From positions 5,923,558 to 5,987,557 of the forward strand of contig OZ022585.1 of the NCBI GenBank assembly GCA_963669155.1: a stretch of DNA of 64,000 bases, in the 5' to 3' direction. This DNA is from Arbacia lixula (taxonomy: Eukaryota; Echinodermata; Echinoidea; Arbacioida; Arbaciidae). Positions 1 to 64,000 of this stretch are shown piece after piece (the stretch's first letter is position 1; each line of letters opens with the position of its first letter). Position numbers and translations under genes: made by a program. The notes beneath the pieces are model-generated. The model ran no database searches, had not been told where the DNA came from, and worked only from the letters and a program-made list of their open reading frames with translations.

Positions 1-435
1 TTCCGTAATTTTTTTTGCTTCAGATATGCATTTGGATACATTGAAAGAACAATGTGATCAAGCAAAAGGCCTAGAAGGCACAACTGACAGTGATACAGAA
101 CAGTTTAGGAATAGCAGTATTTTGTACACAATCCTATGCAAAAACTAACTTTTAGTCAGATTTTGGTCTGACATGCGATTACATAATGTTGCATTACGGT
201 AACCTCGAAACATAGTGTCCAATTTTTTCAAAAATTTGGTACCAAAGTTTGTGATAAACTTCAAAAGAAAAAGTTGTGAAAAGGCGTGTTGCGATGTTCA
301 GGGGTTGCGTATCAGTCACGGATTTCCTTCAGGGAGGGGGGTCAACGCCCTCCTCTCCAGTCAGAATAGGGTTTATCCAAGTATTTCATTGAATACCGGC
401 CCTGATCCCCACTACCGATAAATTGATCATCTTAC

Positions 436-510
436 TCCTTGCTTAAATGGCCGTTTGTCAGCAATGCAGCTCTGTGGCTCCAGCTGCTGCTGCGGCTGCT
501 GCGGCTGGGC
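436..510 (-). CDS. PARP4: PARP4 exon 33: glutamine-rich exon, last one visible
   Basis: Acceptor TTAATCCTCAG|GCCCAG, donor CAAGGA|GTAAGA, 75 nt, phase 0. Encodes [15 protein letters not shown] then [10 protein letters not shown]. No stop follows before the donor, so at least one more exon must lie off the left edge. Confidence 0.58.
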
Positions 511-1978
511 CTGAGGATTAAATATGGATGAGGTAACCGAGATCATCTGAGAGGGAAAATAAAAAGACGGAAAGGGAAAAAGACATCAGTTTTTGTGGCC
601 TTTTGTAAAGCACGTAATCATTATTTTCAATATCAATCGTAAACATTAGCCACTTGAGGTACGTATCCTCCTCTTTCCAAAAATTATAGTTTCTCCAAAG
701 AAGTAATCCCTTCTGTGGATCTTGTGTAATCTGTTTATTACTGTTACTCTCCATGATCAATATGCTAGATTATAAACAAAGACAAAAACACAAACATTCA
801 TCACTTTGAATAAGCAACTGTACAACTTAACCCTATATAGCCCAGCCCCCCCCCCCCCCCCCCCTAAGATCTCGACCGTTGATCGCGCGATCGCGAAGAA
901 AATTGGCACGGACGTCACCGATGATGTAATCTCCACAATTCAATTGTCAATTGCACCAAAATTATTCAAATTTATTTTTAATTAATTAATTATGCTAATT
1001 AAATGCATAAAATCATAATTTGGTTGTAAATCTTTAAATATAGCCCCAAAACTGCTAGATTTCAGTCCAGACACTCTTCTTAGGATTATTATCAAATAAC
1101 GATTTAAAAAATTGCAATATCAAAGTTTTTCTTATGTATTTTTTTTTTTTTATTTCTTATGTATTTCTTTGTTTTTTCAACTTTATGTTTTCCAATGTTT
1201 TTTCGATGGAAATCATTGGCAACACTATTTCAGTCATAAATAACATGAAATCTAATGTTTTTCATCAGTAAAGCTAAAAATGATGATACATTTATTAATT
1301 TTGGCTAGATACAGAATTTGTATTGGATTTGTACATAAAATCACGTTTTTGAGCAATTTTTGGTCTGACATGCACGTACAAAATGTTACGTAACTTCGGA
1401 ACCGCATACCCCCGCGAAGCAAATTTGGTCTTAAAAGTTGCGTGAGATTTGAAGGAAAAAAGTCCTGAAACGTCGCGGCGCTATCTTTTCGCGTTACAAA
1501 TTTATTGTGAAAAATGACGAGGGGAGGGGGGGGGGGCTGTTTTTGCCCCCCCGGGCTAGATAGGGTTAAGACGCATGAATAAAAAGTAAACAAGAAATTG
1601 ATGCCTTGTGTACTGCCTAGTGGATAACGCTTCTGCCCGGCAAGCAGGAGATCGCAGGTTCAAATCCTGTATGGTCCTCTTTTTATCCGCTTATATTCTA
1701 ACAGATCGATCAGCAAAACAAAGATTACATCCAAAAGAAGAGTGTATTCTTTTATGTGCAATGGGTGTGGCTTATAGACCCCATTGCCTTGCAAATGTTA
1801 TGTGAATTGCACGCTGTAGAACATTACATACAAAGAATTACATGTAGAATTTACAGGTGGCTGAGCTATTTTGCTATATGTTCTTTTCTGAATATATATG
1901 GTATGATAGTATAGAGTAATATTGGTGCATCTGTCTCTTGATCCAAGGTACAGATATAACCCAAGTTTTGTTCTAAAT

Positions 1979-2019
<41 letters not shown>

Positions 2020-5000
2020 GTGCCTTGTATCTTTTTATATTTGCTGGTCTACCTCTTTATCTACAGTCTGCAAAAGCCATGCATATAACTGCAAACCATA
2101 GACCCGGGTTTCTTTCATATATTGTATAAGCCTATAATTTCGCGTACAGATATTTTTGCGAATGAAGTGGTTGTCATCTTTTGTGGGCTGATTTCGCAAA
2201 TGACGCCCAGCGTTTGTGCTGTGACAGGCCCAGGCCTGCTTTATATGTACACATAAAAAGGGGAGAAAACAAACTGTACTTGCACATGTTATCGCGACAC
2301 TCAGGTATGCGCTGTAATGCTACGCTAGCTAGCGTATGACCACATACACAACCCATAGTATGTACAGTATCCTGTACCCCATCATGAGATCTACAGCACT
2401 TAGTGATCGGGATTATTGTGGCAATATTCTGGCGTGTTGTTAAATTTGCGACCCTAAAGCGAATCATGAAACTCGCGAAAATAATACCCTCATGAACGTA
2501 ACAGCTCATACAGAACATCTTCATTTTGTTATCCAATCAAGATGAATTACAACAATAAAGTCATGTTCCTGGTCAATAGCCATTTGAACCTTTTTGCACA
2601 TACCTTCATCGTACTAGTCGTAGCAAGCTGCTTTCTTTCCGCCTTCTCTTCGGAATATTTGACGGCAGCCCCCACAGACCCAAAAGACAGCTCTTCACAC
2701 ATGTCAGCATCCAGCTCATGGAACATATCATCCATGGCTTCCGATGCCCTCGCCGGTGCCATCATCTTTGAAAGAGGCGTAGATACTGCCTTCTTTTTCT
2801 TCAACCTTGCACCTTTTGTCTGTGCCATGCCAGAACTCTATATTTAAGTACATGAAAAAGCGGAACAGAGAAAAGGCCATTGTTATATAATCCAGACTGA
2901 AACAAATCTTACATGTATGTTTACATGGTCTAATATCCTTAGGCAAGTACTACATAAGCTGTTAAATAGTTTAATCCTCTCCTTCCTATTGTCATGGCGA
3001 TGTGCAGTGAGTCAATGAAGTTTTCAGGTTCTGGTACCTAAAGGATTCTAACCCTTTCCTTCCTATTGGCCTGAAGATTTGAAGTAAGTAAAATAAGTTT
3101 TTAAGATTGGTACTGAGAGATTTAACCATCTAATTGCTATTGAAAGAAGATGTGCAGGGAGTCACGGAAGTTTTCAGGTTCTGGTACCTAAAGGATTTAC
3201 CCTCTCCTTCCTATTGGCCTGAAGATGTGAAGTAAGTAAAAGAAGTTTTCAAGATTGGTACTGAGAGATTTAACCATCTAATTGCTATTGATAGAAGACG
3301 TGCAGTGAGTCAATGAAGTTTTCAGGTTCTGGTACCTAAAGGATAAACCCTCTCCTTCCTATTGTCCTACAGATGTGAGGTAAGTCAAAGAAGTTTTCAA
3401 GATTGGTACTGAGAGATTTAACCATCTAATTGCTATTGATAGAAGACGTGCAGTGAGTCAATGAAGTTTTCAGATTCTGGTACCTAAAGGATTAACCCTC
3501 TCCTTCCTATTGTCCTACAGATGTGAGGTAAGTCAAAGAAGTTTTCAAGATTGGTACTGAGAGATTTAACCCTATCTAGCCCGGGGGGGCAAAAACAGCC
3601 CCCCCTCGACATTTTTCGCGATAAATTTGTAACGCGTAAAGATCGCGCCGCGACATTTCATGACTTTTTTTTCTCCAAGTCTCACACAACTTTTAAGACC
3701 AAATTTGCGACGCGGGGGGTATGCGGTTCCGAAGTTACGTAACATTTTGTACATGCACGTCAGACACAAAATTGCTCAAAAACGTGATTTCATGTACAAA
3801 TCCAATGCAAATTCTGTATCTAGCCAAAATTCATAAATGTATCATTATTTTTATTTTTGCTGATGAAAAACAATAGATTTCATGTTATTAATGACTGAAA
3901 TAGTGTTGCCAACGATTTCCATCAAAAAAACAATGAAAAACATAAGGAATTCATAAAACAATAAAATACATTTGCCATTTTTTTAAAATCCTAATTTGAT
4001 AATAATTCTAAGAAGACTGTCTGGACTGAAATCTAGCAGTTTTGGGGTTATATATTTAAAGATTTACAACCAAATTATGATTTCATGCATTAATTAGGAT
4101 AATTAATCAATTAAAAAAATTTTGAATAATTTTGGTGCAATTTACAATTGAATTGTAGATATTACGTCATCGGCGACGTACGTCCCAATTTTCGTCACGA
4201 TCGCGCGATCAACGGTCGAGATCTTAGGGGGGGGGGGGGCTGTTTTTGCCCCCCCCCCCCCAGGCTATGCGATTTCAAAATAGCCCAGGCTATTATAGGG
4301 TTAACCATCTAATTGCTATTGATAGAAGACGTGCAGTGAGTCAATGAAGTTTTCAGGTTCAGGTACCTAAAGGGTTAACCCTCTCCTTCCTATTGCCATC
4401 AAGATGTGTAATAAGTCAATGTAGTTTTCAAGATTGGTGCTGACAGGGTTTACCCTTTCATTCCTATTGGCATGAATATGCATAGTTATATGCAAGTCAA
4501 CATGATTGACAAAAAAGGGTACTGAGTGGATTAAAATTGGATGTCGGGTCAAGAATCAAGAATCCTCCTCTCTAAAGTTTTAATTTTGTGACGTCACATG
4601 CGAGATGCTCTCCTATATGTTGTGTGCTGTATGATTCCATGAATTCCCCTTTCTCTGTTTTTTGTTAAATCAATACATGTACATGTACAGGTAGATCTTT
4701 TCCAGAGAGGTTCTTGTATAAAAACATGTGTCTAATAATACATCAAATGCACAGGTAAAATGGTATAAATACATATTTTTAAGAAAATAAACATGCAACA
4801 AGAAAAAAATACACAACATGTTTGAGAGCCTATAACAAGTGACATCACAAAATAAAAATTTAAACAAATCCTCACTTCACTATCCTTTGACAGATTCTTG
4901 TCAAACCTTCAATAATATGTTCCTTTCATGTGCATGCTTTTATCACTACCCAACTGAACTTACAAGTGGACTTTCCCCTTAAGTACTGCGGGTGATGCTC

Positions 5001-8000
5001 ACATGTCTGTCAACCCCGGTGGTGTCACTTTATATTTATTGCGTTCCAGATTTCACAAAAAATGGTAATTTTTAAAGTGTGTGTTCTATGTTTGCAAAAT
5101 GAAAGACAAGGGGTATTTTAAGATGACACCCTGCTCTAAATTAAAAAAGACAGGCCTTTTACATGAATCATGAGAAGGTGAAGTTTGTTTGTATTCTTGT
5201 AACAATGTACTGAAAATGTACAAAATAAGGGAATAGTCATCACTTAGTTGTCCAATAAAAATGGGGTACCTCACCCCACGAGATGCCCATTTTGTGGGAT
5301 ATCCCGTCAAACGATGCACTTTTGCAACAACATGAAGGCAGTGTACACTCACACAGAGTTTGAATGAGGGTCCCCTATTCTTGTCCCCCGCAGCCCAAAG
5401 ATCATCCACCTCAGTATCTCGACTCTCAACGGCATCAATTCCAAGCAGAACGTCATCAAGGCCAAAAGAAATTGCATCAGAAATTGGTGGCTGGAGATGT
5501 TGCTCAGATTCCTAGGAAAAACGATGCGAGAATACCAGCAGTAGAATATACTCCCCATACTCTGAGCCATGCCATGTTTACACGGTCTCATACCCAGTGC
5601 CAAGTACTGTACAGTCAAGCGGGGTACAAGCTTTAGGCCCTGTGGCCTGCTAAGTCTACAGCTATAATTGAATTTGCACATTCAGGGTCCAATGATCACT
5701 GAATCTTCAAATTGGCAATGCAAGGGAAAAGGTTGCAATCCCACCTTTGCTCTTCAAATTGACACGATTGTTGCTCTAACTTGAATGATTTGGAAATTTT
5801 GTTATTTAATGATTGAATTGACATACCGTTTTCTAATAAAAATGTCATTAAAAAAATAATAGCGTTTTAAATCTAAAAGCCAAAAAGTGATTAGTTTTCT
5901 TGAATGAGTTAAGGTGATGGGAAATGCTAGTGTTGAAATGGTGGATAAATTAAATGGTGCTTTACTTTACTTTGAAGTGTACTATACATTCCTAGGGGGT
6001 GTTTCACCAAGCTGTTCCTAAGTTAAGAACGACTTTATGCATGACGGGTAACCTCTTCTTGTGCTAAATCAGATTCTCGATGATTTTGATTCCCTTGAGC
6101 TTACATGAAAGTCAAAATCTGACCTTTGTAAATCAAAATTCTTGTTGTTAACAAGCGTCTGAATATAAATTTTATGATTTTTCAAATGATAGTGAGAAAT
6201 TGACATTTCATTTAGCACAGGAACAGGTCACCAGTGCGTAAAGTCATGCATAGCTTACGAATAGCTTGGTGAAACACCCCCATTTGTTAGACCTAAACCA
6301 TGCTCTTATCTCCCAATGGTATCGTTACTTCATATTGTTAACCATATCTGTGCCACACAAAGTGAATCACTTTAGAATTTGTGTGTACTGGTCGTGAAAT
6401 GATTCATGCGATACATAAAAGAAACAAAATATCCAACATAGCCCCAAAGGTATGATATGTTTTGCATTTTCTTGCAGAAATCCTTGTAATAAGCTTTAAA
6501 GGGATAGCTTACCCTGAAGTTAAGTTGGTTTCAATAAAAGCAAAAACATGAATGAAACATATACATGTAGGTGAAGGTTTGACGAAAATTTGTCAAAGTG
6601 TAAGAGAGTTATGATCTTTTAAAATGTTATTTAGTGATGTCATGTGCGAGGTGCTCTCCTATATGTTGTGTACTATAAGATTCCTTTAATATATTGTTCT
6701 TTTTATGTTTTTGATGGATTAATACTTTTTTGTCATAGAGTTATGTGCGTAAAAATATGTTTCTAATGAAGTATCACATGCACAGGTAAAATGATGCATG
6801 CCCTTTTGACATTGAAAAAAAAATAGGAAACAACATATGGGAGAGCATCTCGCACATGACATCACAAAATCAACGCTTGTTTCTTTCTTATCCTTCGGAG
6901 GATTTTCATCAAACCTTCTGCTTGTATTAAGATCAACTTAGTTTCCAGGTGGACTATCCCTTGAACAGTAGTTTATCTGCAGCTCACCTCTGTAGCTGTT
7001 TTCATCTCATCATGACTATCAAATAATGCCATTCCCATGTTCATGTCCAGCTCCTCCTCCTCCTTCTCCTTTCAAATAGGAAAAAAGGAACAGAGAAAAG
7101 GCAATTGTGAAGAAAAAAAATTAACATACCAAAATCCTTATGTATGTATTATATTAGAAAGTTATGATTTTTCAAAATTTTAATTTTGTGATGTCATGTG
7201 CAAAGACTCCCATATGTTGTGTGCAGTAGGATTCTATAAATTGCTCATTTCTGTTTTTAATGAAGAATTTTTTTTTCAAAGTGATATGTGTTACTAATGA
7301 TGAATGAAATGTACAGATAAAATGATGCATATCCTTTTGAGAAAAAAAATTTAAACAAATTTAGTGCACAACTTATAGAAGAGGAGCTTGCACATGATGT
7401 CACAAGATCAAAACTTTAAACAAATGTAACTTTCTTATCCTTTGACGGATTTTCATCCAAACTTCATGCAGATGTTTATTTCATGTTTCTACTTGAATTA
7501 AGATCAACTTGGTTTCAGGGTGGATTAATCCTTTAAAAGTAGTTTTTTCTGTGGCTAACCTTTGTAGCTGTCTCCATCTCCGCATAACTATCAAATGCCA
7601 TGTCCATGCAGAGGTACTCTTCCTCTCCTCTATCCTTCTCTTCCTCCTCCTTCCAAATAGGAAAAAAGGAAACACATTAATAGATAAAACAAACAGACCA
7701 CTGGCTGCCACAGACAAAACTATCTATGAATTCGCTCCTCGCTATTTTGTGTTCAGACTCCTCTGTCTCTTCTTTCTTCTTCCAAAAGGGAAAAAAACAA
7801 GCATATTTTGATGTAAAAGAGGTAACCAATAATTCCACAACCATGCACTCCATTCATAAACAAAAGCAATTAATTCGCCGGCATTCAGAAAAATGTTTCT
7901 GCATTAAAGGGCATATACTGTACTGGGAAGGCAAAAAAGCCTTCAAAATGTAATTGTTAGCAATCTTCTTATCAATGGTCTTAAATTCATGTATTGTCTA

Positions 8001-11000
8001 TTTTACAAGCTTGCTGAAAGTTATTTGCCCTCAAATGATCTACATTTTGAGTAATGAGTGATTAAATCACAAATCCTCAAAATGTTCGGGCCGAACATTT
8101 TGAAGATTTAATCATTAATAATTAATTACTCCATATGTGGATCATTTGAGGGCAAATAACTTTCAGCAAGCTTCTAAAATGGTAAATACATGAATTTAAG
8201 ACCATTGATAAGAAGATTGCTAACAATTACATTTTGAAGGCTTTTTTGCCTTCCCAGTACAGTATATGCCCTTTAAGTAGTTATAAGCCAATCTTTTGTA
8301 TACATCTATTAACAAATTTCACAGCACCCTTTAACCCTATTCTGTCTCGAGGGGGTAAGGGGGTAATTTTGATCCCCTCCTATCCAAAATCCATGACCGA
8401 TGTGCAAGCACTGTAATTCCTGGCATGCCTTTTCATGACTATTTCTTCTGAAGTGTCTTGCAACAAATCGTACAAAAAGTGTGACCTACTTTTTAAAAGG
8501 AGAAATATGAATAAATATGAACAATATGCATCTAATTCGCATCAATCTGAATTTACTCAACACTCAATACGGCCTATTTGTAGTGCGTTCTAGCTCACAG
8601 TGACAGAGCATATATGCGCGCAGCCCAGGATAGAACAATAAACAATAAAAAAAATGCCTTTTTTAATCTTTGTGGTGTGACAATCATTCCCCAAATTTAT
8701 GTTTACAGTTATCACAATGTGCATACAACTGGACAGATATGTTCTTGTCTGCATGTAATGTGAAAACAGGGTCATACGGATAACATGCACCAGCTGAAAG
8801 GCTCATGAAGGGTTCTACTGTATACGCCATATATTTCGCAGGAATTTTATTTTCGATACTGTCGCAAGCCTGGTGCTATTCCCAAGGTGAGCAACATGAA
8901 AAAGATATTCACTTTGATCCTGACATGAATACGACGTGCACGCACACATGTACTACAGGGAAACCCCGTTATAACGAGCACGGGTATAGCGAGAACCCTG
9001 TTATTACGAGGACATTTCTTGGGTCCCGATTTTTCTTCCATAGACCTCTAGCGAGGCAAATTCCCAGCCCAAGAATACAGAAAAAGAAAGGAAATTGACT
9101 TCATTATTATGAGCACTCCCTTCAGCCACGCCGTCCAGCGAGGGAAACGCAACAACAGCACAGGCAATTTTCTTCGCGCCGTTAAACGCTGATCACACAC
9201 ACCGTGCAAGAATCCACACACACTTGCATTACGCGTGTGCGGTACTGCCATAGCCATATCTCTATACAGCTATAGGTACTGCACGCCCCCGCGCCCAACC
9301 ATCAACACAGTCACGCACGCACATGGCAAGAGCCTCTGAACATATTTTACCCCGCGAGTGTACAACTGCGGCAATGATCATTCATTGCTTATACGAGTTC
9401 ATACCAGCAGGCGCGGCCGGGTAACTGGGCCTCCCCACTGCTTCATTTCTCTGTAAACGGAGGTGTTGGAAGTGTCATTTATTTACATTTTCAACTGTGC
9501 TGTTAGATATTTTAGTGAATTTTTAGCTAATGAATTCAGTATAGTATACTTGCAAAGCCATTTAAATATTACAGTCCTACCTGTAAATATGTTATTGTTT
9601 GTGTAGTCCTATAGATGCATTTTTTTCTGTTATTTTGCTCATGTACTGGTATAGCGAGCCATCGGCTATAGCGAGGAAAAAGTCTGGGTCCCAACTTCCT
9701 CATTATAACAGGGTTTCCCTGTACTATTACACAGTACTCCATGATTGTGAATTTAACCACTTGCGAAATTGTCACAAAGTCCTCATTCAAGAAAAGTTAG
9801 ACTTGATAAATATATGGCATATACAATACTATTCTCACCTTTGCCTTCATCACTTCACACTCTCCAGGGTCACGGCACACTTTCACACGTCCAATGCTTG
9901 ACACCTCCTGCCACTCTGCAAGTGTCATTCTTTTCTTGAGGGTACCAGACAAGCTCCCTGAGCAGTTCAGGTCTCCTAAACCTGTTTTTGGTGTTGGCAT
10001 CAGGGGTAGCATGTTCATTGCTTTAATTCCCACAGGATCCTCTGCCGCTGTTGCTAGTGGTACGTTCTTGCTGTCTCCAGAAAGCTGCACCCCCTCATAA
10101 GTCTCTGCTCCTTGACAGATTCCTTCCGTTGGGCCCGTCATTGTACTTGCTCTCTTCACAGAACCTGCGATTCCTTTTTTGATGGTTTCATCAACCAGTG
10201 CATATGAACTCTGCTCGCACAATGAGTCCCTGGGAGATAAATATTTACCTGTCGAATCGACTTGTAATTTCCTGGAGAGAAATTGCAAACGTCCTTCCTC
10301 AAAGCTTAACTCACGACTCTTCACTTCCTGACTTTGAGCAAATCCACCCACAGCACTACTTGGCAGATTGCTTCTACTGTTAGACTGAAATTGAAAGCGA
10401 TTTTCTTCATAGCTGAGATCCCTACCATTGAGATTTCGTGCTTTGTCATCTGTAACTTGGCCCATGCCAGTGGTAGGAGCACCTGCCAATCTTCCGTGAA
10501 ATGTTGGACATGTCCGCAAATCAAAAGAAGGAGATGTTCCGTGTCTATCCTGAATGTAACTGGCTTGTTCACTTTCTCCTCCATGCCTCAGTGCCTCACG
10601 TGTAATAGCTTCAGCTTCAATGACAACGGCAACGGGTCCAACTGGGAACGTGGCCTCTGGATTAGAACAACCCCAGATTGGAAATGCAGCTTTTTTATCT
10701 TGATCTTGCACATCATAATCATTGGTTTGATGTTCCAGCACAACTGCAGTCTCCACTTGTGCACTCTGCCTGGAGGAGTCTTCAATTTGCAATGGTTCTC
10801 TTGTTGGGGCCACCAGCAGCTGATTGGATGTTACAGACTGTGCAGTTTCCGGCACTGAAGTAATTGGACCACCAGATACATTGCTTGCTACAAGTAGTTC
10901 TCCAGATGAGCACACAGCAGGCACACCAAATGCATGAAGTTTTTCTTGTGGTACGCCAAACAACGCACCTGGAGATGGAGTAGTATTTAAATTGTTCTTG

Positions 11001-14000
11001 GGCTGTTGCATCAATCCAAAGTTGAATCCACCACCGCTACTGTCGACTGGTCTGAACAGTCCTTGAGAGTGTGATTGGGGATTCTGCTGAACAGATCCAA
11101 ACGAACCCCATGCCTCGCAAGGAGCCGTGGTGTAGTCTTCAGACTGATGACATGGGCCTTCAGAGTGCAAAGTTGGCATGAATCCAGGTGGAGAGTCATG
11201 AGGTATTCTAACAAGACCCCCACTCAGACCACCTCCAGGAAAACTTTGGTGCAGGTCAATGGAGGCGACAGTCTGGTCCCTTCCACCAAATAGCCTGGAT
11301 AGGCTGTCAGACTGTGACACTGAACCACATGTATTTGAAGACCCAAACAACCCCCCAGCTCCTTTAAGGGAAGATCCGAACAAAGTGGTGTGTGGCGCAG
11401 TGAACCCAAAGCCACTGTAAGTTTTCTCATCCGGTGATCTAAAAAGCCCCCCAGATTCTGAAACAGTGCCAAATGTGGTCTTCGACTGCTGTTCAAATCC
11501 GGACCCAAATCCAAATGTCCCTTCTGTTTCGTTCCTTAATCCAAAATCATGTTTAAGCTCATTTGAAGAACTGAAGAGATGTTCAGATGGTAGACTTGGT
11601 TTCTTGCATGACCCAAAGAAAGACCTAGATTGTGGACTTGATCCAAAGAGAGACCCAGATTGTGGACTTGATCCAAATGAGACCTGTGGCTGTTGACTCT
11701 CTATTGCTTTGTTGCTTTGTCCAAAGAAAGACCCAGATTGTGGACTTGATCCAAATGAGACCTGTGGCTGTTGACTCTCCATTGCTTTGTTGCTTGTTCC
11801 AAAGAGAGACCCAGATTGTGGACTTGATCCAAATGAGACCTGTGGCTGTTGACTCTCCATTGCTTTGTTGCTTGTTCCAAAGAGAGACCCAGATTGTGGA
11901 CTTGATCCAAATAAGACCTGTGGCTGTTGACTCTCTATTGGTTTGTTGCTTTGTCCAAAGAAAGACCCAGATTGTGGACTTGATCCAAATGAGACCTGTG
12001 GCTGTTGACTCTCTACTGGTTTGTTGCTTGTTCCAAAGAGAGACCCAGATTGTGGACATGATCCAAATGAGACCTGTGGCTGTTGACTCTCTATTGGTTT
12101 GTTGCTTTGTCCAAAGAGATACCCAGATTGTGGACTTGATCCAAATGAGACCTGTGGCTTTTGACTCTCTATTGGTTTGTTGCTTTGTCCAAAGAAAGAC
12201 CCAGATTGTGGACTTGATCCAAATGAGACCTGTGGCTTTTGACTCTCTATTGCTTTGTTGCTTTGTCCAAAGAGAGACCCAGGTTGTGGACTTGATCCAA
12301 ATGAGACCTGTGGCTGTTGACTCTCTATTGGTTTGTTGCTTTGTCCAAAGAGAGACCCAGATTGTGGACTTGATGCAAATGAGACCTGTGGCTGTTGACT
12401 CTCTATTGGTTTGTTGCTTTGTCCAAAGAGAGACCCAGATTGTGGACATGATCCAAATGAGACCTGTGGCTGTTGACTCTCTATTGGTTTGTTGCTTTGT
12501 CCAAAGAGAGACCCAGATTGTGGACTTGATGCAAATGAGACCTGTGGCTGTTGACTCTCTATTGGTTTGTTGCTTGTTCCAAAGAGAGACCCAGATTGTG
12601 GACTTGATCCAAATGAGACCTGTGGCTGTTGACTCTCTATTGGTTTGTTGCTTGTTCCAAAGAGAGACCCAGATTGTGGACTTGATCCAAAGAAAGACCC
12701 AGATTGTGGACTTGATCCAAATGAGACCTGTGGCTTTTGACTCTCTATTGGTTTGTTGCTTGTTCCAAAGAGAGACCCAGATTGTGGACTTGATCCAAAT
12801 GAGACCTGTGGCTGTTGACTCTCTATTGGTTTGTTGCTTGTTCCAAAGAGAGACCCAGATTGTGGACTTGATCCAAATGAGACCTGTGGCTGTTGACTCT
12901 CTATTGGTTTGTTGCTTTGTCCAAAGAAAGACCCAGATTGTGGACTTGACTTTAATGAGACCCGAGGCTGTTGACTCTCTATTGGTTTGTTGCTTTGTCC
13001 AAAGAAAGACCCAGATTGTGGACTTGATCCAAATGAGACCTGTGGCTGTTGATTCTCTATTGCTTTGTTGCTTGTTCCAAAGAGAGACCCAGATTGTGGA
13101 CTTGACTTTAATGAGACCCGAGGCTGTTGACTCTCTACTGGTTTGTTGCTTTGTCCAAAGAAATACTCAGATTGTGGACTTGATCCAAAGAGAGACCCAG
13201 ATTGTGGTCTTGACCCAAATGGGATTGGAGGCTGTTGATTCTCCACTAGTTTGTTGCTTTGTCCAAAGAGAGACCCAGATTGTGGACTTGATCCACATGA
13301 GACCTGTGGCTGTCGACTCCCTTCTGGTTTGTTGCTTTGTCCAAAGAGAGACTCAGATTGTGGACTTGATCCAAAGAGAGACCCAGATTGTGGTCTTGAC
13401 CCAAATGGGATTGGAGGCTGTTGATTCTCCACTAGTTTGTTGCTTTGTCCAAAGAGAGACCCAGATTGTGGACTTGATCCACATGAGACCTGTGGCTGTC
13501 GACTCCCTTCTGGTTTGTTGCTTTGTCCAAAGAGAGACTCAGATTGTGGACTTGATCCAAAGAGAGAACCAGATTGTGGTCTTGACCCAAATGGGATTGG
13601 AGGCTGTTGATTCTCCACTAGTTTGTTGCTTTGTCCAAAGAGAGACCCAGATTGTGGACTTGATCCACATGAGACCTGTGGCTGTCGACTCCCTTCTGGT
13701 TTGTTGCTTTGTCCAAAGAGAGACTCAGATTGTGGACTTGATCCAAAGAGAGACCCAGATTGTGGTCTTGACCCAAATGGGATTGGAGGCTGTTGATTCT
13801 CCACTAGTTTGTTGCTTTGTCCAAAGAGAGACTCAGATTGTGGACTTGATCCAAATGAGACCTGAGGCTGGTGGCTCTCTCTTGGTTTGTTGCCTGATGG
13901 AAACATGTACCCAGATTGCTTACATGAGAGATGTACATTTAGCTCTTGAATTGATTTGGAATTATCATCTCTTGCTTCCAGATCATGATATCTACCGCCA

Positions 14001-17000
14001 CCTTGACCATCTCCCCCACCACCACCAACACCTTCACCAACACCACCACTACTACTACATGTGCCATCATCATTTCCACCACCACCACCACCACTTTCAT
14101 CATCACCAATCACACTTTCGCCGACCCCATCACTCACGACAGCAGAGCAGTCAGTTACTCTGAAAGGATCATTCGCACTTTGATTAGTGGGAGTACTCAC
14201 TTGTTCTTTCCGCCTTTCAAACGCGTCAGGGTCTGCGCAGATCAGGGAAGAGCATCTAGCTCCTGTCAGGCTTTCCACTGCTTTTTGTTCAGTGACGCTA
14301 AATGCAGTCTTCTTCTTCTTCTTCTTCTTCATTTTCATTGGTTCTGGAGAGTAGGTGGCTAACGCTGAAGATGTTGGGTTATAGGCTGGTGATGATGGGG
14401 AATAGGCTGGTGATGTTGGGGAATAGGCTGGTGATGTTGGGGTATAGGCTGGTGATGATGGGGAATAGGTTGGTGATGTTGGGGAATAGGCTGGTGATGT
14501 TGGGGAATAGGCTGGTGATGAGAATTGTGCTTCTTGGATTGCTCTGGCGTCTTCCAACAAAAGTGCCCCCATTGAGGGTGGCCGTGGTGGTAGTTGTGCA
14601 CTAAATGCTCTGGAGCCTCCAGCAAAAAGTGCCCCCATTGAGGGTGGCGGTGGTGGTGGTGGTGCACCAAATGCTCTGGCGTCTCCAGACAAAAGTGCCC
14701 CCATTGAGGGTGGCGGTGGTGGTGGTGGTGCACCAAATGCTCTGGCGTCTCCAGACAAAAGTGCCCCCATTGAGGATGGTTGTGGAGGTGGTGCACCAAA
14801 TGCTCCGTAGCCTTTCAACAAAACTTGCCCCATTGAGGGTGGCGGTGGTGGAGGTGGTGCACCAAATGCTCTGGCGTCTCCAGACAAAAGTGCCCCCATT
14901 GAGGGTGGCGGTGGTGGTAGTGGTGCACTAAATGCTCTGCCGTCTCCAGACGAAAGTGGCCCCATTGAGGGTGGCGGTGGTGGTAGTGATGCACCAAATG
15001 CTCGCAAGCATTGGCCCTTGGACACAGGTAGTCCTGACACTGCAGCAGTCAACGGAGAGAAGAGAGGAGGAAGGGGTGCAGCTGATCCAGGGTGTTGGGG
15101 GGACGGTGGTACACGTCGACACTTTCGCATACGTGTACGTCTATATATCGGCACTGCTGCTTTAGGCAAAGGTCCAAACTGTAGGAAAAGGAGAGAGCAA
15201 AATGAGATGTAGCAATAACTTGGAGATTTCCTCATAGGACCAGAATAGGAGATGGGTCCCACCCCCCTTCCTCCCTCACCTCCCATTCTTCAATTTTCCA
15301 TATCGCAAATAACCATGCACGATGGTTCAACCCGGACGTTAATCCTGGTATCACCTGAGCAGTGATTCCTCCCTGTCAGACCCTTTTAACTGTCCTTTTT
15401 TAGTCAAAATATTTTAAAGTTTCCCTTCCATCAAATTTTGACATATGTGATATGCCACAGCGAGAACAGACATAATTTTAACCTAATTTTTGAGATTTTG
15501 ATACAGTTCGAATCTGTACTTTCTAAGCTTTAACATGATGCAAAGTTTGTCACAAAAAGATTATGTAACTCAGAGTTATCAAAGTTTTTCCAAGATCAAT
15601 TTTGAATGATCTGAAAATATAATCCCAAGAAGATCGCCAGAGAAAATGTACATCAGCTTCTAAAGTTAAAAATGCTCACCAGGTGGACAATTATGTGACC
15701 TGTTGCATGAATAGAATGCCTTAGTAACCTTGTTCCAAATATCTTGAAAAATTGCATATTAGTAAACATGTTTGATTTACAACTTCTCTGCAAAAATCTG
15801 TGAATATAATCCATGATGTGAACAGATTTAAATATTACATTGAAATTTAAGTGGAATTCGTAAGGATGACATCAAAAGAAGTACATGTACCTGACCCACA
15901 GAACGTCCATTAGTGACCGCATTCGCATGAACAAAATGACGCTCTATCCATTGTTCGACCAGGGAAGTGTAAGAACTCAGTCTGCACGAGGAATAATTCA
16001 TTCCTACACCAGTTGCTTTTATTGATAGCGCAATAGAATATTTGATGCATTTGGTTCTTTCATCCAGTGACAACCACCGCCAAATATGCAAGACAAATTT
16101 GGGAAGCAGTTTGAGGAATATACATTTTGTATGCACAGAAGATTTCAGAAACACTTCATGTACTGAGGTGCATGTGCAGTAGTAGTACATCTTATCATAT
16201 GATTCTGTGAATATCAGATTGTTATTGTTGTTTTGTTTTTGTGAAAAATGGAGATTACTGTAGAAAAACATTGGTCAATCATATTTCCTTACAAATATCT
16301 ATTAAAGCATTTATTGAGTATTTCACCTTCCATGGAAACGAACTCAACTTCGTAATTGGAGGTGTCCGAAAAAGTTACGGACCAAATTCATTTTACAAGT
16401 TTATCAAAATTCCCCTTTGCTTATCCCTAAACTAATTCACAGTGTGTGTATAAAGACCAGCTTTGAACTTCCAGCAAAGGTTGAACGGTTGATATATTCC
16501 TCAAAACAGATTTCTTTTTGTTATTCAGAGGGAGGAATTGCATCATTAGAAATACAGCATATTGTTTAAAACACCTGAATGTCTTGCATGTTTTTGAGGC
16601 AGTTGGTCATGATAGATCAAACAAAGTCCATCCACGATTGGTCGATAGATTCGCGAGTGCCGCTTAGCGCAAAGGGGTTACTAGGAGGCAGAGCTTAATC
16701 ATCAATCGCTAGTGCAGGTGCGGAGATGACAAAATCGAATTTTGCAAACCTGAAAAAACAGGCTTCAGAACTCTCAAAAATTTCAAATATTTTTCATGAA
16801 AATTTGCCAACATGTAGAAGAGATATCAGGTAATAATTTTTGTTTCCCCAATTGTTATGTTTTTTCACATCAAGTGCGATTTCTGAGAATTTAGTAATGC
16901 TGAGTTATAGCTGGTTTAACCAAAGCGTATCACATTTATTGTGCGCACTCAGCGAATATTGGACAAGTTTTTGTGGGAAAGTGTTAATGGTAGCGTGATT

Positions 17001-20000
17001 GTTTGCGTGTGCTATGAAAAGTGTGCACTGCTATATGGGTATAGTACCAGATGATAGATTTGGAAGTGCCCAGATCATGCATTTCTACCCACAATGACTG
17101 AAAAGTATTACAGCACCCCGTGAGGTTCACAGGCTCATAAAAAAAGGAACAACATACCCTCTCCCCCTTTCTCTTCAGAACATCTCAAGGAATTTGTGTC
17201 TGATATGTGGATCAGTGATAAAAAGAGTTAGAAGCATATAAGAGGTCTACTTAAAGTAGTAAGTGAATCATACTTTAACTAACAAATATGACCCGGGATT
17301 TGGGAGACATACATGTACATGTACATGTAATTTTGATGCATATGTACAACAGAAATTAAGTGTCACTCACCTTTGTTTTCATCCTTTTTACTACCTCGAG
17401 CATTGACTCTGACACTGCAAAGAACAAAATGGTAGTAATGGTTACCAAAACTACTTGATGGACTGTAAACCACTGCAACAAAAATATTTAAGTTCACATG
17501 GATCAGTATTTTATCTTTAAATATAATCCATGTAAAGTACGGTAAACATACATGCAAACAAAATGGCTTGGGAGTACCCTTTGGCATGGTACGCTATGAG
17601 TACAGTATGGTACACATGCAAACAAGTTGGCTTGGGGGTACCCGTTGGCATGGTACGCTATGGGTACTGTATGGTACACATGCAAACAAGTGGGTTTGGG
17701 GGTACCCGTTGGCATGGTACGCTATGAGTACAGTATGGTGGACATACAAAAAAGTTGGCTTGGGGGTACCCTTTGACATGGTACGCTATGAGTACAGTAT
17801 GGTACACATACAAACAAGTTGGCTTGGGGATACCCTTTGGCATGGCATGCTATGAGTACAGTATGGTGCACATACAAACAAGTTGGCTTGGGGGTACCCT
17901 TTGACATGGTACGCTATGAGTACAGTATGGTACACATGCAAACAAGTTGGCTTGGGGGTACCCTTTGGCATGGTACGCTATGAGTAAAGTATGGTACACA
18001 TACAAGCAAGTTGGCTTGGGGGTACCCTTTGACATGGTAACCTGTGGGCACAAGTGGGAAGATGATCTTAGACTTCACTGTACATAGTGAAGGTCAGGGT
18101 TCCTAGCATTTCAAGAAAACAAACGTTCCTGATTAAGTTTTAAAATTCCAATTATTTTTTGTATTACTATTATTCATGATTATTTTGACTCACATGTTTC
18201 ACATGTTGTCTATGTTGTTGCAGTGAACCATCTGGAGCATAAATTGCATCAAAATACAACCTGAATGACTACTTTCGATCTAAATTCCTTAACTTTTCCC
18301 CTATTTGAGGCATTTTTATTACATTTCCTGACTCTTCCCTGACTGGAAAAAGGTAAAATAATTTTCCGTGATTTCCCTGATGGGCAAGGAATCCTGAAGG
18401 TACATTACATGAAATCTACTTACTCATTTGAGAGCGACCAAGTTTCCCACTTAGAGCCTGGGCATCCAACTGTTTAAAAAGAGTTTGCGCTTTGTCTAAA
18501 TCTCCTTTCACATCAGCCTCAAAGTCCAGTAGTGCTGCTAAAGCCTGCAGAAATCATAAAAATAGCAAATGTCAGGACATTTATATTGAATATTTGATTT
18601 GTATTCTAGAGTGTGCTCATCAATTCTCAGATACATGATTCTGCCTCTTACACATTTCAAAAAAATTATCAACTCCAGGCGTTAGCCAGTGTTGCCAAAA
18701 ATTCTCAGCCCAAGTAGCATTAAGTAGCCGTAAAAAGTCGCCCAATTTAGCAAAAAGTAGCCCAAACTGAAATATCGCAATTTTAAGGCTATACAGCATG
18801 ATGATACTAGGTAAAAATATATTAATGGCAATGGAGAAATGAACAAGTCAGAAAAAGCCCAAAAGTAGCGAAGTAGCGGTAAGGCTTTGCAAGTCGCGGC
18901 GCAGAAGACATAAGTAGCCCAATCGGGCGCCTAAATTGCAGCTATGGCAACACTGGCATTAGCCTGAATCATGTTTGTAAAAGCTAATTATAAGCTTGAA
19001 AAGATTTGATAAACGCATTTTGATAAGCCTCGCCATTTTCAAAATATGTAGGAGCTAGAATCACGTATATGAGAGTTGATATGTCTGGCATCACAGAATG
19101 ATTTAAAATGTATTTCAATACATGTAGATGCACATATGGAAACACTGATTCTAATTATAGAAAGTTCACAGACACACCCTTAGACAGCGTATCATGCCTG
19201 AACTAATTTAATCACTGTGGACGACACGTAAGGAAGACAGGATGTACAATAGATTTAAATTGAAAATTCATGTGGTGAATGATTATTTCGATGAAATCTG
19301 TGTCTCTGATCAAAGTCTGTGAGGGTTCCTGTAAAAATTTAATTAAAGATTGATTGTATTATGAAAAATAGATTTGTTTGGTCTCGAGATAAATACATGT
19401 CATCCCAAATGCATACCTGGTTTTTGGTGGCTTCCTACACCCTGCAATCTCCTCATGGGGCCCTTCTCTCCCCCTCCCACCCCCACCCATTCCCCAACAC
19501 ATACCAGTACAGTCATGAAGATCTCTGTTGCATCTCCCTCCCTCCCCCATCCCCTTCCCCAATGCATGCATACCTTGATGTAGATCTATATTGCATCTGG
19601 CTGGAGTTTGGTGGCTTCCTGCACCCTGTACTCTCCCCATAGGGAGCCCTCCCCTCCCCCCATTCCTCTCTCCTGCATACCTGGACGTAGATCTTTGTTG
19701 CATCTGGCAGGTGTTTGGTGGTTACCTCTACTCCTGCACTTGATGGCTTCCTGCACTCTCCCCATAGGGGCCTCCCTCTCCCCCTTTCCCCTCCCCCTCC
19801 CTCTCCCCAACCTTTCCCCCTCTCCCTCCCTCTCCCCAACCTTTCCCCCCCTCCCTCCCTTCCCCCAACCCCTTCCCAATGCGTACCTTGACATAGATCT
19901 CTGTTGCATCTGGCAGGTGTTTGGTGGCACCCTGCACTCTCCCCATAGGGACCCCCTGTCCCCCTCCCTCCCCCCCCCAACCCCATCCCCCTCCCCCTCC

Positions 20001-23000
20001 CTCACCTCATCCCCTTCCCAATGCATATCTTGATGTAGATCTCTGTTGCGTCTGTCAGGTGTTTGGTGGCACCCTGCACTCTCCCCATAGGGGCCCCCCT
20101 CTCCCCCTCCCTCCCCCAACCCCGTCCCCCTCCCCTCCCTCTCCTGACCCCCTTCCCAATGCATACCTTGATGTAGATCTCTGTTGCATCTGGCAGGTGT
20201 TTGGTGGCTTCCTCTACTGCTTGCTGATAGTACTCTTCTGCCTTCAAGATAGAGAAGGTGCTCTCTAGCTGGGCCTGGTCTAGGAGACCCTGCACTCTCT
20301 TCTCAGGGTCCACCTGATTGCACCAAGACAAAGCAGAGGATAAACTCTATAAGCTTTCCATCGCCAAGGATGTTGGTGAATCACTGCATGGCTGTGAATT
20401 TAACACGCTACAGCACTGCCACACAATCCATCTACAATCTACTCCACTAAGTGCCATATCCTTTGACATCGGCAATAATGGAGTGACATAGCTCTTTGGA
20501 CTGGGGGTGTTTCACCAAGCTGTTCATAAGCTACGCATGACAGGAGACCTGCTCTTCGGTGCCAAATCAGATTTTCAATGAGTTGAGTTCCCATCAGCTA
20601 AAGTTTCATATGATCTTTGTAAATCAACATTCTTACAAGTGTCGGAATACAAAGTTTATATTTGTCAAATTTGATTACGATTGTAGGAAATGAACTCCCA
20701 CTGTGTTGAAACAGGAGCAAATTGGGATATCTGATTTAGCACAAGAGCCGGTCACCAGTTCTGTGTAGAGTCGTGCGTAGCTTATGAACAGCTTGGTGAA
20801 ACACCCCCCTGAACTCTTTACATCAGCTCCAGTCAGGCTGTTTATCCAAGTAATCCTCTTACAAGTAATCCTCCTACTTCGCCTACTTCTTTTCCCATTT
20901 AGCTTCCCTGTCGAAGCCAACTTGACTATGCCACCATTATTATGAACATGCCCCAGAAATCTCTGGAAAACTTCTTTATTAATCAATCTATGCAAACATA
21001 TTTGCATATTATTCTCGCCCTGCTCCTTCATCTAGATAGCATAGTAATGCACAGCAGTGCATGCATGTTTTCTCTCGATCTAGTCCACTGGTCTAAGTCA
21101 CATTGGCATACTAGTGCAGTAAGTAGCGGTGACAGGCTGTTCACAAGCAAGGCACACATATAGAAGCAGACAAGCAGGGTCTCAATTGCGAAAAAGAACA
21201 ACTAACTCTGGGAGAGAAATCATGGGATGGAGAGATTATAAGCACGGTACAATTCTGGGCCCTGTTGCATAAAACTTACCATTAATGGTAACTCTGCTAT
21301 CAATGGTAACTACCATGGTAACATCGCTTGTCAGCCAATGAAATTTAAGGTTTCCATAGAAATTGCCATTGGTAGCGAAGTTACCATGGTATGTTTTATG
21401 TAACAGGACCCTGGTGTGGGTATATGTGTATTCATTCATTCATTCTTTGAAACCGTTTTTTATTGATAAAAAATAAATAAATATAGACATACATCAATCA
21501 AAATGTCTGGAGACAATAAACACATTGATTTACAATGATTAAAAAAAATATATCAAAGATATATGTACAAATATATTGACAACGAGGGCGCACACACTTA
21601 CTTCTTCTTCAGCCTGTCCCCCTAGCCGAACCGTCCTCTGCCAGTCCATGTATGGCAGGCAGTCTACGCTCTCTCCTTCTGCAAGCTTCTTCATGTCCAC
21701 AGCCCCACGCTGGCCGAGATCCTCACCCTGAGGGTTTTCAGAGTTTCCAAATAATAAATGTCAGGGTCAGGGGCTCTATTACTGTTCAATCATCTTTAAA
21801 GACAGGGTGTCCCATGGGAATAAGTGAAGAAACACAGCAGGAATCAGCAGTTTACCTTACCGATAACGTGTGTGAAATTTTCAAGTCATTGATTCACCTC
21901 ACAGACCTCTTCAGGAAAAGTGAAAAACTATCAATGATAACGTTTGAAGCCTAACGGCCTTAGTCTACATTCACAATCATATTGCCAATCAGTGCATGGA
22001 TGCGCCGCACACCACAGGGATGCTCCCATTGAACGCAAGCACTGTGGAACGGACCCTAGCGAACAGAAGTCTCTGGTCTCTAGGCTATACATGTAGGTTT
22101 CACATAAACCAACCCCTAATCTCCTTAAAATCTAGTGATCACTTTGATTTCACTTTAAGTCAGTTTCCACTTCTATCATTGGGCAGGAACAGACGAGGCA
22201 CCTACTGTATGAAGCAAGAAAGTTCTAAGACCGAAATATCAATATATTTTTCTTCTCTAAGCTCTTCATTAATTTCTTTATACACGTACATGTGAGACAA
22301 GTCCAAATTTATTTTAAGAATATAGTGTTGCCAATTTGAAAGCCAAATAGTGATCACTTTTGCTGTAAGAAGGCCTTGATTTGGAATCAGTCAGTCTTTG
22401 CTCTCACCTTCTCTCTCTCCTCCACCGCTACAAAGCTCGTAAGCGTGGTGACAATGGAATATTGCTTGCTGAGATCGATGACGTATGACTTCTGCTCATC
22501 CTTCTTGGCCTCGTGGCGCGTCTCGTCTGGATCCAACATGCCGTCCTCCCAGTCACGGATCACCGCACGTGCAGTCAGGCGGTGCACCATCTGACCAATC
22601 AGAACACACAGCACATTCAACACTGACTGTGTCACTTGATGAGCACAATCAACATTGCAATTGCTACTGATCCTTACGGGTGCCCTATCACCATATTAAA
22701 TCTGGATAGATGTTATTTTGTTTGATTTGATTTATCTATTATCTGCATGATTTCCAATACATCAAATGACAACATAATAGCAAATACATGTGTCCATAAG
22801 TACATATTGCATATCTTCTTGGATACTTATGAAACAACAAATAATGAATTACAAATGAAGGGCTACTCATAATAATTCTAAGCTTGACCCGTGCAACATG
22901 AAACGTCATAACACTCAACCTTACCTCCTATTCTTACAACTTCATAATATGCCTTTTGTCACGTGTTATTGTTCAATCATGATGGGAATTTATAGTCTGG

Positions 23001-26000
23001 GATCAAGACTCACCTGTCCTCTTGTGATACACAGGTCTGATGTGGATACCATCGTTGAGACTTCTTCTCCATCTATGGTAGCTTTCAAGCATGCCTACAC
23101 AGAAATGACACCAACAATATCTGTTTCACAATTCTCTCTTTGGAAAGATTTTTTTTTTCCAAAGCATGAAAGGCAGTGGAGTCCGACTGTGATATATTGC
23201 AATTTAGTGCAGTCAATCACTGTACAAACGCACATAGAACTGACTGGATTTGACTACAACTGATCGCAATCATGAACTCTACTGTAAGGTAGCAGTAACT
23301 CTACTGTAAGGTAGCAGTCCAATACTTTGTTCAGTTTTTGTTTTATTTCTTTATCTCCAACCAGTATTTTCCCCCACTTCTGATTTAATCATTTTGATTG
23401 AAACTGTGCATAGTCACAGGTAATAGGAGAGGGAAGCAGAGAGCTTCGAGCGGCATTCTCTCAGAGACCTCAAGCTGCATTTAACTATAGAAGGTATTTG
23501 AGGGTGTAGACTGTTCAAGATATGAACTATAATACTTAATAATAATGATAATAATACTAATACTACATGTACTAATAACAATAATAATGATAATACTTAA
23601 TAATGATAATAATAATAATAGTAATAACAACAATGATAATAATTATACTAACAACAATGACATTGTCTAAGGCTATCTACCCAGGGGAGCCTCATCGGTG
23701 AGGACCCTGCATTATTACCCCAGTTACTGGATCAAAGGATCCCACCAGGCTCATATATCACTCCTGGCTACAAGCAAGTATGTGGATTCAACTGTTTTGC
23801 TGAAAAATACAAGTGGCAGCTGCTGTGTTCGACCTCTTATCGGCCTGATTGAGATTCAGGGGAACGGTCCACTATGCCTCACTATACTGTTGGTGCCAAA
23901 CAAGAAGAAGCTAACTGGGTGTGTGCACTCAAATTTGTTTAAAGCTAGAGTTAGAATCATTAATCACAAATCACCATGCCATTACAAAACACGATACTGC
24001 GGGAGATTGTTCAAGTGATTTTTCATCAACGCTGATCCATGCGCATTTCAAACCCAGTCACTGTACATTGCACTTACTGCACAGTTTGACCTAGGAAGTA
24101 TAGGTCAACTTAGCAAATTGAATGCATGCAAAGAATGTAAATGTTTTTTCCACAAAATGGCAGCAGGCTACGATAATGCTGTCATAGAATCATGATCGAG
24201 ATCTCAGATGCTCTCAATCAGTTTTAAACGACTGTGGTTCTGCAAACTCACATTTAAAAACCTACGATTTCAGAGTTTCCTGTGTGCATTTTGAACCACA
24301 TTCATTTTTATGCAACCGTGGTTTGAAATAAACGTCTTTGAAAGAACGTTCCTCAAAAGCAATTTTTTTTGAACGCTGCCTTAGAATTACATCTACCTCT
24401 GTGCAGTACTGGACGAATCCGTAGACGACGAGCCGAGAGCCGCTGAAGAGAGAGGTGAGCTGGCGAGGGGCCTGGATGGCGGCAGGGGGGTTGTCATCGT
24501 GCTGTCTCCACTCCACTGCCAGGGATGAGACAGACAGCTGCCGCGCCTTGCGCAGCTGGCTCTGCACCTGTAGTACAGTACACATCAGAACCGTTACCAG
24601 AATACAGGGAGGTACATTCATGTGTGCGACTTGTGTAAGTATGCGCAGTATGTTTAGTTATATGTTTATTTCACTTTCAGGCTGTTGGTAAACCTTTTGT
24701 GCCCTATACACTAATCAGCTCAAATCTCAATTACAACACCCAGAGAAATCTTTAAAAAAGAGTTCGTAGGTCGTAAAAAAAGGTCGTAGCAAAATTTTGG
24801 CCAAGCGAGTGACATCATTCAAGAGTTACCAGATGGTTCAATATGCAGGTATACCACATTCTGGTTTAACACGAGACAGAATGGGAAAGTCCTGCATAGT
24901 GCAGATAAAGCATGCGTCATCAACACATGATGTGAATGACTTCATTTCCTTATACAATATGAAAATATAATTGTAGGGCTTAGAATTGTAGGGCAATTCG
25001 TAAAATACTGGTTTATATGAAATCCTTTCACAAAAGTATATGAATGGCAATTTAACAACCAAAATCATCATGTTTACAATGGATGGTTGGTGTTCAATTC
25101 AAACATAGATTATGATACAATTTAAAGAGTATGGCAAAAGAAAACATATTGCATAATTGTTGTTTTGTAAGTGAATATAATGTCAATATAAAACCATGCC
25201 ACTTAATGTAACTTCTTATCAAACCATTTTCTTTAAAAAACTCCTTTTCCCAATTCCTGACAATAAAAAAATCAAATATGTGTATACACCAATCCATGAA
25301 GCTTGTAAATATTGTACTTGAATGGGATTATGACAGATGGTTGATTAAATTTACAAAAAAAAATAGGTAGACTACTTTTTAATCTTTTTTTTAGTTAGTA
25401 TTTAATTCATACTGTTGGAAATAGGTAACATGACGGAGAGGCTTTGGGTTCTTTTTCTTTTTGGGTGGGAGCCAATCCTGGCAGATAAAGTGTTGTGTTA
25501 ATGCTTCAGAAAAAAATTGCTTTTGTAGTAAATGGGCTAAAATTTCTTTGGAGGCTGGTGTTGGGATATGAGCACTAAGGACTGTACAACCATTGCCTTC
25601 CATACAGTACATCATACCTTCTTTTCCCATCTGGACTTGGCACTGGTGTCAAAGAACTCAAACGCACCGCAACCAACTCGAGCCATCCCTTTCAGAAGGT
25701 GCTTGTTTGCGCTGGAGCTGTCCAAAATAAGAGCAGAAAAAGGCATTCAAGACATGTATACATGCATGGAAAAATCATGGACTAAACTTGGATAGGACTT
25801 CAAAGAAAAAAAAAAGTAAAAATGAATAAAGTGACTCATAGAATCAATGTTCACCAAGATTCCCTCACATTTTGTTCTTAACCAGTTGCTCACTATTAGA
25901 TTTTTTGGCTTTTGAATTCTGGTCCAGTTAGGATGACAAAATTTGCCATTGAACTGCAGTAACCAAAGGGGCGTGGCTTAATTGCTCCCTATAATGAATT

Positions 26001-29000
26001 TGAAGTTTATTCATAACCTGTTCTCTACTGTCTTAAGATTGGATTATGCCAGAGTCATGCTGCTTTGTATCTGAGTGGGTAAAAGCCAGCTCACATATAT
26101 GCGGGCTCACTAGAGATCAGGTTGATAATCTAGATAACCTAGGTTCTACACTGTGGAGTGCTAATAGACAACTACATGCAAGTCTGGAAGTAATCATATA
26201 GATTACCCCTCTACCTCTTACTCACCATCATACAGGGCAAATACATCGAACAGTATAGTTATTGCATTTTCAGGACAGATGGACGTTTGGACATACAGAC
26301 GGATGGACAACCAGTTAAAAAATTGCCATAAAAAGCCGATCCATAATTTACATTCATTCAGTCCGCCAATTCCCCACAAGACTGTAGATTCACAAATTAA
26401 CTCAAATAAACATATGCATATCATGCACCTGTCCTCCAATAAGAAAAAAATGTGTGAAATTAAATCTGATTCTCCCGGTACAAACAAACAAACAAAATGG
26501 CAGAAAATGAAGGTGTTTTGAAAGCACTGATCCATGTATAAGATATTAATGATTATTCATGTGTTATTCAATTTGTATAAAGTTCTATGTTGCCATGTCT
26601 TTTATACATTGTACCTTTTATAGTACCCACTTGTATTTTTTAAGATGGCATTCTTTAGGTCTGGCACCTAAGTCCCAATACAAATTTCCTTGATTGGAAC
26701 AAGGACAAATTGAGCTGAATTGAATTGAATTCAATTTAATTGAATTGAATTGAAATGAATTGAATTTTGCTACCTGACACCACAGGTGAAGAGCCTGCAA
26801 TGCTTGGTGTTCTGAGCGACAGCATGCAGCGTGCTGTCCTCATCATTGATATGGCCATCAGAGACCAGCAGGATGTTCTGCAGCCCCTCGGAGCGCAGCA
26901 GGAAGTAGGACTGGAGGGGGCGCCAGACATCCGTGTTCCCCCGTGTGGCTCGGGCCTGGTTGATGAAATCGGTCGCAGCTTGGACGCTGGCCTCCGTCCT
27001 GACTTGGCTGTTGGGGAACAGCTCTTCAAATCCTGTCAGAGAAAATGATAATATCCAAATCCAATGCAATTATATCCTTTATGCTTACTTCAGTTCATTT
27101 ATTTTCCAATATCATGTCACTAATAACTTTATACATTATAAATACATGTTTCCTAAAGACCATGCCTTTGAAAACTGGCTACTGTGCATAAAGGGTTTGC
27201 GTTAGTCATTTCCTTGTTTATTCTGAACCACAGCGAGCTCAGTCCAATCATAATTGCATTGTCCCAATTTTCAGAAACAGTATTTGAAGAAGGCGAAGAA
27301 AAAACAACTCTATGTCCTATTCCAACACATCAAGGTCGATCGTAAGAACAATTCAGAAACAAGACAAGGCAAAGGTTATTTTAAAATAAGTTTGAGATTC
27401 GTACTAAAAACAAATGTGGCCCATGTTGAACCAGTACCATGGAGTGCACAGCGGTCTCCGTTCTCTACGCTATACGTTTCAGACCACATTTCCAAAAGCT
27501 CCTCAAAATCTACCATAAAATGGCTATGATTTTGCTTGAAGTTAGTTTCCAGTTCTATTATTGGAATGGAGTTTTTTTCTCCATATGTTAAAAATATTTT
27601 TTATGTGCAAAAGGGTTACCCTGTCTTTAAAGATTGTCCGTCCCTTTTGCAAGCTTAAAATTTGAAATTGTCTATCACGATCGTAAATTGAAGAAAGTGT
27701 GATTCAAGACCATTTCTAAGAATATAGCATGTTGAAGCTGTCTGTATATTATGTAAAAAATCTCAGCCGTTAAATTTCAAACCGACTTTTTTCGTACCAC
27801 GAAAAAAGTATTAGTCTTTGTTACAGTACCTATGTGTTTATTATGCGTGTGTGAAATCCTAATTTTATGAGTAACTACCAAACTTTGGAGATGATTCCTT
27901 CCATAGAACAATTTTTTTCATAATGCGTTTTATAATTTAATAAAGATATTCATCAATAAAGCAAATATTTCAACACAAACTGCTAAGAGCCTGGGGTAAA
28001 GACTATTAATCAGACGTTGTTTATGTGCATTATTTGAATTTTACACTACGTATCAGTTTCAAATTGTGAATATAGAGCTTGCCAACACTTCTCTTTATAT
28101 TATGCCAATGTTTCGATGGTTTTGTGGTGATCTGAAAAAAGGACTGGCTGTCTTTAAGACAGGTCTTGCTTTATTAGATTTGAGAAGAACTTGGACAATA
28201 CCTGTGCCAAATGTCACAACATTGAAGAGGCAGTCCTCTGGCATATGATGGAGGGCTAGCAGTAAGACCTGCTTGGCCTGTTTTAGTGGCCCCCCTTTCA
28301 TCGAATTGGAACAGTCCAGCAGCAGTATGACCTCTGGCTTCTCCAGGCTGGTCGATTCAAAGTCGGGGTAGAAGGTCAGCATGCATGCCTGGAGGGATAC
28401 AACAAGAGGGAAATGCTCCTTAAAATTAGTGTGATTACTGATTTCTCATACACTTTAAAAAAACAATGCTATTTCTGCAGTCACTTTAATTAACCTCCTC
28501 AAAAAGCACTCCATCCCTTAAAACAAGTGGTTTGGGAAAATGTCTGAAAACTATGGTGCATGATATGGCATCCAACCTTTGCTGGTATCATAAATCACTG
28601 ATTTCTTCTACAATAGAAAACTACTGAAGATGAATAAACAGCCCGTTACATCAAATTGCTCAGCCTGCTTGTTCAAGGGAATGTGAACAAATTCCAATCA
28701 AGACTTTTCCTAGAGCGTTACTAAATCATTTCATATAATATCAGTTCTGGTGTTAAGTCAATCTATAAAGTCGGTTACTGAGCAATCAAATATTCCATTA
28801 TAACAAGTATAACACATGTACTAACCTTTGTATCACTGATGCAAAAATATATGTTAAACTTGGAGAATGATTTCTCTGACTCCTAATTCAGAACCTTTTT
28901 TAATAGATAAGCTCATCTCCATGATCATAGTTAAAAAGAAAAGTGAAACGACTTGTGCAACTGTGATGAACAGAAAAAATGACTACGGAAAATACATCAC

Positions 29001-32000
29001 AATATTAGTCTGACTGACATGATGTCTTCTTCAGTACCTGACTGTTGTTGTCATCAGGGTGCTGCTCCACCCACATTCTAGGCCGGTGGAGATCCTCCAG
29101 GCCAATCAGAAGCTGGAACCCCTCTCCCAGATTGGTACAGTCCTCTGGCAGTGATACAACAGCCTTGGTTGCCGTTTGCTACAGGAATGTTCCATTTGAG
29201 AAGCAGGGGTCAAAATGGATGCATACAGCTGGATGCAGTGGACTTTATTTCAGTACTGTTTATCCTTAAGGAACAGTACAAGCCCATAATACACATCATT
29301 AATTGTTTGGGGAGGAATATTGGAACACATTTTGAATGAAACAGAACTTTAAACAATAGGCTTATCAACTCATATATGTAAAGAAAAACCACATATAATT
29401 ACACAATAAACACATACTGTAGCCTATGTGCGTACCTCAGCGTTAAGTGTTTGTCAAAAACAAACAATCCTTCATGTCAGGTATGTGAATAAACTTTCTA
29501 TTCTTCTTTACTGTATGATCTGCCTTAGACCAACTTAAGACTTCACATAAGCATATTATTTCAATAAAGAGTACAGAATTATTGTTTACATTCCAGCATT
29601 ATTGTTTTTCATACAAGTGAAATAATAATACTAGTCGGCTTCAGTCCATAAAAAAATGAGGCTTTTGATTTACTACTATAATTTTGTCTACATGTACATT
29701 GGACTGGTACTATATTTTTTTCACTTCCTTTCTTTATATCTTCATCTATCTTTCAGTACTCATCACTGAAAAAATTATTTCGCTCACTGCTTCATAATTC
29801 ATAATTAACTTTATCTTCATCATGTTTCCTACCATTATGCTTACAGGGTAGTTTAGTGTTTCATCTTTGCTCTTATCTTTGTACCGGTCAGCATGGTCAT
29901 GGTCATTGTGTCTTCTTGTTTGTTTCCACAACAAGGGTCATGTTGCATATAGCTTTAGAATTATTGTTACTTACCATAAATGGTAACTACCATGGCAACA
30001 GCCAATGAGCTCCTGTGTTTGCACCTGATGCAAATTGAGGGTAAATTACAAGAATTGAAAACCTATAGGCATCATAGCCCTGAGATCATAATAATCTATT
30101 AATAGAAATTCTGAACAATAAACAGAACCTACTTTGATCCTGAGAGGGTGAGTTGTTGACTCAATCGTTGTGATGTCAGATGCCATCTCCATGGAAACAC
30201 CCAGTGAGAAGAAACTAATCAACATAAAACAAAATGTTGATGATGATAAGAATCAGATTTTATAGAGTGTTTTTTGGGGGGAATGGTGTACTACTCGAGG
30301 CACTTGCTTATTACCCTAGCCAAGCAGCAGTATTCAGAACTACAAGCTAGTTCATTTCATTAAATCAGGAATAAATTCTGGTAGTTACCCATTCATTAAA
30401 GATTGTCCATCCCTTCTGCAAGCTTAAAATTTGAAATCTTCAATCACGATCGCAAATTGAAGAAAGTGTGATTCAAGACCATTTCTAAGAATATAGCATG
30501 TTGAAGCTTTCCGTAAATGTAAAAATTTAAGCCGTTAAATTTCAAACCGACTTTTTTCGTACTACGAAAAAAGTATTAGTCTTTGTTACAGTATCTTTGT
30601 GGTTATTATGCATGTGTGAAATCCTAATTTTATGAGTAATTACCAAACTTTGGAGATGATTCCTTCTATAGAACAATAGAACAATTTTTTTCATAACACG
30701 TTTTATAATTTAATAAACAGATTAATCAATAAAGCAGATATTTCAACACAAACTGCTAAGAGCCTGAGGTAAAGACTATTAATCAGACGTTGTTTACATG
30801 CATTATTTGAATTTTAACATTACGTATCAGTTTCAAATTATGAATATACAGCTTGATAACATTCTCTATATGTTTTGCAAATGTTTCGATGGTTTTGTGG
30901 AGATCTGAAAAAGGGACGGGCTGTCTTTAAACGCAAATGTTGTGAGGGATGGACATGAGCAAAACACCTTGCCCAAGGGTGTACGCAATGGGCCAAAGTC
31001 AATGCCAGGCTCACTCAGCAAGAGTCAAGAGCTCTTCTCACTAGTGAGAATGCTCTCACTAGAATCCTTCCATGGTAAATTAACCCAAATTTCTTTAAGT
31101 ATGCGAGATACAGTAGCACAAATCATATAGATCTATATCCGTTTGATAGATTCACAACTCTTTGCAGATATCTTCAAGCAAATTGTTCTGAATGAAATTA
31201 TATATCATTACTTTCTATCTAAAATTGCTTTGATAAACCTATTTTTGTGCAGCGATATTAAAGTTCTTTTAAAATTTACTTTGGAAAATTACTTTACCAA
31301 GCAAACTATGCAATAGAGCCTGTTATATTTCATGTTTTGCTTGCAAAGCTTTACAGTTTGATCTTACGGGTGAAAAACCTTCATAAATTTCCTTGTCCAA
31401 AGTATTTGTTTTAAAATGTTGTCTTTTTCTGAATATTATAAGAAATGATTAGGTTTAATGGTTTGCTTACAAAGCTGAAGGGATGTTGAAGAGGCAACAT
31501 CTGCATCAGGTTTCTCAAACAAAGCACTACACTTTGTTAAGAAGGGTTATGATTTGACTTCATATATTACGATAAAAAGCTAGAGCAATTCGACTGCCGC
31601 GCAGTCAATATGCCTCCGCCTATTTGCTAGCTCTATTTAGATTTATTTTTCAGAAAACCTTTTTGATGGGCAATGAACCATTTAATTCCTATGTGAAATG
31701 AAAATATCATATTCTGTTTTTCCATGTTTAGCCAAGTTTGGCAATGTTCATTGACCTTTTAACTTCCAATCTAATCGTCTAAATCCATCCTTGTATCACA
31801 TTTGTTTCAAATTAGCCAATTTTGGGGTAAAGTTCATTGACCTTTGACCCTACAGTAATTTTACCCAAACTTTCATTAATTAACCTCCATGAAGTGATAC
31901 GTCTCTGTACCATGTTTGGTTAGAATTGCACCATTGGATTTGGGTTTATTATGAAAAATATCCATTTGGGGCCAATTTTTAGCAAATTGTTGGAAAGTTC

Positions 32001-35000
32001 ATTGATCTTTGACCTCTGGCCTTTCAGGAATTTCACCAAAGAATGTTACCAGTCTATCCCCAAGAAGTGATCCATCTTAGTACCAAGTTTCATGAGAATT
32101 GCACTTTTGGATGTGGCTTTATGGTGAAAAATATAAAGTTTGGGGTAGTTTTTAGCCAATTTTGGCGAGGTTCATTGACCTTTGACCTCTGAACTTTCAG
32201 GAATTTTATAAAAAATGTCACCAGTCTGTTCTCAAATAGTGATCCATCTTCGTAACATGTTTCATGAGAATTGCATCCTTGGATTTGGATTTATTGTGAA
32301 AAATATAAAGCTTGGGACAGTTTTTAGCCAATTTTGGCAAAGTTCATTGACCTTTGACCTCTGAACTTTCAGGAATTAAATTAAAAATGTCACCAGTATA
32401 TTTCCAAGTAGTGATCCATCTTTGTACCATGTTTCATGAGAATTCCTTGGATTTGGCTTTATTGTGAAAAAGGTCAATTTTCATTGACCTTTCAACTTTT
32501 CTCAAGATATTGCCTTAACGGATTCGAGACGGACGGACGGACGGACAACCCGAAAGCATAAAGCCTCCAGCCACCTCTTGGCGGAGTCATAATAAAAACA
32601 TTTGATAGTTCGCTTACACAGCTGAGGGGTCGTTGATCTTTAAAGTGGCAACGTCTGCCTGAAGCTTCTCTGACATGGCAGCATCTTTGCGCCAGGGTGC
32701 GACGCTGCCTGGAAGGCCGAACGCGATCTTGTCTCCCTCGACCGAGAGCTCGATGACGTACGTGATCTTGATCACCACAGAGATCTTGGGAGGGAGGTTG
32801 CCTACACTGACTGTGAACACATCCTACAAAGGTGCAGGGAGATGAGGAGGGAGAACGTGCGACTACTGTAAAAATGCTCAACTTTGCCATGTTTTCATTG
32901 ACATCAATTTTGCGATTGATCTTCAAACTGCAAAAATAAAAACATTGCCAATTACTTGTTCATTGTTCTTTCCTGTGTTGGGTACATAAACTCCTTCTAT
33001 GTGAGTAACAACGTACTACAAATGGGCAACATATATATGCTGTAATCTGTCATATGTATCCTTTTATTGAATATAAATTATTTTGGATGAACTATCCCTT
33101 TAATAAGGAGCTTTAATACAGTTGGGCCTGAGATCAACGTCAGAGCTGACTGCAATCAACTGCAGTCAGACTGCAGTCAATGTATGGAGCTGATTGCATT
33201 CGATTGCAATCACTCTGCATTTGATCTCAGGGCTCCAATGTATGTCCTGCTCTAGCTAGATGATGAAGCATGAAGCCTGTAATCTAAGCGACTGTGGATA
33301 TTAAAGAATCAGCAAATGTTTGATGTTTGAACCCGGACATGCTTTTTTTTGGATGATGCCACAAAAGGTTGGTCCCTGGCATAAATCATAATATTTCTTT
33401 AATGTATTCAAATTCAAATATAAGAAATCTGCTGTCAATCAATACTATTAAAACTTGTTAATCTCCATGTGTGTTGTAATTGGGTTCTTTTGTAGACAAT
33501 GAGATAGGTTTGGCCTTATATAAGGTATTCACCTTTTAGGTCATCCCTTCACTCTCTCCTTTTTTTAATAAGAGTTAATTACAATTTGTTCTTGGTCATG
33601 TCATTAGTTTTATAACTTTCATAAATATTGTTACCAAAATAATAATTGCTTATTGATGGTTCAAAGTATTTTTGCCTTTTTTCTTATATGTTATTTAAAA
33701 GATGGGTGAAAATAAAACTGAATTGAATTGAATTGAATACCTGATAGATGCATATTGGTAAAAAACAGAATCCACACATACGCACACCCACACACTACTC
33801 ACTGGAGCCTCTTCATCCATCAAGTATGCCCCATGCCCCTTGCTGATGGCCTCTTTGTACTCTTTCCGAGCCTTCTCCTTCTCCTTCACGGTCCCCACAA
33901 TGTGCTTGTCAGCGATGAATGCCTCAAAGCCGCAGACCGCGGCAGCATCCTCCAGAGGGAACACGTACTTTGCCTCGATCGGTACGGAGTTTACGTTGTC
34001 GTACTCCTGTAGGATCACAACCTGGGGAGAAAGTGTTGAAGAGGGGCTTGGTTACTTTAACCTGTTCTTCACTGAGCGGGCTGGCTTTTTTTTTTAACTC
34101 AGATACTAAGCAGCGCATCTCCCGCAAGATCTGCTATACAGAAAATAGACAACAAGCAATGAATAAACTTCAAATTCCTTCAAATTCCTTCAAATAGGGT
34201 GCAGTTAAGCCACACCACTTTGGTTAATGCAGTTCCACAGTAACTAACCAGACCAGGTTTCTCAAAGCCTGAATATCTAACCACAAGGAGCAAGTTAAAG
34301 CAAAATTGGGGATATGATCGTGTATGTATATTGGAGCATAGTTCATTGAAAATTAATTGGTGATATCAATATCGGTAGATAAACTTCTTTCTTCCACATT
34401 ACTCTCTTTTCTTTAACATTTGCTGGTCTTTTCTTTTTCTTTACTTTCTTTCACTTGTTTTGTTTTTAATGTCCTTTTCCTCTGACTTGGTGGCCTCTCC
34501 GTCCACTGTCATCCTCTCTTTCTTTTTCTTATTTTATCTTCTTTTCCTTTTACCTTCCTCCTTCTCCTTGCCCTTATTCTTCACTATCTTCTTACCATCT
34601 CATTGTTGGAGTGCAGCTCCTGCCATTAACTATCCTACTTTGTGGTACTTTTCTTCAACCTGGTGTCCTACTCTTCATCCTTCTTGTTTTCATCTTTTTT
34701 TCTTTACTTTTAAATTCTTCTCCCTGTCCTTCTTCATTATTTTCTTCTTAGCATTACCACTAAATTCATTATCAAATTTCTTATTTTACCCACACTATAA
34801 GGGCAATGTCTCTGTCAAAACTATGACAAATATGTTTCAAAATAAAATGGGGTGTTACCGCTTTCACCCTCCACCTCTAATATTTTACTTTATTTTCTCA
34901 TCCTTCACCTCTCCAATCTACAGCTTCTTCATATTCTCTCTATCACCAAATTATTGTACATGGTACACATCAATTGCTAGACCTATGGTACTGCTTCTTC

Positions 35001-38000
35001 TCGAAGCACCACATTGAATCAGGTTTATACGATAAGGGGAAGTTCCACTGTACCTGAGCAGCTAGGTCCATGAGCTTTGCCCTGACGTAGACATTCTTGA
35101 GTGGGATGGGCCGGTTACCCTTGGTCTGAAGACCGCTGGTCACCTTGGCATTAGGGTCTGGCACCCCCTTCACATCCTTCAAATCTGATAAAAAAAAAAT
35201 AACAAGTCCCACAGAAAATTGAAAATTAAAGTAAACTGTTCATGCGCCGTTGACACATTTTTTGACACAATTAAACCTTTACAGGGCGCACCTGTAAAGC
35301 AGTTTTTTAACTGATGTTGCCTACCCTGTATTTTTAAAGAAGACTTGAATAAATAAATAATAAATAATTATGTGTAGGATAAAATGCTGCTGCCCTATGT
35401 TAATTTTGTGTACTATTTGTGAATGAAGTAACATATGGCACACAAAGGGTTACATGCACACATTGGAGCCTGGAGATCAACTTCCCAGTTGACTGCATGT
35501 GACTGCAATCGATAGCAGTCAATCACTGATCAAACACATGGCGTTGACTGCATGTGACTGCAATCGATAGCAGTCAATCACTGATCAAATGCATGGACCT
35601 GACTGCATGTGACTGCAATCGATAGCAGTCAATCACTTGAGAAAGGCATGGACCTGACTGCATGTGACTGCAATCGATAGCCATCAAGCACTGAACAAGT
35701 GCATGTAGTTGACTGCATGTGACTGCAATCGATAGCCGTCAATCACTGAACAGATGCATGGAGTTGACTGCATGTGACTGCAATCGATAGCAGTCAATCA
35801 CTGATCAAATGCATGGATCTGACTGCATGTGACTGCAATCGATAGCAGTCAATCACTGATCAAATGCATTGACCTGACTGCATGTGACTGCAATTGATAG
35901 CCGTCAATCACTGATCAAATGCATGGAGTTGATTGCACGTGACTGCAATCGATAGTCGTCAATCACTTGAGAAATGCATGGAGTTGACTGCATGTGACTG
36001 CAATCGATAGTCGTCAATCACTTGAGAAATGCATGGAGTTGACTGCATGTGACTGCAATCGATAGCAGTCAATCACTTGAGAAATGCATGGAGTTGACTG
36101 CATGTGACTGCAATCAATAGCAGTCAATCACTTGAGAAATGCATGGAGTTGACTGCATGTGACTGCAATCGATAGCAGTCAATCACTTGAGAAATGCATG
36201 GAGTTGACTGCATGTGACTGCAATCGATATCAGTCAATCACTGATCAAATGCATGGACCTGACTGCATGTGACTGCAATCAATAGCCGTCAATCACTGAT
36301 GAAATGCATGGAGTTGACTGCATGTGACTGCAATCGACTGCAGTCAATCACTGAACAAATGCATTGACCTGACTGCATGTGACTGCAATCGATAGCCTTC
36401 AATCACTGATCAAATGCATGGAGTTGACTGCATGTGACTGCAATCAATAGCCGTCAATCACTGATCAAATGCATGGAGCTGACTGCATGTGACTGCAATC
36501 GATAGCCGTCAATCACTGATCAAATGCATGGAGTTGACTGCATGTGACTGCAATCGATAGCCGTCAATCACTGATCAAATGCATGGAGCTGACTGCATGT
36601 GACTGCAATCGATAGCCGTCAATCACTGATCAAATGCATGGAGTTGACTGCATGTGACTGCAATCGATAGCCGTCAATCACTGATCAAATGCATGGAGCT
36701 GACTGCATGTGACTGCAATCGATGGCAGTCAATCACTGATCAAATGCATGGAGCTGACTGCATGTGACTGCAATCGATGGCAGTCAATCACTGATCAAAT
36801 GCATGGAGCTGACTGCATGTGACTGCAATCAATGGCAGTCAATCACTGATCAAATGCATGGAGTTGACTGCATGTGACTACAATCGATTGCAGTCAATCG
36901 CTGATTAAATGCATGGAGTTGACTGCATGTGACTGCAATCGATAGCAGTCAATCACTGATCAAATGCATGGAGTTGACTGCATGTGACTGCAATCAATAG
37001 CAGTCAATCACTGATCAAATGCATGGAGTTGACTGCATTTGATTGCTTGCTTCACTGCAGCTCCCATACAACACAAATTTGACTGGTATGAAAGAGCTCA
37101 ATAACACTCAACTTTTGTAGTTGACCTGTAAATGTACAAGTAAAGTAAGCATGCGAACGCATTTTGGTAATTGGTAATCATATTGAACACTTATTATTCT
37201 GTGGGTCTGTACAAAGAACATTAGAAAATAAAAAAGGGAGATTGCATCCTGTGTAATAAGCTCATCTGTGATTACGTTTTGCATAAAAGAGAAAATTGTT
37301 GATAATTCATCTCTCTCACTACCATTTACAAGAAGAAATGTGTCTAAACCAATAGGTTTTTTCAAGGCCTAGCAATGAAAAGGTTTATCTGAGTTTTTCT
37401 GTATTTTCCACAATGCAATATGCTGGAAACAAAGCTAATTTCTCCCCTATCATTCCCACAAACTGATGATGTGATATTCACATCTGTCTCGCTTTCCATA
37501 CTCACCCACAGGTGGAGGGGCCGCTTCTGCATCAGTCTCCATGGCAACAGGGACCGGTTCTGGGAGGAAGGAAGGAGTGAGGTCCTCATCTCCGGGCAGG
37601 GAGAACTCCACCAGATATCTCAGCCGCTGCTGATCCAGGTTGTAGATGGCAAACTCATCAGCCTGCATGGATAACAAGACAGAATTTAATATGGATTACA
37701 TCAATCATTTACATACAGGATCAATTCTTTTGGGGATAAAATCCACTGGAAAACAAAGAAAATACTATCAGTATCAGAACTTCCCTCCCAAAAATAGAAT
37801 TGGAAACTTATTTTAAGCAAAATGATAGTGATCGCTAGATTTTAAGGAATTTTTGTGCAGGTCGTCCAAAGTGTAAGACCAAAGGCCGCTGTGTGCTGTG
37901 GCCCGCAAAAAAAAGTACCCGTATCCCATCGTGAGTTCAATGGCGCTGGCACATGTAAGCGCACAGCAGCATGAGATGTATGCGCTTTGGTTAGCTATCA

Positions 38001-41000
38001 AGACTATGTAGCAATATTTTCACATGTTGTTAAATGTGTGACCCTACAGCGAATTGCAAAAAATTGTGAAAATAAAACCCTCATGAAATTAACAGCTCAA
38101 ACAATACAATCGAGCAAACTTACAGTGAAATCTGAGGGTGGTTTGCCACTGCCTCCCCCCAGGCCGTGGACGCTGTCGTACCCCTCCGGTGGCTCGGTCA
38201 GCTGCGGCTGGTACCGGTCAACCTCCAGGGGTTTCCCGAGGGTGACGTCGCAGAGTAGCATGAAGCGGCTGCCACTGAGGGAGCTCTTCGGTGCGTACTG
38301 GGCGCTCGTACTGTGATAAATAAATAATGGGAGGTGAGGGAATGAGTGTAATACTCGTGAAATATGTAAAAAGACAATAATCTACATGTTCAAGTGTGGC
38401 CAATGGTTCTTGACATGGAATGAAAAATAGGCATTCCAGATCGAGTCTCATAAAAATGTTGTTTAATTTTTCTCAAACATATCATTTTATGAGATGTTTC
38501 CTTCCTCGTGTCCAGAATCGAAACAAAAGTGGGACCCATGTTCATGGTAGAATGGACCTGCATTGAATACAGAGGGGTGTTTCACCAAGCTGTTCTTCAG
38601 CTGCATGTAAGAACGACCTTACACAGGACTGGTGACCCTTTCTTGTGCTATATCAGATTCTCAATGATTTAGATTCCTATCAGTTCAAGATGAAATCTGA
38701 AATGAATTGATTAAAGTGTCTGAATACAATGTTGGTGATTTTTCAAAGTTGATTAGCATTGTTAGAAGTTAACTCACTGTAAAAATGGGAACAAATTGGG
38801 GTATCTGATGTAGCACAAGAAAGGGTCACCACTCATACGTAAAGTCGTTCTTATACCCCTTTCACGCTAGCATGAAAGGGCGTCTCGATGAATCACCGGG
38901 TGAAATGCAGATTAAAGATCAAAGGTCATGTTTTGTTTCCGGTCGATCATGCCCAATTTCGCACGCTTCCACGTGATTTCTACGTGCTTGCAAACAATAG
39001 CAAGCTTTAATTCGCCAGCTACGTGTTTGTTGTGTAATTTCCGTTGCACTGACGCACTCGCACATGTGCACATAGTTTCGTGATCATCTCCATTTCACTA
39101 TAGCCGTACGCAGTTGAAGTGAAATCGCAATATTTTAATAACAGCTGGTAAAAACAGTCAAAGATGTGGGTTTTTTTGCGAGAATTACGACGACTACGCT
39201 AGCTGGCGAGCGGAGGTGAGATAGATCAAATTAACGCGCGCTGCGCTGAGAAGCTACTTCCGCTATAATGCGTAGGTCGGCCGTTCCCTGTACAGCTGCG
39301 TACGCGTACGTGCATATAACACGTGAAGTTCACAATAGCTCGTAAGAAATTCAACGGGATGGCATACTCCAGTGTGAAAGGAATCTTCCCCAGTGACATC
39401 TAGTTGGATTCAACTGTGAATTCACCAGTGGTTCCCCGGGGAAAGCAGCGTGAAAGGGGTATTAGTTTAAGAACAGCTTGGTGAAACACCCCCTAGGTCC
39501 CACAGTTATTACCACTTCTACCCCTTATGTATCTTTAGATTACCATCCAATTGTTTATCTGCTTACCTGGCGCTGTCGGCAAAGTACACACCATGTCCCA
39601 GCATGCCTGCATCGGTCCGTTGCCCTCCCAGGTCATCCACCACAATCTTAGGCATCAGCAGTCCTCTGCATGACAAACCAATCAATAAACATGGGAATGG
39701 TTTAGCGGGTGGACACTTGGATTTACTCTTACTTTCATTTTGTCACATAAACATTATTTCTATTGTTTTAAAAGAAATTTTTAGGTAGACACAAAGTATT
39801 CCACTCAAAGTATTGTAAGTATTACACCAAAACATTCACTTTTAAGTGAAATGTATTTTGTAAGGCTCCTCCGCATTCTAACTATGTTAATCATGTTTGC
39901 TCTCTCATATTGCGAGAGGGATAGAGTCAACAGAATCTTACAAATTTCATAGTAATGTAATGGTCCTTGAAGTACATGTGAGTTAGTTGATTGGTCAGGA
40001 TGATAAAAGTTGAGATTTCATAGTACGCCATGTGTACTACGTCTCTCCTGAAAAGGACTGCTTAATTTATTTGTCCAAATCTGAAAAGAGCTGTTAAAAG
40101 TGAGCAAAGTGAGAAATGAGTGAAGATATGAAGTAAAAAGCTCTAAAATGCTCCATTGCTCTTATAATGGTACATGTGTAAAAATTACAGTAGTAGGATG
40201 TGTTGATGAAATCTCAATTTGAGGTATAAAAGAGCTCTAAAAAGAAGTATTACTCTAAAACTGGTTTGTGTAACAATAACAATGGTCACGTGTTGATGAT
40301 TATTTTTTATTCACGTTTTTTACAATAAATACAATTTGAGATTTCCTACCGAGACAGAATTCCCAGGAAGTTGGATGGTTTCGAAGCATGGAAGAGAAGC
40401 TTCTGGTTGCCAAGGTGATGGGAGAAGGTGGCATCTTCCACAAATCGACCAATGGCAAAGACGTTCTTGATATTGACTGGAAGCTCACTAAACACAAGAA
40501 ACGAACAAAAGAAGAGAACAGAAAAGCTGTTTTAAAGATGGTGGATCCATTGTGCGGCCTCAAATGTAAAGTTGGGTCCATGCTCTGCAAATATTGCACC
40601 AGTACAGAGAGGAAAACCCCTTTAAGAAGTTCTCTCAGAATAAACAAGCTGGAGACTATGTTTTACCAGAATAATAATAACTGTTACATCTCAAATCAAG
40701 AGACGTTTCATTGATTCATGAATGTACATATACAATACAAATTTAATCATTCAACTATTCAATAATTAATCATTTTATAAACTCTTATACTGTAACTTCA
40801 GTAATTTTCACACTTTTAGCGCAACGTAGAACAAGCATGATTTGAAAAGTAACCACAAATTTAGAACCATCCTTCTATCTTTATCAGGCTAGATGCGCAA
40901 GTCTGTTGGGGCTTCCGCAGTTACAGTACTGGCAATCAACTTGGCTTTTTAGTGGCATAAAGTGCTCATGAAAATATTTTGCTTGGGCCTTTGTTCATGA

Positions 41001-44000
41001 TTTTAATGCACAGGGTGGATTTTATTTGTAGTGACACTTTCTTCTTGTATGTGAAAATAACATCCCATGAATAGGTGTGCTACGCCGCAAAATTTCCTCG
41101 CTCAAAATGTAACGGTTTTACAGTATTTGCTTTTTATGTTCTCGGAATATCTCTCAGTTCTCACCTAGTGAGACTGCTCTCTATATGATTGACAACCTCC
41201 TGATGTTCGGCTGAGTCTTTGGTTAGATGCTCCACGTGACATCTCAGCGTGCGATACTTGGCCTCTGTGCTGCCACGCACCGACCAATCAGTGGCCTCAC
41301 TTACGTTCCGTATGTCACGAATCAGCTGCAAGAACATATAAAGAGGGGTTGGTTTGTACTTCTTATCTCCTTACAATATTTAATGATGTCCCAATCAGTA
41401 TTGCTTTGTGAATTCAAATCAGAAATGATCAATGAACATCACATCAAAGCTGAATTCTCCCTATCGCATATAGCCGATATCAAGCGATATCACCTCAAGA
41501 TACCGATATCTGATCGATTGCTCTTGGGACGTATACTTCCGGTAAAAGCTGGTTGTCGGCAGAAAGTGACCAAGAAATCACTTTTTTTATGAATTAAGCA
41601 GTGAAAATTTTGTTTAGGTTTGTGGTTAGGGTCAGGGTTAGGTTTAGAATAAGGTTTAGGGTTAGTGTTAAGGTCAGAGTTAGGTTTAGGGTTAATATTC
41701 ATAAAATTAGTTGGATACTCTGGTCCCTTATTGTACGGGATTGCTGAATGTTCGTGGACCGGAAGTTCATATCCCAAGAATGAAAGGTAAAAAAATTAGA
41801 GCGCCACACACGTTCAGATTCGGAGACCTATATGCGATAGGGAGAATTGTACACATGTACATGTAGTGATAAATGTTTACAGCCAGATCAATAATAGCAT
41901 TATTGGAAAAACAAGACATTTATAGAATTTTGCACTTTGCACTCTTTTCACTTTTTAACTTTCTAAATATTTTGGTATTATAGTTGAGTTTTCAACCTAT
42001 TGCATGATGTACAAATAATTCAGAACAATGTTGTTCGCAACTCTATTCCAACTGTTTCAAAATGATACCTGTCAATGTGCATCAACTGCAGATGGCTCAT
42101 TGCAACATGACATATCTGCTTGTCATCAAATAGATTTATATAAATTGAAAGTGAACAGTGATACATCTGATAAAATACGATTTTAAAAGCAAACACTTGA
42201 AGTGAAAGTGATTGCAATCTTAATACATTATTTTACATGGTCATATTGTATGCATATGTATAATTACAAATGTATGTGTTACTGTCGATGTACATCTGTT
42301 GTGTTATTCAATACTACATACTTGTGAAAGTCAAGTTTCCACACAATTATTGAGGACTCATTCATTCCTTCATTCATTACTGTTTAAAGCAAGGATATTT
42401 TGCCATAACAACTGCATGCTCACAGACCAACACACATACACACTCTTACACTGACACACACACACACACAAACACATACATATGTATGTACACACACAAA
42501 CACACACATAGACACAGGTAAACAAACACACAGAGACATATACCTGGCAGATGCCCTGTTCTCTGGTAATAGCTTGCTTAGTGTTCAGTCCCAGGAGTTC
42601 TTTGTGGGGGATCTGTGCGTAGTATTCCTTCACCAATTCTGCAATCCTCACATGGATAGTCTTCTTCTCCAGACTTTCTCGTATCTGCAGCAGAAGAGAC
42701 TCCCCCTTCCCAACCTGAGAAGCAAAAAAATGAAATTGATTTATATCATAACAGAAATCTAAACAGAACAGCTACATTGCTGTCATATCATGCTCCGTAC
42801 ATAACGTATTCGGGCACCTAATATCTATAGCAGATGTGATGTTTAAAAAAGTTGCATACGCTATCGATATCGAGCCTCGTACGAAAGGTATACAGGTTCC
42901 TCAATATCGATAGTGGAACCGATGTTTTGAAACCAGCAAAAGTTAGTATGCAAAAATATACCATACCCCTTTAAAACTAACTTGGTGAGAGCATTTTTGT
43001 AAGCTCTCCTCAGCTGTTCGGGAAAACAGCTTTGTAGAGATCACAAAAATGCTCTCACCAAGCTTGCTAGCTATATTCAGGAGCCTGTATGCCTTTCATA
43101 CAAGGCTCGATATTGATAGCGTATGCAACTTTTTTAAACATCACATCCGCTATTGATATTAGGCACCTGAGTAGGTTTTGTACGGGGCTTGACATGACAG
43201 CAATGGGGCTGTACTGTTTAGATTACTGGTATCATACAAATTAAACGAAAAAAGTGATGCATTTTTCAATAGCACGACGTAGGACCGCACGCCAAAGGAC
43301 AAAGGCTAACGACATGAATGAGTTCACATACCTGTTCAAGTGAGACACTCTCCATGGGGCAGGACAGAATCTCAGTGAGTTGACCGATGGCCTCTTGCCA
43401 CACTTGCTCCACCAGTGACCCCACCTGGGGCGAGAGAGTGCCCCCTCCTAGCACCCCCGCATCAAACTGGGACTAAAGTCAAAAATAAGAACAGAGCTAG
43501 AAACTGCACTGGAGTGTTTGTCAACATTAAATAACGAGTACTTATTGCACCATGGGAAATCTTCAAGTAACTTTTGGATTGATTGTAATCATAAATCTTG
43601 CAGTTAACTCCTTGTGTGCTACGTGGGCCTTGTCTCACAAGTAATACACACAATTCTTATTGAACATCAGTTTACATGTTGTATCTGACACATAAAGGGT
43701 TAATAAGAGATTAGTGAGAGTTCAGGGAATTATCTAGATTGAAGGTAAAACCAAGTGGTGGTTAAAGCTATGTGATCTGTAATCAATGGAATGCCGTTCT
43801 GTGGGTCCCATTCTTGTTTGATTTCATGATACTGGAAAGGAATCATTTTAAATGGATGAAATTGTTGAAATGAAATGATATCGAGACTCTAATTACTGTA
43901 AAAAAAAAGTTTTCTCATGATAACAGCCCGAAACCATTACCACTCGCATGCCGTATCATTAATCTAAATCTCAATTATTCACACAGCACAGAGCATCAAT

Positions 44001-47000
44001 CACCCTTCTTTTTTAAACTAGAATCTTCACACTTAGTTGTACACAAGTACATGTATAGGCAGCAAAATGAAGATTTTCTTTCTTTCATTTATTATAAGGT
44101 TTCACCTCTTTAGTGGTCAGGCTTTCCTATCGCTTTGCCAAATGATCTATACGGAATGTAAGTGATGTGTGCAAATGAGACATACAAGTTGTACCAGGGA
44201 TGCTAATAAACATTCCTTTGTGGGAGCTTCTTTTCAAGATGTCATGATAGTAACTCTGCCTTCAATGTTAACTACCATGGTTACACTGCTCCACAGCATA
44301 TCAAATTCAAGGTTTCCATGGAAGTTGCCATTAGAAGCAAAGTTACCATCAAGGGTAACATGGCCCAGAGCAATGTTTCTAGGGGAACAGTGGCTATGGA
44401 AATAATGTTTTAAGACCTACTTTTCTGAACGTTGGTGATCCGATCCATCGGGAGGGCAGGTCCTTGCATCGCTTCATCTTCCATGGAGGTTTGATGCGCT
44501 GCTCATACAGCTGCCGATAGACCTCCACCGCTTCCCGACTCGTCTTCAGATAACGACACTCCCTCACACCACTCTCCTCACTCTGTAGATCATGATGATG
44601 ATGATAACAACAATATCAAGAGGAATAATTGTAGCAAAAAGCACTTGAGGAAAGGTTAGATATAACAATAGAAAGGAGAATAGAAGCAAAAGACAATGAT
44701 CGGGAAAGATTGGATAAAGCTGTAGATAGACCTGCACTGCTTCCCGATTCATCTTCAAATAATGACACTCCCTCACACCAGATTCCTCGCTCTGTAGATG
44801 ATAACAATATCAAGAAGAAGAATTGTAGCCAAAAAAAAATTGAGAAAAGGATAGATATAACAATAGGAAGAAAGAAAACAGTAGCAAAAGACAAGGAAAC
44901 AGCTTCTGATAAACTACACTGCTTCCCAACTCTTCTCCAGATAATGACACTCCCTCAAACCACTCTCATCGCTCTGTTGATGATGATGATGGTGACGATG
45001 ATAATGATGATAATGGTGATAGTACAGTTAAACAAGAATTCTATATGTACACAGCATAAAAGGGGAATGCCATTACAAAATGTACGGCACAGCCGCATTC
45101 TGATTTCTTTTTGGCAGTCATGTCTCCTTCTGGTCTTATACACTCGAATACTAGACCGGTAACGGAAATGACTGCAAACAAAATCCATATGTGGCTGCGG
45201 AGTGCATTCTGGGACGACTACTGGAGAATTGGAGCAAACAATGCTGTTACTTATAAAACTGACAACAGAAAGAAGAAGACCCAGTTAGCAATACCAAAGA
45301 TAGACACAATAAAATGCGTATTAATTTAAACAATAAATGGCACTCAAATATTGACGAGTGGAGGTTTTTTTTTTATGGTTTTATTTTCCTTTCCATGCAG
45401 ATATTGAATTTAAAGGTGGTTCACAATGAGGCAAGCTTCCAGGGCTGATTTGCAGTATGATCTGTAATAAAAACTGCTTTCTTACATATCATCTATCTAC
45501 CCGTACTTTTAAAAACGGATTCTAGATGTTTACCAAGTGGCAAATGCGTGTCCAAGCATTCCATTCTCTATTTCATGTTCCATTTAGAAGAATTACATAA
45601 TGGAAATGTGTAAATGTTTTTCAGGGAGAATGGTGTGTGACACAATTGGTAGAAAATTTGTCTCTCATGGGTAAGGCCCTTGGGCAAAGTGCCCCACATG
45701 TCCAAGTTGTAACATCTCTGCACATGTTAAAACACACCTCATTTCTATCCTCCCAGGAACACAGATACAAACATGTGTGAACACTGTAGTCAGGGTACAA
45801 GTAGTGTCCCTAATTGTATACCGTACTTACATGTAGCTACATATAGAAATAAAGAGGAAGAAAATGGTGAAAGTCGTTTGACTCAAGTACATGTCAGTCC
45901 TAGACAAACAAAGCATCCAAAATAGATGTATCCTGAGAACTTTTAACTCTTCCAATGCCACATAGGCATTTAAGCACTGCTGATCCACACACATCTTATA
46001 GGGTGACACATCGTTTAGCACAGAGAGGGTAAAACAAGTCTTCTTTAAGTTATCTCCTTGAAGGAGCAGAGAAGAGTTTGACCTACCTTCAGGTCTGCTA
46101 CATCGCCATGGTGAGTGAGGACACGGTACATGAACTCATTGTCTGGTGCCTCATCATTTCTCTCGTCTATCTTCTTCTTGACAGCATGCAGCTCCAGCTG
46201 GTAGAAGAGGCGCTTACCAATCTTCTCATCCTTGATACTCTGTTGGGGTGGATACATAAACACATGTCAAAGTCCTAATTTTTATAGTTTTACAGTGGAC
46301 GTACATGTGTAAATGTACAATGCATGTAGTTTATGCAGACACCTGTACTTTTTTTATTTTTTTTCTGTCTCTCCTCTCTTTCTCTGCCTCTCTGCTTCTC
46401 AATCTCTCTGTGTGTACAAATATTTCTTTCCGTCTCTTTATCTCTTTCTACATACATGTAGATCTTGTTCCCTTATTTTCTCTCACTTTCATTTTTTTTT
46501 CTCTCAATCACACTGACTGACACACATGTCTGTACATACAAACAATCAAACAATTTTGAACTCTTCACATCTAATTCGTTATGAAAGCTAGTGTCATTTG
46601 TGCACAATATATGAGCATAATGGTTCGTTGGTGTTTACATGGGCAAGACTAGGTAAACTTGACGGCATTTTTACACTTCCCTGTAATATTGCCAAATTAA
46701 TATTTAAAAAAAACCCCAAAATTGTGTTTGGAACCAAATAATGATCACTAAATCATCATCGCACTTAAAAAATAATTTTAGATATGCCACTTTAATGATT
46801 GTTGTATTAAGAAGGTGTGTGTGCTCCCTGGGCAAAAACACTCAGTCCCCTACCACCCACCCCCCCCCCACCCCCCACACCCCCCCACCCCCCCCCCCCC
46901 CCCCACACACACACAAACACACATACACTGTAGATGGAGTTGAATGATTCTCTTCTCTACAATGCCCATGCACCTGAGTTACAAGTTTACTCTATATTTA

Positions 47001-50000
47001 ATTTGTTTGCATGTATTTGAAGTCTAGTTGTATAACTGGATTGGACTTTAACATGTGCGACATCAGAGGAATTAGCACCTAGCAAACATGTAAAAACGAG
47101 TGAACAACATATATGCATGTGTATGTAGAGCAGTGTCACGCCGCATACCAGAGGGATCGATTGCAAGTTACTTTCAGTATGGCAGAAATTGAAAACACTG
47201 GTACTGTGTATTTAACTTGTATATGGCACTATGTATCACGCCAGCTCCATATGTACACTTTATAGCATGAAAGTTCTAACGAGCGCGCGCGAAGCTATAC
47301 TATCCTCTAACGTATGCACATTGATCTACCGGACGTGCAAAACAAACAGTGACGTGGAACATCGAGATAGCCGAAGTTCCGTGCGATGTATTAATTAATT
47401 CCATTTTTTCTCTAATTACAGAAACATATGAGACCCCACAACAAGATGATTGATATTCAATTCTAGTACCAAAACAATGAAGCATTGGTTTTGTGATGCC
47501 CTGAGGTCACGTTTAAACCATTGTTCAGAATATGGGCCCTTTATCTTGGGTTCTCCACACCATCGAAGTTCTTGTAATATGAATCAAAATCAATTAAGTT
47601 CTCTGTCAGGTACATCCTGTGCATGAATCTATGTACAGTATGAACTAATATGGATCTATTCTATGTCAGGATATGTCTACTTACATCCAGGAGAACGCTT
47701 CGAGCAACTTGATACTCGCCCTCTCTGGCAAACTGAGGGGCATTGGGCGAGTTCCATGGATACACCCTGAAAAACAAACCAAGACAACAACATAATAACA
47801 TAACATAACATAACATTTCTATGGCAACCTCTTTAACTGTTGATCCCACATACAATACGATATATCGCAAGTTGTTATCAACAAATCTATAATGGAATGG
47901 AAGCCTTGTGTATCGGTTCCTGAGTATGGTGTCATTATCCTAAAGCCAAACGGTTAGCCTGATGGATCGTGGTGTAGCCAAGCAAGCTGCAGATCCGTAT
48001 TAAGTCCCTGCAAGGTCTTTTTTTGTTTGTTTTTTTTACCTCTGCCCACTTTTCCAACAGATTGACCAATCTATCTTATTACTAGGGAGAGTAACAGCGA
48101 AACATTCATTATATAAAGTCTAAAATATTTGGAAATCTTTGTGTTTAGTTGGAACAGGACATGACTATGATTTTTATAACAATGCATTGCAGTTTATCAC
48201 TGTACAAATGCATGGAGCCTTTGAGGAGGTTTATTTCACCATTTCAATCAAGAAGGGAATACAGTGCAATAGCTGATGACAGTTCAGGCATACCTCAGAC
48301 AATGTTCAATAGAAAGGCTTCACACTGATACTGATCATGCAGCTCATTTCCATTCATGATTCAGTGCACTGAAAGCAACTCATTTCAGACCAATGCCTTT
48401 TTACAGCAAAACAATATTATAATTTGGCATTCAAATTGACAACACCATTCTTTTTTTAATCAGATTTTTAACCTGAGATGAAACAAGGCAATGTGCATTA
48501 AGAAATCATCAAAAACATATAATTTATAGCAATTAATGTACCAATTATTGGAATGTTCACAAATAATTTGAAAGCAGTCAATGGGAGGGGAGCGTTCAGA
48601 GACGGCTTACTTGACTGAGTGAAGGTCCATGTGAAAAGGCTTCTTGCGGATCATAGAGCTTCTTGTCTTTGAGGGGCCGATACCTGCGAGACAATGCAGA
48701 CAAACAAAGGGGAAACCATCAAGATTTAGCAATAAAACTGCATTAATTTCTGAAACAGATTAGCCTGAGAATCACTCCCCAAGGATGAAAAGCGTTATCA
48801 GATCCATGTGTTTGCACATGTGTAAGGCAAAACATGCACAGAAATTACGTACGAAGAAATAAAATATAACATGCAAACAACAACGTAATTGTTATTAATT
48901 ATTCCATTTAATAGTTTTAATTCTGTGTGAAAACACATCATTCATTAGTAAGTAAATATTACTAATCCCTCTATCACTTTTTAGTCATCTTTATGTGAAT
49001 AAACAATAGCAACGAGTGTGAAAGGTAAAACAACAAATTAATGTTTGCTCATTACAATGTAGAGTTAATTGCTGGATAGGGTGGGTAAAACAAAATTGCA
49101 TTTGGGAAACTGTCGGAGCTTGAAAATATTATAGAGAAAGACATTGATTTCTTTTTAGATTAATTTGGTATTTATTTCATGCACATACCATCTAGAAGTA
49201 GTTTGTCAAAGTCTTGAAGGATTAAAAGTCCTTACTCACCAAGGATCTTGCCCCGTCCAAAGCCAGCCTGCGCCTGGGTATCGACGACCAAGTACGCGCC
49301 GGGGTGGACGAGCCGGGAGGATGTGACGCAATCGTCAACAAACGCCATGCTCACGATCGGGACGTTCAACTTCTGGGCTTTGCGAGTTTTGTTGGAGTAG
49401 CCTGACTTCTTGCTCTCATCCACAATCATGTAAGTTGTCTACAGATGAGAAGGTGGGAGAAAACAGATATAAAAGCATTCTTACCCCAAATAATGCCACA
49501 AATCTGATTTTAATTCATGATGCAATTTGCTATCATTCAATCAAGTATGTAGAATTTAAAATGAGTGAAAGTGCATACACTTGAAATGTATACTTACATA
49601 TCAAGTTTATGCATTTTCAATTTCTAAGTTTCAAAAGAGTGAGATGCTTAGAAGAGTGACTACACAAAACTGTAATTGAGGGACTAATAGAAACATATAA
49701 AACACAATGACAATACAGGTCAAATATGTGCAGCTCAAAAGAGTTTGTAAAGTAATATAATACAACCTTTCAAGACGATAATGATTCTTTCATGTCACAA
49801 TCTTGTATTAGCCCTTATGGGAAAAGCATGGCATGTACATGTAGCCCTTTGAATTCCTTACACCTTTTCATTAAATATTAAGAGCATCTCTGATTTGTTC
49901 TCCCTCCATTTAAATGAACTTTGAATGAAGATAAATGTCTTTCTCCTGTCATTTTGTAATACCAGTGAAATGAAGAGGGATATTTATTATCCTTGACGTG

Positions 50001-50149
50001 GTATTTAGATTAATTACCTTTTTTGAGAGCGAGTAAGCTACGGTCCCGCCATGCTGTGTGATCCTGCTCTTGAGGCCCTGGCGGATCTTGTAGCTGACCC
50101 TCGCAGCATCAAGGTCAAAGACAAACTGGCACTTCTGGAAGATCGCCAT
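436..50149 (-). CDS. PARP4: PARP4-like vault ADP-ribosyltransferase with giant FG-repeat exon (gene span, 33 coding exons, 3' end off window)
   Basis: Exons were placed by reading GT..AG junctions on the minus strand and checking that every phase joins. Order matches PARP4: BRCT (residues 1-110), PARP helical (about 268-424), PARP catalytic (about 425-600), VIT (about 619-831), vWA (about 879-1060), a PARP4-specific post-vWA module (1061-1220). The family ADP-ribosylates vault components and sits in the vault particle with MVP. The H-Y-E triad is present as H458, Y498 and E569, and the vWA MIDAS as D903xS905xS907. Residues 1325-3104 come from one exon holding proline-rich, CTD-like and FG repeats. 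Length so far is at least 3317 codons and no stop codon is reached, so the C-terminus and 3' UTR lie left of the window. A TTCTCTCCAG acceptor at about 50166 suggests a non-coding first exon further right. Exons 1-24 are secure from homology; exons 25-33 rest on splice sites and phase only. Confidence 0.9.
831..1565 (-). mobile_element. TTAA-flanked MITE, piggyBac-type (copy A)
   Basis: About 735 bp starting CCCTATATAGCCC and ending GGGCTAGATAGGG, flanked by TTAA at 827-830 and 1566-1569. It is the reverse complement of the element at 3570-4300. Homopolymer C/G runs lie just inside both ends. TTAA duplication and CCCT termini are hallmarks of the piggyBac superfamily. No transposase ORF. Confidence 0.8.
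1606..1680 (+). other. tRNA-derived SINE head or tRNA pseudogene
   Basis: A-box-like CTAGTGGATAACG (1617-1629) and B-box GGTTCAAATCC (1658-1668) at tRNA spacing, with a plausible anticodon stem CTGC/GCAG. The acceptor stem does not pair well and the loop lacks the usual U33, so it looks like a SINE head rather than a working tRNA gene. It abuts MITE copy A. Confidence 0.45.
1979..2020. repeat. (TC)n(TA)n microsatellite
   Basis: Uninterrupted TC dinucleotides followed by TA dinucleotides. Confidence 0.9.
2604..2837 (-). CDS. PARP4: PARP4 exon 32: basic-then-acidic C-terminal exon
   Basis: Donor ATGAAG|GTATGT; acceptor AAATATAG|AGTTCT, 234 nt, phase 0. A lysine cluster ([10 protein letters not shown]) resembling a nuclear localisation signal is followed by [20 protein letters not shown]. 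The intron just upstream (CCTTTTCTCTGTTCC) matches that upstream of exon 30, which supports the upstream acceptor. A shorter form using TTTCAAAG at 2766 would also be in phase. Confidence 0.6.
2965..3565 (+). repeat. Composite minisatellite in intron 32, interrupted by MITE copy B and resuming at 4305-4440
   Basis: Alternating blocks (CTCTCCTTCCTATTG..., GTTTTCAGGTTCTGGTACC, GTTTTCAAGATTGGTACTGAG, ACCATCTAATTGCTATTGA) repeat with a period of about 150 bp across about four units. It resumes directly after the MITE at 4305. Confidence 0.75.
3570..4300 (+). mobile_element. TTAA-flanked MITE, piggyBac-type (copy B)
   Basis: About 731 bp, CCCTATCTAGCCC ... GGCTATTATAGGG between TTAA at 3566-3569 and 4301-4304. 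It interrupts a tandem repeat whose intact units read GATTTAACCATC at the same point, which gives an empty-site comparison for TTAA-targeted insertion. Confidence 0.82.
4540..4985 (+). mobile_element. MITE family 'GGGATAG', copy 1
   Basis: About 450 bp related to 6499-6965 and 7145-7535: shared blocks include TGACGTCACATGCGAGATGC, CTCCTATATGTTGTGTGCTG, AGGTAAAATG and a GACATCACAAAAT block facing the first block in inverted order. Ends in GTGGACTTTCCCCTTAA. Confidence 0.6.
5353..5511 (-). CDS. PARP4: PARP4 exon 31: C-terminal exon of unknown function
   Basis: Acceptor TTTTTCCTAG|GAATCT, donor CTCTGT|GTGAGT, 159 nt, phase 0. Encodes [20 protein letters not shown] and [16 protein letters not shown]. 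Acidic, no recognised domain; strong splice sites and open phase support it. Confidence 0.65.
5995..6281 (+). mobile_element. MITE family 'GGTGTTTCACC', copy 1
   Basis: Terminal inverted repeats GGGGGTGTTTCACCAAGCTG and AGCTTGGTGAAACACCCCC; inner inverted block around AAGTCATGCATAGC. About 287 bp, no ORF. Other copies at 20503-20809 and 38574-39493. Confidence 0.8.
6499..6965 (+). mobile_element. MITE family 'GGGATAG', copy 2
   Basis: Begins AAAGGGATAGCTTACCCTGA and ends GGTGGACTATCCCTT; the ends are imperfect inverted repeats including AAGTTGGTTTCA/TAAGATCAACTT. Internal TGATGTCATGTGCGAGG and ATCTCGCACATGACATCA are also inverted. No coding capacity. It fills most of the intron after exon 30. 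Confidence 0.68.
6988..7068 (-). CDS. PARP4: PARP4 exon 30: acidic exon, duplicate of exon 29
   Basis: 81 nt, phase 0. Encodes [20 protein letters not shown] then EMKTATE; donor ACAGAG|GTGAGC is strong. Shares DM..ALFDS..EM.TAT with exon 29, and the flanking intron (polypyrimidine tract, following MITE) is also shared, so the pair arose by local duplication. Confidence 0.62.
7145..7535 (+). mobile_element. MITE family 'GGGATAG', copy 3
   Basis: Same inner blocks as copy 2 (ATTTTGTGATGTCATGTGC, TATGTTGTGTGCAGTAGGAT, CACATGATGTCACAAGATC). It lies between exons 29 and 30 at the position equivalent to copy 2 relative to exon 30, consistent with exon plus MITE being duplicated together. Confidence 0.6.
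7560..7649 (-). CDS. PARP4: PARP4 exon 29: acidic exon, duplicate of exon 30
   Basis: 90 nt, phase 0. Encodes an acidic start ([11 protein letters not shown]) then [19 protein letters not shown]. Acceptor TTTGGAAG|GAGG is weak but follows a CCTTTTTTCCTATTT tract identical to that of exon 30; donor ACAAAG|GTTAGC is also weak. A decayed third copy seems to lie at about 7700-7790. Confidence 0.55.
7904..8276. mobile_element. Long perfect-type palindrome (foldback element)
   Basis: Arms of about 175 bp run from TTAAAGGGCATATACTGTAC to GTACAGTATATGCCCTTTAA and meet at AAAATGTTCGGGCCGAACATTTT (about 8079-8104). Arms differ by only a few bases and small indels. Non-coding foldback transposon is the likely origin. 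Confidence 0.8.
8956..9721 (+). mobile_element. pogo/Tigger-like non-autonomous DNA transposon
   Basis: Terminal inverted repeats CAGGGAAACCCCGTTATAAC and TTATAACAGGGTTTCCCTG flanked by TA on both sides, with sub-terminal TATAGCGAG blocks inverted too. TA target and CAGGG..TATAACGAG termini are typical of the pogo group of Tc1/mariner. About 766 bp, no transposase ORF. Confidence 0.75.
9839..15178 (-). CDS. PARP4: PARP4 exon 28: giant proline-rich / CTD-like / FG-repeat exon (1780 codons)
   Basis: Acceptor TCCTACAG|TTTGGA after a pyrimidine tract, donor GCAAAG|GTGAGA, 5340 nt without a stop, phase 0 at both ends. In coding order it encodes: about eight [20 protein letters not shown] repeats (15100-14530); about seven YSPTSPA heptads (14523-14348); a run of seven lysines (about 14310-14330); a Gly-rich stretch (about 14130-13990); about 30 copies of a 26-residue unit with SLFG/SFFG and VSFGSSPQS cores (13906-11600); a looser FG region (11600-11200); and a low-complexity tail ending in [11 protein letters not shown]-dipeptide repeats with SLFG/FGFG cores are known from nucleoporins. 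Proline-rich sequence C-terminal to vWA is known in PARP4, the FG array is not to my knowledge. Long antisense ORFs here are by-products of the 78 bp period. Confidence 0.88.
11600..13906 (-). repeat. PARP4: 78 bp coding minisatellite (26-residue FG repeat, about 30 units)
   Basis: Within exon 28. The consensus has [19 protein letters not shown] and IESQQPQ; variable sites are S(L/F)FG, G(Q/T)SN and K(P/A)(I/M/V)ES. Between about 13180 and 13850 a 186 bp (62-residue) higher-order unit is repeated about three and a half times almost without change. Confidence 0.93.
14348..14523 (-). repeat. PARP4: RNA polymerase II CTD-like heptads
   Basis: Seven consecutive heptads of the form [21 protein letters not shown] and YNPTSSA, then TYSPEPMK. 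Pol II CTD consensus is YSPTSPS, so positions Y1, S2, P3, S5 and P6 are kept and S7 is mostly Ala. Confidence 0.9.
14530..15100 (-). repeat. PARP4: Proline-rich coding repeat (about 8 units)
   Basis: Units of the form [20 protein letters not shown], roughly 23 residues each, with five to seven prolines. Such runs can bind profilin or SH3/WW domains; that role here is inference. Confidence 0.88.
15179..17370. other. Intron 27; nothing firm recognised
   Basis: AT-rich. A 147-codon minus ORF (15828-16271) lies here but has no acceptor compatible with phase 0; its stretch around 15890-15990 has tRNA-like A-box words (TGGTCGAACAATGGATAGAG) and may be a decayed SINE. Confidence 0.5.
17371..17414 (-). 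CDS. PARP4: PARP4 exon 27: small linker exon
   Basis: Acceptor TTTGCAG|TGTCAG, donor ACAAAG|GTGAGT, 44 nt. Encodes [15 protein letters not shown] in the only open frame and restores phase 0 for exon 28. Supported by splice sites and phase, not by homology. Confidence 0.6.
17555..18045 (+). repeat. 64 bp minisatellite, about 7.5 units, intron 26
   Basis: Unit contains GGGGTACCCTTTGGCATGGT then ACGCTATGAGTACAGTATGG and ACACATGCAAACAAGTTGGC. Spacing is exactly 64 bp, so each frame shifts by one per unit and many ~61-codon ORFs of equal shape appear; none is a gene. Confidence 0.92.
18424..18544 (-). CDS. PARP4: PARP4 exon 26: TPR-like helical insert, continued
   Basis: Acceptor TTCTGCAG|GCTTTA, donor AAATGA|GTAAGT, 121 nt. 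Encodes [20 protein letters not shown] followed by [19 protein letters not shown], amphipathic helices that follow naturally from exon 25. Function not recognised. Confidence 0.72.
18687..18955 (+). mobile_element. hAT-like MITE with 8 bp target duplication
   Basis: Ends CAGTGTTGCCA and TGGCAACACTG, 269 bp, flanked by GCGTTAGC (18679-18686) and GCATTAGC (18956-18963), an 8 bp duplication with one mismatch. Eight-base duplications with CAG..CTG-like ends fit the hAT superfamily. AGTAGC words recur inside. Confidence 0.75.
19400..20166 (-). repeat. PARP4: Tandem copies of the exon 25 tail with splice donors, plus C-rich spacers
   Basis: Segments matching the last part of exon 25 ([16 protein letters not shown] codons) recur at about 20030, 19880, 19690, 19575 and partially near 19510 and 19420, separated by CCCTCTCC-rich spacer and CTCCCCATAGGG. 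Most copies keep a GT donor; the one at about 20030 has AT instead of GT. Confidence 0.8.
20167..20313 (-). CDS. PARP4: PARP4 exon 25: TPR-like helical insert
   Basis: Acceptor GCAATCAG|GTGGAC, donor ATCAAG|GTATGC, 147 nt, phase 0. Encodes [20 protein letters not shown], an A..YY.QA pattern typical of TPR-like helical pairs; not recalled from vertebrate PARP4. The last 60-odd bases and the donor are repeated about five more times downstream in the intron. Confidence 0.75.
20503..20809 (+). mobile_element. MITE family 'GGTGTTTCACC', copy 2
   Basis: Same terminal inverted repeats as 5995-6281, GGGGGTGTTTCACCAAGCTG ... CAGCTTGGTGAAACACCCCC, about 305 bp, intron 24. Confidence 0.8.
21257..21412 (+). 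mobile_element. Short MITE 'GTTACCATGGTA' family
   Basis: Ends GGGCCCTGTTGCATAAAAC and GTTTTATGTAACAGGACCC, about 156 bp, rich in inverted GGTAACTACCATGGTAAC words. Diverged or partial relatives are at 29965-30010, 44236-44370 and 55855-56005. Confidence 0.7.
21602..21727 (-). CDS. PARP4: PARP4 exon 24: post-vWA conserved module, part 3
   Basis: Acceptor CCCTCAG|GGTGAG, donor GAAGAA|GTAAGT, 126 nt, phase 0. Contains [11 protein letters not shown], matching VDFLPYMSWQ. This is the last exon I can tie to vertebrate PARP4 by sequence. Confidence 0.9.
22408..22590 (-). CDS. PARP4: PARP4 exon 23: post-vWA conserved module, part 2
   Basis: Acceptor TTGGTCAG|ATGGTG, donor GAGAAG|GTGAGA, 183 nt. 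Encodes [19 protein letters not shown] and [18 protein letters not shown], near-identical in pattern to HKLAARALIRDYEDG and TSFVAVEKR of vertebrate PARP4 and ITIH relatives. Confidence 0.94.
22591..24396. other. Intron 22; (AAT)n-type microsatellite, otherwise nothing recognised
   Basis: AATAATGATAAT-type repeats fill about 23525-23665. The rest is AT-rich sequence with short ORFs that lack coding character. Confidence 0.6.
24397..24567 (-). CDS. PARP4: PARP4 exon 22: post-vWA conserved module, part 1
   Basis: Acceptor TACTACAG|GTGCAG, donor CACAGAG|GTAGAT, 171 nt. Contains VEWRQ..., [20 protein letters not shown], matching the PARP4-specific segment with APAQVPSLF..LLVYGF. Confidence 0.92.
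25618..25717 (-). CDS. PARP4: PARP4 exon 21: end of vWA
   Basis: Acceptor GGACAG|CTCCAG, donor AAGAAG|GTATGA, 100 nt. Encodes [20 protein letters not shown] then [13 protein letters not shown], matching STANRH.L...GAG.FE.F..K....W.K. Confidence 0.94.
26700..26768. repeat. (AATTG)n pentanucleotide microsatellite next to exon 20 donor
   Basis: GAATTGAATT repeats end six bases before the exon 20 donor region. A shorter run of the same unit follows exon 15 (33718-33738). Confidence 0.8.
26774..27032 (-). CDS. PARP4: PARP4 exon 20: vWA domain
   Basis: Acceptor TGACAG|GATTTG, donor GTGTCAG|GTAGCA, 259 nt. Contains [14 protein letters not shown] and [18 protein letters not shown]: the Thr of GNT and Asp of SDG are the remaining vWA metal-site positions. 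Ends CRLFTCGV. Confidence 0.95.
27619..28162 (+). mobile_element. Dispersed repeat 'TTTTTTCGTAC', copy 1
   Basis: About 544 bp almost collinear with 30386-30931. Ends CCTGTCTTTAAAGATTGTCC and CTGTCTTTAAGACAGG are imperfect inverted repeats. A CTTTTTTCGTACCACGAAAAAAG hairpin is internal. It stops 40 bases from the exon 19 donor. Confidence 0.75.
28202..28388 (-). CDS. PARP4: PARP4 exon 19: vWA domain, MIDAS motif
   Basis: Acceptor CTCCAG|GCATGC, donor GGCACAG|GTATTG, 187 nt. Contains [21 protein letters not shown]903, S905 and S907 form an intact metal-binding DxSxS motif. Ends NVVTFGTG. A transposon copy ends only about 40 bases inside the following intron. Confidence 0.95.
29038..29178 (-). 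CDS. PARP4: PARP4 exon 18: lead-in to vWA
   Basis: Acceptor CTGTAG|CAAACG, donor AGTCAG|GTACTG, 141 nt, phase 0. Contains [20 protein letters not shown], matching F.L.IGL....PRMWVE.HP of the family. Confidence 0.93.
30133..30214 (-). CDS. PARP4: PARP4 exon 17: strands between VIT and vWA
   Basis: Acceptor GATTAG|TTTCTT, donor ATCAAA|GTAGGT, 82 nt. Encodes [20 protein letters not shown], matching the FSLTMSIEM...I.FI segment of PARP4. Phases close with exons 16 and 18. Confidence 0.85.
30386..30931 (+). mobile_element. Dispersed repeat 'TTTTTTCGTAC', copy 2
   Basis: Direct-oriented copy of 27619-28162, around 90% alike by eye, with the same hairpin and AGCCGTTAAATTTCAAACCG block. Confidence 0.72.
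31472..31530 (-). pseudogene. PARP4: Decayed copy of exon 16 3' end with splice donor
   Basis: Reads TTGAGAAACCTGATGCAGAT..., parallel to the end of exon 16, and keeps the CAGCTTT|GTAAGC donor, but the first part of the exon and its acceptor are missing. Confidence 0.65.
31560..32590 (+). repeat. Dispersed repeat with internal ~145 bp units, intron 16
   Basis: Block CATTGACCTTTGACCTCTG...TTTCATGAGAATTGCA recurs five to six times, ending in GACGGACGGACGGACGGACA and AGCCTCCAGCCACCTCTTGG. The related start block CCGCGCAGTCAATATGCCTCC is partly inverted to the end. I recognise this type as a repeat common in marine invertebrate genomes; class unknown. Confidence 0.65.
32618..32823 (-). CDS. PARP4: PARP4 exon 16: end of VIT domain
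   Basis: Acceptor TTGTAG|GATGTG, donor CAGCTGT|GTAAGC, 206 nt. Contains [20 protein letters not shown] and [16 protein letters not shown] different donor two bases further upstream would break phase with exon 17, so GTAAGC is chosen. A decayed copy of its 3' end sits at 31.5 kb. Confidence 0.92.
33122..33238 (+). mobile_element. 117 bp MITE related to the 55 bp satellite
   Basis: Ends TTGGGCCTGAGATCAA and TTGATCTCAGGGCTCCAA are inverted repeats; the interior has GACTGCAATC/GCAGTCAATG words like those of the array at 35.5 kb. Confidence 0.65.
33803..34021 (-). CDS. PARP4: PARP4 exon 15: VIT domain core
   Basis: Acceptor CCCCAG|GTTGTG, donor GCTCCA|GTGAGT, 219 nt, phase 0. Contains [20 protein letters not shown] and [13 protein letters not shown], highly diagnostic VIT motifs shared with PARP4 and inter-alpha-trypsin inhibitor heavy chains. 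Confidence 0.95.
34022..35053. other. Intron 14; T/C-rich, nothing recognised
   Basis: A long pyrimidine-rich stretch (about 34380-34960) makes a 185-codon plus ORF with no domain and biased composition. I see no gene here. Confidence 0.6.
35054..35184 (-). CDS. PARP4: PARP4 exon 14: start of VIT domain
   Basis: Acceptor TTATCAG|ATTTGA after a long T run, donor GCTCAG|GTACAG, 131 nt. Ends [19 protein letters not shown], the first strands of the VIT domain (VPLEDVHIKGRI.D..AQ in vertebrates). Confidence 0.9.
35463..37060 (+). repeat. 55 bp satellite array, about 28 units, intron 13
   Basis: Unit GACTGCATGTGACTGCAATC + GATAGCAGTCAATCACTGAT + CAAATGCATGGAGTT. Each unit holds a small palindrome (GACTGCAATCGATAGCAGTC, arms GACTGC/GCAGTC). 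The left boundary TTGGAGCCTGGAGATCAAC matches the terminal repeat of the MITE at 33122, so the array looks like an expansion inside such a MITE. Confidence 0.92.
37506..37662 (-). CDS. PARP4: PARP4 exon 13: catalytic domain with triad glutamate
   Basis: Acceptor CATGCAG|GCTGAT, donor CTGTGG|GTGAGT, 157 nt. Starts [21 protein letters not shown]569 in the DEF.IY motif is the third triad residue. The exon end is an acidic/proline linker to the VIT domain. Confidence 0.92.
38124..38310 (-). CDS. PARP4: PARP4 exon 12: catalytic domain
   Basis: Acceptor ATCACAG|TACGAG, donor TTCACT|GTAAGT, 187 nt. Contains [20 protein letters not shown] and [20 protein letters not shown], the family LL.CDV.LGK and PPGYDSVHG segments. 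Confidence 0.94.
38574..39493 (+). mobile_element. MITE family 'GGTGTTTCACC', copy 3, split by another MITE
   Basis: Outer ends GGGGTGTTTCACCAAGCTG and CAGCTTGGTGAAACACCCCC as in copies 1 and 2; interior interrupted at 38854-39461 just after AAAGTCGTTC. Confidence 0.82.
38854..39461 (+). mobile_element. Harbinger-like MITE nested inside another MITE
   Basis: Ends TACCCCTTTCACGCT and AGCGTGAAAGGGGTA, flanked by TTA at 38851-38853 and 39462-39464. Three-base TWA duplications fit PIF/Harbinger. About 608 bp, no ORF. Confidence 0.78.
39567..39665 (-). CDS. PARP4: PARP4 exon 11: catalytic domain with triad tyrosine
   Basis: Acceptor ATGCAG|AGGACT, donor GCCAG|GTAAGC, 99 nt. Encodes [11 protein letters not shown] and [19 protein letters not shown]498 in GVYFADS is the second triad residue. 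Strong match to the vertebrate GLLLPK...RTD.G.LG.GIYFSDS. Confidence 0.94.
40350..40487 (-). CDS. PARP4: PARP4 exon 10: catalytic domain with triad histidine
   Basis: Acceptor GTTTAG|TGAGCT, donor TCTCG|GTAGGA, 138 nt. Contains [11 protein letters not shown] and [16 protein letters not shown]458 is the NAD-binding triad histidine. The usual HG(S/T) motif reads HAS here, a G-to-A change next to the histidine that I note as unusual. Confidence 0.92.
41165..41325 (-). CDS. PARP4: PARP4 exon 9: end of helical domain
   Basis: Acceptor CTTGCAG|CTGATT, donor CACTAG|GTGAGA, 161 nt. Opens [14 protein letters not shown] and continues [13 protein letters not shown], closely matching the vertebrate AKYRALRC.IEHV segment. 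Leaves two bases for exon 10. Confidence 0.9.
41453..41848 (+). mobile_element. MITE with telomere-like core, copy 1
   Basis: Ends AATTCTCCCTATCGCATATA and TATATGCGATAGGGAGAATT are perfect 20 bp inverted repeats; about 396 bp. The middle (41630-41695) is a degenerate GGTTAGGGT/GTTTAGGGTT array. Copy 2 is at 55365-55763. No clear target duplication. Confidence 0.82.
42425..42535. repeat. (CA)n microsatellite next to exon 8 donor
   Basis: CACACA-rich run ending nine bases before the exon 8 donor on the intron side. Confidence 0.85.
42544..42714 (-). CDS. PARP4: PARP4 exon 8: PARP helical domain, part 2
   Basis: Acceptor TTCTCAG|GTTGGG, donor TGCCAG|GTATAT, 171 nt, phase 0. Contains [13 protein letters not shown] and then [10 protein letters not shown], matching the family motif E(F/Y)Y..IPHK of the helical domain, and ends in ICQ. 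Confidence 0.9.
42759..43221. mobile_element. Foldback element filling the intron between exons 7 and 8
   Basis: Arms of more than 150 bp: CTAAACAGAACAGCTACATT ... and ... GGGGCTGTACTGTTTAG, with inner blocks GTTTAAAAAAGTTGCATACG / GTATGCAACTTTTTTAAAC and GGTGAGAGCATTTTTGT / ACAAAAATGCTCTCACC. Almost the whole 617 bp intron is this element. Confidence 0.75.
43332..43472 (-). CDS. PARP4: PARP4 exon 7: PARP helical (regulatory) domain, part 1
   Basis: Acceptor ACTTTAG|TCCCAG, donor GAACAG|GTATGT, 141 nt, phase 0. Contains [20 protein letters not shown], which aligns with the first long helix of the PARP4 helical domain (V..LVE.IW.EALG.L in vertebrates). Confidence 0.87.
44421..44582 (-). CDS. 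PARP4: PARP4 exon 6: linker before helical domain
   Basis: Acceptor CTACAG|AGTGAG, donor AGAAAA|GTAGGT, 162 nt, 54 codons, phase 0. Begins [13 protein letters not shown] and ends [11 protein letters not shown]. The 5' part of this exon, with its acceptor and upstream intron, is copied twice just upstream (44.70 and 44.91 kb). Confidence 0.8.
44690..44990 (-). pseudogene. PARP4: Two tandem copies of exon 6 head with acceptor and upstream intron
   Basis: At about 44707-44794 an acceptor CTACAG is followed by [17 protein letters not shown] codons; at about 44911-44977 a third copy ([13 protein letters not shown]) ends in an in-frame TAG. Period about 190 bp including AACAATATCAAGA intron sequence. 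Neither copy has the exon's second half or donor. Confidence 0.75.
44991..46086. other. Intron 5; nothing recognised apart from GAT/ATG triplet run near 44980-45025
   Basis: AT-rich, short ORFs only. Confidence 0.5.
46087..46239 (-). CDS. PARP4: PARP4 exon 5: WGR-like/linker region
   Basis: Acceptor CAACAG|AGTATC, donor CTGAAG|GTAGGT, 153 nt, phase 0 both ends. Starts [18 protein letters not shown] and ends HHGDVADLK. By position it corresponds to the segment before the helical domain where vertebrate PARP4 has a YFQLE-like strand; assignment to a WGR-like fold is inference. Confidence 0.78.
46240..47684. other. Intron 4; pyrimidine-rich and C-rich simple sequence
   Basis: CT-rich run at about 46345-46510 and C-homopolymer/CA run at 46848-46925. 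Nothing else recognised. Confidence 0.6.
47685..47766 (-). CDS. PARP4: PARP4 exon 4: linker segment
   Basis: Acceptor TTTTTCAG|GGTGTA, donor CTGGAT|GTAAGT, 82 nt. Encodes [20 protein letters not shown]; frame is fixed on both sides. It falls between BRCT and the PARP helical domain, which is a weakly conserved region in the family. Confidence 0.75.
48611..48683 (-). CDS. PARP4: PARP4 exon 3: linker after BRCT
   Basis: Acceptor CTCGCAG|GTATCGG and donor GTCAA|GTAAGC, 73 nt, frame fixed by exon 2. Encodes a basic, serine-rich linker ([21 protein letters not shown]) with no recognised domain. Confidence 0.75.
49240..49438 (-). CDS. PARP4: PARP4 exon 2: second half of BRCT domain
   Basis: Acceptor CTGTAG|ACAACT, donor CTTG|GTGAGT, 199 nt. 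It opens TTYMIVDE, the BRCT strand equivalent to THIILD in the vertebrate protein, and continues through [13 protein letters not shown], the hydrophobic core around the expected BRCT tryptophan position (here F). Joins exon 1 at phase 0 and leaves one base for exon 3. Confidence 0.87.
50018..50149 (-). CDS. PARP4: PARP4 exon 1: start codon and first half of BRCT domain
   Basis: 44 codons beginning MAIFQKCQF, phase 0, ending in LSKK before an AAG|GTAATT donor. The start matches the extreme N-terminus of PARP4, where the BRCT domain begins within the first few residues; GG in TQHGG is the conserved BRCT turn. A CTCTCCAG acceptor lies 17 bases before the ATG, so this exon probably carries a short piece of 5' UTR. 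Confidence 0.85.
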
Positions 50150-51264
50150 TCTGAGCTGAATTGAGCTGGAGAGAAGAAACCACAAAATTCTTTTGATATT
50201 ATTTAGGGAAGGGACACATGTATTCTTGAGTGTGCACAAGCATACTTGAAAGGTCCCCTGTCATCAAAATGTATATTGACTTATGTTGATGCAACGTAAT
50301 ATGTACATAACAAAATCACCAACTGTTCAATGGAAATATGTATCCTATATTTTGAAATAATTTTTCTTTATTTTTTCTCAGCACTGATAAGCCCGGCCTC
50401 CAAAATATCCTCCAACTCAAGAAATGAAAAACAACATTGTGTTTCCATTTTTTCAACTGATTCAAAAACCCTGTGTTGCATTCTTGCTTGAATGTTGTGC
50501 TTCCTTATTTTCACAAATTCTGATGTTACAAGATGTGATTTAGTCAATACTTTATTAACTAACTCTATATACATGTACATGTAAGTTAGTAGATTAAAAA
50601 ATGATAATCTCTGGAGTCTCTGGACTATGATCAGCCGAAGCTATAATCAAACACAAAAACAACTCTGGTTGTATGTGTACTTGATACATGTACGTTATTA
50701 CACATGAAGTTTTGTATTTCTTAGCCACTTTTGAATACCGCCGAACATGCCAAACTTAAACTCAGGGGTCAAGATTGACAAAATACCAATGTGATAAGAT
50801 TGCAATTACATCTATTACAGATTTTAGACTTGCACAATGAGCCTATATAAGCTATCATCTTCTACAGTTCAATTCAATAGATTAAATGCTCTTTTTGGCA
50901 TTATGATGATTCCATTGTTTACACTTGTAGCATTATAATACAGTGTACTGGTTATGTATTGGACAACAGCACCAATGAGCTTATTCTACATATGATATCA
51001 TTTCCCACTGTCAAAATGGTATGATTTTTAGACAACTTAAAATATACATGTATCTCGTTTATTTGAAGCTAAACATCCATTTGCTGTTTTTTTTTTTTAT
51101 CATATTGGTTTGGTTGTTGCTGTGTCTTAATTGAATGAGAATGAATCTGAAGTGTGTGTATTTGTATGTGCTTTTTGTGTGTATGTGTGTGGGAGTTGTG
51201 TAGGTTGTGTGCATGTGTGTGTGTGTTTGTGCGTATGTGCGTGTGTGCACGTGTGTGAATGTGT

Positions 51265-51300
<36 letters not shown>

Positions 51301-51829
51301 TTGTGTGTATCTAGTGTTAAATTGAAGCATTTTAGACGGATGTGGGTCGCCTATACGTGTATGCTGGTTAAGGGGTGATTGATGAGAGACGTGCATTTTG
51401 GTGGGGTGTAGTCCTGGTCGTGAATGAAACCACATGACAATATACATGTAGAACAAGTTATAAGCATTAGGGTTTTACATTAACATGTTGAGAAGACACA
51501 TTAGAGGGGAAAGGAATGGCAGATAAGGGGAACATTTGATACTGTAGAACATCTGATTTTTTTTACTTTTTGTGGGGGCCAAGGGGAGGGAGTCGTGCTG
51601 GAAATAACTGCTTTCAGTGCACTGTGTTAATAATTATTCTGTGTTAATAATTATATTCAATTATTGATTAAATATTACATGTATTTGAAAGCCATTTTGG
51701 TCTGCCCATGAAAAGAGTGCTCAATCGCTCACTAAGTCCGGGCAATAAGTACGCGTACACGCAGTGAACTCTACTACACTTCAGGCATAGTTTACAGACA
51801 AATATAGGTTCAAATTGCCATATACGTAT
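50150..51829. promoter_or_regulatory. Region upstream of PARP4 start; 5' UTR and promoter expected but not located
   Basis: An acceptor-like TTCTCTCCAG at about 50166 implies a non-coding exon to the right. I could not identify a donor, TATA box or initiator with confidence. A (GT)n microsatellite occupies about 51150-51312. Confidence 0.35.
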
Positions 51830-51940
51830 TAGAGGATATTAACACTTGATTCATACCTGTCCTGCTCTCTACACAGAAGACTGTGAACATTGCTATTCCA
51901 GCGTCTGCTGATCCAGGCAAACAGTACAGGTACTCATTTA
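51830..51940 (+). repeat. 5' LTR of the Ty3/gypsy-type element
   Basis: 111 bp, starts TAGAGGATATTAACAC and ends GGTACTCATTTA; identical to 55066-55176. Confidence 0.88.
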
Positions 51941-52314
51941 TGTTCACAGTCTTAAACCGTGGAACGCGGCTTCGACTCGAGCAGAGAGGCAACAAGTGGA
52001 GAGTAACCAGTAATGCAAAGATCACTTTCTGCCGTTTCTCTTCTTCTGTAGACATGGTTGCTTTCACATTTTAAATCTTTTTGAAGGGGAATCCCATTTC
52101 GTCATGCGGTGTTCAGCCCCGTGTTCAGCATTCTGTCCAGATCTACTCATAGGATCCTTTCGGGTCTCCTCCTTATCCAAGCTTTTCCAGGAATCATCCG
52201 CCTTCCCCAGATGATCCTCTACCACTCTGCTCCTCTCTCTAACAACATCATGCCCATCACTCAAGGTATGACTGTGCTTTACTCTCTGTTGCCTTCCTGA
52301 ATCCCTCACCACTG
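51941..52314 (+). other. Left internal remnant of the LTR element
   Basis: 374 bp between the 5' LTR and the Pol ORF. Contains stops in all plus frames and no gag or primer-binding site I can recognise; presumably leader sequence joined to Pol by deletion. Confidence 0.5.
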
Positions 52315-54861
52315 ATGATGGGAGAAGACGTCTCAGGCTGTGGAGTAGACTTCGGTGCAGACATCGTTGAATTTGCAGGCTTCGAAATCACTACTGACAG
52401 TGTCCGACCATGCCGGAAATACCTGCAGGCGATCCTCGACTTCCCGACACCCACTACCATCACTGATGTGCGATCATGGTTCGGGCTCGTCAACCAGGTG
52501 TCATATGCCTTCAGCATGACAGAGAAGATGCTACCGTTTCGTCAGCTCCTGAAGCCTAGTACGCCATTCGTGTGGACCAACGCCCTCCAGCTTGCCTTTG
52601 AAGAGTCCAAGGCCTTTATTGCCAGCGAGATTGAAGATGGCGTACGGATCTTTGACCCCACCAAGCCTACCTGCCTGGCTACGGACTGGTCCAAGGATGG
52701 TATTGGTTTTTGGCTTTTGCAGAAACATTGCGATTGCAGTGGCACTACCCCTTTCTGTTGTGTCTCTGGATGGAAAATAACTCTTGTAGGCAGTCGATTT
52801 ACTCATGCTGCTGAATCTCGCTATGCCCCAGTAGAAGGCGAGGCGCTTGCAGTTGCAGACGCCCTTGACAAGGCACGATACTTCGTCTTGGGGTGCGAGG
52901 ATCTCATCGTTGCCGTCGACCACAAGCCACTACTCAAGATCTTTGGTGATAGGGCCTTGGAGGGAATCCCTAATCCCCGCTTGCGGAATCTTAAGGAGAA
53001 GACATTGCGATACAAGTTCAAGATGGTCCATGTCCCAGGCATCCGTCACCGTGCTACAGACTGCCTCTCTCGTCACCCAACAGGTGAGCCTGAGAAGTTA
53101 CACCTCCCGGATGACGTAGCGGTGGTCGATATGGTACCACCATCGTTCCTCCACTCACCAACCCTCATGGGGGGCCTTCGAACCTTAGACCCGTACACGG
53201 ATGCTGTTGAAGTCTGCACACTCTCAACTGCCATGTGTGCTCTGGACTCTATTCACCTCAAGTCAGTTACATGGGACCGAGTACGTTCCGCCACCGCAAG
53301 TAATGACACCACGCAGGCACTCCTTGACCTAATTGAGTCTGGCCTGCCTGACCATTGCCATGCGTTTCCCCAACCTCTTCGTGAATATTCCCAGTTTCGA
53401 GATGGACTTTCTTCAGTTGATGGAGTTATCCTGTACAATGATCGTGTGCTTATTCCTCCTTCACTCAGGGATGAAGTCTTGAGCCACCTTCATGCTGCCC
53501 ACCAGGGGATTACGTCAATGACCGCTCGTGCTGAAGCATCTGTCTTCTGGCCTGGCATCACTCCGGCGATTGCTGCTCTACGTGCGGGATGCACTCAGTG
53601 TAACCGTATAGCACCCTCCAATCCCAGTGCGCCACCAGTTCCACTGCTCTCGCCAGTCTACCCCTTCCAGTGTATCTGCGCGGACTACTTTCATTACAAA
53701 GGATGCAGCTATTTGGTCATAGTGGACAGGTACTCGAACTGGCCAATCGTTGAACGGTCTGCGAATGGGGCGGATGGCCTAATCACGTGCCTACGTCGCA
53801 TCTTTGCCACTTTCGGCATTCCTGATGAGCTGACCTCTGATGGTGGCCCTGAATTCACGGCAGTAGCTACACGCCATTTCCTCACCAACTGGGGTATCCA
53901 TCATCGCCTAGCCTCTGTTGCCTTTCCCCACAGCAACTGTCGAGCTGAGGTTGCTGTGAAGACCATTAAACGACTCATTATGGACAACACTAGCGCTACT
54001 GGATCCCTGGATACAGACAACTTTCAGCGGGCCATACTTCAGTATCGCAATACCCCAGACAGGGACACGAAGCTCTCTCCAGCCATGTGCGTCTTTGGCC
54101 ACCCGATCCAGGATTTCATCCCAATTGCCCCTGGCAAATACAAGCCACACAACACCTGGTGTGAAACCTTGCAGGCAAGAGAAGAGGCCCTTCGCAACCG
54201 TCACATGAAGGGGGCAGAACGCTGGTCGGAGCACACCAAACGGCTTCCACCTCTTGTTGTCGGCAATCATGTCCGCATCCAGAACCAAACCGGGCCACAT
54301 CCTCTGAAATGGGACAAGACCGGCATCGTCATTGAAGTACGGCAATATGACCAATATATGGTCCGTGTAGATGGCTCCGGCCGGGTGACGCTGCGGAACA
54401 GGAAGTTTCTGAGACAATACACCCCTGTCCATCGGCCCTTGCCGCCGAAGACGATGGAGGATGATGTTCGTGCCTCAAGTCGACCAGTGTACCCTTACTC
54501 TCCCAAGCATCCCACTACCATGTCTGGAGGCCCACCATCACCCCCTTCACGTCCCGTTGAACCTACAAGACAGCGGCCCGAGCCCATTGCTGATGCCTTC
54601 CTACCACCAGTGGTTGATATCGCTGATGACTCCCGCATATCGCCACCTTTTGTTGATACCCCGTCAACCGCGGTGGGTCGTGCTACTCCTGCTGTGGTTC
54701 CCTCTGCCGCTGCACCTTCAGCAGCTGCTCCTCCACCCCTCCCCCCTCCTCCTGAGGACAGCGTCATCGCTCCTGCTGCCGACCCAGCCCCTTCACCTAG
54801 GCGTTCTCTTCGTCGGGCCGGCAGACCTGCATGGCACTCAGATTATGACATGTCGCCCTAA
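52315..54861 (+). CDS. Truncated retrotransposon Pol: RT end, RNase H, integrase
   Basis: 848 codons, uninterrupted. The start is only the first Met after an in-frame TAA at 52240, not a natural protein start. Residues 1-100 match the RT thumb/connection ([30 protein letters not shown]); the YxDD palm is absent. RNase H follows with D124 in [11 protein letters not shown]. The integrase has an HHCC zinc region at about residues 390-429, then D456, D509 and E545 (D,D-35-E spacing), and a C-terminal [13 protein letters not shown] domain. The last 130 residues are proline/alanine rich. The frame is intact, so decay after deletion is slight. Confidence 0.9.
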
Positions 54862-55065
54862 GTTACGGACGACATTTTCCTTGTGTTCTTGTTTTGGAGT
54901 TCCTGTTCGACGAGTTTTAGTGTTTTACAAAGTTACCTGTTATTTGGATATTGGACGTTTTCCTCGAGTTCCCCGTTCTTTGGATATTTGACCTTTTTTT
55001 TGGACACAACTTTCATCTTCGACACGCTTCATTACTTCTCACCGTGCCAAAGACTTGGGGGGAGA

Positions 55066-55176
55066 TAGAGGATATTAACACTTGATTCATACCTGTCCTG
55101 CTCTCTACACAGAAGACTGTGAACATTGCTATTCCAGCGTCTGCTGATCCAGGCAAACAGTACAGGTACTCATTTA
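55066..55176 (+). repeat. 3' LTR of the Ty3/gypsy-type element
   Basis: Identical to the 5' LTR; preceded by the polypurine tract and followed by the CGTAT duplication. Confidence 0.88.
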
Positions 55177-55364
55177 CGTATAACACTCTACTACAGACAT
55201 ATGCCGACGAAACCAAATTAAAATGACATTGTTTTAATTTCTCCTCAACTTTTTTCTTCTTTACTGTTCTCTCCAGTTCTTTCGATTGCTTTGCGAGCGC
55301 ACATTACGGGCGTAGGCCACTGAACTAGTTCAGTGGCGTAGGCAGCCACCCAGCCAGCCAGAAT

Positions 55365-55763
55365 AATTCTCCCTATCGCATATATCCGATATCAAGCGAT
55401 ATCACCTCACGATACCGACATCTGATCGATTGCTCTTGGGACGTATACTTCCGGTAAGAGCTGGTTGTCGGCAGAAAGTGACCAAGAAATCACTTTTTTT
55501 ATGAATTAAGCAGTGAAAATTTTGTGTAGGGTTGTGGTTAGGGTCAAGGTTAGGTTTAGAAAAAGGTTTAGGGTTAGTGTTAAGGTCAGGGTTAGGTTTA
55601 GGGTTAATATTCATAAAATTAGTTGGATACCCTGGTCCCTTTATATTGTACGGGATTGCCGAATGTTCGTGGACCGGAAGTTCATATCCCAAGAATTAAA
55701 GGTAAAAAAATTAGAGCGCCACACACGTTCAGATTCGGAGAGCTATATGCGATAGGGAGAATT
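55365..55763 (+). mobile_element. MITE with telomere-like core, copy 2
   Basis: Same 20 bp ends as 41453-41848, about 399 bp, very similar throughout, again with GGTTAGGGT/GTTTAGGGTT core at about 55538-55605. Confidence 0.82.
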
Positions 55764-56159
55764 GACATAGCAAGATGGCGGCGCGTTCACTAGAGCGTGA
55801 AGCCGCGGTGCCTTTGTGACCGCGCAGTCGTGTATACGCTCTGAATGGGGCTGTTCTTTCCAGGTTCTTTCTAGTTCAGTGGTAACTACTAGTACTGCTT
55901 GACAGCCAATCAAATTCAAGGTTATTCTAGAAGTTGCCATTGATAGCAAAGTTACCATCAATGGTAAGTGTTACGCAATGGTAAGTTTTATGCAACAGGG
56001 CCCTGAAGAGTCTTATCGACATGAATGAGTAATAATCACATTATTGTTACAAGTCACAAGCAAGCAAGCAAGCAAACAGCATGTAAGCTTATTGATTCAC
56101 ATACACACTGTACAATCACTCACATACTGCTTGCTAAGTTCTGATTGTGTTTCAGTTTC

Positions 56160-56770
56160 AGTTTCAATTCAGAGGCCAATGGCATCTTGTCTCTATAACG
56201 ATGGGCCTATCTGACATAATATTACGGAAGATACACTACAGCTCAAAGGAAAGGGAAGAAAGGGAATGAAGGGGCCAATGGCATCTTGTCTCTATAACAA
56301 TGGGCCTATCTGACATAATATTACGGAAGATACACTACAGCTCAAAGGAAAGGGAAGAATGGGAATGAAGGGGCCAATGGCATCTTGTCTCTATAACAAT
56401 GGGCCTATCTGACATAATATTACGGAAGATACATACACTACAGCTCAAAGGAAAGGGAAGAAAGGGAATGAAGGGGCCAATGGCATCTTGTCTCTATAAC
56501 AATGGGCCTATCTGACATAATATTACGGAAGATACATACACTACAGCTCAAAGGAAAGGGAAGAAAGGGAATGAAGGGGCCTCAATTTTAAACTGCGGTA
56601 TATTTTGTCCAGTTCAGCATGAAACACAATGCTTTAGCCTCAAAGCATCGTGTTTCATGCTGAACTGGACAAAATATACTGTGGTTTAAAACTGAGGCTC
56701 TTTCCCTTTCTTCCCTTTCCCTTTCCCTTTGCCAATTCATTTGAGCTGCGATGTATATAGGCCCATCAAT
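56160..56770 (+). repeat. ~100 bp tandem repeat (4 units) attached to a long hairpin
   Basis: Units GGGGCCAATGGCATCTTGTC ... GGAAAGGGAAGAAAGGGAAT repeat four times (about 56170-56580). Then CCTCAATTTTAAACTGCGGT ... ACTGTGGTTTAAAACTGAGG forms a ~120 bp palindrome (56578-56698). The right side returns inverted fragments of the unit (CCCTTTCTTCCCTTTCC, TTTGAGCTGCGATGTATATA, GGCCCATCAATAC), so this is a foldback element whose left arm has been amplified. Confidence 0.75.
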
Positions 56771-57098
56771 ACATGTAGTGGAGGCAAGATGGCATCAGTC
56801 TAAATTGAATAATATCAGTCTCAATAGGTCGTTGGATCTGTTGAGATTGCATCTGGCTCCTCTGAACACCTTACTCTATTCAGGGGTATATAAAAGCATT
56901 TCGATTTGATAAAAGAATGGCTCGAATAAGATGGCATCCATTGGGTTAGCTACAACACTACGCCACCATCACTCAGCCTCAGGTCTCAGCATGCATGACC
57001 AGAATGTCATCATTTTATTTATTGACAGCTTGCATAAAAATTAAGTGAGCCCCACAATTAAATGGAATCAATGGAATACTTAAGGACAAATTCGAGCC

Positions 57099-60000
57099 TT
57101 ACCCGATTGCAATTCACTGTACCAGATTGATCTGCTTTTTAGAAATTATCTGCTCGGTCGCTCGATTGATTTGGCCCGCTGAAGCTGAGCAGTACGTAAG
57201 CGCAGCCGCACCCGAAGGGCCTGGCGTGGCGTTGTCCTCAGCTCAGCTGCCTGCTGGCCTGTTCCAAGGGCAGGCCAGGCTAGACGATTGCACTCCTAAG
57301 TTTCATTACACGATGAAGTATGAAATACCTCAAGATTATGATACTTTCGGAACAGATTCCCTTCTTAAACAATAAATTCTACACATTCAAAGCTGTTAGT
57401 AAAGAGTCAGTACGTTGCTTTCAGAGGCCAAACGCTTATTTCGAAACAGGAAGTGTCATCATAGATGATGTGGTTTACTATACGTCGTGTGTACGTACGG
57501 TACGTGTTGTGTACAAGTTTCGCGACTGTAAACTGCAGGTGATCCCCATTACGCAGTATCTTAAAATAGTAACAATCATAATCTCGCAGTCTATTTATGG
57601 CAGACCCTTTGAGAAAAAAATTGTATTATATTAATCAATCTTTTCAATTTGTACAATGTTATCAGCGAGACTTCGTTGAATAATTAGGACTATTTACATT
57701 CATTGCAAGACTAAGGGTTGCTAAGTGCATATTTAGTACAAAATATAAAGATAAAAGCAAATACAAATGTTTAGGGGTCTGGGCTATTATATTGCGACAC
57801 GGTGCCTTGGAATTGGTCATTAATTAGTGAACTGGATATAGCTAGACATTTGACCCGCCACATGATCGAAATGAAACATGAAAGAATAAACGAAGTGCCC
57901 AAAGTACACGAGTCCAATTAGGTGGAACACTTGTAAAACCGAAAGGAAAACTTCGATGAAATCTTTAGTACCATGTACGTTAGGGAGGGGGGGGGGGGGG
58001 GGGGGGGTCTTATATGTGTTTACACGCTTGATTGCGCTTTGAAACGTTATTGACCGGTTTAATCTTTATGATATCCGGCAAATAAACGGAGATATATGTG
58101 GGTAAACCTGGGAAATATCTTAGCCGCAATCGTTGCAATGATTATTTTTTAAACAAGTTCTATAGTAAACATCTCGAGCGGGAAGCAAACTTCCGTCAAT
58201 AGATTTAAGCTAGGCCTGATGAACTTGTACTTGGAACTACATGAGTAAGAAATAGGCAGTGAAGCAAATAGGGATAGATATAAAGCAGTGCTAGCTTCAG
58301 CTGAATACAAGAAAATGGAATGTTCGTCTTGAATAAAAGATATTGCTTGATACATGTTTCCACTTGAATATGCATTCAAACTGTTGCATATAACCTTGAA
58401 CCTTGTTTTATTGGACTTTGAATATTGTTTACATTGCATTGAAATGGTCTGGGCATGTTTTCCGCATGTCACGCATATAAATAGAGCTATATTTAAATAT
58501 AGCTCTATGATGCCACGTCACCGCCTACCATACCAAGCGAACCAGGATCGGCTTTGATAGACCCCCAGAACGCCCTCCTTCAAGGTGGAAAGACCAAGTC
58601 CTGAATGGGATAGGACTAACTTTACACGGGGCAGAGCTTTTAGTCCAGAACAGACCTGAGTGGAACAGGATCTCTCCGTATGGGAGCTATGGGACACACC
58701 ATCCAGCGCACCTAAGTCAAGTAAGTCAGTATGAGTCATTGCATATTATATTGCTTTTAACAGATTTGTGTTTTGCATAGATTTGCAACTTTATACATTT
58801 TGGCATGTACTTAGATGTATTTTGTCTCCTGCATGATTTGAGCCTTGCATATATTTTGTTACATGCTTTGTTATATTTTGTCTTTCACATATTAATATGC
58901 TTTATTTCTGTAATTATATGATAATTACGTTTGATTCATTTGCACATAAGTAGGCCTTTTCATTTTGTCGATTACGTGTCTTCTACAAAAATAGAAATTC
59001 TCCAATGGGATACCATACCATAGAAAAAAAAAAAGCAAATCGAGAGAAGTTTTGGCAACCTTTACAACGGACATTGATTTAATGAAGCTCCTAGATTTTG
59101 TCAGATACGTTCACAATAATCTTGTACTTTTGGACTCTATAGTGTATTTAAGAATATAAGTCGACGAGAAAAAATATGGTCTTTTCTTTGCGAGCCAAAC
59201 GTGCCCTGCTTGTAGAGGTAAACGGTAATATGTATAATTTGTCATATTATGAGGCCCATCATCAAGACATAACCGTTCCGATTTAATCAATAAAGGGTTC
59301 CATTCTCGTTCGATTTTGTAGCATTATCCAATAATCTCTGGATTATTTGCATTCCTTTGTTTAGACGATTTCGCAACAGTCAAAAGCCTCCAAGTATACA
59401 TTGATTGCTTTCGCTATTTGATTAATAATTTGACACACACTTAGAATATTATTGTGAGCAGATTGATACATCACGTGTTGGTTTAATTGCATCCCAAAAT
59501 GTTGATGTCCTTTTAACGTTATATACCGTTTAAATTTCAGGTTAATTGGACTAACCACTTATTGTAAATAAAGATTGCGCAAATGACTGTTCGATAACCC
59601 TTTGTGCACACTAAGAAATAAACGTGCAGTTTAAGGTTCAATTCTGTGTTTAGCACTCCAATCTTGACAAGGGTTGAATATTCCACCCCGCGGGTTTACT
59701 TCGTACGAACCGGGGTTCAATCTCCAGGAAGGTTCAATTTTGAACCTTTCTGTATGGATCATTAGTCTTGTACAGAAACCTACATAAAAGCGATTATCAT
59801 ATCATTCACACGTTGTACAGTCTCTTATAAAAGTAAGTTGATTCAGAGATTATGGGAAGCAAATGAAGTTGAATTACCAAATGATAAATGTTAATCAATT
59901 TGCTACGTAAATCCAAGCAAACGAAACATAAAAGTTATAATCCTCCGTAAAGAAAGTAATCGTACATAGACTAAGCGGCGAGCCGGTGTTGATCAACCAA

Positions 60001-60365
60001 TCATGGAAGCGGAGACAATGCATCAAATAGGTACTTCATACTCAGATGCTAATGAATATTCATTCATGCATTAGGCCTATTGATTTGTGGCATATTTTTT
60101 TTTTTTTTTTACATTTTAAGAGATAAACTAGATAGAAAGAATATTTAAGCGTACACTCCAATAAACATTTAGAAACTTAGACATTAAAACAATACACCTA
60201 ATTGAGTGCAGAAAACAAAATATTGATCTTTATTTGTACTAACCAATATTTTTGGAGCACATTACTGTAGTACTATACTGTATATATGAAAGTGAGCATG
60301 TAAAAACGATAGGTGTAGGGTAAGATAAGATGGGATAGGATATGATTAAATGTAGGGTTAGGATA
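57099..60365 (+). repeat. Large direct repeat, copy 1
   Basis: About 3.27 kb starting CTTACCCGATTGCAATTCAC and collinear with 60833-64000 with few mismatches. Contains a G20-class homopolymer (about 57985-58008), a LINE RT tail (58435-58735) and CACCCCGCGGGTTTACTTCG. It has about 75 bp near 59565-59640 that copy 2 lacks. Confidence 0.88.
58435..58735 (+). pseudogene. LINE reverse-transcriptase C-terminal fragment, copy 1
   Basis: Frame-broken remains of the non-LTR RT tail: KWSGHVFRMSR (family pattern RWFGHV.RM), then MPRHRLPYQA, then RPPERPPSRWKDQVLNGIGL and RPEWNR. A 24 bp palindrome AGAGCTATATTTAAATATAGCTCT interrupts it between the first and second motifs. Confidence 0.65.
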
Positions 60366-60832
60366 GTGTGTGCGTTTATATCCATGTCTGTTCAATCGTG
60401 TATCAAATAAGTTATATTTAGTTTCTGAAAGGTCTTTGTTTTTTATCACATTTTGACGTCCAAAAAACTACGTTATGGGGTTCATCAATAAACCCTGAAA
60501 GATTCATTATGCACCCTGTAGAGTTGGGTTTGGTGGAAAATGAACCCCAAAAATATACATTTACTGGTGCAAATTTGAGCCGTGTGGATGTTGAATTGAA
60601 CCCAGACTACTTTAAAATTGAACCCCCAGGGGTGCAGTCTTTAACCTGTGAGGGTTCAAGGGTAAACACTAGGGGTACAATAATGCACCCCATTAGAGGG
60701 TTTAAAATTGCACCCTCGACTAGGGTGAAAATTTTGAATCCCATTGGGGTGCTGCTATTGTATTGTTACGGTCCCCGAGTTCCCTTTATTCCCATGTTTA
60801 TAGTAAGCCCAAATTCTCCCTAACACCCCCTC
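60366..60832. other. Spacer between the two large repeats
   Basis: About 467 bp. Holds a 104-codon plus ORF (60509-60823) built on scattered ATTGAACCC, TGCACCCC and AGGGTT words in both orientations; it has no recognised domain and I do not call it a gene. Confidence 0.5.
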
Positions 60833-63800
60833 TTACCCGATTGCAATTCACTGCAACAGATTGATCTGCTTTTTAGAAATTATCTGCTCGGTCGCTAGAT
60901 TGATTTGGCCCGCTGAAGCTGAGCAGTACGTAAGCGCAGCCGCAGCCGAAGGGCCTGGCGTGGCGTTGTCCTCAGCTCAGCTGCCTGCTGGCCTGTTCCT
61001 TGGAAGGGCAGGCCAGGCTAGACGATTGCACTCCTAAGTTTCATTACACGATGAAGTATGAAATACCTCAAGATTATGATACTTTCGGAACAGATTCCCT
61101 TCTTAAACAATAAATTCTACACATTCAAAGCTGTTAGTAAAGAGTCAGTACGTTGCTTTCAGAGGCCAAACGCTTATTTCGAAACAGGAAGTGTCATCAT
61201 AGATGATGTGGTTTACTATACGTCGTGTGTACGTACGGTACGTGTTGTGTACAAGTTTCGCGTACTGTAAACTACAGGTGATCCCCATTACGCAATATCT
61301 AAAAATAGTAACAATCATAATCTCGCAGTCTATTTATGGCAGACCCTTTGAGAAAAAAATTGTATTATATTAATCAATCTTTTCAATTTGTGCAATGTTA
61401 TCAGCGAGACTTCGTTGAATAATTAGGACTATTTACATTCATTGCAAGACTAAGGGTTGCTAAGTGCATATTTAGTACAAAATATAGAGATAAAAGCAAA
61501 TACAAATGTTTAGGGGTCTGGGCTATTATATTGCGACACGGTGCCTTGGAATTGGTCATTAGTGAACTGGATATAGCTAGACATTTGACCCGCCACATGA
61601 TCGAAATGAAACATGAAAGAATAAACGAAGTGCCCAAAGTACGCGAGTCCAAGGTGGAACACTTGTAAAACCGAAAGGAAAACTTCGATGAAATCTTTAG
61701 TACTATGTACGTTAGGGAGGGGGGGGGGGGGGGGGGGGGGTTCTTATATGTGTTTACACGCTTGATTGCGCTTTGAAACGTTATTGACCGGTTTAATCTT
61801 TATGATATCAGGCAAATAAACGGAGATATGTGTGGGTAAACCTGGGAAATATCTCAGCCGCAATCGTTGCAATGATTATTTTAAACAAGTTGTATAGTAA
61901 ACATCTCGAGCGGGAAGCAAACTTCCGTCAATAGATTTAAGCTAGGCCTGGTGAACTTGTACTTGGAACTACATGAGTAAGAAATAGGCAGTGAAGCAAA
62001 TAGGGATAGATATAAAGCAGTGCTAGCTTCAGCTGAATACAAGAAAATGGAATGTTCGTCTTGAATAAAAGATATTGCTTGATACATGTTTCCACTTGAA
62101 TATGCATTCAAACTGTTGCATATAACCTTGAACCTTGTTTTATTTGACTTTGAATATTGTTTACATTGCATTGAAATGGTCTGGGCATGTTTTCCGCATG
62201 TCACGCATAGAGCTATATTTAAATATAGCTCTATGATGCCACGTCACCGCCTACCATACCAAGCGTTCAGGAATGGCTTTGATAGACCCCCGGAACGCCC
62301 TCCTTCAAGGTGGAAAGACCAAGTCCTGAATGGGATAGGACTACCTTTACACGGGGCAGAGCTTTTAGTCCAGAACAGACCTGAGTGGAACAGGATGGGA
62401 GCTATGGGACACACCATCCAGCGCACCTAAGTCAAGTAAGTCAGTATGAGTCATTGCATATTATATTGCTTTTAACAGATTTGTGTCTTGCATAGATTTG
62501 CAACTTTATACATTTTGGCATGTACTTAGATGTATTTTGTCTCCTGCATGATTTGAGCCTTGCATATATTTTGTTACATGCTTTGTTATATTTTGTCTTT
62601 CACATATTAATATGCTTTATTTTTGTAATTATATGATAATTAAGTTTGATTCATTTGCACATAAGTAGGCCTTTTCATTTTGTCGATTACGTGTCTTCTA
62701 CAAAAAGAAGAAGAAATTCTCCAATGGGATACCATACCACAGAAAAAAAAAGCAAATCGAGAGAAGTTTTGGCAACCTTTACAACGGACATTGATTTAAC
62801 GAAGCTCCTAGATTTTGTCAGATACGTTCACAATAATCTTATACTTTTGGACTCTATAATGTATTTAAGAATATAAGTCGACGAGAAAAAATATGGTCTT
62901 TTCTTTGCGAGCCAAACGTGCCCTGCTTGTAGAGGTAAACGGTAATATGTATAATTTGTCATATTATGAGGCCCATCATCAAGACATAACCGTTCCGATT
63001 TAATCAATAAAGGGTTCCATTCTCGTTCGATTTTGTAGCATTATCCAATAATCTCTGGATTATTTGCATTCCTTTGTTTAGACGATTTCGCAACAGTCAA
63101 AAGCCTCCAAGTATACATTGATTGCTTTCGCTATTTGATTAATAATTTGACACACACTTAAAATATTATTGTGAGCAGATTGATACATCACGTGTTGGTT
63201 TAATTGCATCCCAAAATGTTGATATCCCTTTAACGTTATATACCGTTTAAATTTCAGGTTAATTGGACTAACCACCTCAATTCTGTGTTTAGCACTCCAA
63301 TCTTGACAAGGGTTGAATATTCCACCCCGCGGGTTTACTTCGTACGAACCGGGGTTCAATCTCCAGGAAGGTTCAATTTTGAACCTTTCTGTATGGATCA
63401 TTAGTCTTGTACAGAAACCTACATAAAAGCGATTATCATATCATTCACACGTTGTACAGTCTCTTATAAAAGTAAGTTGATTCAGAGATTATGGGAAGCA
63501 ATGAAGTTGAATTACCAAATGATGAATGTTAATCAATTTGCTACGTAAATCCAAGCAAACGAAACATAAAAGTTATAATCCTCCGTAAAGAAAGTAATCG
63601 TACATAGACTAAGCGGCGAGCCGGTGTTGATCAACCAATCATGGAAGCGGAGACAAGGCATCAAATAGGTACTTCATACTCAGATGCTAATGAATATTCA
63701 TTCATGCATTAGGCCTATTGATTTGTGGCATATTTTTTTTTTTTTACATTTTAAGACATAAACTAGATAGAAAGAATATTTAAGCGTACATTCCAATAAA

Positions 63801-64000
63801 CATTTAGAAACTTAGACATTAAAACAATACACCTAATTGAGTGCAGAAAACAAAATATTTATCTTTATTTGTACTAACCAATATTTTTGGAGCACATTAC
63901 TGTAGTACTATACTGTATATATGAAAGTGAGCATGTAAAAACGATAGGTGTAGGGTAAGATAAGATGGGATAGGATATGATTAAATGTAGGGTTAGGATA
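60833..64000 (+). repeat. Large direct repeat, copy 2 (runs off window)
   Basis: Same order as copy 1, offset 3734 bp at the left end and 3635 bp at the right end because of small deletions. Homology is still present at the last base of the window, so the right boundary is unknown. Confidence 0.88.
62170..62430 (+). pseudogene. LINE reverse-transcriptase C-terminal fragment, copy 2
   Basis: Same motifs as copy 1; here the stretch from MPRHRLPYQAFRNGFDRPPE to RPEWNRMGAMGHTIQRT stays in one frame, ending at a stop. Six bases shorter around the palindrome than copy 1. Confidence 0.65.

Follow-up and report, generated by a model that had tools for sequence, protein, structure and literature searches.

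What role a long array of nucleoporin-like phenylalanine-glycine (FG) repeats could play in a vault enzyme, the ADP-ribosyltransferase PARP4, is the question raised by a locus of the sea urchin Arbacia lixula. Vaults were first described in 1986 and, to our knowledge, their purpose is still unknown. The window analysed here is the whole stretch of 64,000 nucleotides on contig OZ022585.1, in which the original prediction had placed, after the PARP4 core, a single giant exon of about 1780 residues spliced in phase to its neighbours on both sides. Nothing on topic was found in the open-licence PMC literature for PARP4 with FG or phenylalanine-glycine repeats.

The giant exon within the PARP4 gene

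The gene model consists of the following parts:

21602..50149, minus strand, PARP4 core with BRCT, PARP regulatory, PARP catalytic, VIT, vWA and post-vWA parts (exon model, phases, Pfam, tblastn)
20167..20313, minus strand, first half of a putative, diverged 14-3-3-like helical segment, ending in ...TEIYIK (phases 0/0; 65% identical to L. variegatus)
18424..18544, minus strand, second half of the putative 14-3-3-like segment (phases 0/1; 41% identical to Diadema, E 0.031)
17371..17414, minus strand, small exon joining the giant exon in phase 0 (acceptor and donor, phases 2/0)
9839..15178, minus strand, giant open exon of 1780 codons with 71 FG (phases 0/0; Pfam, splice sites)
7560..7649, minus strand, next exon, acidic (phases 0/0)
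6988..7068, minus strand, next exon, acidic, possibly a diverged P-stalk-like peptide (phases 0/0)

The core exons run from 50149-50018 to 21727-21602, with exon 23094-23011 added by tblastn using Lytechinus and Diadema PARP4 as queries; a phase break remains at 39681, where the exon start is inexact. On the spliced model Pfam returns the domain order of PARP4, namely BRCT (1.6e-9), PARP regulatory (PARP_reg, 3.6e-7), PARP catalytic (7.2e-28), VIT (2.6e-35) and vWA (VWA_3, 6.1e-20), and a 1724-aa PARP4 chain in the PDB matches at E 3.8e-94. The giant exon has the predicted coordinates and codon number; it measures 5340 nt, is stop-free and lies between the acceptor ttttcctacag/TTTGGA at 15178 and the donor GCAAAG/gtgaga after 9839. 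The joins foreseen on both sides hold as well, the phases being compatible from 20313-20167 through to 7649-7560, and the PARP4 models of Diadema, Lytechinus and S. purpuratus, with core identities of 70-72%, show the same upstream exons followed by poly-proline and Pol II CTD-like heptads (exon chain compared by tblastn in Diadema and Lytechinus and by eye in S. purpuratus). The claim that the giant exon is part of PARP4, joined in frame to its core, is thus supported by phase-matched splice sites and by homologous protein models from three other echinoid genera.

A C-terminal MVP-binding domain (MINT or MVPID) gave no convincing match in window positions 1-9838 with the C-terminal parts of L. 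variegatus, S. purpuratus and Diadema as tblastn queries (best E 0.35), and the gene probably extends past the window edge. Exons 20313-20167 and 18544-18424 match a profile of 14-3-3-bearing PARP4 tails (hhalign 97.8%, 1e-12), a support weaker than the E-value suggests since the regions were hand-trimmed from proteins already homologous upstream; a direct Pfam search of the two exons yielded no 14-3-3 or TPR match above cut-off. The P-stalk likeness of the acidic exons is not significant, exon 6988-7068 aligning with the L. variegatus peptide EESDDDMGYDLFDEEE at E 0.46. The resemblance of this window to 14-3-3 and P-stalk is weak.

The FG array and its neighbouring modules

The FG array is one module of several in the giant exon:

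14540..15003, minus strand, poly-proline repeats in 66-bp units (TRF period 66, 7.1 copies; six RAF[GS]A units)
14370..14520, minus strand, seven Pol II CTD-like heptads of the YSPTSPA type, residues 224-272 (TRF period 21, 7.2 copies)
14309..14338, minus strand, poly-lysine stretch of 10 residues (sequence)
14201, minus strand, internal donor CAA/GTGAGT, phase 0 (donor score 8 of 9)
11609..13918, minus strand, FG array of 26-aa units with extra 10-aa modules, 53 FG (TRF; Pfam Nucleoporin_FG, 10 stretches)
10925..11545, minus strand, tail after the array with 12 scattered FG (sequence)

The nucleoporin-like character claimed for the repeats is borne out by Pfam (Nucleoporin_FG, E = 2e-37 on the giant exon) and by the 71 FG of the tail, all within this exon, against 12.1 expected from composition; none of 1000 shuffles reaches 71, with the proviso that shuffling ignores tandem copying, and the PARP4 core has 3 FG versus 2.9 expected. 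Fifty-three FG fall in the array proper (about 770 aa), 12 after it and 6 in the first 200 residues of the exon, whose motifs comprise 24 SLFG, 7 SFFG, 15 VSFG and 1 GLFG. TRF periods over the array include 78 and 186. About 30 units of 26 residues, each with two FG, had been described: the 26-aa spacing is indeed dominant (20 of 26 spacings), but the unit starts (SNK/SCK) number 27, the final one closing the array, and an extra module lengthens five spacings to 36 aa and one to 35. Likewise, the second motif of the unit is VSFG in 15 cases, IPFG in 4 and VLFG in 1, whereas VSCG (3), VSFA (2) and VSLK (2) depart from the rule of two FG per unit.

When every difference between FG units is counted there are 62 non-synonymous and 2 synonymous changes, in copies that are not independent; unique codon changes, 27 non-synonymous and 4 synonymous, are compatible with neutrality (p = 0.28). 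Positive selection between units was dropped on this ground, and neither selection nor constraint is claimed in the array. The 78-bp repeat accounts for the antisense and out-of-frame ORFs that overlap the array (844 and 513 aa), which give no evidence of a gene. Tandem arrays are present in nearby introns too.

The FG domains of Nup98 are described in PMC9918544 as charge-depleted segments of 500-800 residues with about 50 FG motifs, one every 12-15 residues, in which GLFG is prevalent. With 53 FG in 770 aa, one per 14.5, the array agrees with the Nup98 type, taken as about 50 FG at roughly one per 12 residues, and it is similarly rich in S, Q, N, P and G, with SLFG motifs. In contrast to Nup98, it contains 10% charged residues (34 K, 11 R, 32 E and 0 D in 770 aa), has a single GLFG against 24 SLFG and is located within an ADP-ribosyltransferase; no pore anchor domain was found in the giant exon, for which Pfam returns Nucleoporin_FG and Rpb1 repeats only. 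The CTD-like heptads match Pfam RNA_pol_Rpb1_R (9e-6, 4 stretches) and their best PDB matches are Rpb1 CTDs (top 6.7e-51, a score inflated by the repeats). As in the Rpb1 CTD, they are tandem repeats in register; unlike it, they are few, have mostly Ala at position 7 and are attached to PARP4 instead of the large subunit of Pol II.

The heptads, the six poly-proline repeats, the poly-lysine run and the internal donor at 14201 had no mention in the original prediction. A donor score of 8 is also found at 10969 and 10249, both in phase 1, and at the used donor 9839. The L. variegatus isoform models X7 and X5 differ by an FG-containing segment whose start matches position 14201, and this, together with the donor score, makes the site a likely alternative exon end that omits the FG part.

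PARP4 tails in other animals

A search of other echinoderm PARP4 for FG arrays, proposed as a check, found them in two of three other echinoid genera, Diadema and Lytechinus, with other repeat units; the modelled tail of S. purpuratus has only 4 FG, a number reached by 38 of 1000 shuffles. Among 53 hand-picked tails FG is enriched (at most 1 of 1000 shuffles) in 27, most cores being near expectation, and among the 50 rankable for heterodipeptides FG is the most frequent member of the top five (35 of 50), followed by GF with 9. Urchins, starfish, lancelets, an annelid, a nemertean, molluscs, fish and shorebirds all include FG-enriched tails, built on differing repeat units, and this speaks for selection acting on FG as such, away from the pore; since the units differ between genera, FG keeps coming back in new sequence. 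Enrichment is lacking in the remaining 26 tails and in 22 of 31 further vertebrates, including all 8 mammals, whose tails are devoid of CTD, P-stalk and actin motifs as well.

At the position of the giant exon, fragments of 14-3-3, actin, ubiquitin, HSP70 and the ribosomal P-stalk are found in other animals. In particular, the tail of the sponge Dysidea contains ubiquitin (1.4e-27) and an actin piece identical to an actin chain at 53 of 65 positions, that of Owenia 14-3-3 (3.4e-30), that of Ostrea HSP70 (2.6e-29) and that of Amphiura the P-stalk sequence SDDDMGFGLFD; actin-like sequence is found in the tails of sponges, cnidarians, bivalves and a hemichordate. Motifs of the CTD, the P-stalk and the actin D-loop occur respectively in 18, 14 and 15 of 44 invertebrate tails and in none of the cores, shuffles giving at most 0.03 tails expected. 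A C-terminal vault-domain match is present in 32 of the 44, and in the 22 of these with a mapped module (CTD, P-stalk, actin or 14-3-3) the module always precedes that domain; the tail modules are therefore not fused neighbours. Nine of the 10 sponge and cnidarian tails with an actin motif show no FG enrichment, so that the modules need not have one common purpose. Since the giant exon holds several modules and PARP4 tails elsewhere hold other hub-like segments, an interpretation confined to the nuclear pore is too restrictive.

Daugherty et al. 2014 (PMC4038475) characterised the largest exon of mammalian PARP4 (exon 30 in human) as disordered, variable and positively selected. The giant exon matches it by position, and the two share the gene, the largest size, the location after vWA, the disorder and the variability of length and sequence; as for differences, an FG array, CTD heptads and hub pieces go unmentioned in the part of PMC4038475 considered here, and the eight mammalian tails have no FG enrichment. 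The 14-3-3, actin and ubiquitin parts of PARP4 tails were partly reported in 2014 (PMC4245714), which rules out the notion that PARP4 had never been joined with hub pieces in the literature, S. purpuratus included. The passages concerned describe VIT-vWA PARPs with 14-3-3 in amoebae, Capsaspora, Branchiostoma floridae and S. purpuratus, actin or actin-binding and ubiquitin-related domains on PARP4-like proteins, the occurrence of these domains as far back as amoebae and the unicellular relatives of animals Capsaspora and a choanoflagellate, and a duplication of PARP4 in sea urchin; the appended domains are interpreted there as links to host pathways, not as bait. FG repeats, CTD heptads, P-stalk, HSP70 and SNARE pieces do not appear in the vault-PARP section of that paper, and the terms 'nucleoporin', 'FG repeat' and 'HSP70' are absent from its main text. 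For integrated decoys and hubs with the vault there was no match in the open-licence PMC literature, the matches on mimicry being off topic by their listing; the 'decoy' of PMC13100048 appears there as a proteomics term.

A proposed bait segment in the vault and the alternatives

The anatomy of the exon, its gene membership by homology and the recurrence and position of the modules are directly established. The giant exon may represent, in sea urchins, the large variable exon of PARP4, its product forming a disordered segment between vWA and the vault-binding domain at the C-terminus (MINT or MVPID). Such a segment would show multivalent hub surfaces, here nuclear-pore FG, Pol II CTD heptads, poly-proline and diverged 14-3-3, to which actin, ubiquitin, HSP70 and P-stalk surfaces would be added elsewhere in animals. 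As bait at the vault wall it would trap hub-recognising proteins, foremost those of pathogens in an arms race, which would meet PARP4 mono-ADP-ribosylation and the TEP1 NADase inside the cage, and the FG array could be a small cohesive phase absorbing FG-binding particles. That the variable exon is such a fast-evolving, hub-mimicking bait segment is our tentative preference, judged from sequence comparison at somewhat under an even chance.

In plants, NLR integrated decoys are pieces of conserved host targets fused to an immune receptor. PARP4 tails are comparable in that look-alike segments of host targets are fused to a presumed immune protein; they differ in having no NLR and no known pathogen ligand, and in being disordered tandem repeats on an animal vault enzyme, with a bait role that we infer. 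The vault lumen is closed, so a lumenal bait would be reachable only by vault opening or half-vault exchange, which counts against it. Also counted against it are the neutral-compatible FG codon changes, the tails lacking FG enrichment, those of mammals among them, the mere 4 FG of S. purpuratus, the weak 14-3-3 and P-stalk likeness in the window and the domains of amoebae and unicellular relatives read in PMC4245714 as host-pathway links. Counted in its favour are the shared echinoid tails, the recurrent FG, the hub pieces, the placement of modules before the vault domain, the mammalian exon of PMC4038475, the reconstituted human vault with about 20 PARP4, located inside with MINT on the wall, and the TEP1 NADase (PMC13174449), and the entry of a viral capsid into SLFG phases in vitro (PMC10881386).

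A wider version, in which the vault serves animal innate immunity as a bait cage and the PARP4 exon is a library of hub look-alikes renewed since before animals, seems rather unlikely. The hubs imitated would be those that are exploited most in the host (pore FG, Pol II CTD, actin, ubiquitin, 14-3-3, HSP70 and ribosomal P-stalk), and the urchin tail, forming chiefly an FG phase inside the lumen of the vault, could absorb FG-binding capsids or receptors. About 20 copies with 71 FG each in 35,000-50,000 nm3 would give an estimated 47-67 mM FG, within a few-fold of pore-like phases (100-300 mM).

Condensation, or contact with pores or transport receptors, is plausible by analogy. As an alternative, the array would serve transport instead of baiting, allowing vaults to attach to nuclear pores or to cross them through FG-phase mixing or transport receptors; vaults were reportedly seen at the nuclear pore (Chugani, 1993). 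The number, length and density of FG close to those of Nup98 domains (PMC9918544) and the entry of sea urchin MVP into the nucleus during embryogenesis (PMC550661) also suit such docking, which is nevertheless unlikely: PARP4 lies inside reconstituted human vaults (PMC13174449), where the tail is not obviously exposed, S. purpuratus, the species with nuclear MVP, has those 4 FG only, the array is 10% charged, and the CTD, actin, ubiquitin and 14-3-3 pieces are left unexplained. Of the same low probability is a role free of pathogen conflict, in which the tail would bring the hub-binding proteins of its own cell to the vault, either as cargo or as substrates, or would connect PARP4 with pathways of the host. 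Hub binding surfaces are retained in the pieces (actin D-loop, P-stalk C-terminus, CTD heptads, FG), and the actin-like tails of sponges, cnidarians, bivalves and a hemichordate, like the 14-3-3, actin and ubiquitin-related domains of amoebae, Capsaspora and a choanoflagellate (PMC4245714), fit a steady host partner, whereas quick tail turnover and mammalian positive selection (PMC4038475) suit conflict better than a stable one.

Less probable again is that low-complexity repeats expanded neutrally in a segment free of sequence constraint. Such growth would agree with the unit-to-unit changes, the intronic arrays and the lack of FG enrichment in about half of the tails, but FG exceeds all other heterodipeptides across differing repeat units, and the 14-3-3, actin and ubiquitin pieces are well preserved where decay would be expected. 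Finally, the exon joins are known here from genomic sequence and protein models alone, so a giant exon taken from another gene and attached to PARP4 by modelling has to be weighed; it is very improbable in view of the phase-matched splice sites, the models of three other echinoid genera that link the same upstream parts to such tails, and the modules of other phyla, mapped between core and vault domain in 22 of 22 cases.

Under the preferred bait reading, the tail modules would lend substance to the large, positively selected exon of mammalian PARP4, so far described as disordered and fast-evolving (PMC4038475). If PARP4 shows hub look-alikes at the vault wall, the catch of the vault could be tested directly, by asking for each module what binds to it.

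The giant exon and its place in PARP4

The giant exon (15178-9839, minus strand), which lies downstream of the PARP4 core, is one exon, open throughout its 1780 codons; its splice sites fit the consensus, both ends are in phase 0, and the original prediction of a single exon phase-joined to its neighbours holds. Its modules are, in order:

15003-14540, minus strand: poly-proline repeats with six RAF[GS]A units (TRF), first module
Giant exon, minus strand: seven Pol II CTD-type heptads (Pfam RNA_pol_Rpb1_R, 9e-6), second module
Giant exon, minus strand: poly-lysine run, third module
Giant exon, minus strand: glycine-rich stretch before the FG array, fourth module
13918-11609, minus strand: FG array of ~770 residues with 53 FG, fifth module
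Giant exon after the FG array, minus strand: tail with 12 scattered FG, last module

The exon matches Pfam Nucleoporin_FG at 2e-37 and RNA_pol_Rpb1_R at 9e-6, with no other family up to E = 10. It contains 71 FG dipeptides, where the modelled tail's composition predicts 12.1, and 0 of 1000 shuffles reach 71; this test is blind to tandem copying, which inflates any dipeptide, and the case for FG therefore rests on the comparison between species.

The spliced model of the upstream exons (1336 residues, with one phase break at 39681 and small exons possibly missing), to which exon 23094-23011 was added by tblastn, matches the Pfam families VIT, PARP, VWA, BRCT and PARP_reg, and the best PDB match of its catalytic-to-VIT part is a PARP4 chain (1724 aa, 3.8e-94). 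Over residues 440-1300 it is 72% identical to Diadema antillarum and 70% to Lytechinus and Strongylocentrotus, among the best 120 of 935 and of 429 matches in the database search. In the Diadema, Lytechinus and S. purpuratus proteins the same post-vWA exons are followed by poly-proline and then by CTD heptads, which read SPSYSPTSPSYSPTSPSYEP in Diadema, SAYSPTSP in L. variegatus and SPSYSPTSPSYSPTSP in S. purpuratus. On sequence evidence the giant exon belongs to PARP4; the predicted link is borne out by the upstream domains and by these comparable tails of other echinoids. The proposed search of other echinoderm PARP4 proteins shows FG arrays after the heptads of Diadema, whose tail has 85 FG, and of Lytechinus, with 23-33. 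The units differ, being roughly SEASNQNVFGSKPTTFG in the former, SQSQGSLFGG-like in the latter and another in the window. The S. purpuratus model has just 4 FG in its tail.

Exons 20313-20167 and 18544-18424 (minus strand) are the counterpart of the 14-3-3 segment found in other PARP4 tails (hhalign 97.8%, 1e-12), in agreement with the 14-3-3 reported for S. purpuratus in PMC4245714; they are strongly diverged and give no Pfam 14-3-3 match. The acidic exons downstream of the giant exon may encode a worn ribosomal P-stalk peptide, with a match that is not significant.

A strong phase-0 donor, CAA/GTGAGT (the slash marks the junction), occurs within the giant exon at 14201 (minus strand), where three further sites score equally, namely the used donor and two out of phase. 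In the database models of L. variegatus, isoform X7 reads PASQLQK/KHEASEE and isoform X5 reads PASQLQK/VSNNEK...(FG)...LTK/KHEASEE; the matching place, located by eye, is QPQK/VSSES in Diadema, QPQK/VSNKE in L. pictus and WKQ/VSKPN in S. purpuratus. Since VS is the translation of GTGAGY, these sites are likely to represent an ancient alternative donor by which the FG part of PARP4 is left out, the DNA coming from the window alone and the isoforms from database models.

Repeats and fragments were also observed elsewhere in the window. In the intron at 20160-19400 the 3' end of exon 20313-20167 recurs as several GC-rich, partly decayed tandem copies. At 45000-44714 tblastn shows two decayed copies of the adjoining PARP4 exon 44582-44421, and tandem satellite-like repeats (ACCATACTGTACTCATAGCGTACCATGCCAAAGGGTACCCCCAAGCCAACTTG) occupy 18000-17540, in the intron upstream of exon 17414-17371. 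Upstream of PARP4, an ORF of 872 aa (52243-54861, plus strand) resembles by eye a retrotransposon pol fragment, with a reverse transcriptase end, RNase H and integrase.

FG and hub look-alikes in other PARP4 tails

The survey comprised 44 invertebrates (window included) and nine fish, with one protein per species hand-picked from the matches listed and the tail defined as all sequence after the last [ST]F[VI]A[VIL][ED]; some of the species are closely related, so its counts cannot be taken as independent. FG exceeds shuffles (<=1/1000) in 27 of the 53 tails, including the starfish Asterias rubens and Patiria, the crinoid Anneissia, two lancelets, Owenia, Lineus, a limpet, two oysters, two slugs, two anthozoans and four fish. 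The other 26 remain below this threshold, including all seven sponges, Hydractinia, Rhopilema, Nematostella, Acropora, Apostichopus, Amphiura, Acanthaster, Antedon, Glandiceps, S. purpuratus, a mussel and a scallop. FG is among the top five heterodipeptides in 35 of 50 rankable tails, the next best being GF with 9; in the cores it is mostly at or near expectation. Precomputed Pfam annotation places Nucleoporin_FG in the PARP4 of Elysia crispata and plover.

Among 31 further vertebrates, nine reach <=1/500 shuffles, including the shorebirds plover (11 FG), Calidris (11) and Rissa (14) and a catfish (17); eight of eight mammals fall short of it, as do chicken, ostrich and killdeer. FG arrays are present in some shorebirds and absent from the chicken, ostrich and killdeer models. 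Judged from these models, FG has been gained or lost within birds, which are a good system for selection tests on PARP4 FG.

Tails also carry pieces resembling other cellular hubs. A Pfam scan of eight PARP4 proteins identified 14-3-3 in Owenia (model positions 127-222, 3.4e-30) and, more weakly and under the cut-off, in Glandiceps; actin in Ephydatia (2.4e-12), Dysidea, Dreissena, Ostrea and Glandiceps (3.7e-7), always confined to model positions 2-66 of 410; ubiquitin in Dysidea (1.4e-27), Dreissena and Babylonia; the HSP70 substrate-binding part in Ostrea (2.6e-29) and Dreissena (2.5e-27); EF-hands in Babylonia, PDZ in an amphioxus hybrid, a synaptobrevin piece in Dysidea (4.9e-13) and, under its cut-off, a 60S acidic ribosomal protein in Ephydatia. 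None of these kinds was found in three further echinoderms scanned. The Dysidea piece is identical to a solved actin chain at 53 of 65 positions, and SDDDMGFGLFD of Amphiura matches the end of the ribosomal P-stalk exactly (E 0.036, owing to its shortness). Most pieces are incomplete copies, amounting to half of 14-3-3, a sixth of actin or the final residues of the P-stalk.

Motif counts in the tails of 44 invertebrates and 40 vertebrates are, respectively, 18 and 1 for YSPTSP, 14 and 2 for the P-stalk, 15 and 0 for the actin D-loop, 5 and 0 for 14-3-3 LSEESYxDST, and 3 and 0 for a ubiquitin pattern; cores have none, and shuffles predict at most 0.03 tails. Of 22 vertebrates tried, 11 went into a C-terminal profile that is assumed by position to represent the vault-binding domain and that matches 32 of the 44 invertebrates; a module was mapped in 22 of these and precedes the C-terminal domain in 22 of 22, so the modules are internal parts of PARP4 rather than fused neighbours. 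No match was obtained for the remaining 12, among them the window, where the gene is cut, and the other echinoids, whose C-termini are alike by eye only.

The actin D-loop is kept over vast evolutionary time in the tails of sponges, cnidarians, a hemichordate, a crinoid and bivalves. Longer PARP4-like proteins (~3,000 aa) of Ostrea, Mytilus and Mercenaria all have SR repeats, two of the three also CTD heptads.

Possible roles of the tail

The favoured reading of the tail, rated a little short of even, is a bait segment in which multivalent copies of hub surfaces, renewed through repeat growth, would catch hub-binding proteins inside the vault cage; truncated pieces would be suited to being bound, not to performing the work of the hub. 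The bolder version, in which the vault is an immune bait cage, is considered unlikely. The largest PARP4 exon is reported to be disordered, to vary among vertebrates and to be under positive selection in primates, with direct recognition of pathogen factors proposed by the authors (PMC4038475); ~20 PARP4 are attached to the wall of a human reconstituted vault by the C-terminal MINT domain, and the NADase TEP1 is related to an antiphage system (PMC13174449). With an inner volume of 35,000 nm3 (PMC13347060) or 5x10^4 nm3 (PMC11855390), 20 x 71 FG correspond to a calculated 47-67 mM, and the 2-16 copies quoted in PMC550661 to ~5-54 mM; FG phases hold repeats at 100-300 mM, and SLFG phases let in transport receptors (PMC9918544) and can be entered by a viral capsid (PMC10881386).

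Docking at the nuclear pore is suggested by the entry of sea urchin major vault protein into nuclei (PMC550661), but leaves the other tail modules unexplained. Recruitment of host partners, a rival to the bait, would explain why the actin and 14-3-3 parts are so old. Neutral growth of the repeats has in its favour that the changes from unit to unit in the FG array fit neutrality; the dominance of FG among dipeptides and the preserved hub pieces do not favour it.

Appended domains are already known: PMC4245714 (2014) describes VIT-vWA PARP4-like proteins that carry 14-3-3 in amoebae, Capsaspora, Branchiostoma floridae and S. purpuratus; those of Capsaspora, a choanoflagellate and Acanthamoeba have actin or actin-binding domains, and Acanthamoeba also has ubiquitin-related ones. 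These domains are interpreted there as ties to signalling, cytoskeleton and ubiquitination. Its main text nowhere uses the terms nucleoporin, FG repeat or HSP70. Among the open-licence papers covered by the searches, several of them judged from their listing, no paper was found that describes FG repeats, CTD heptads or pieces of the P-stalk or HSP70 in PARP4, or that proposes the bait. The exon in the window is a new form of an already known variable PARP4 tail; if the bait reading is true, the system would be of a new kind.
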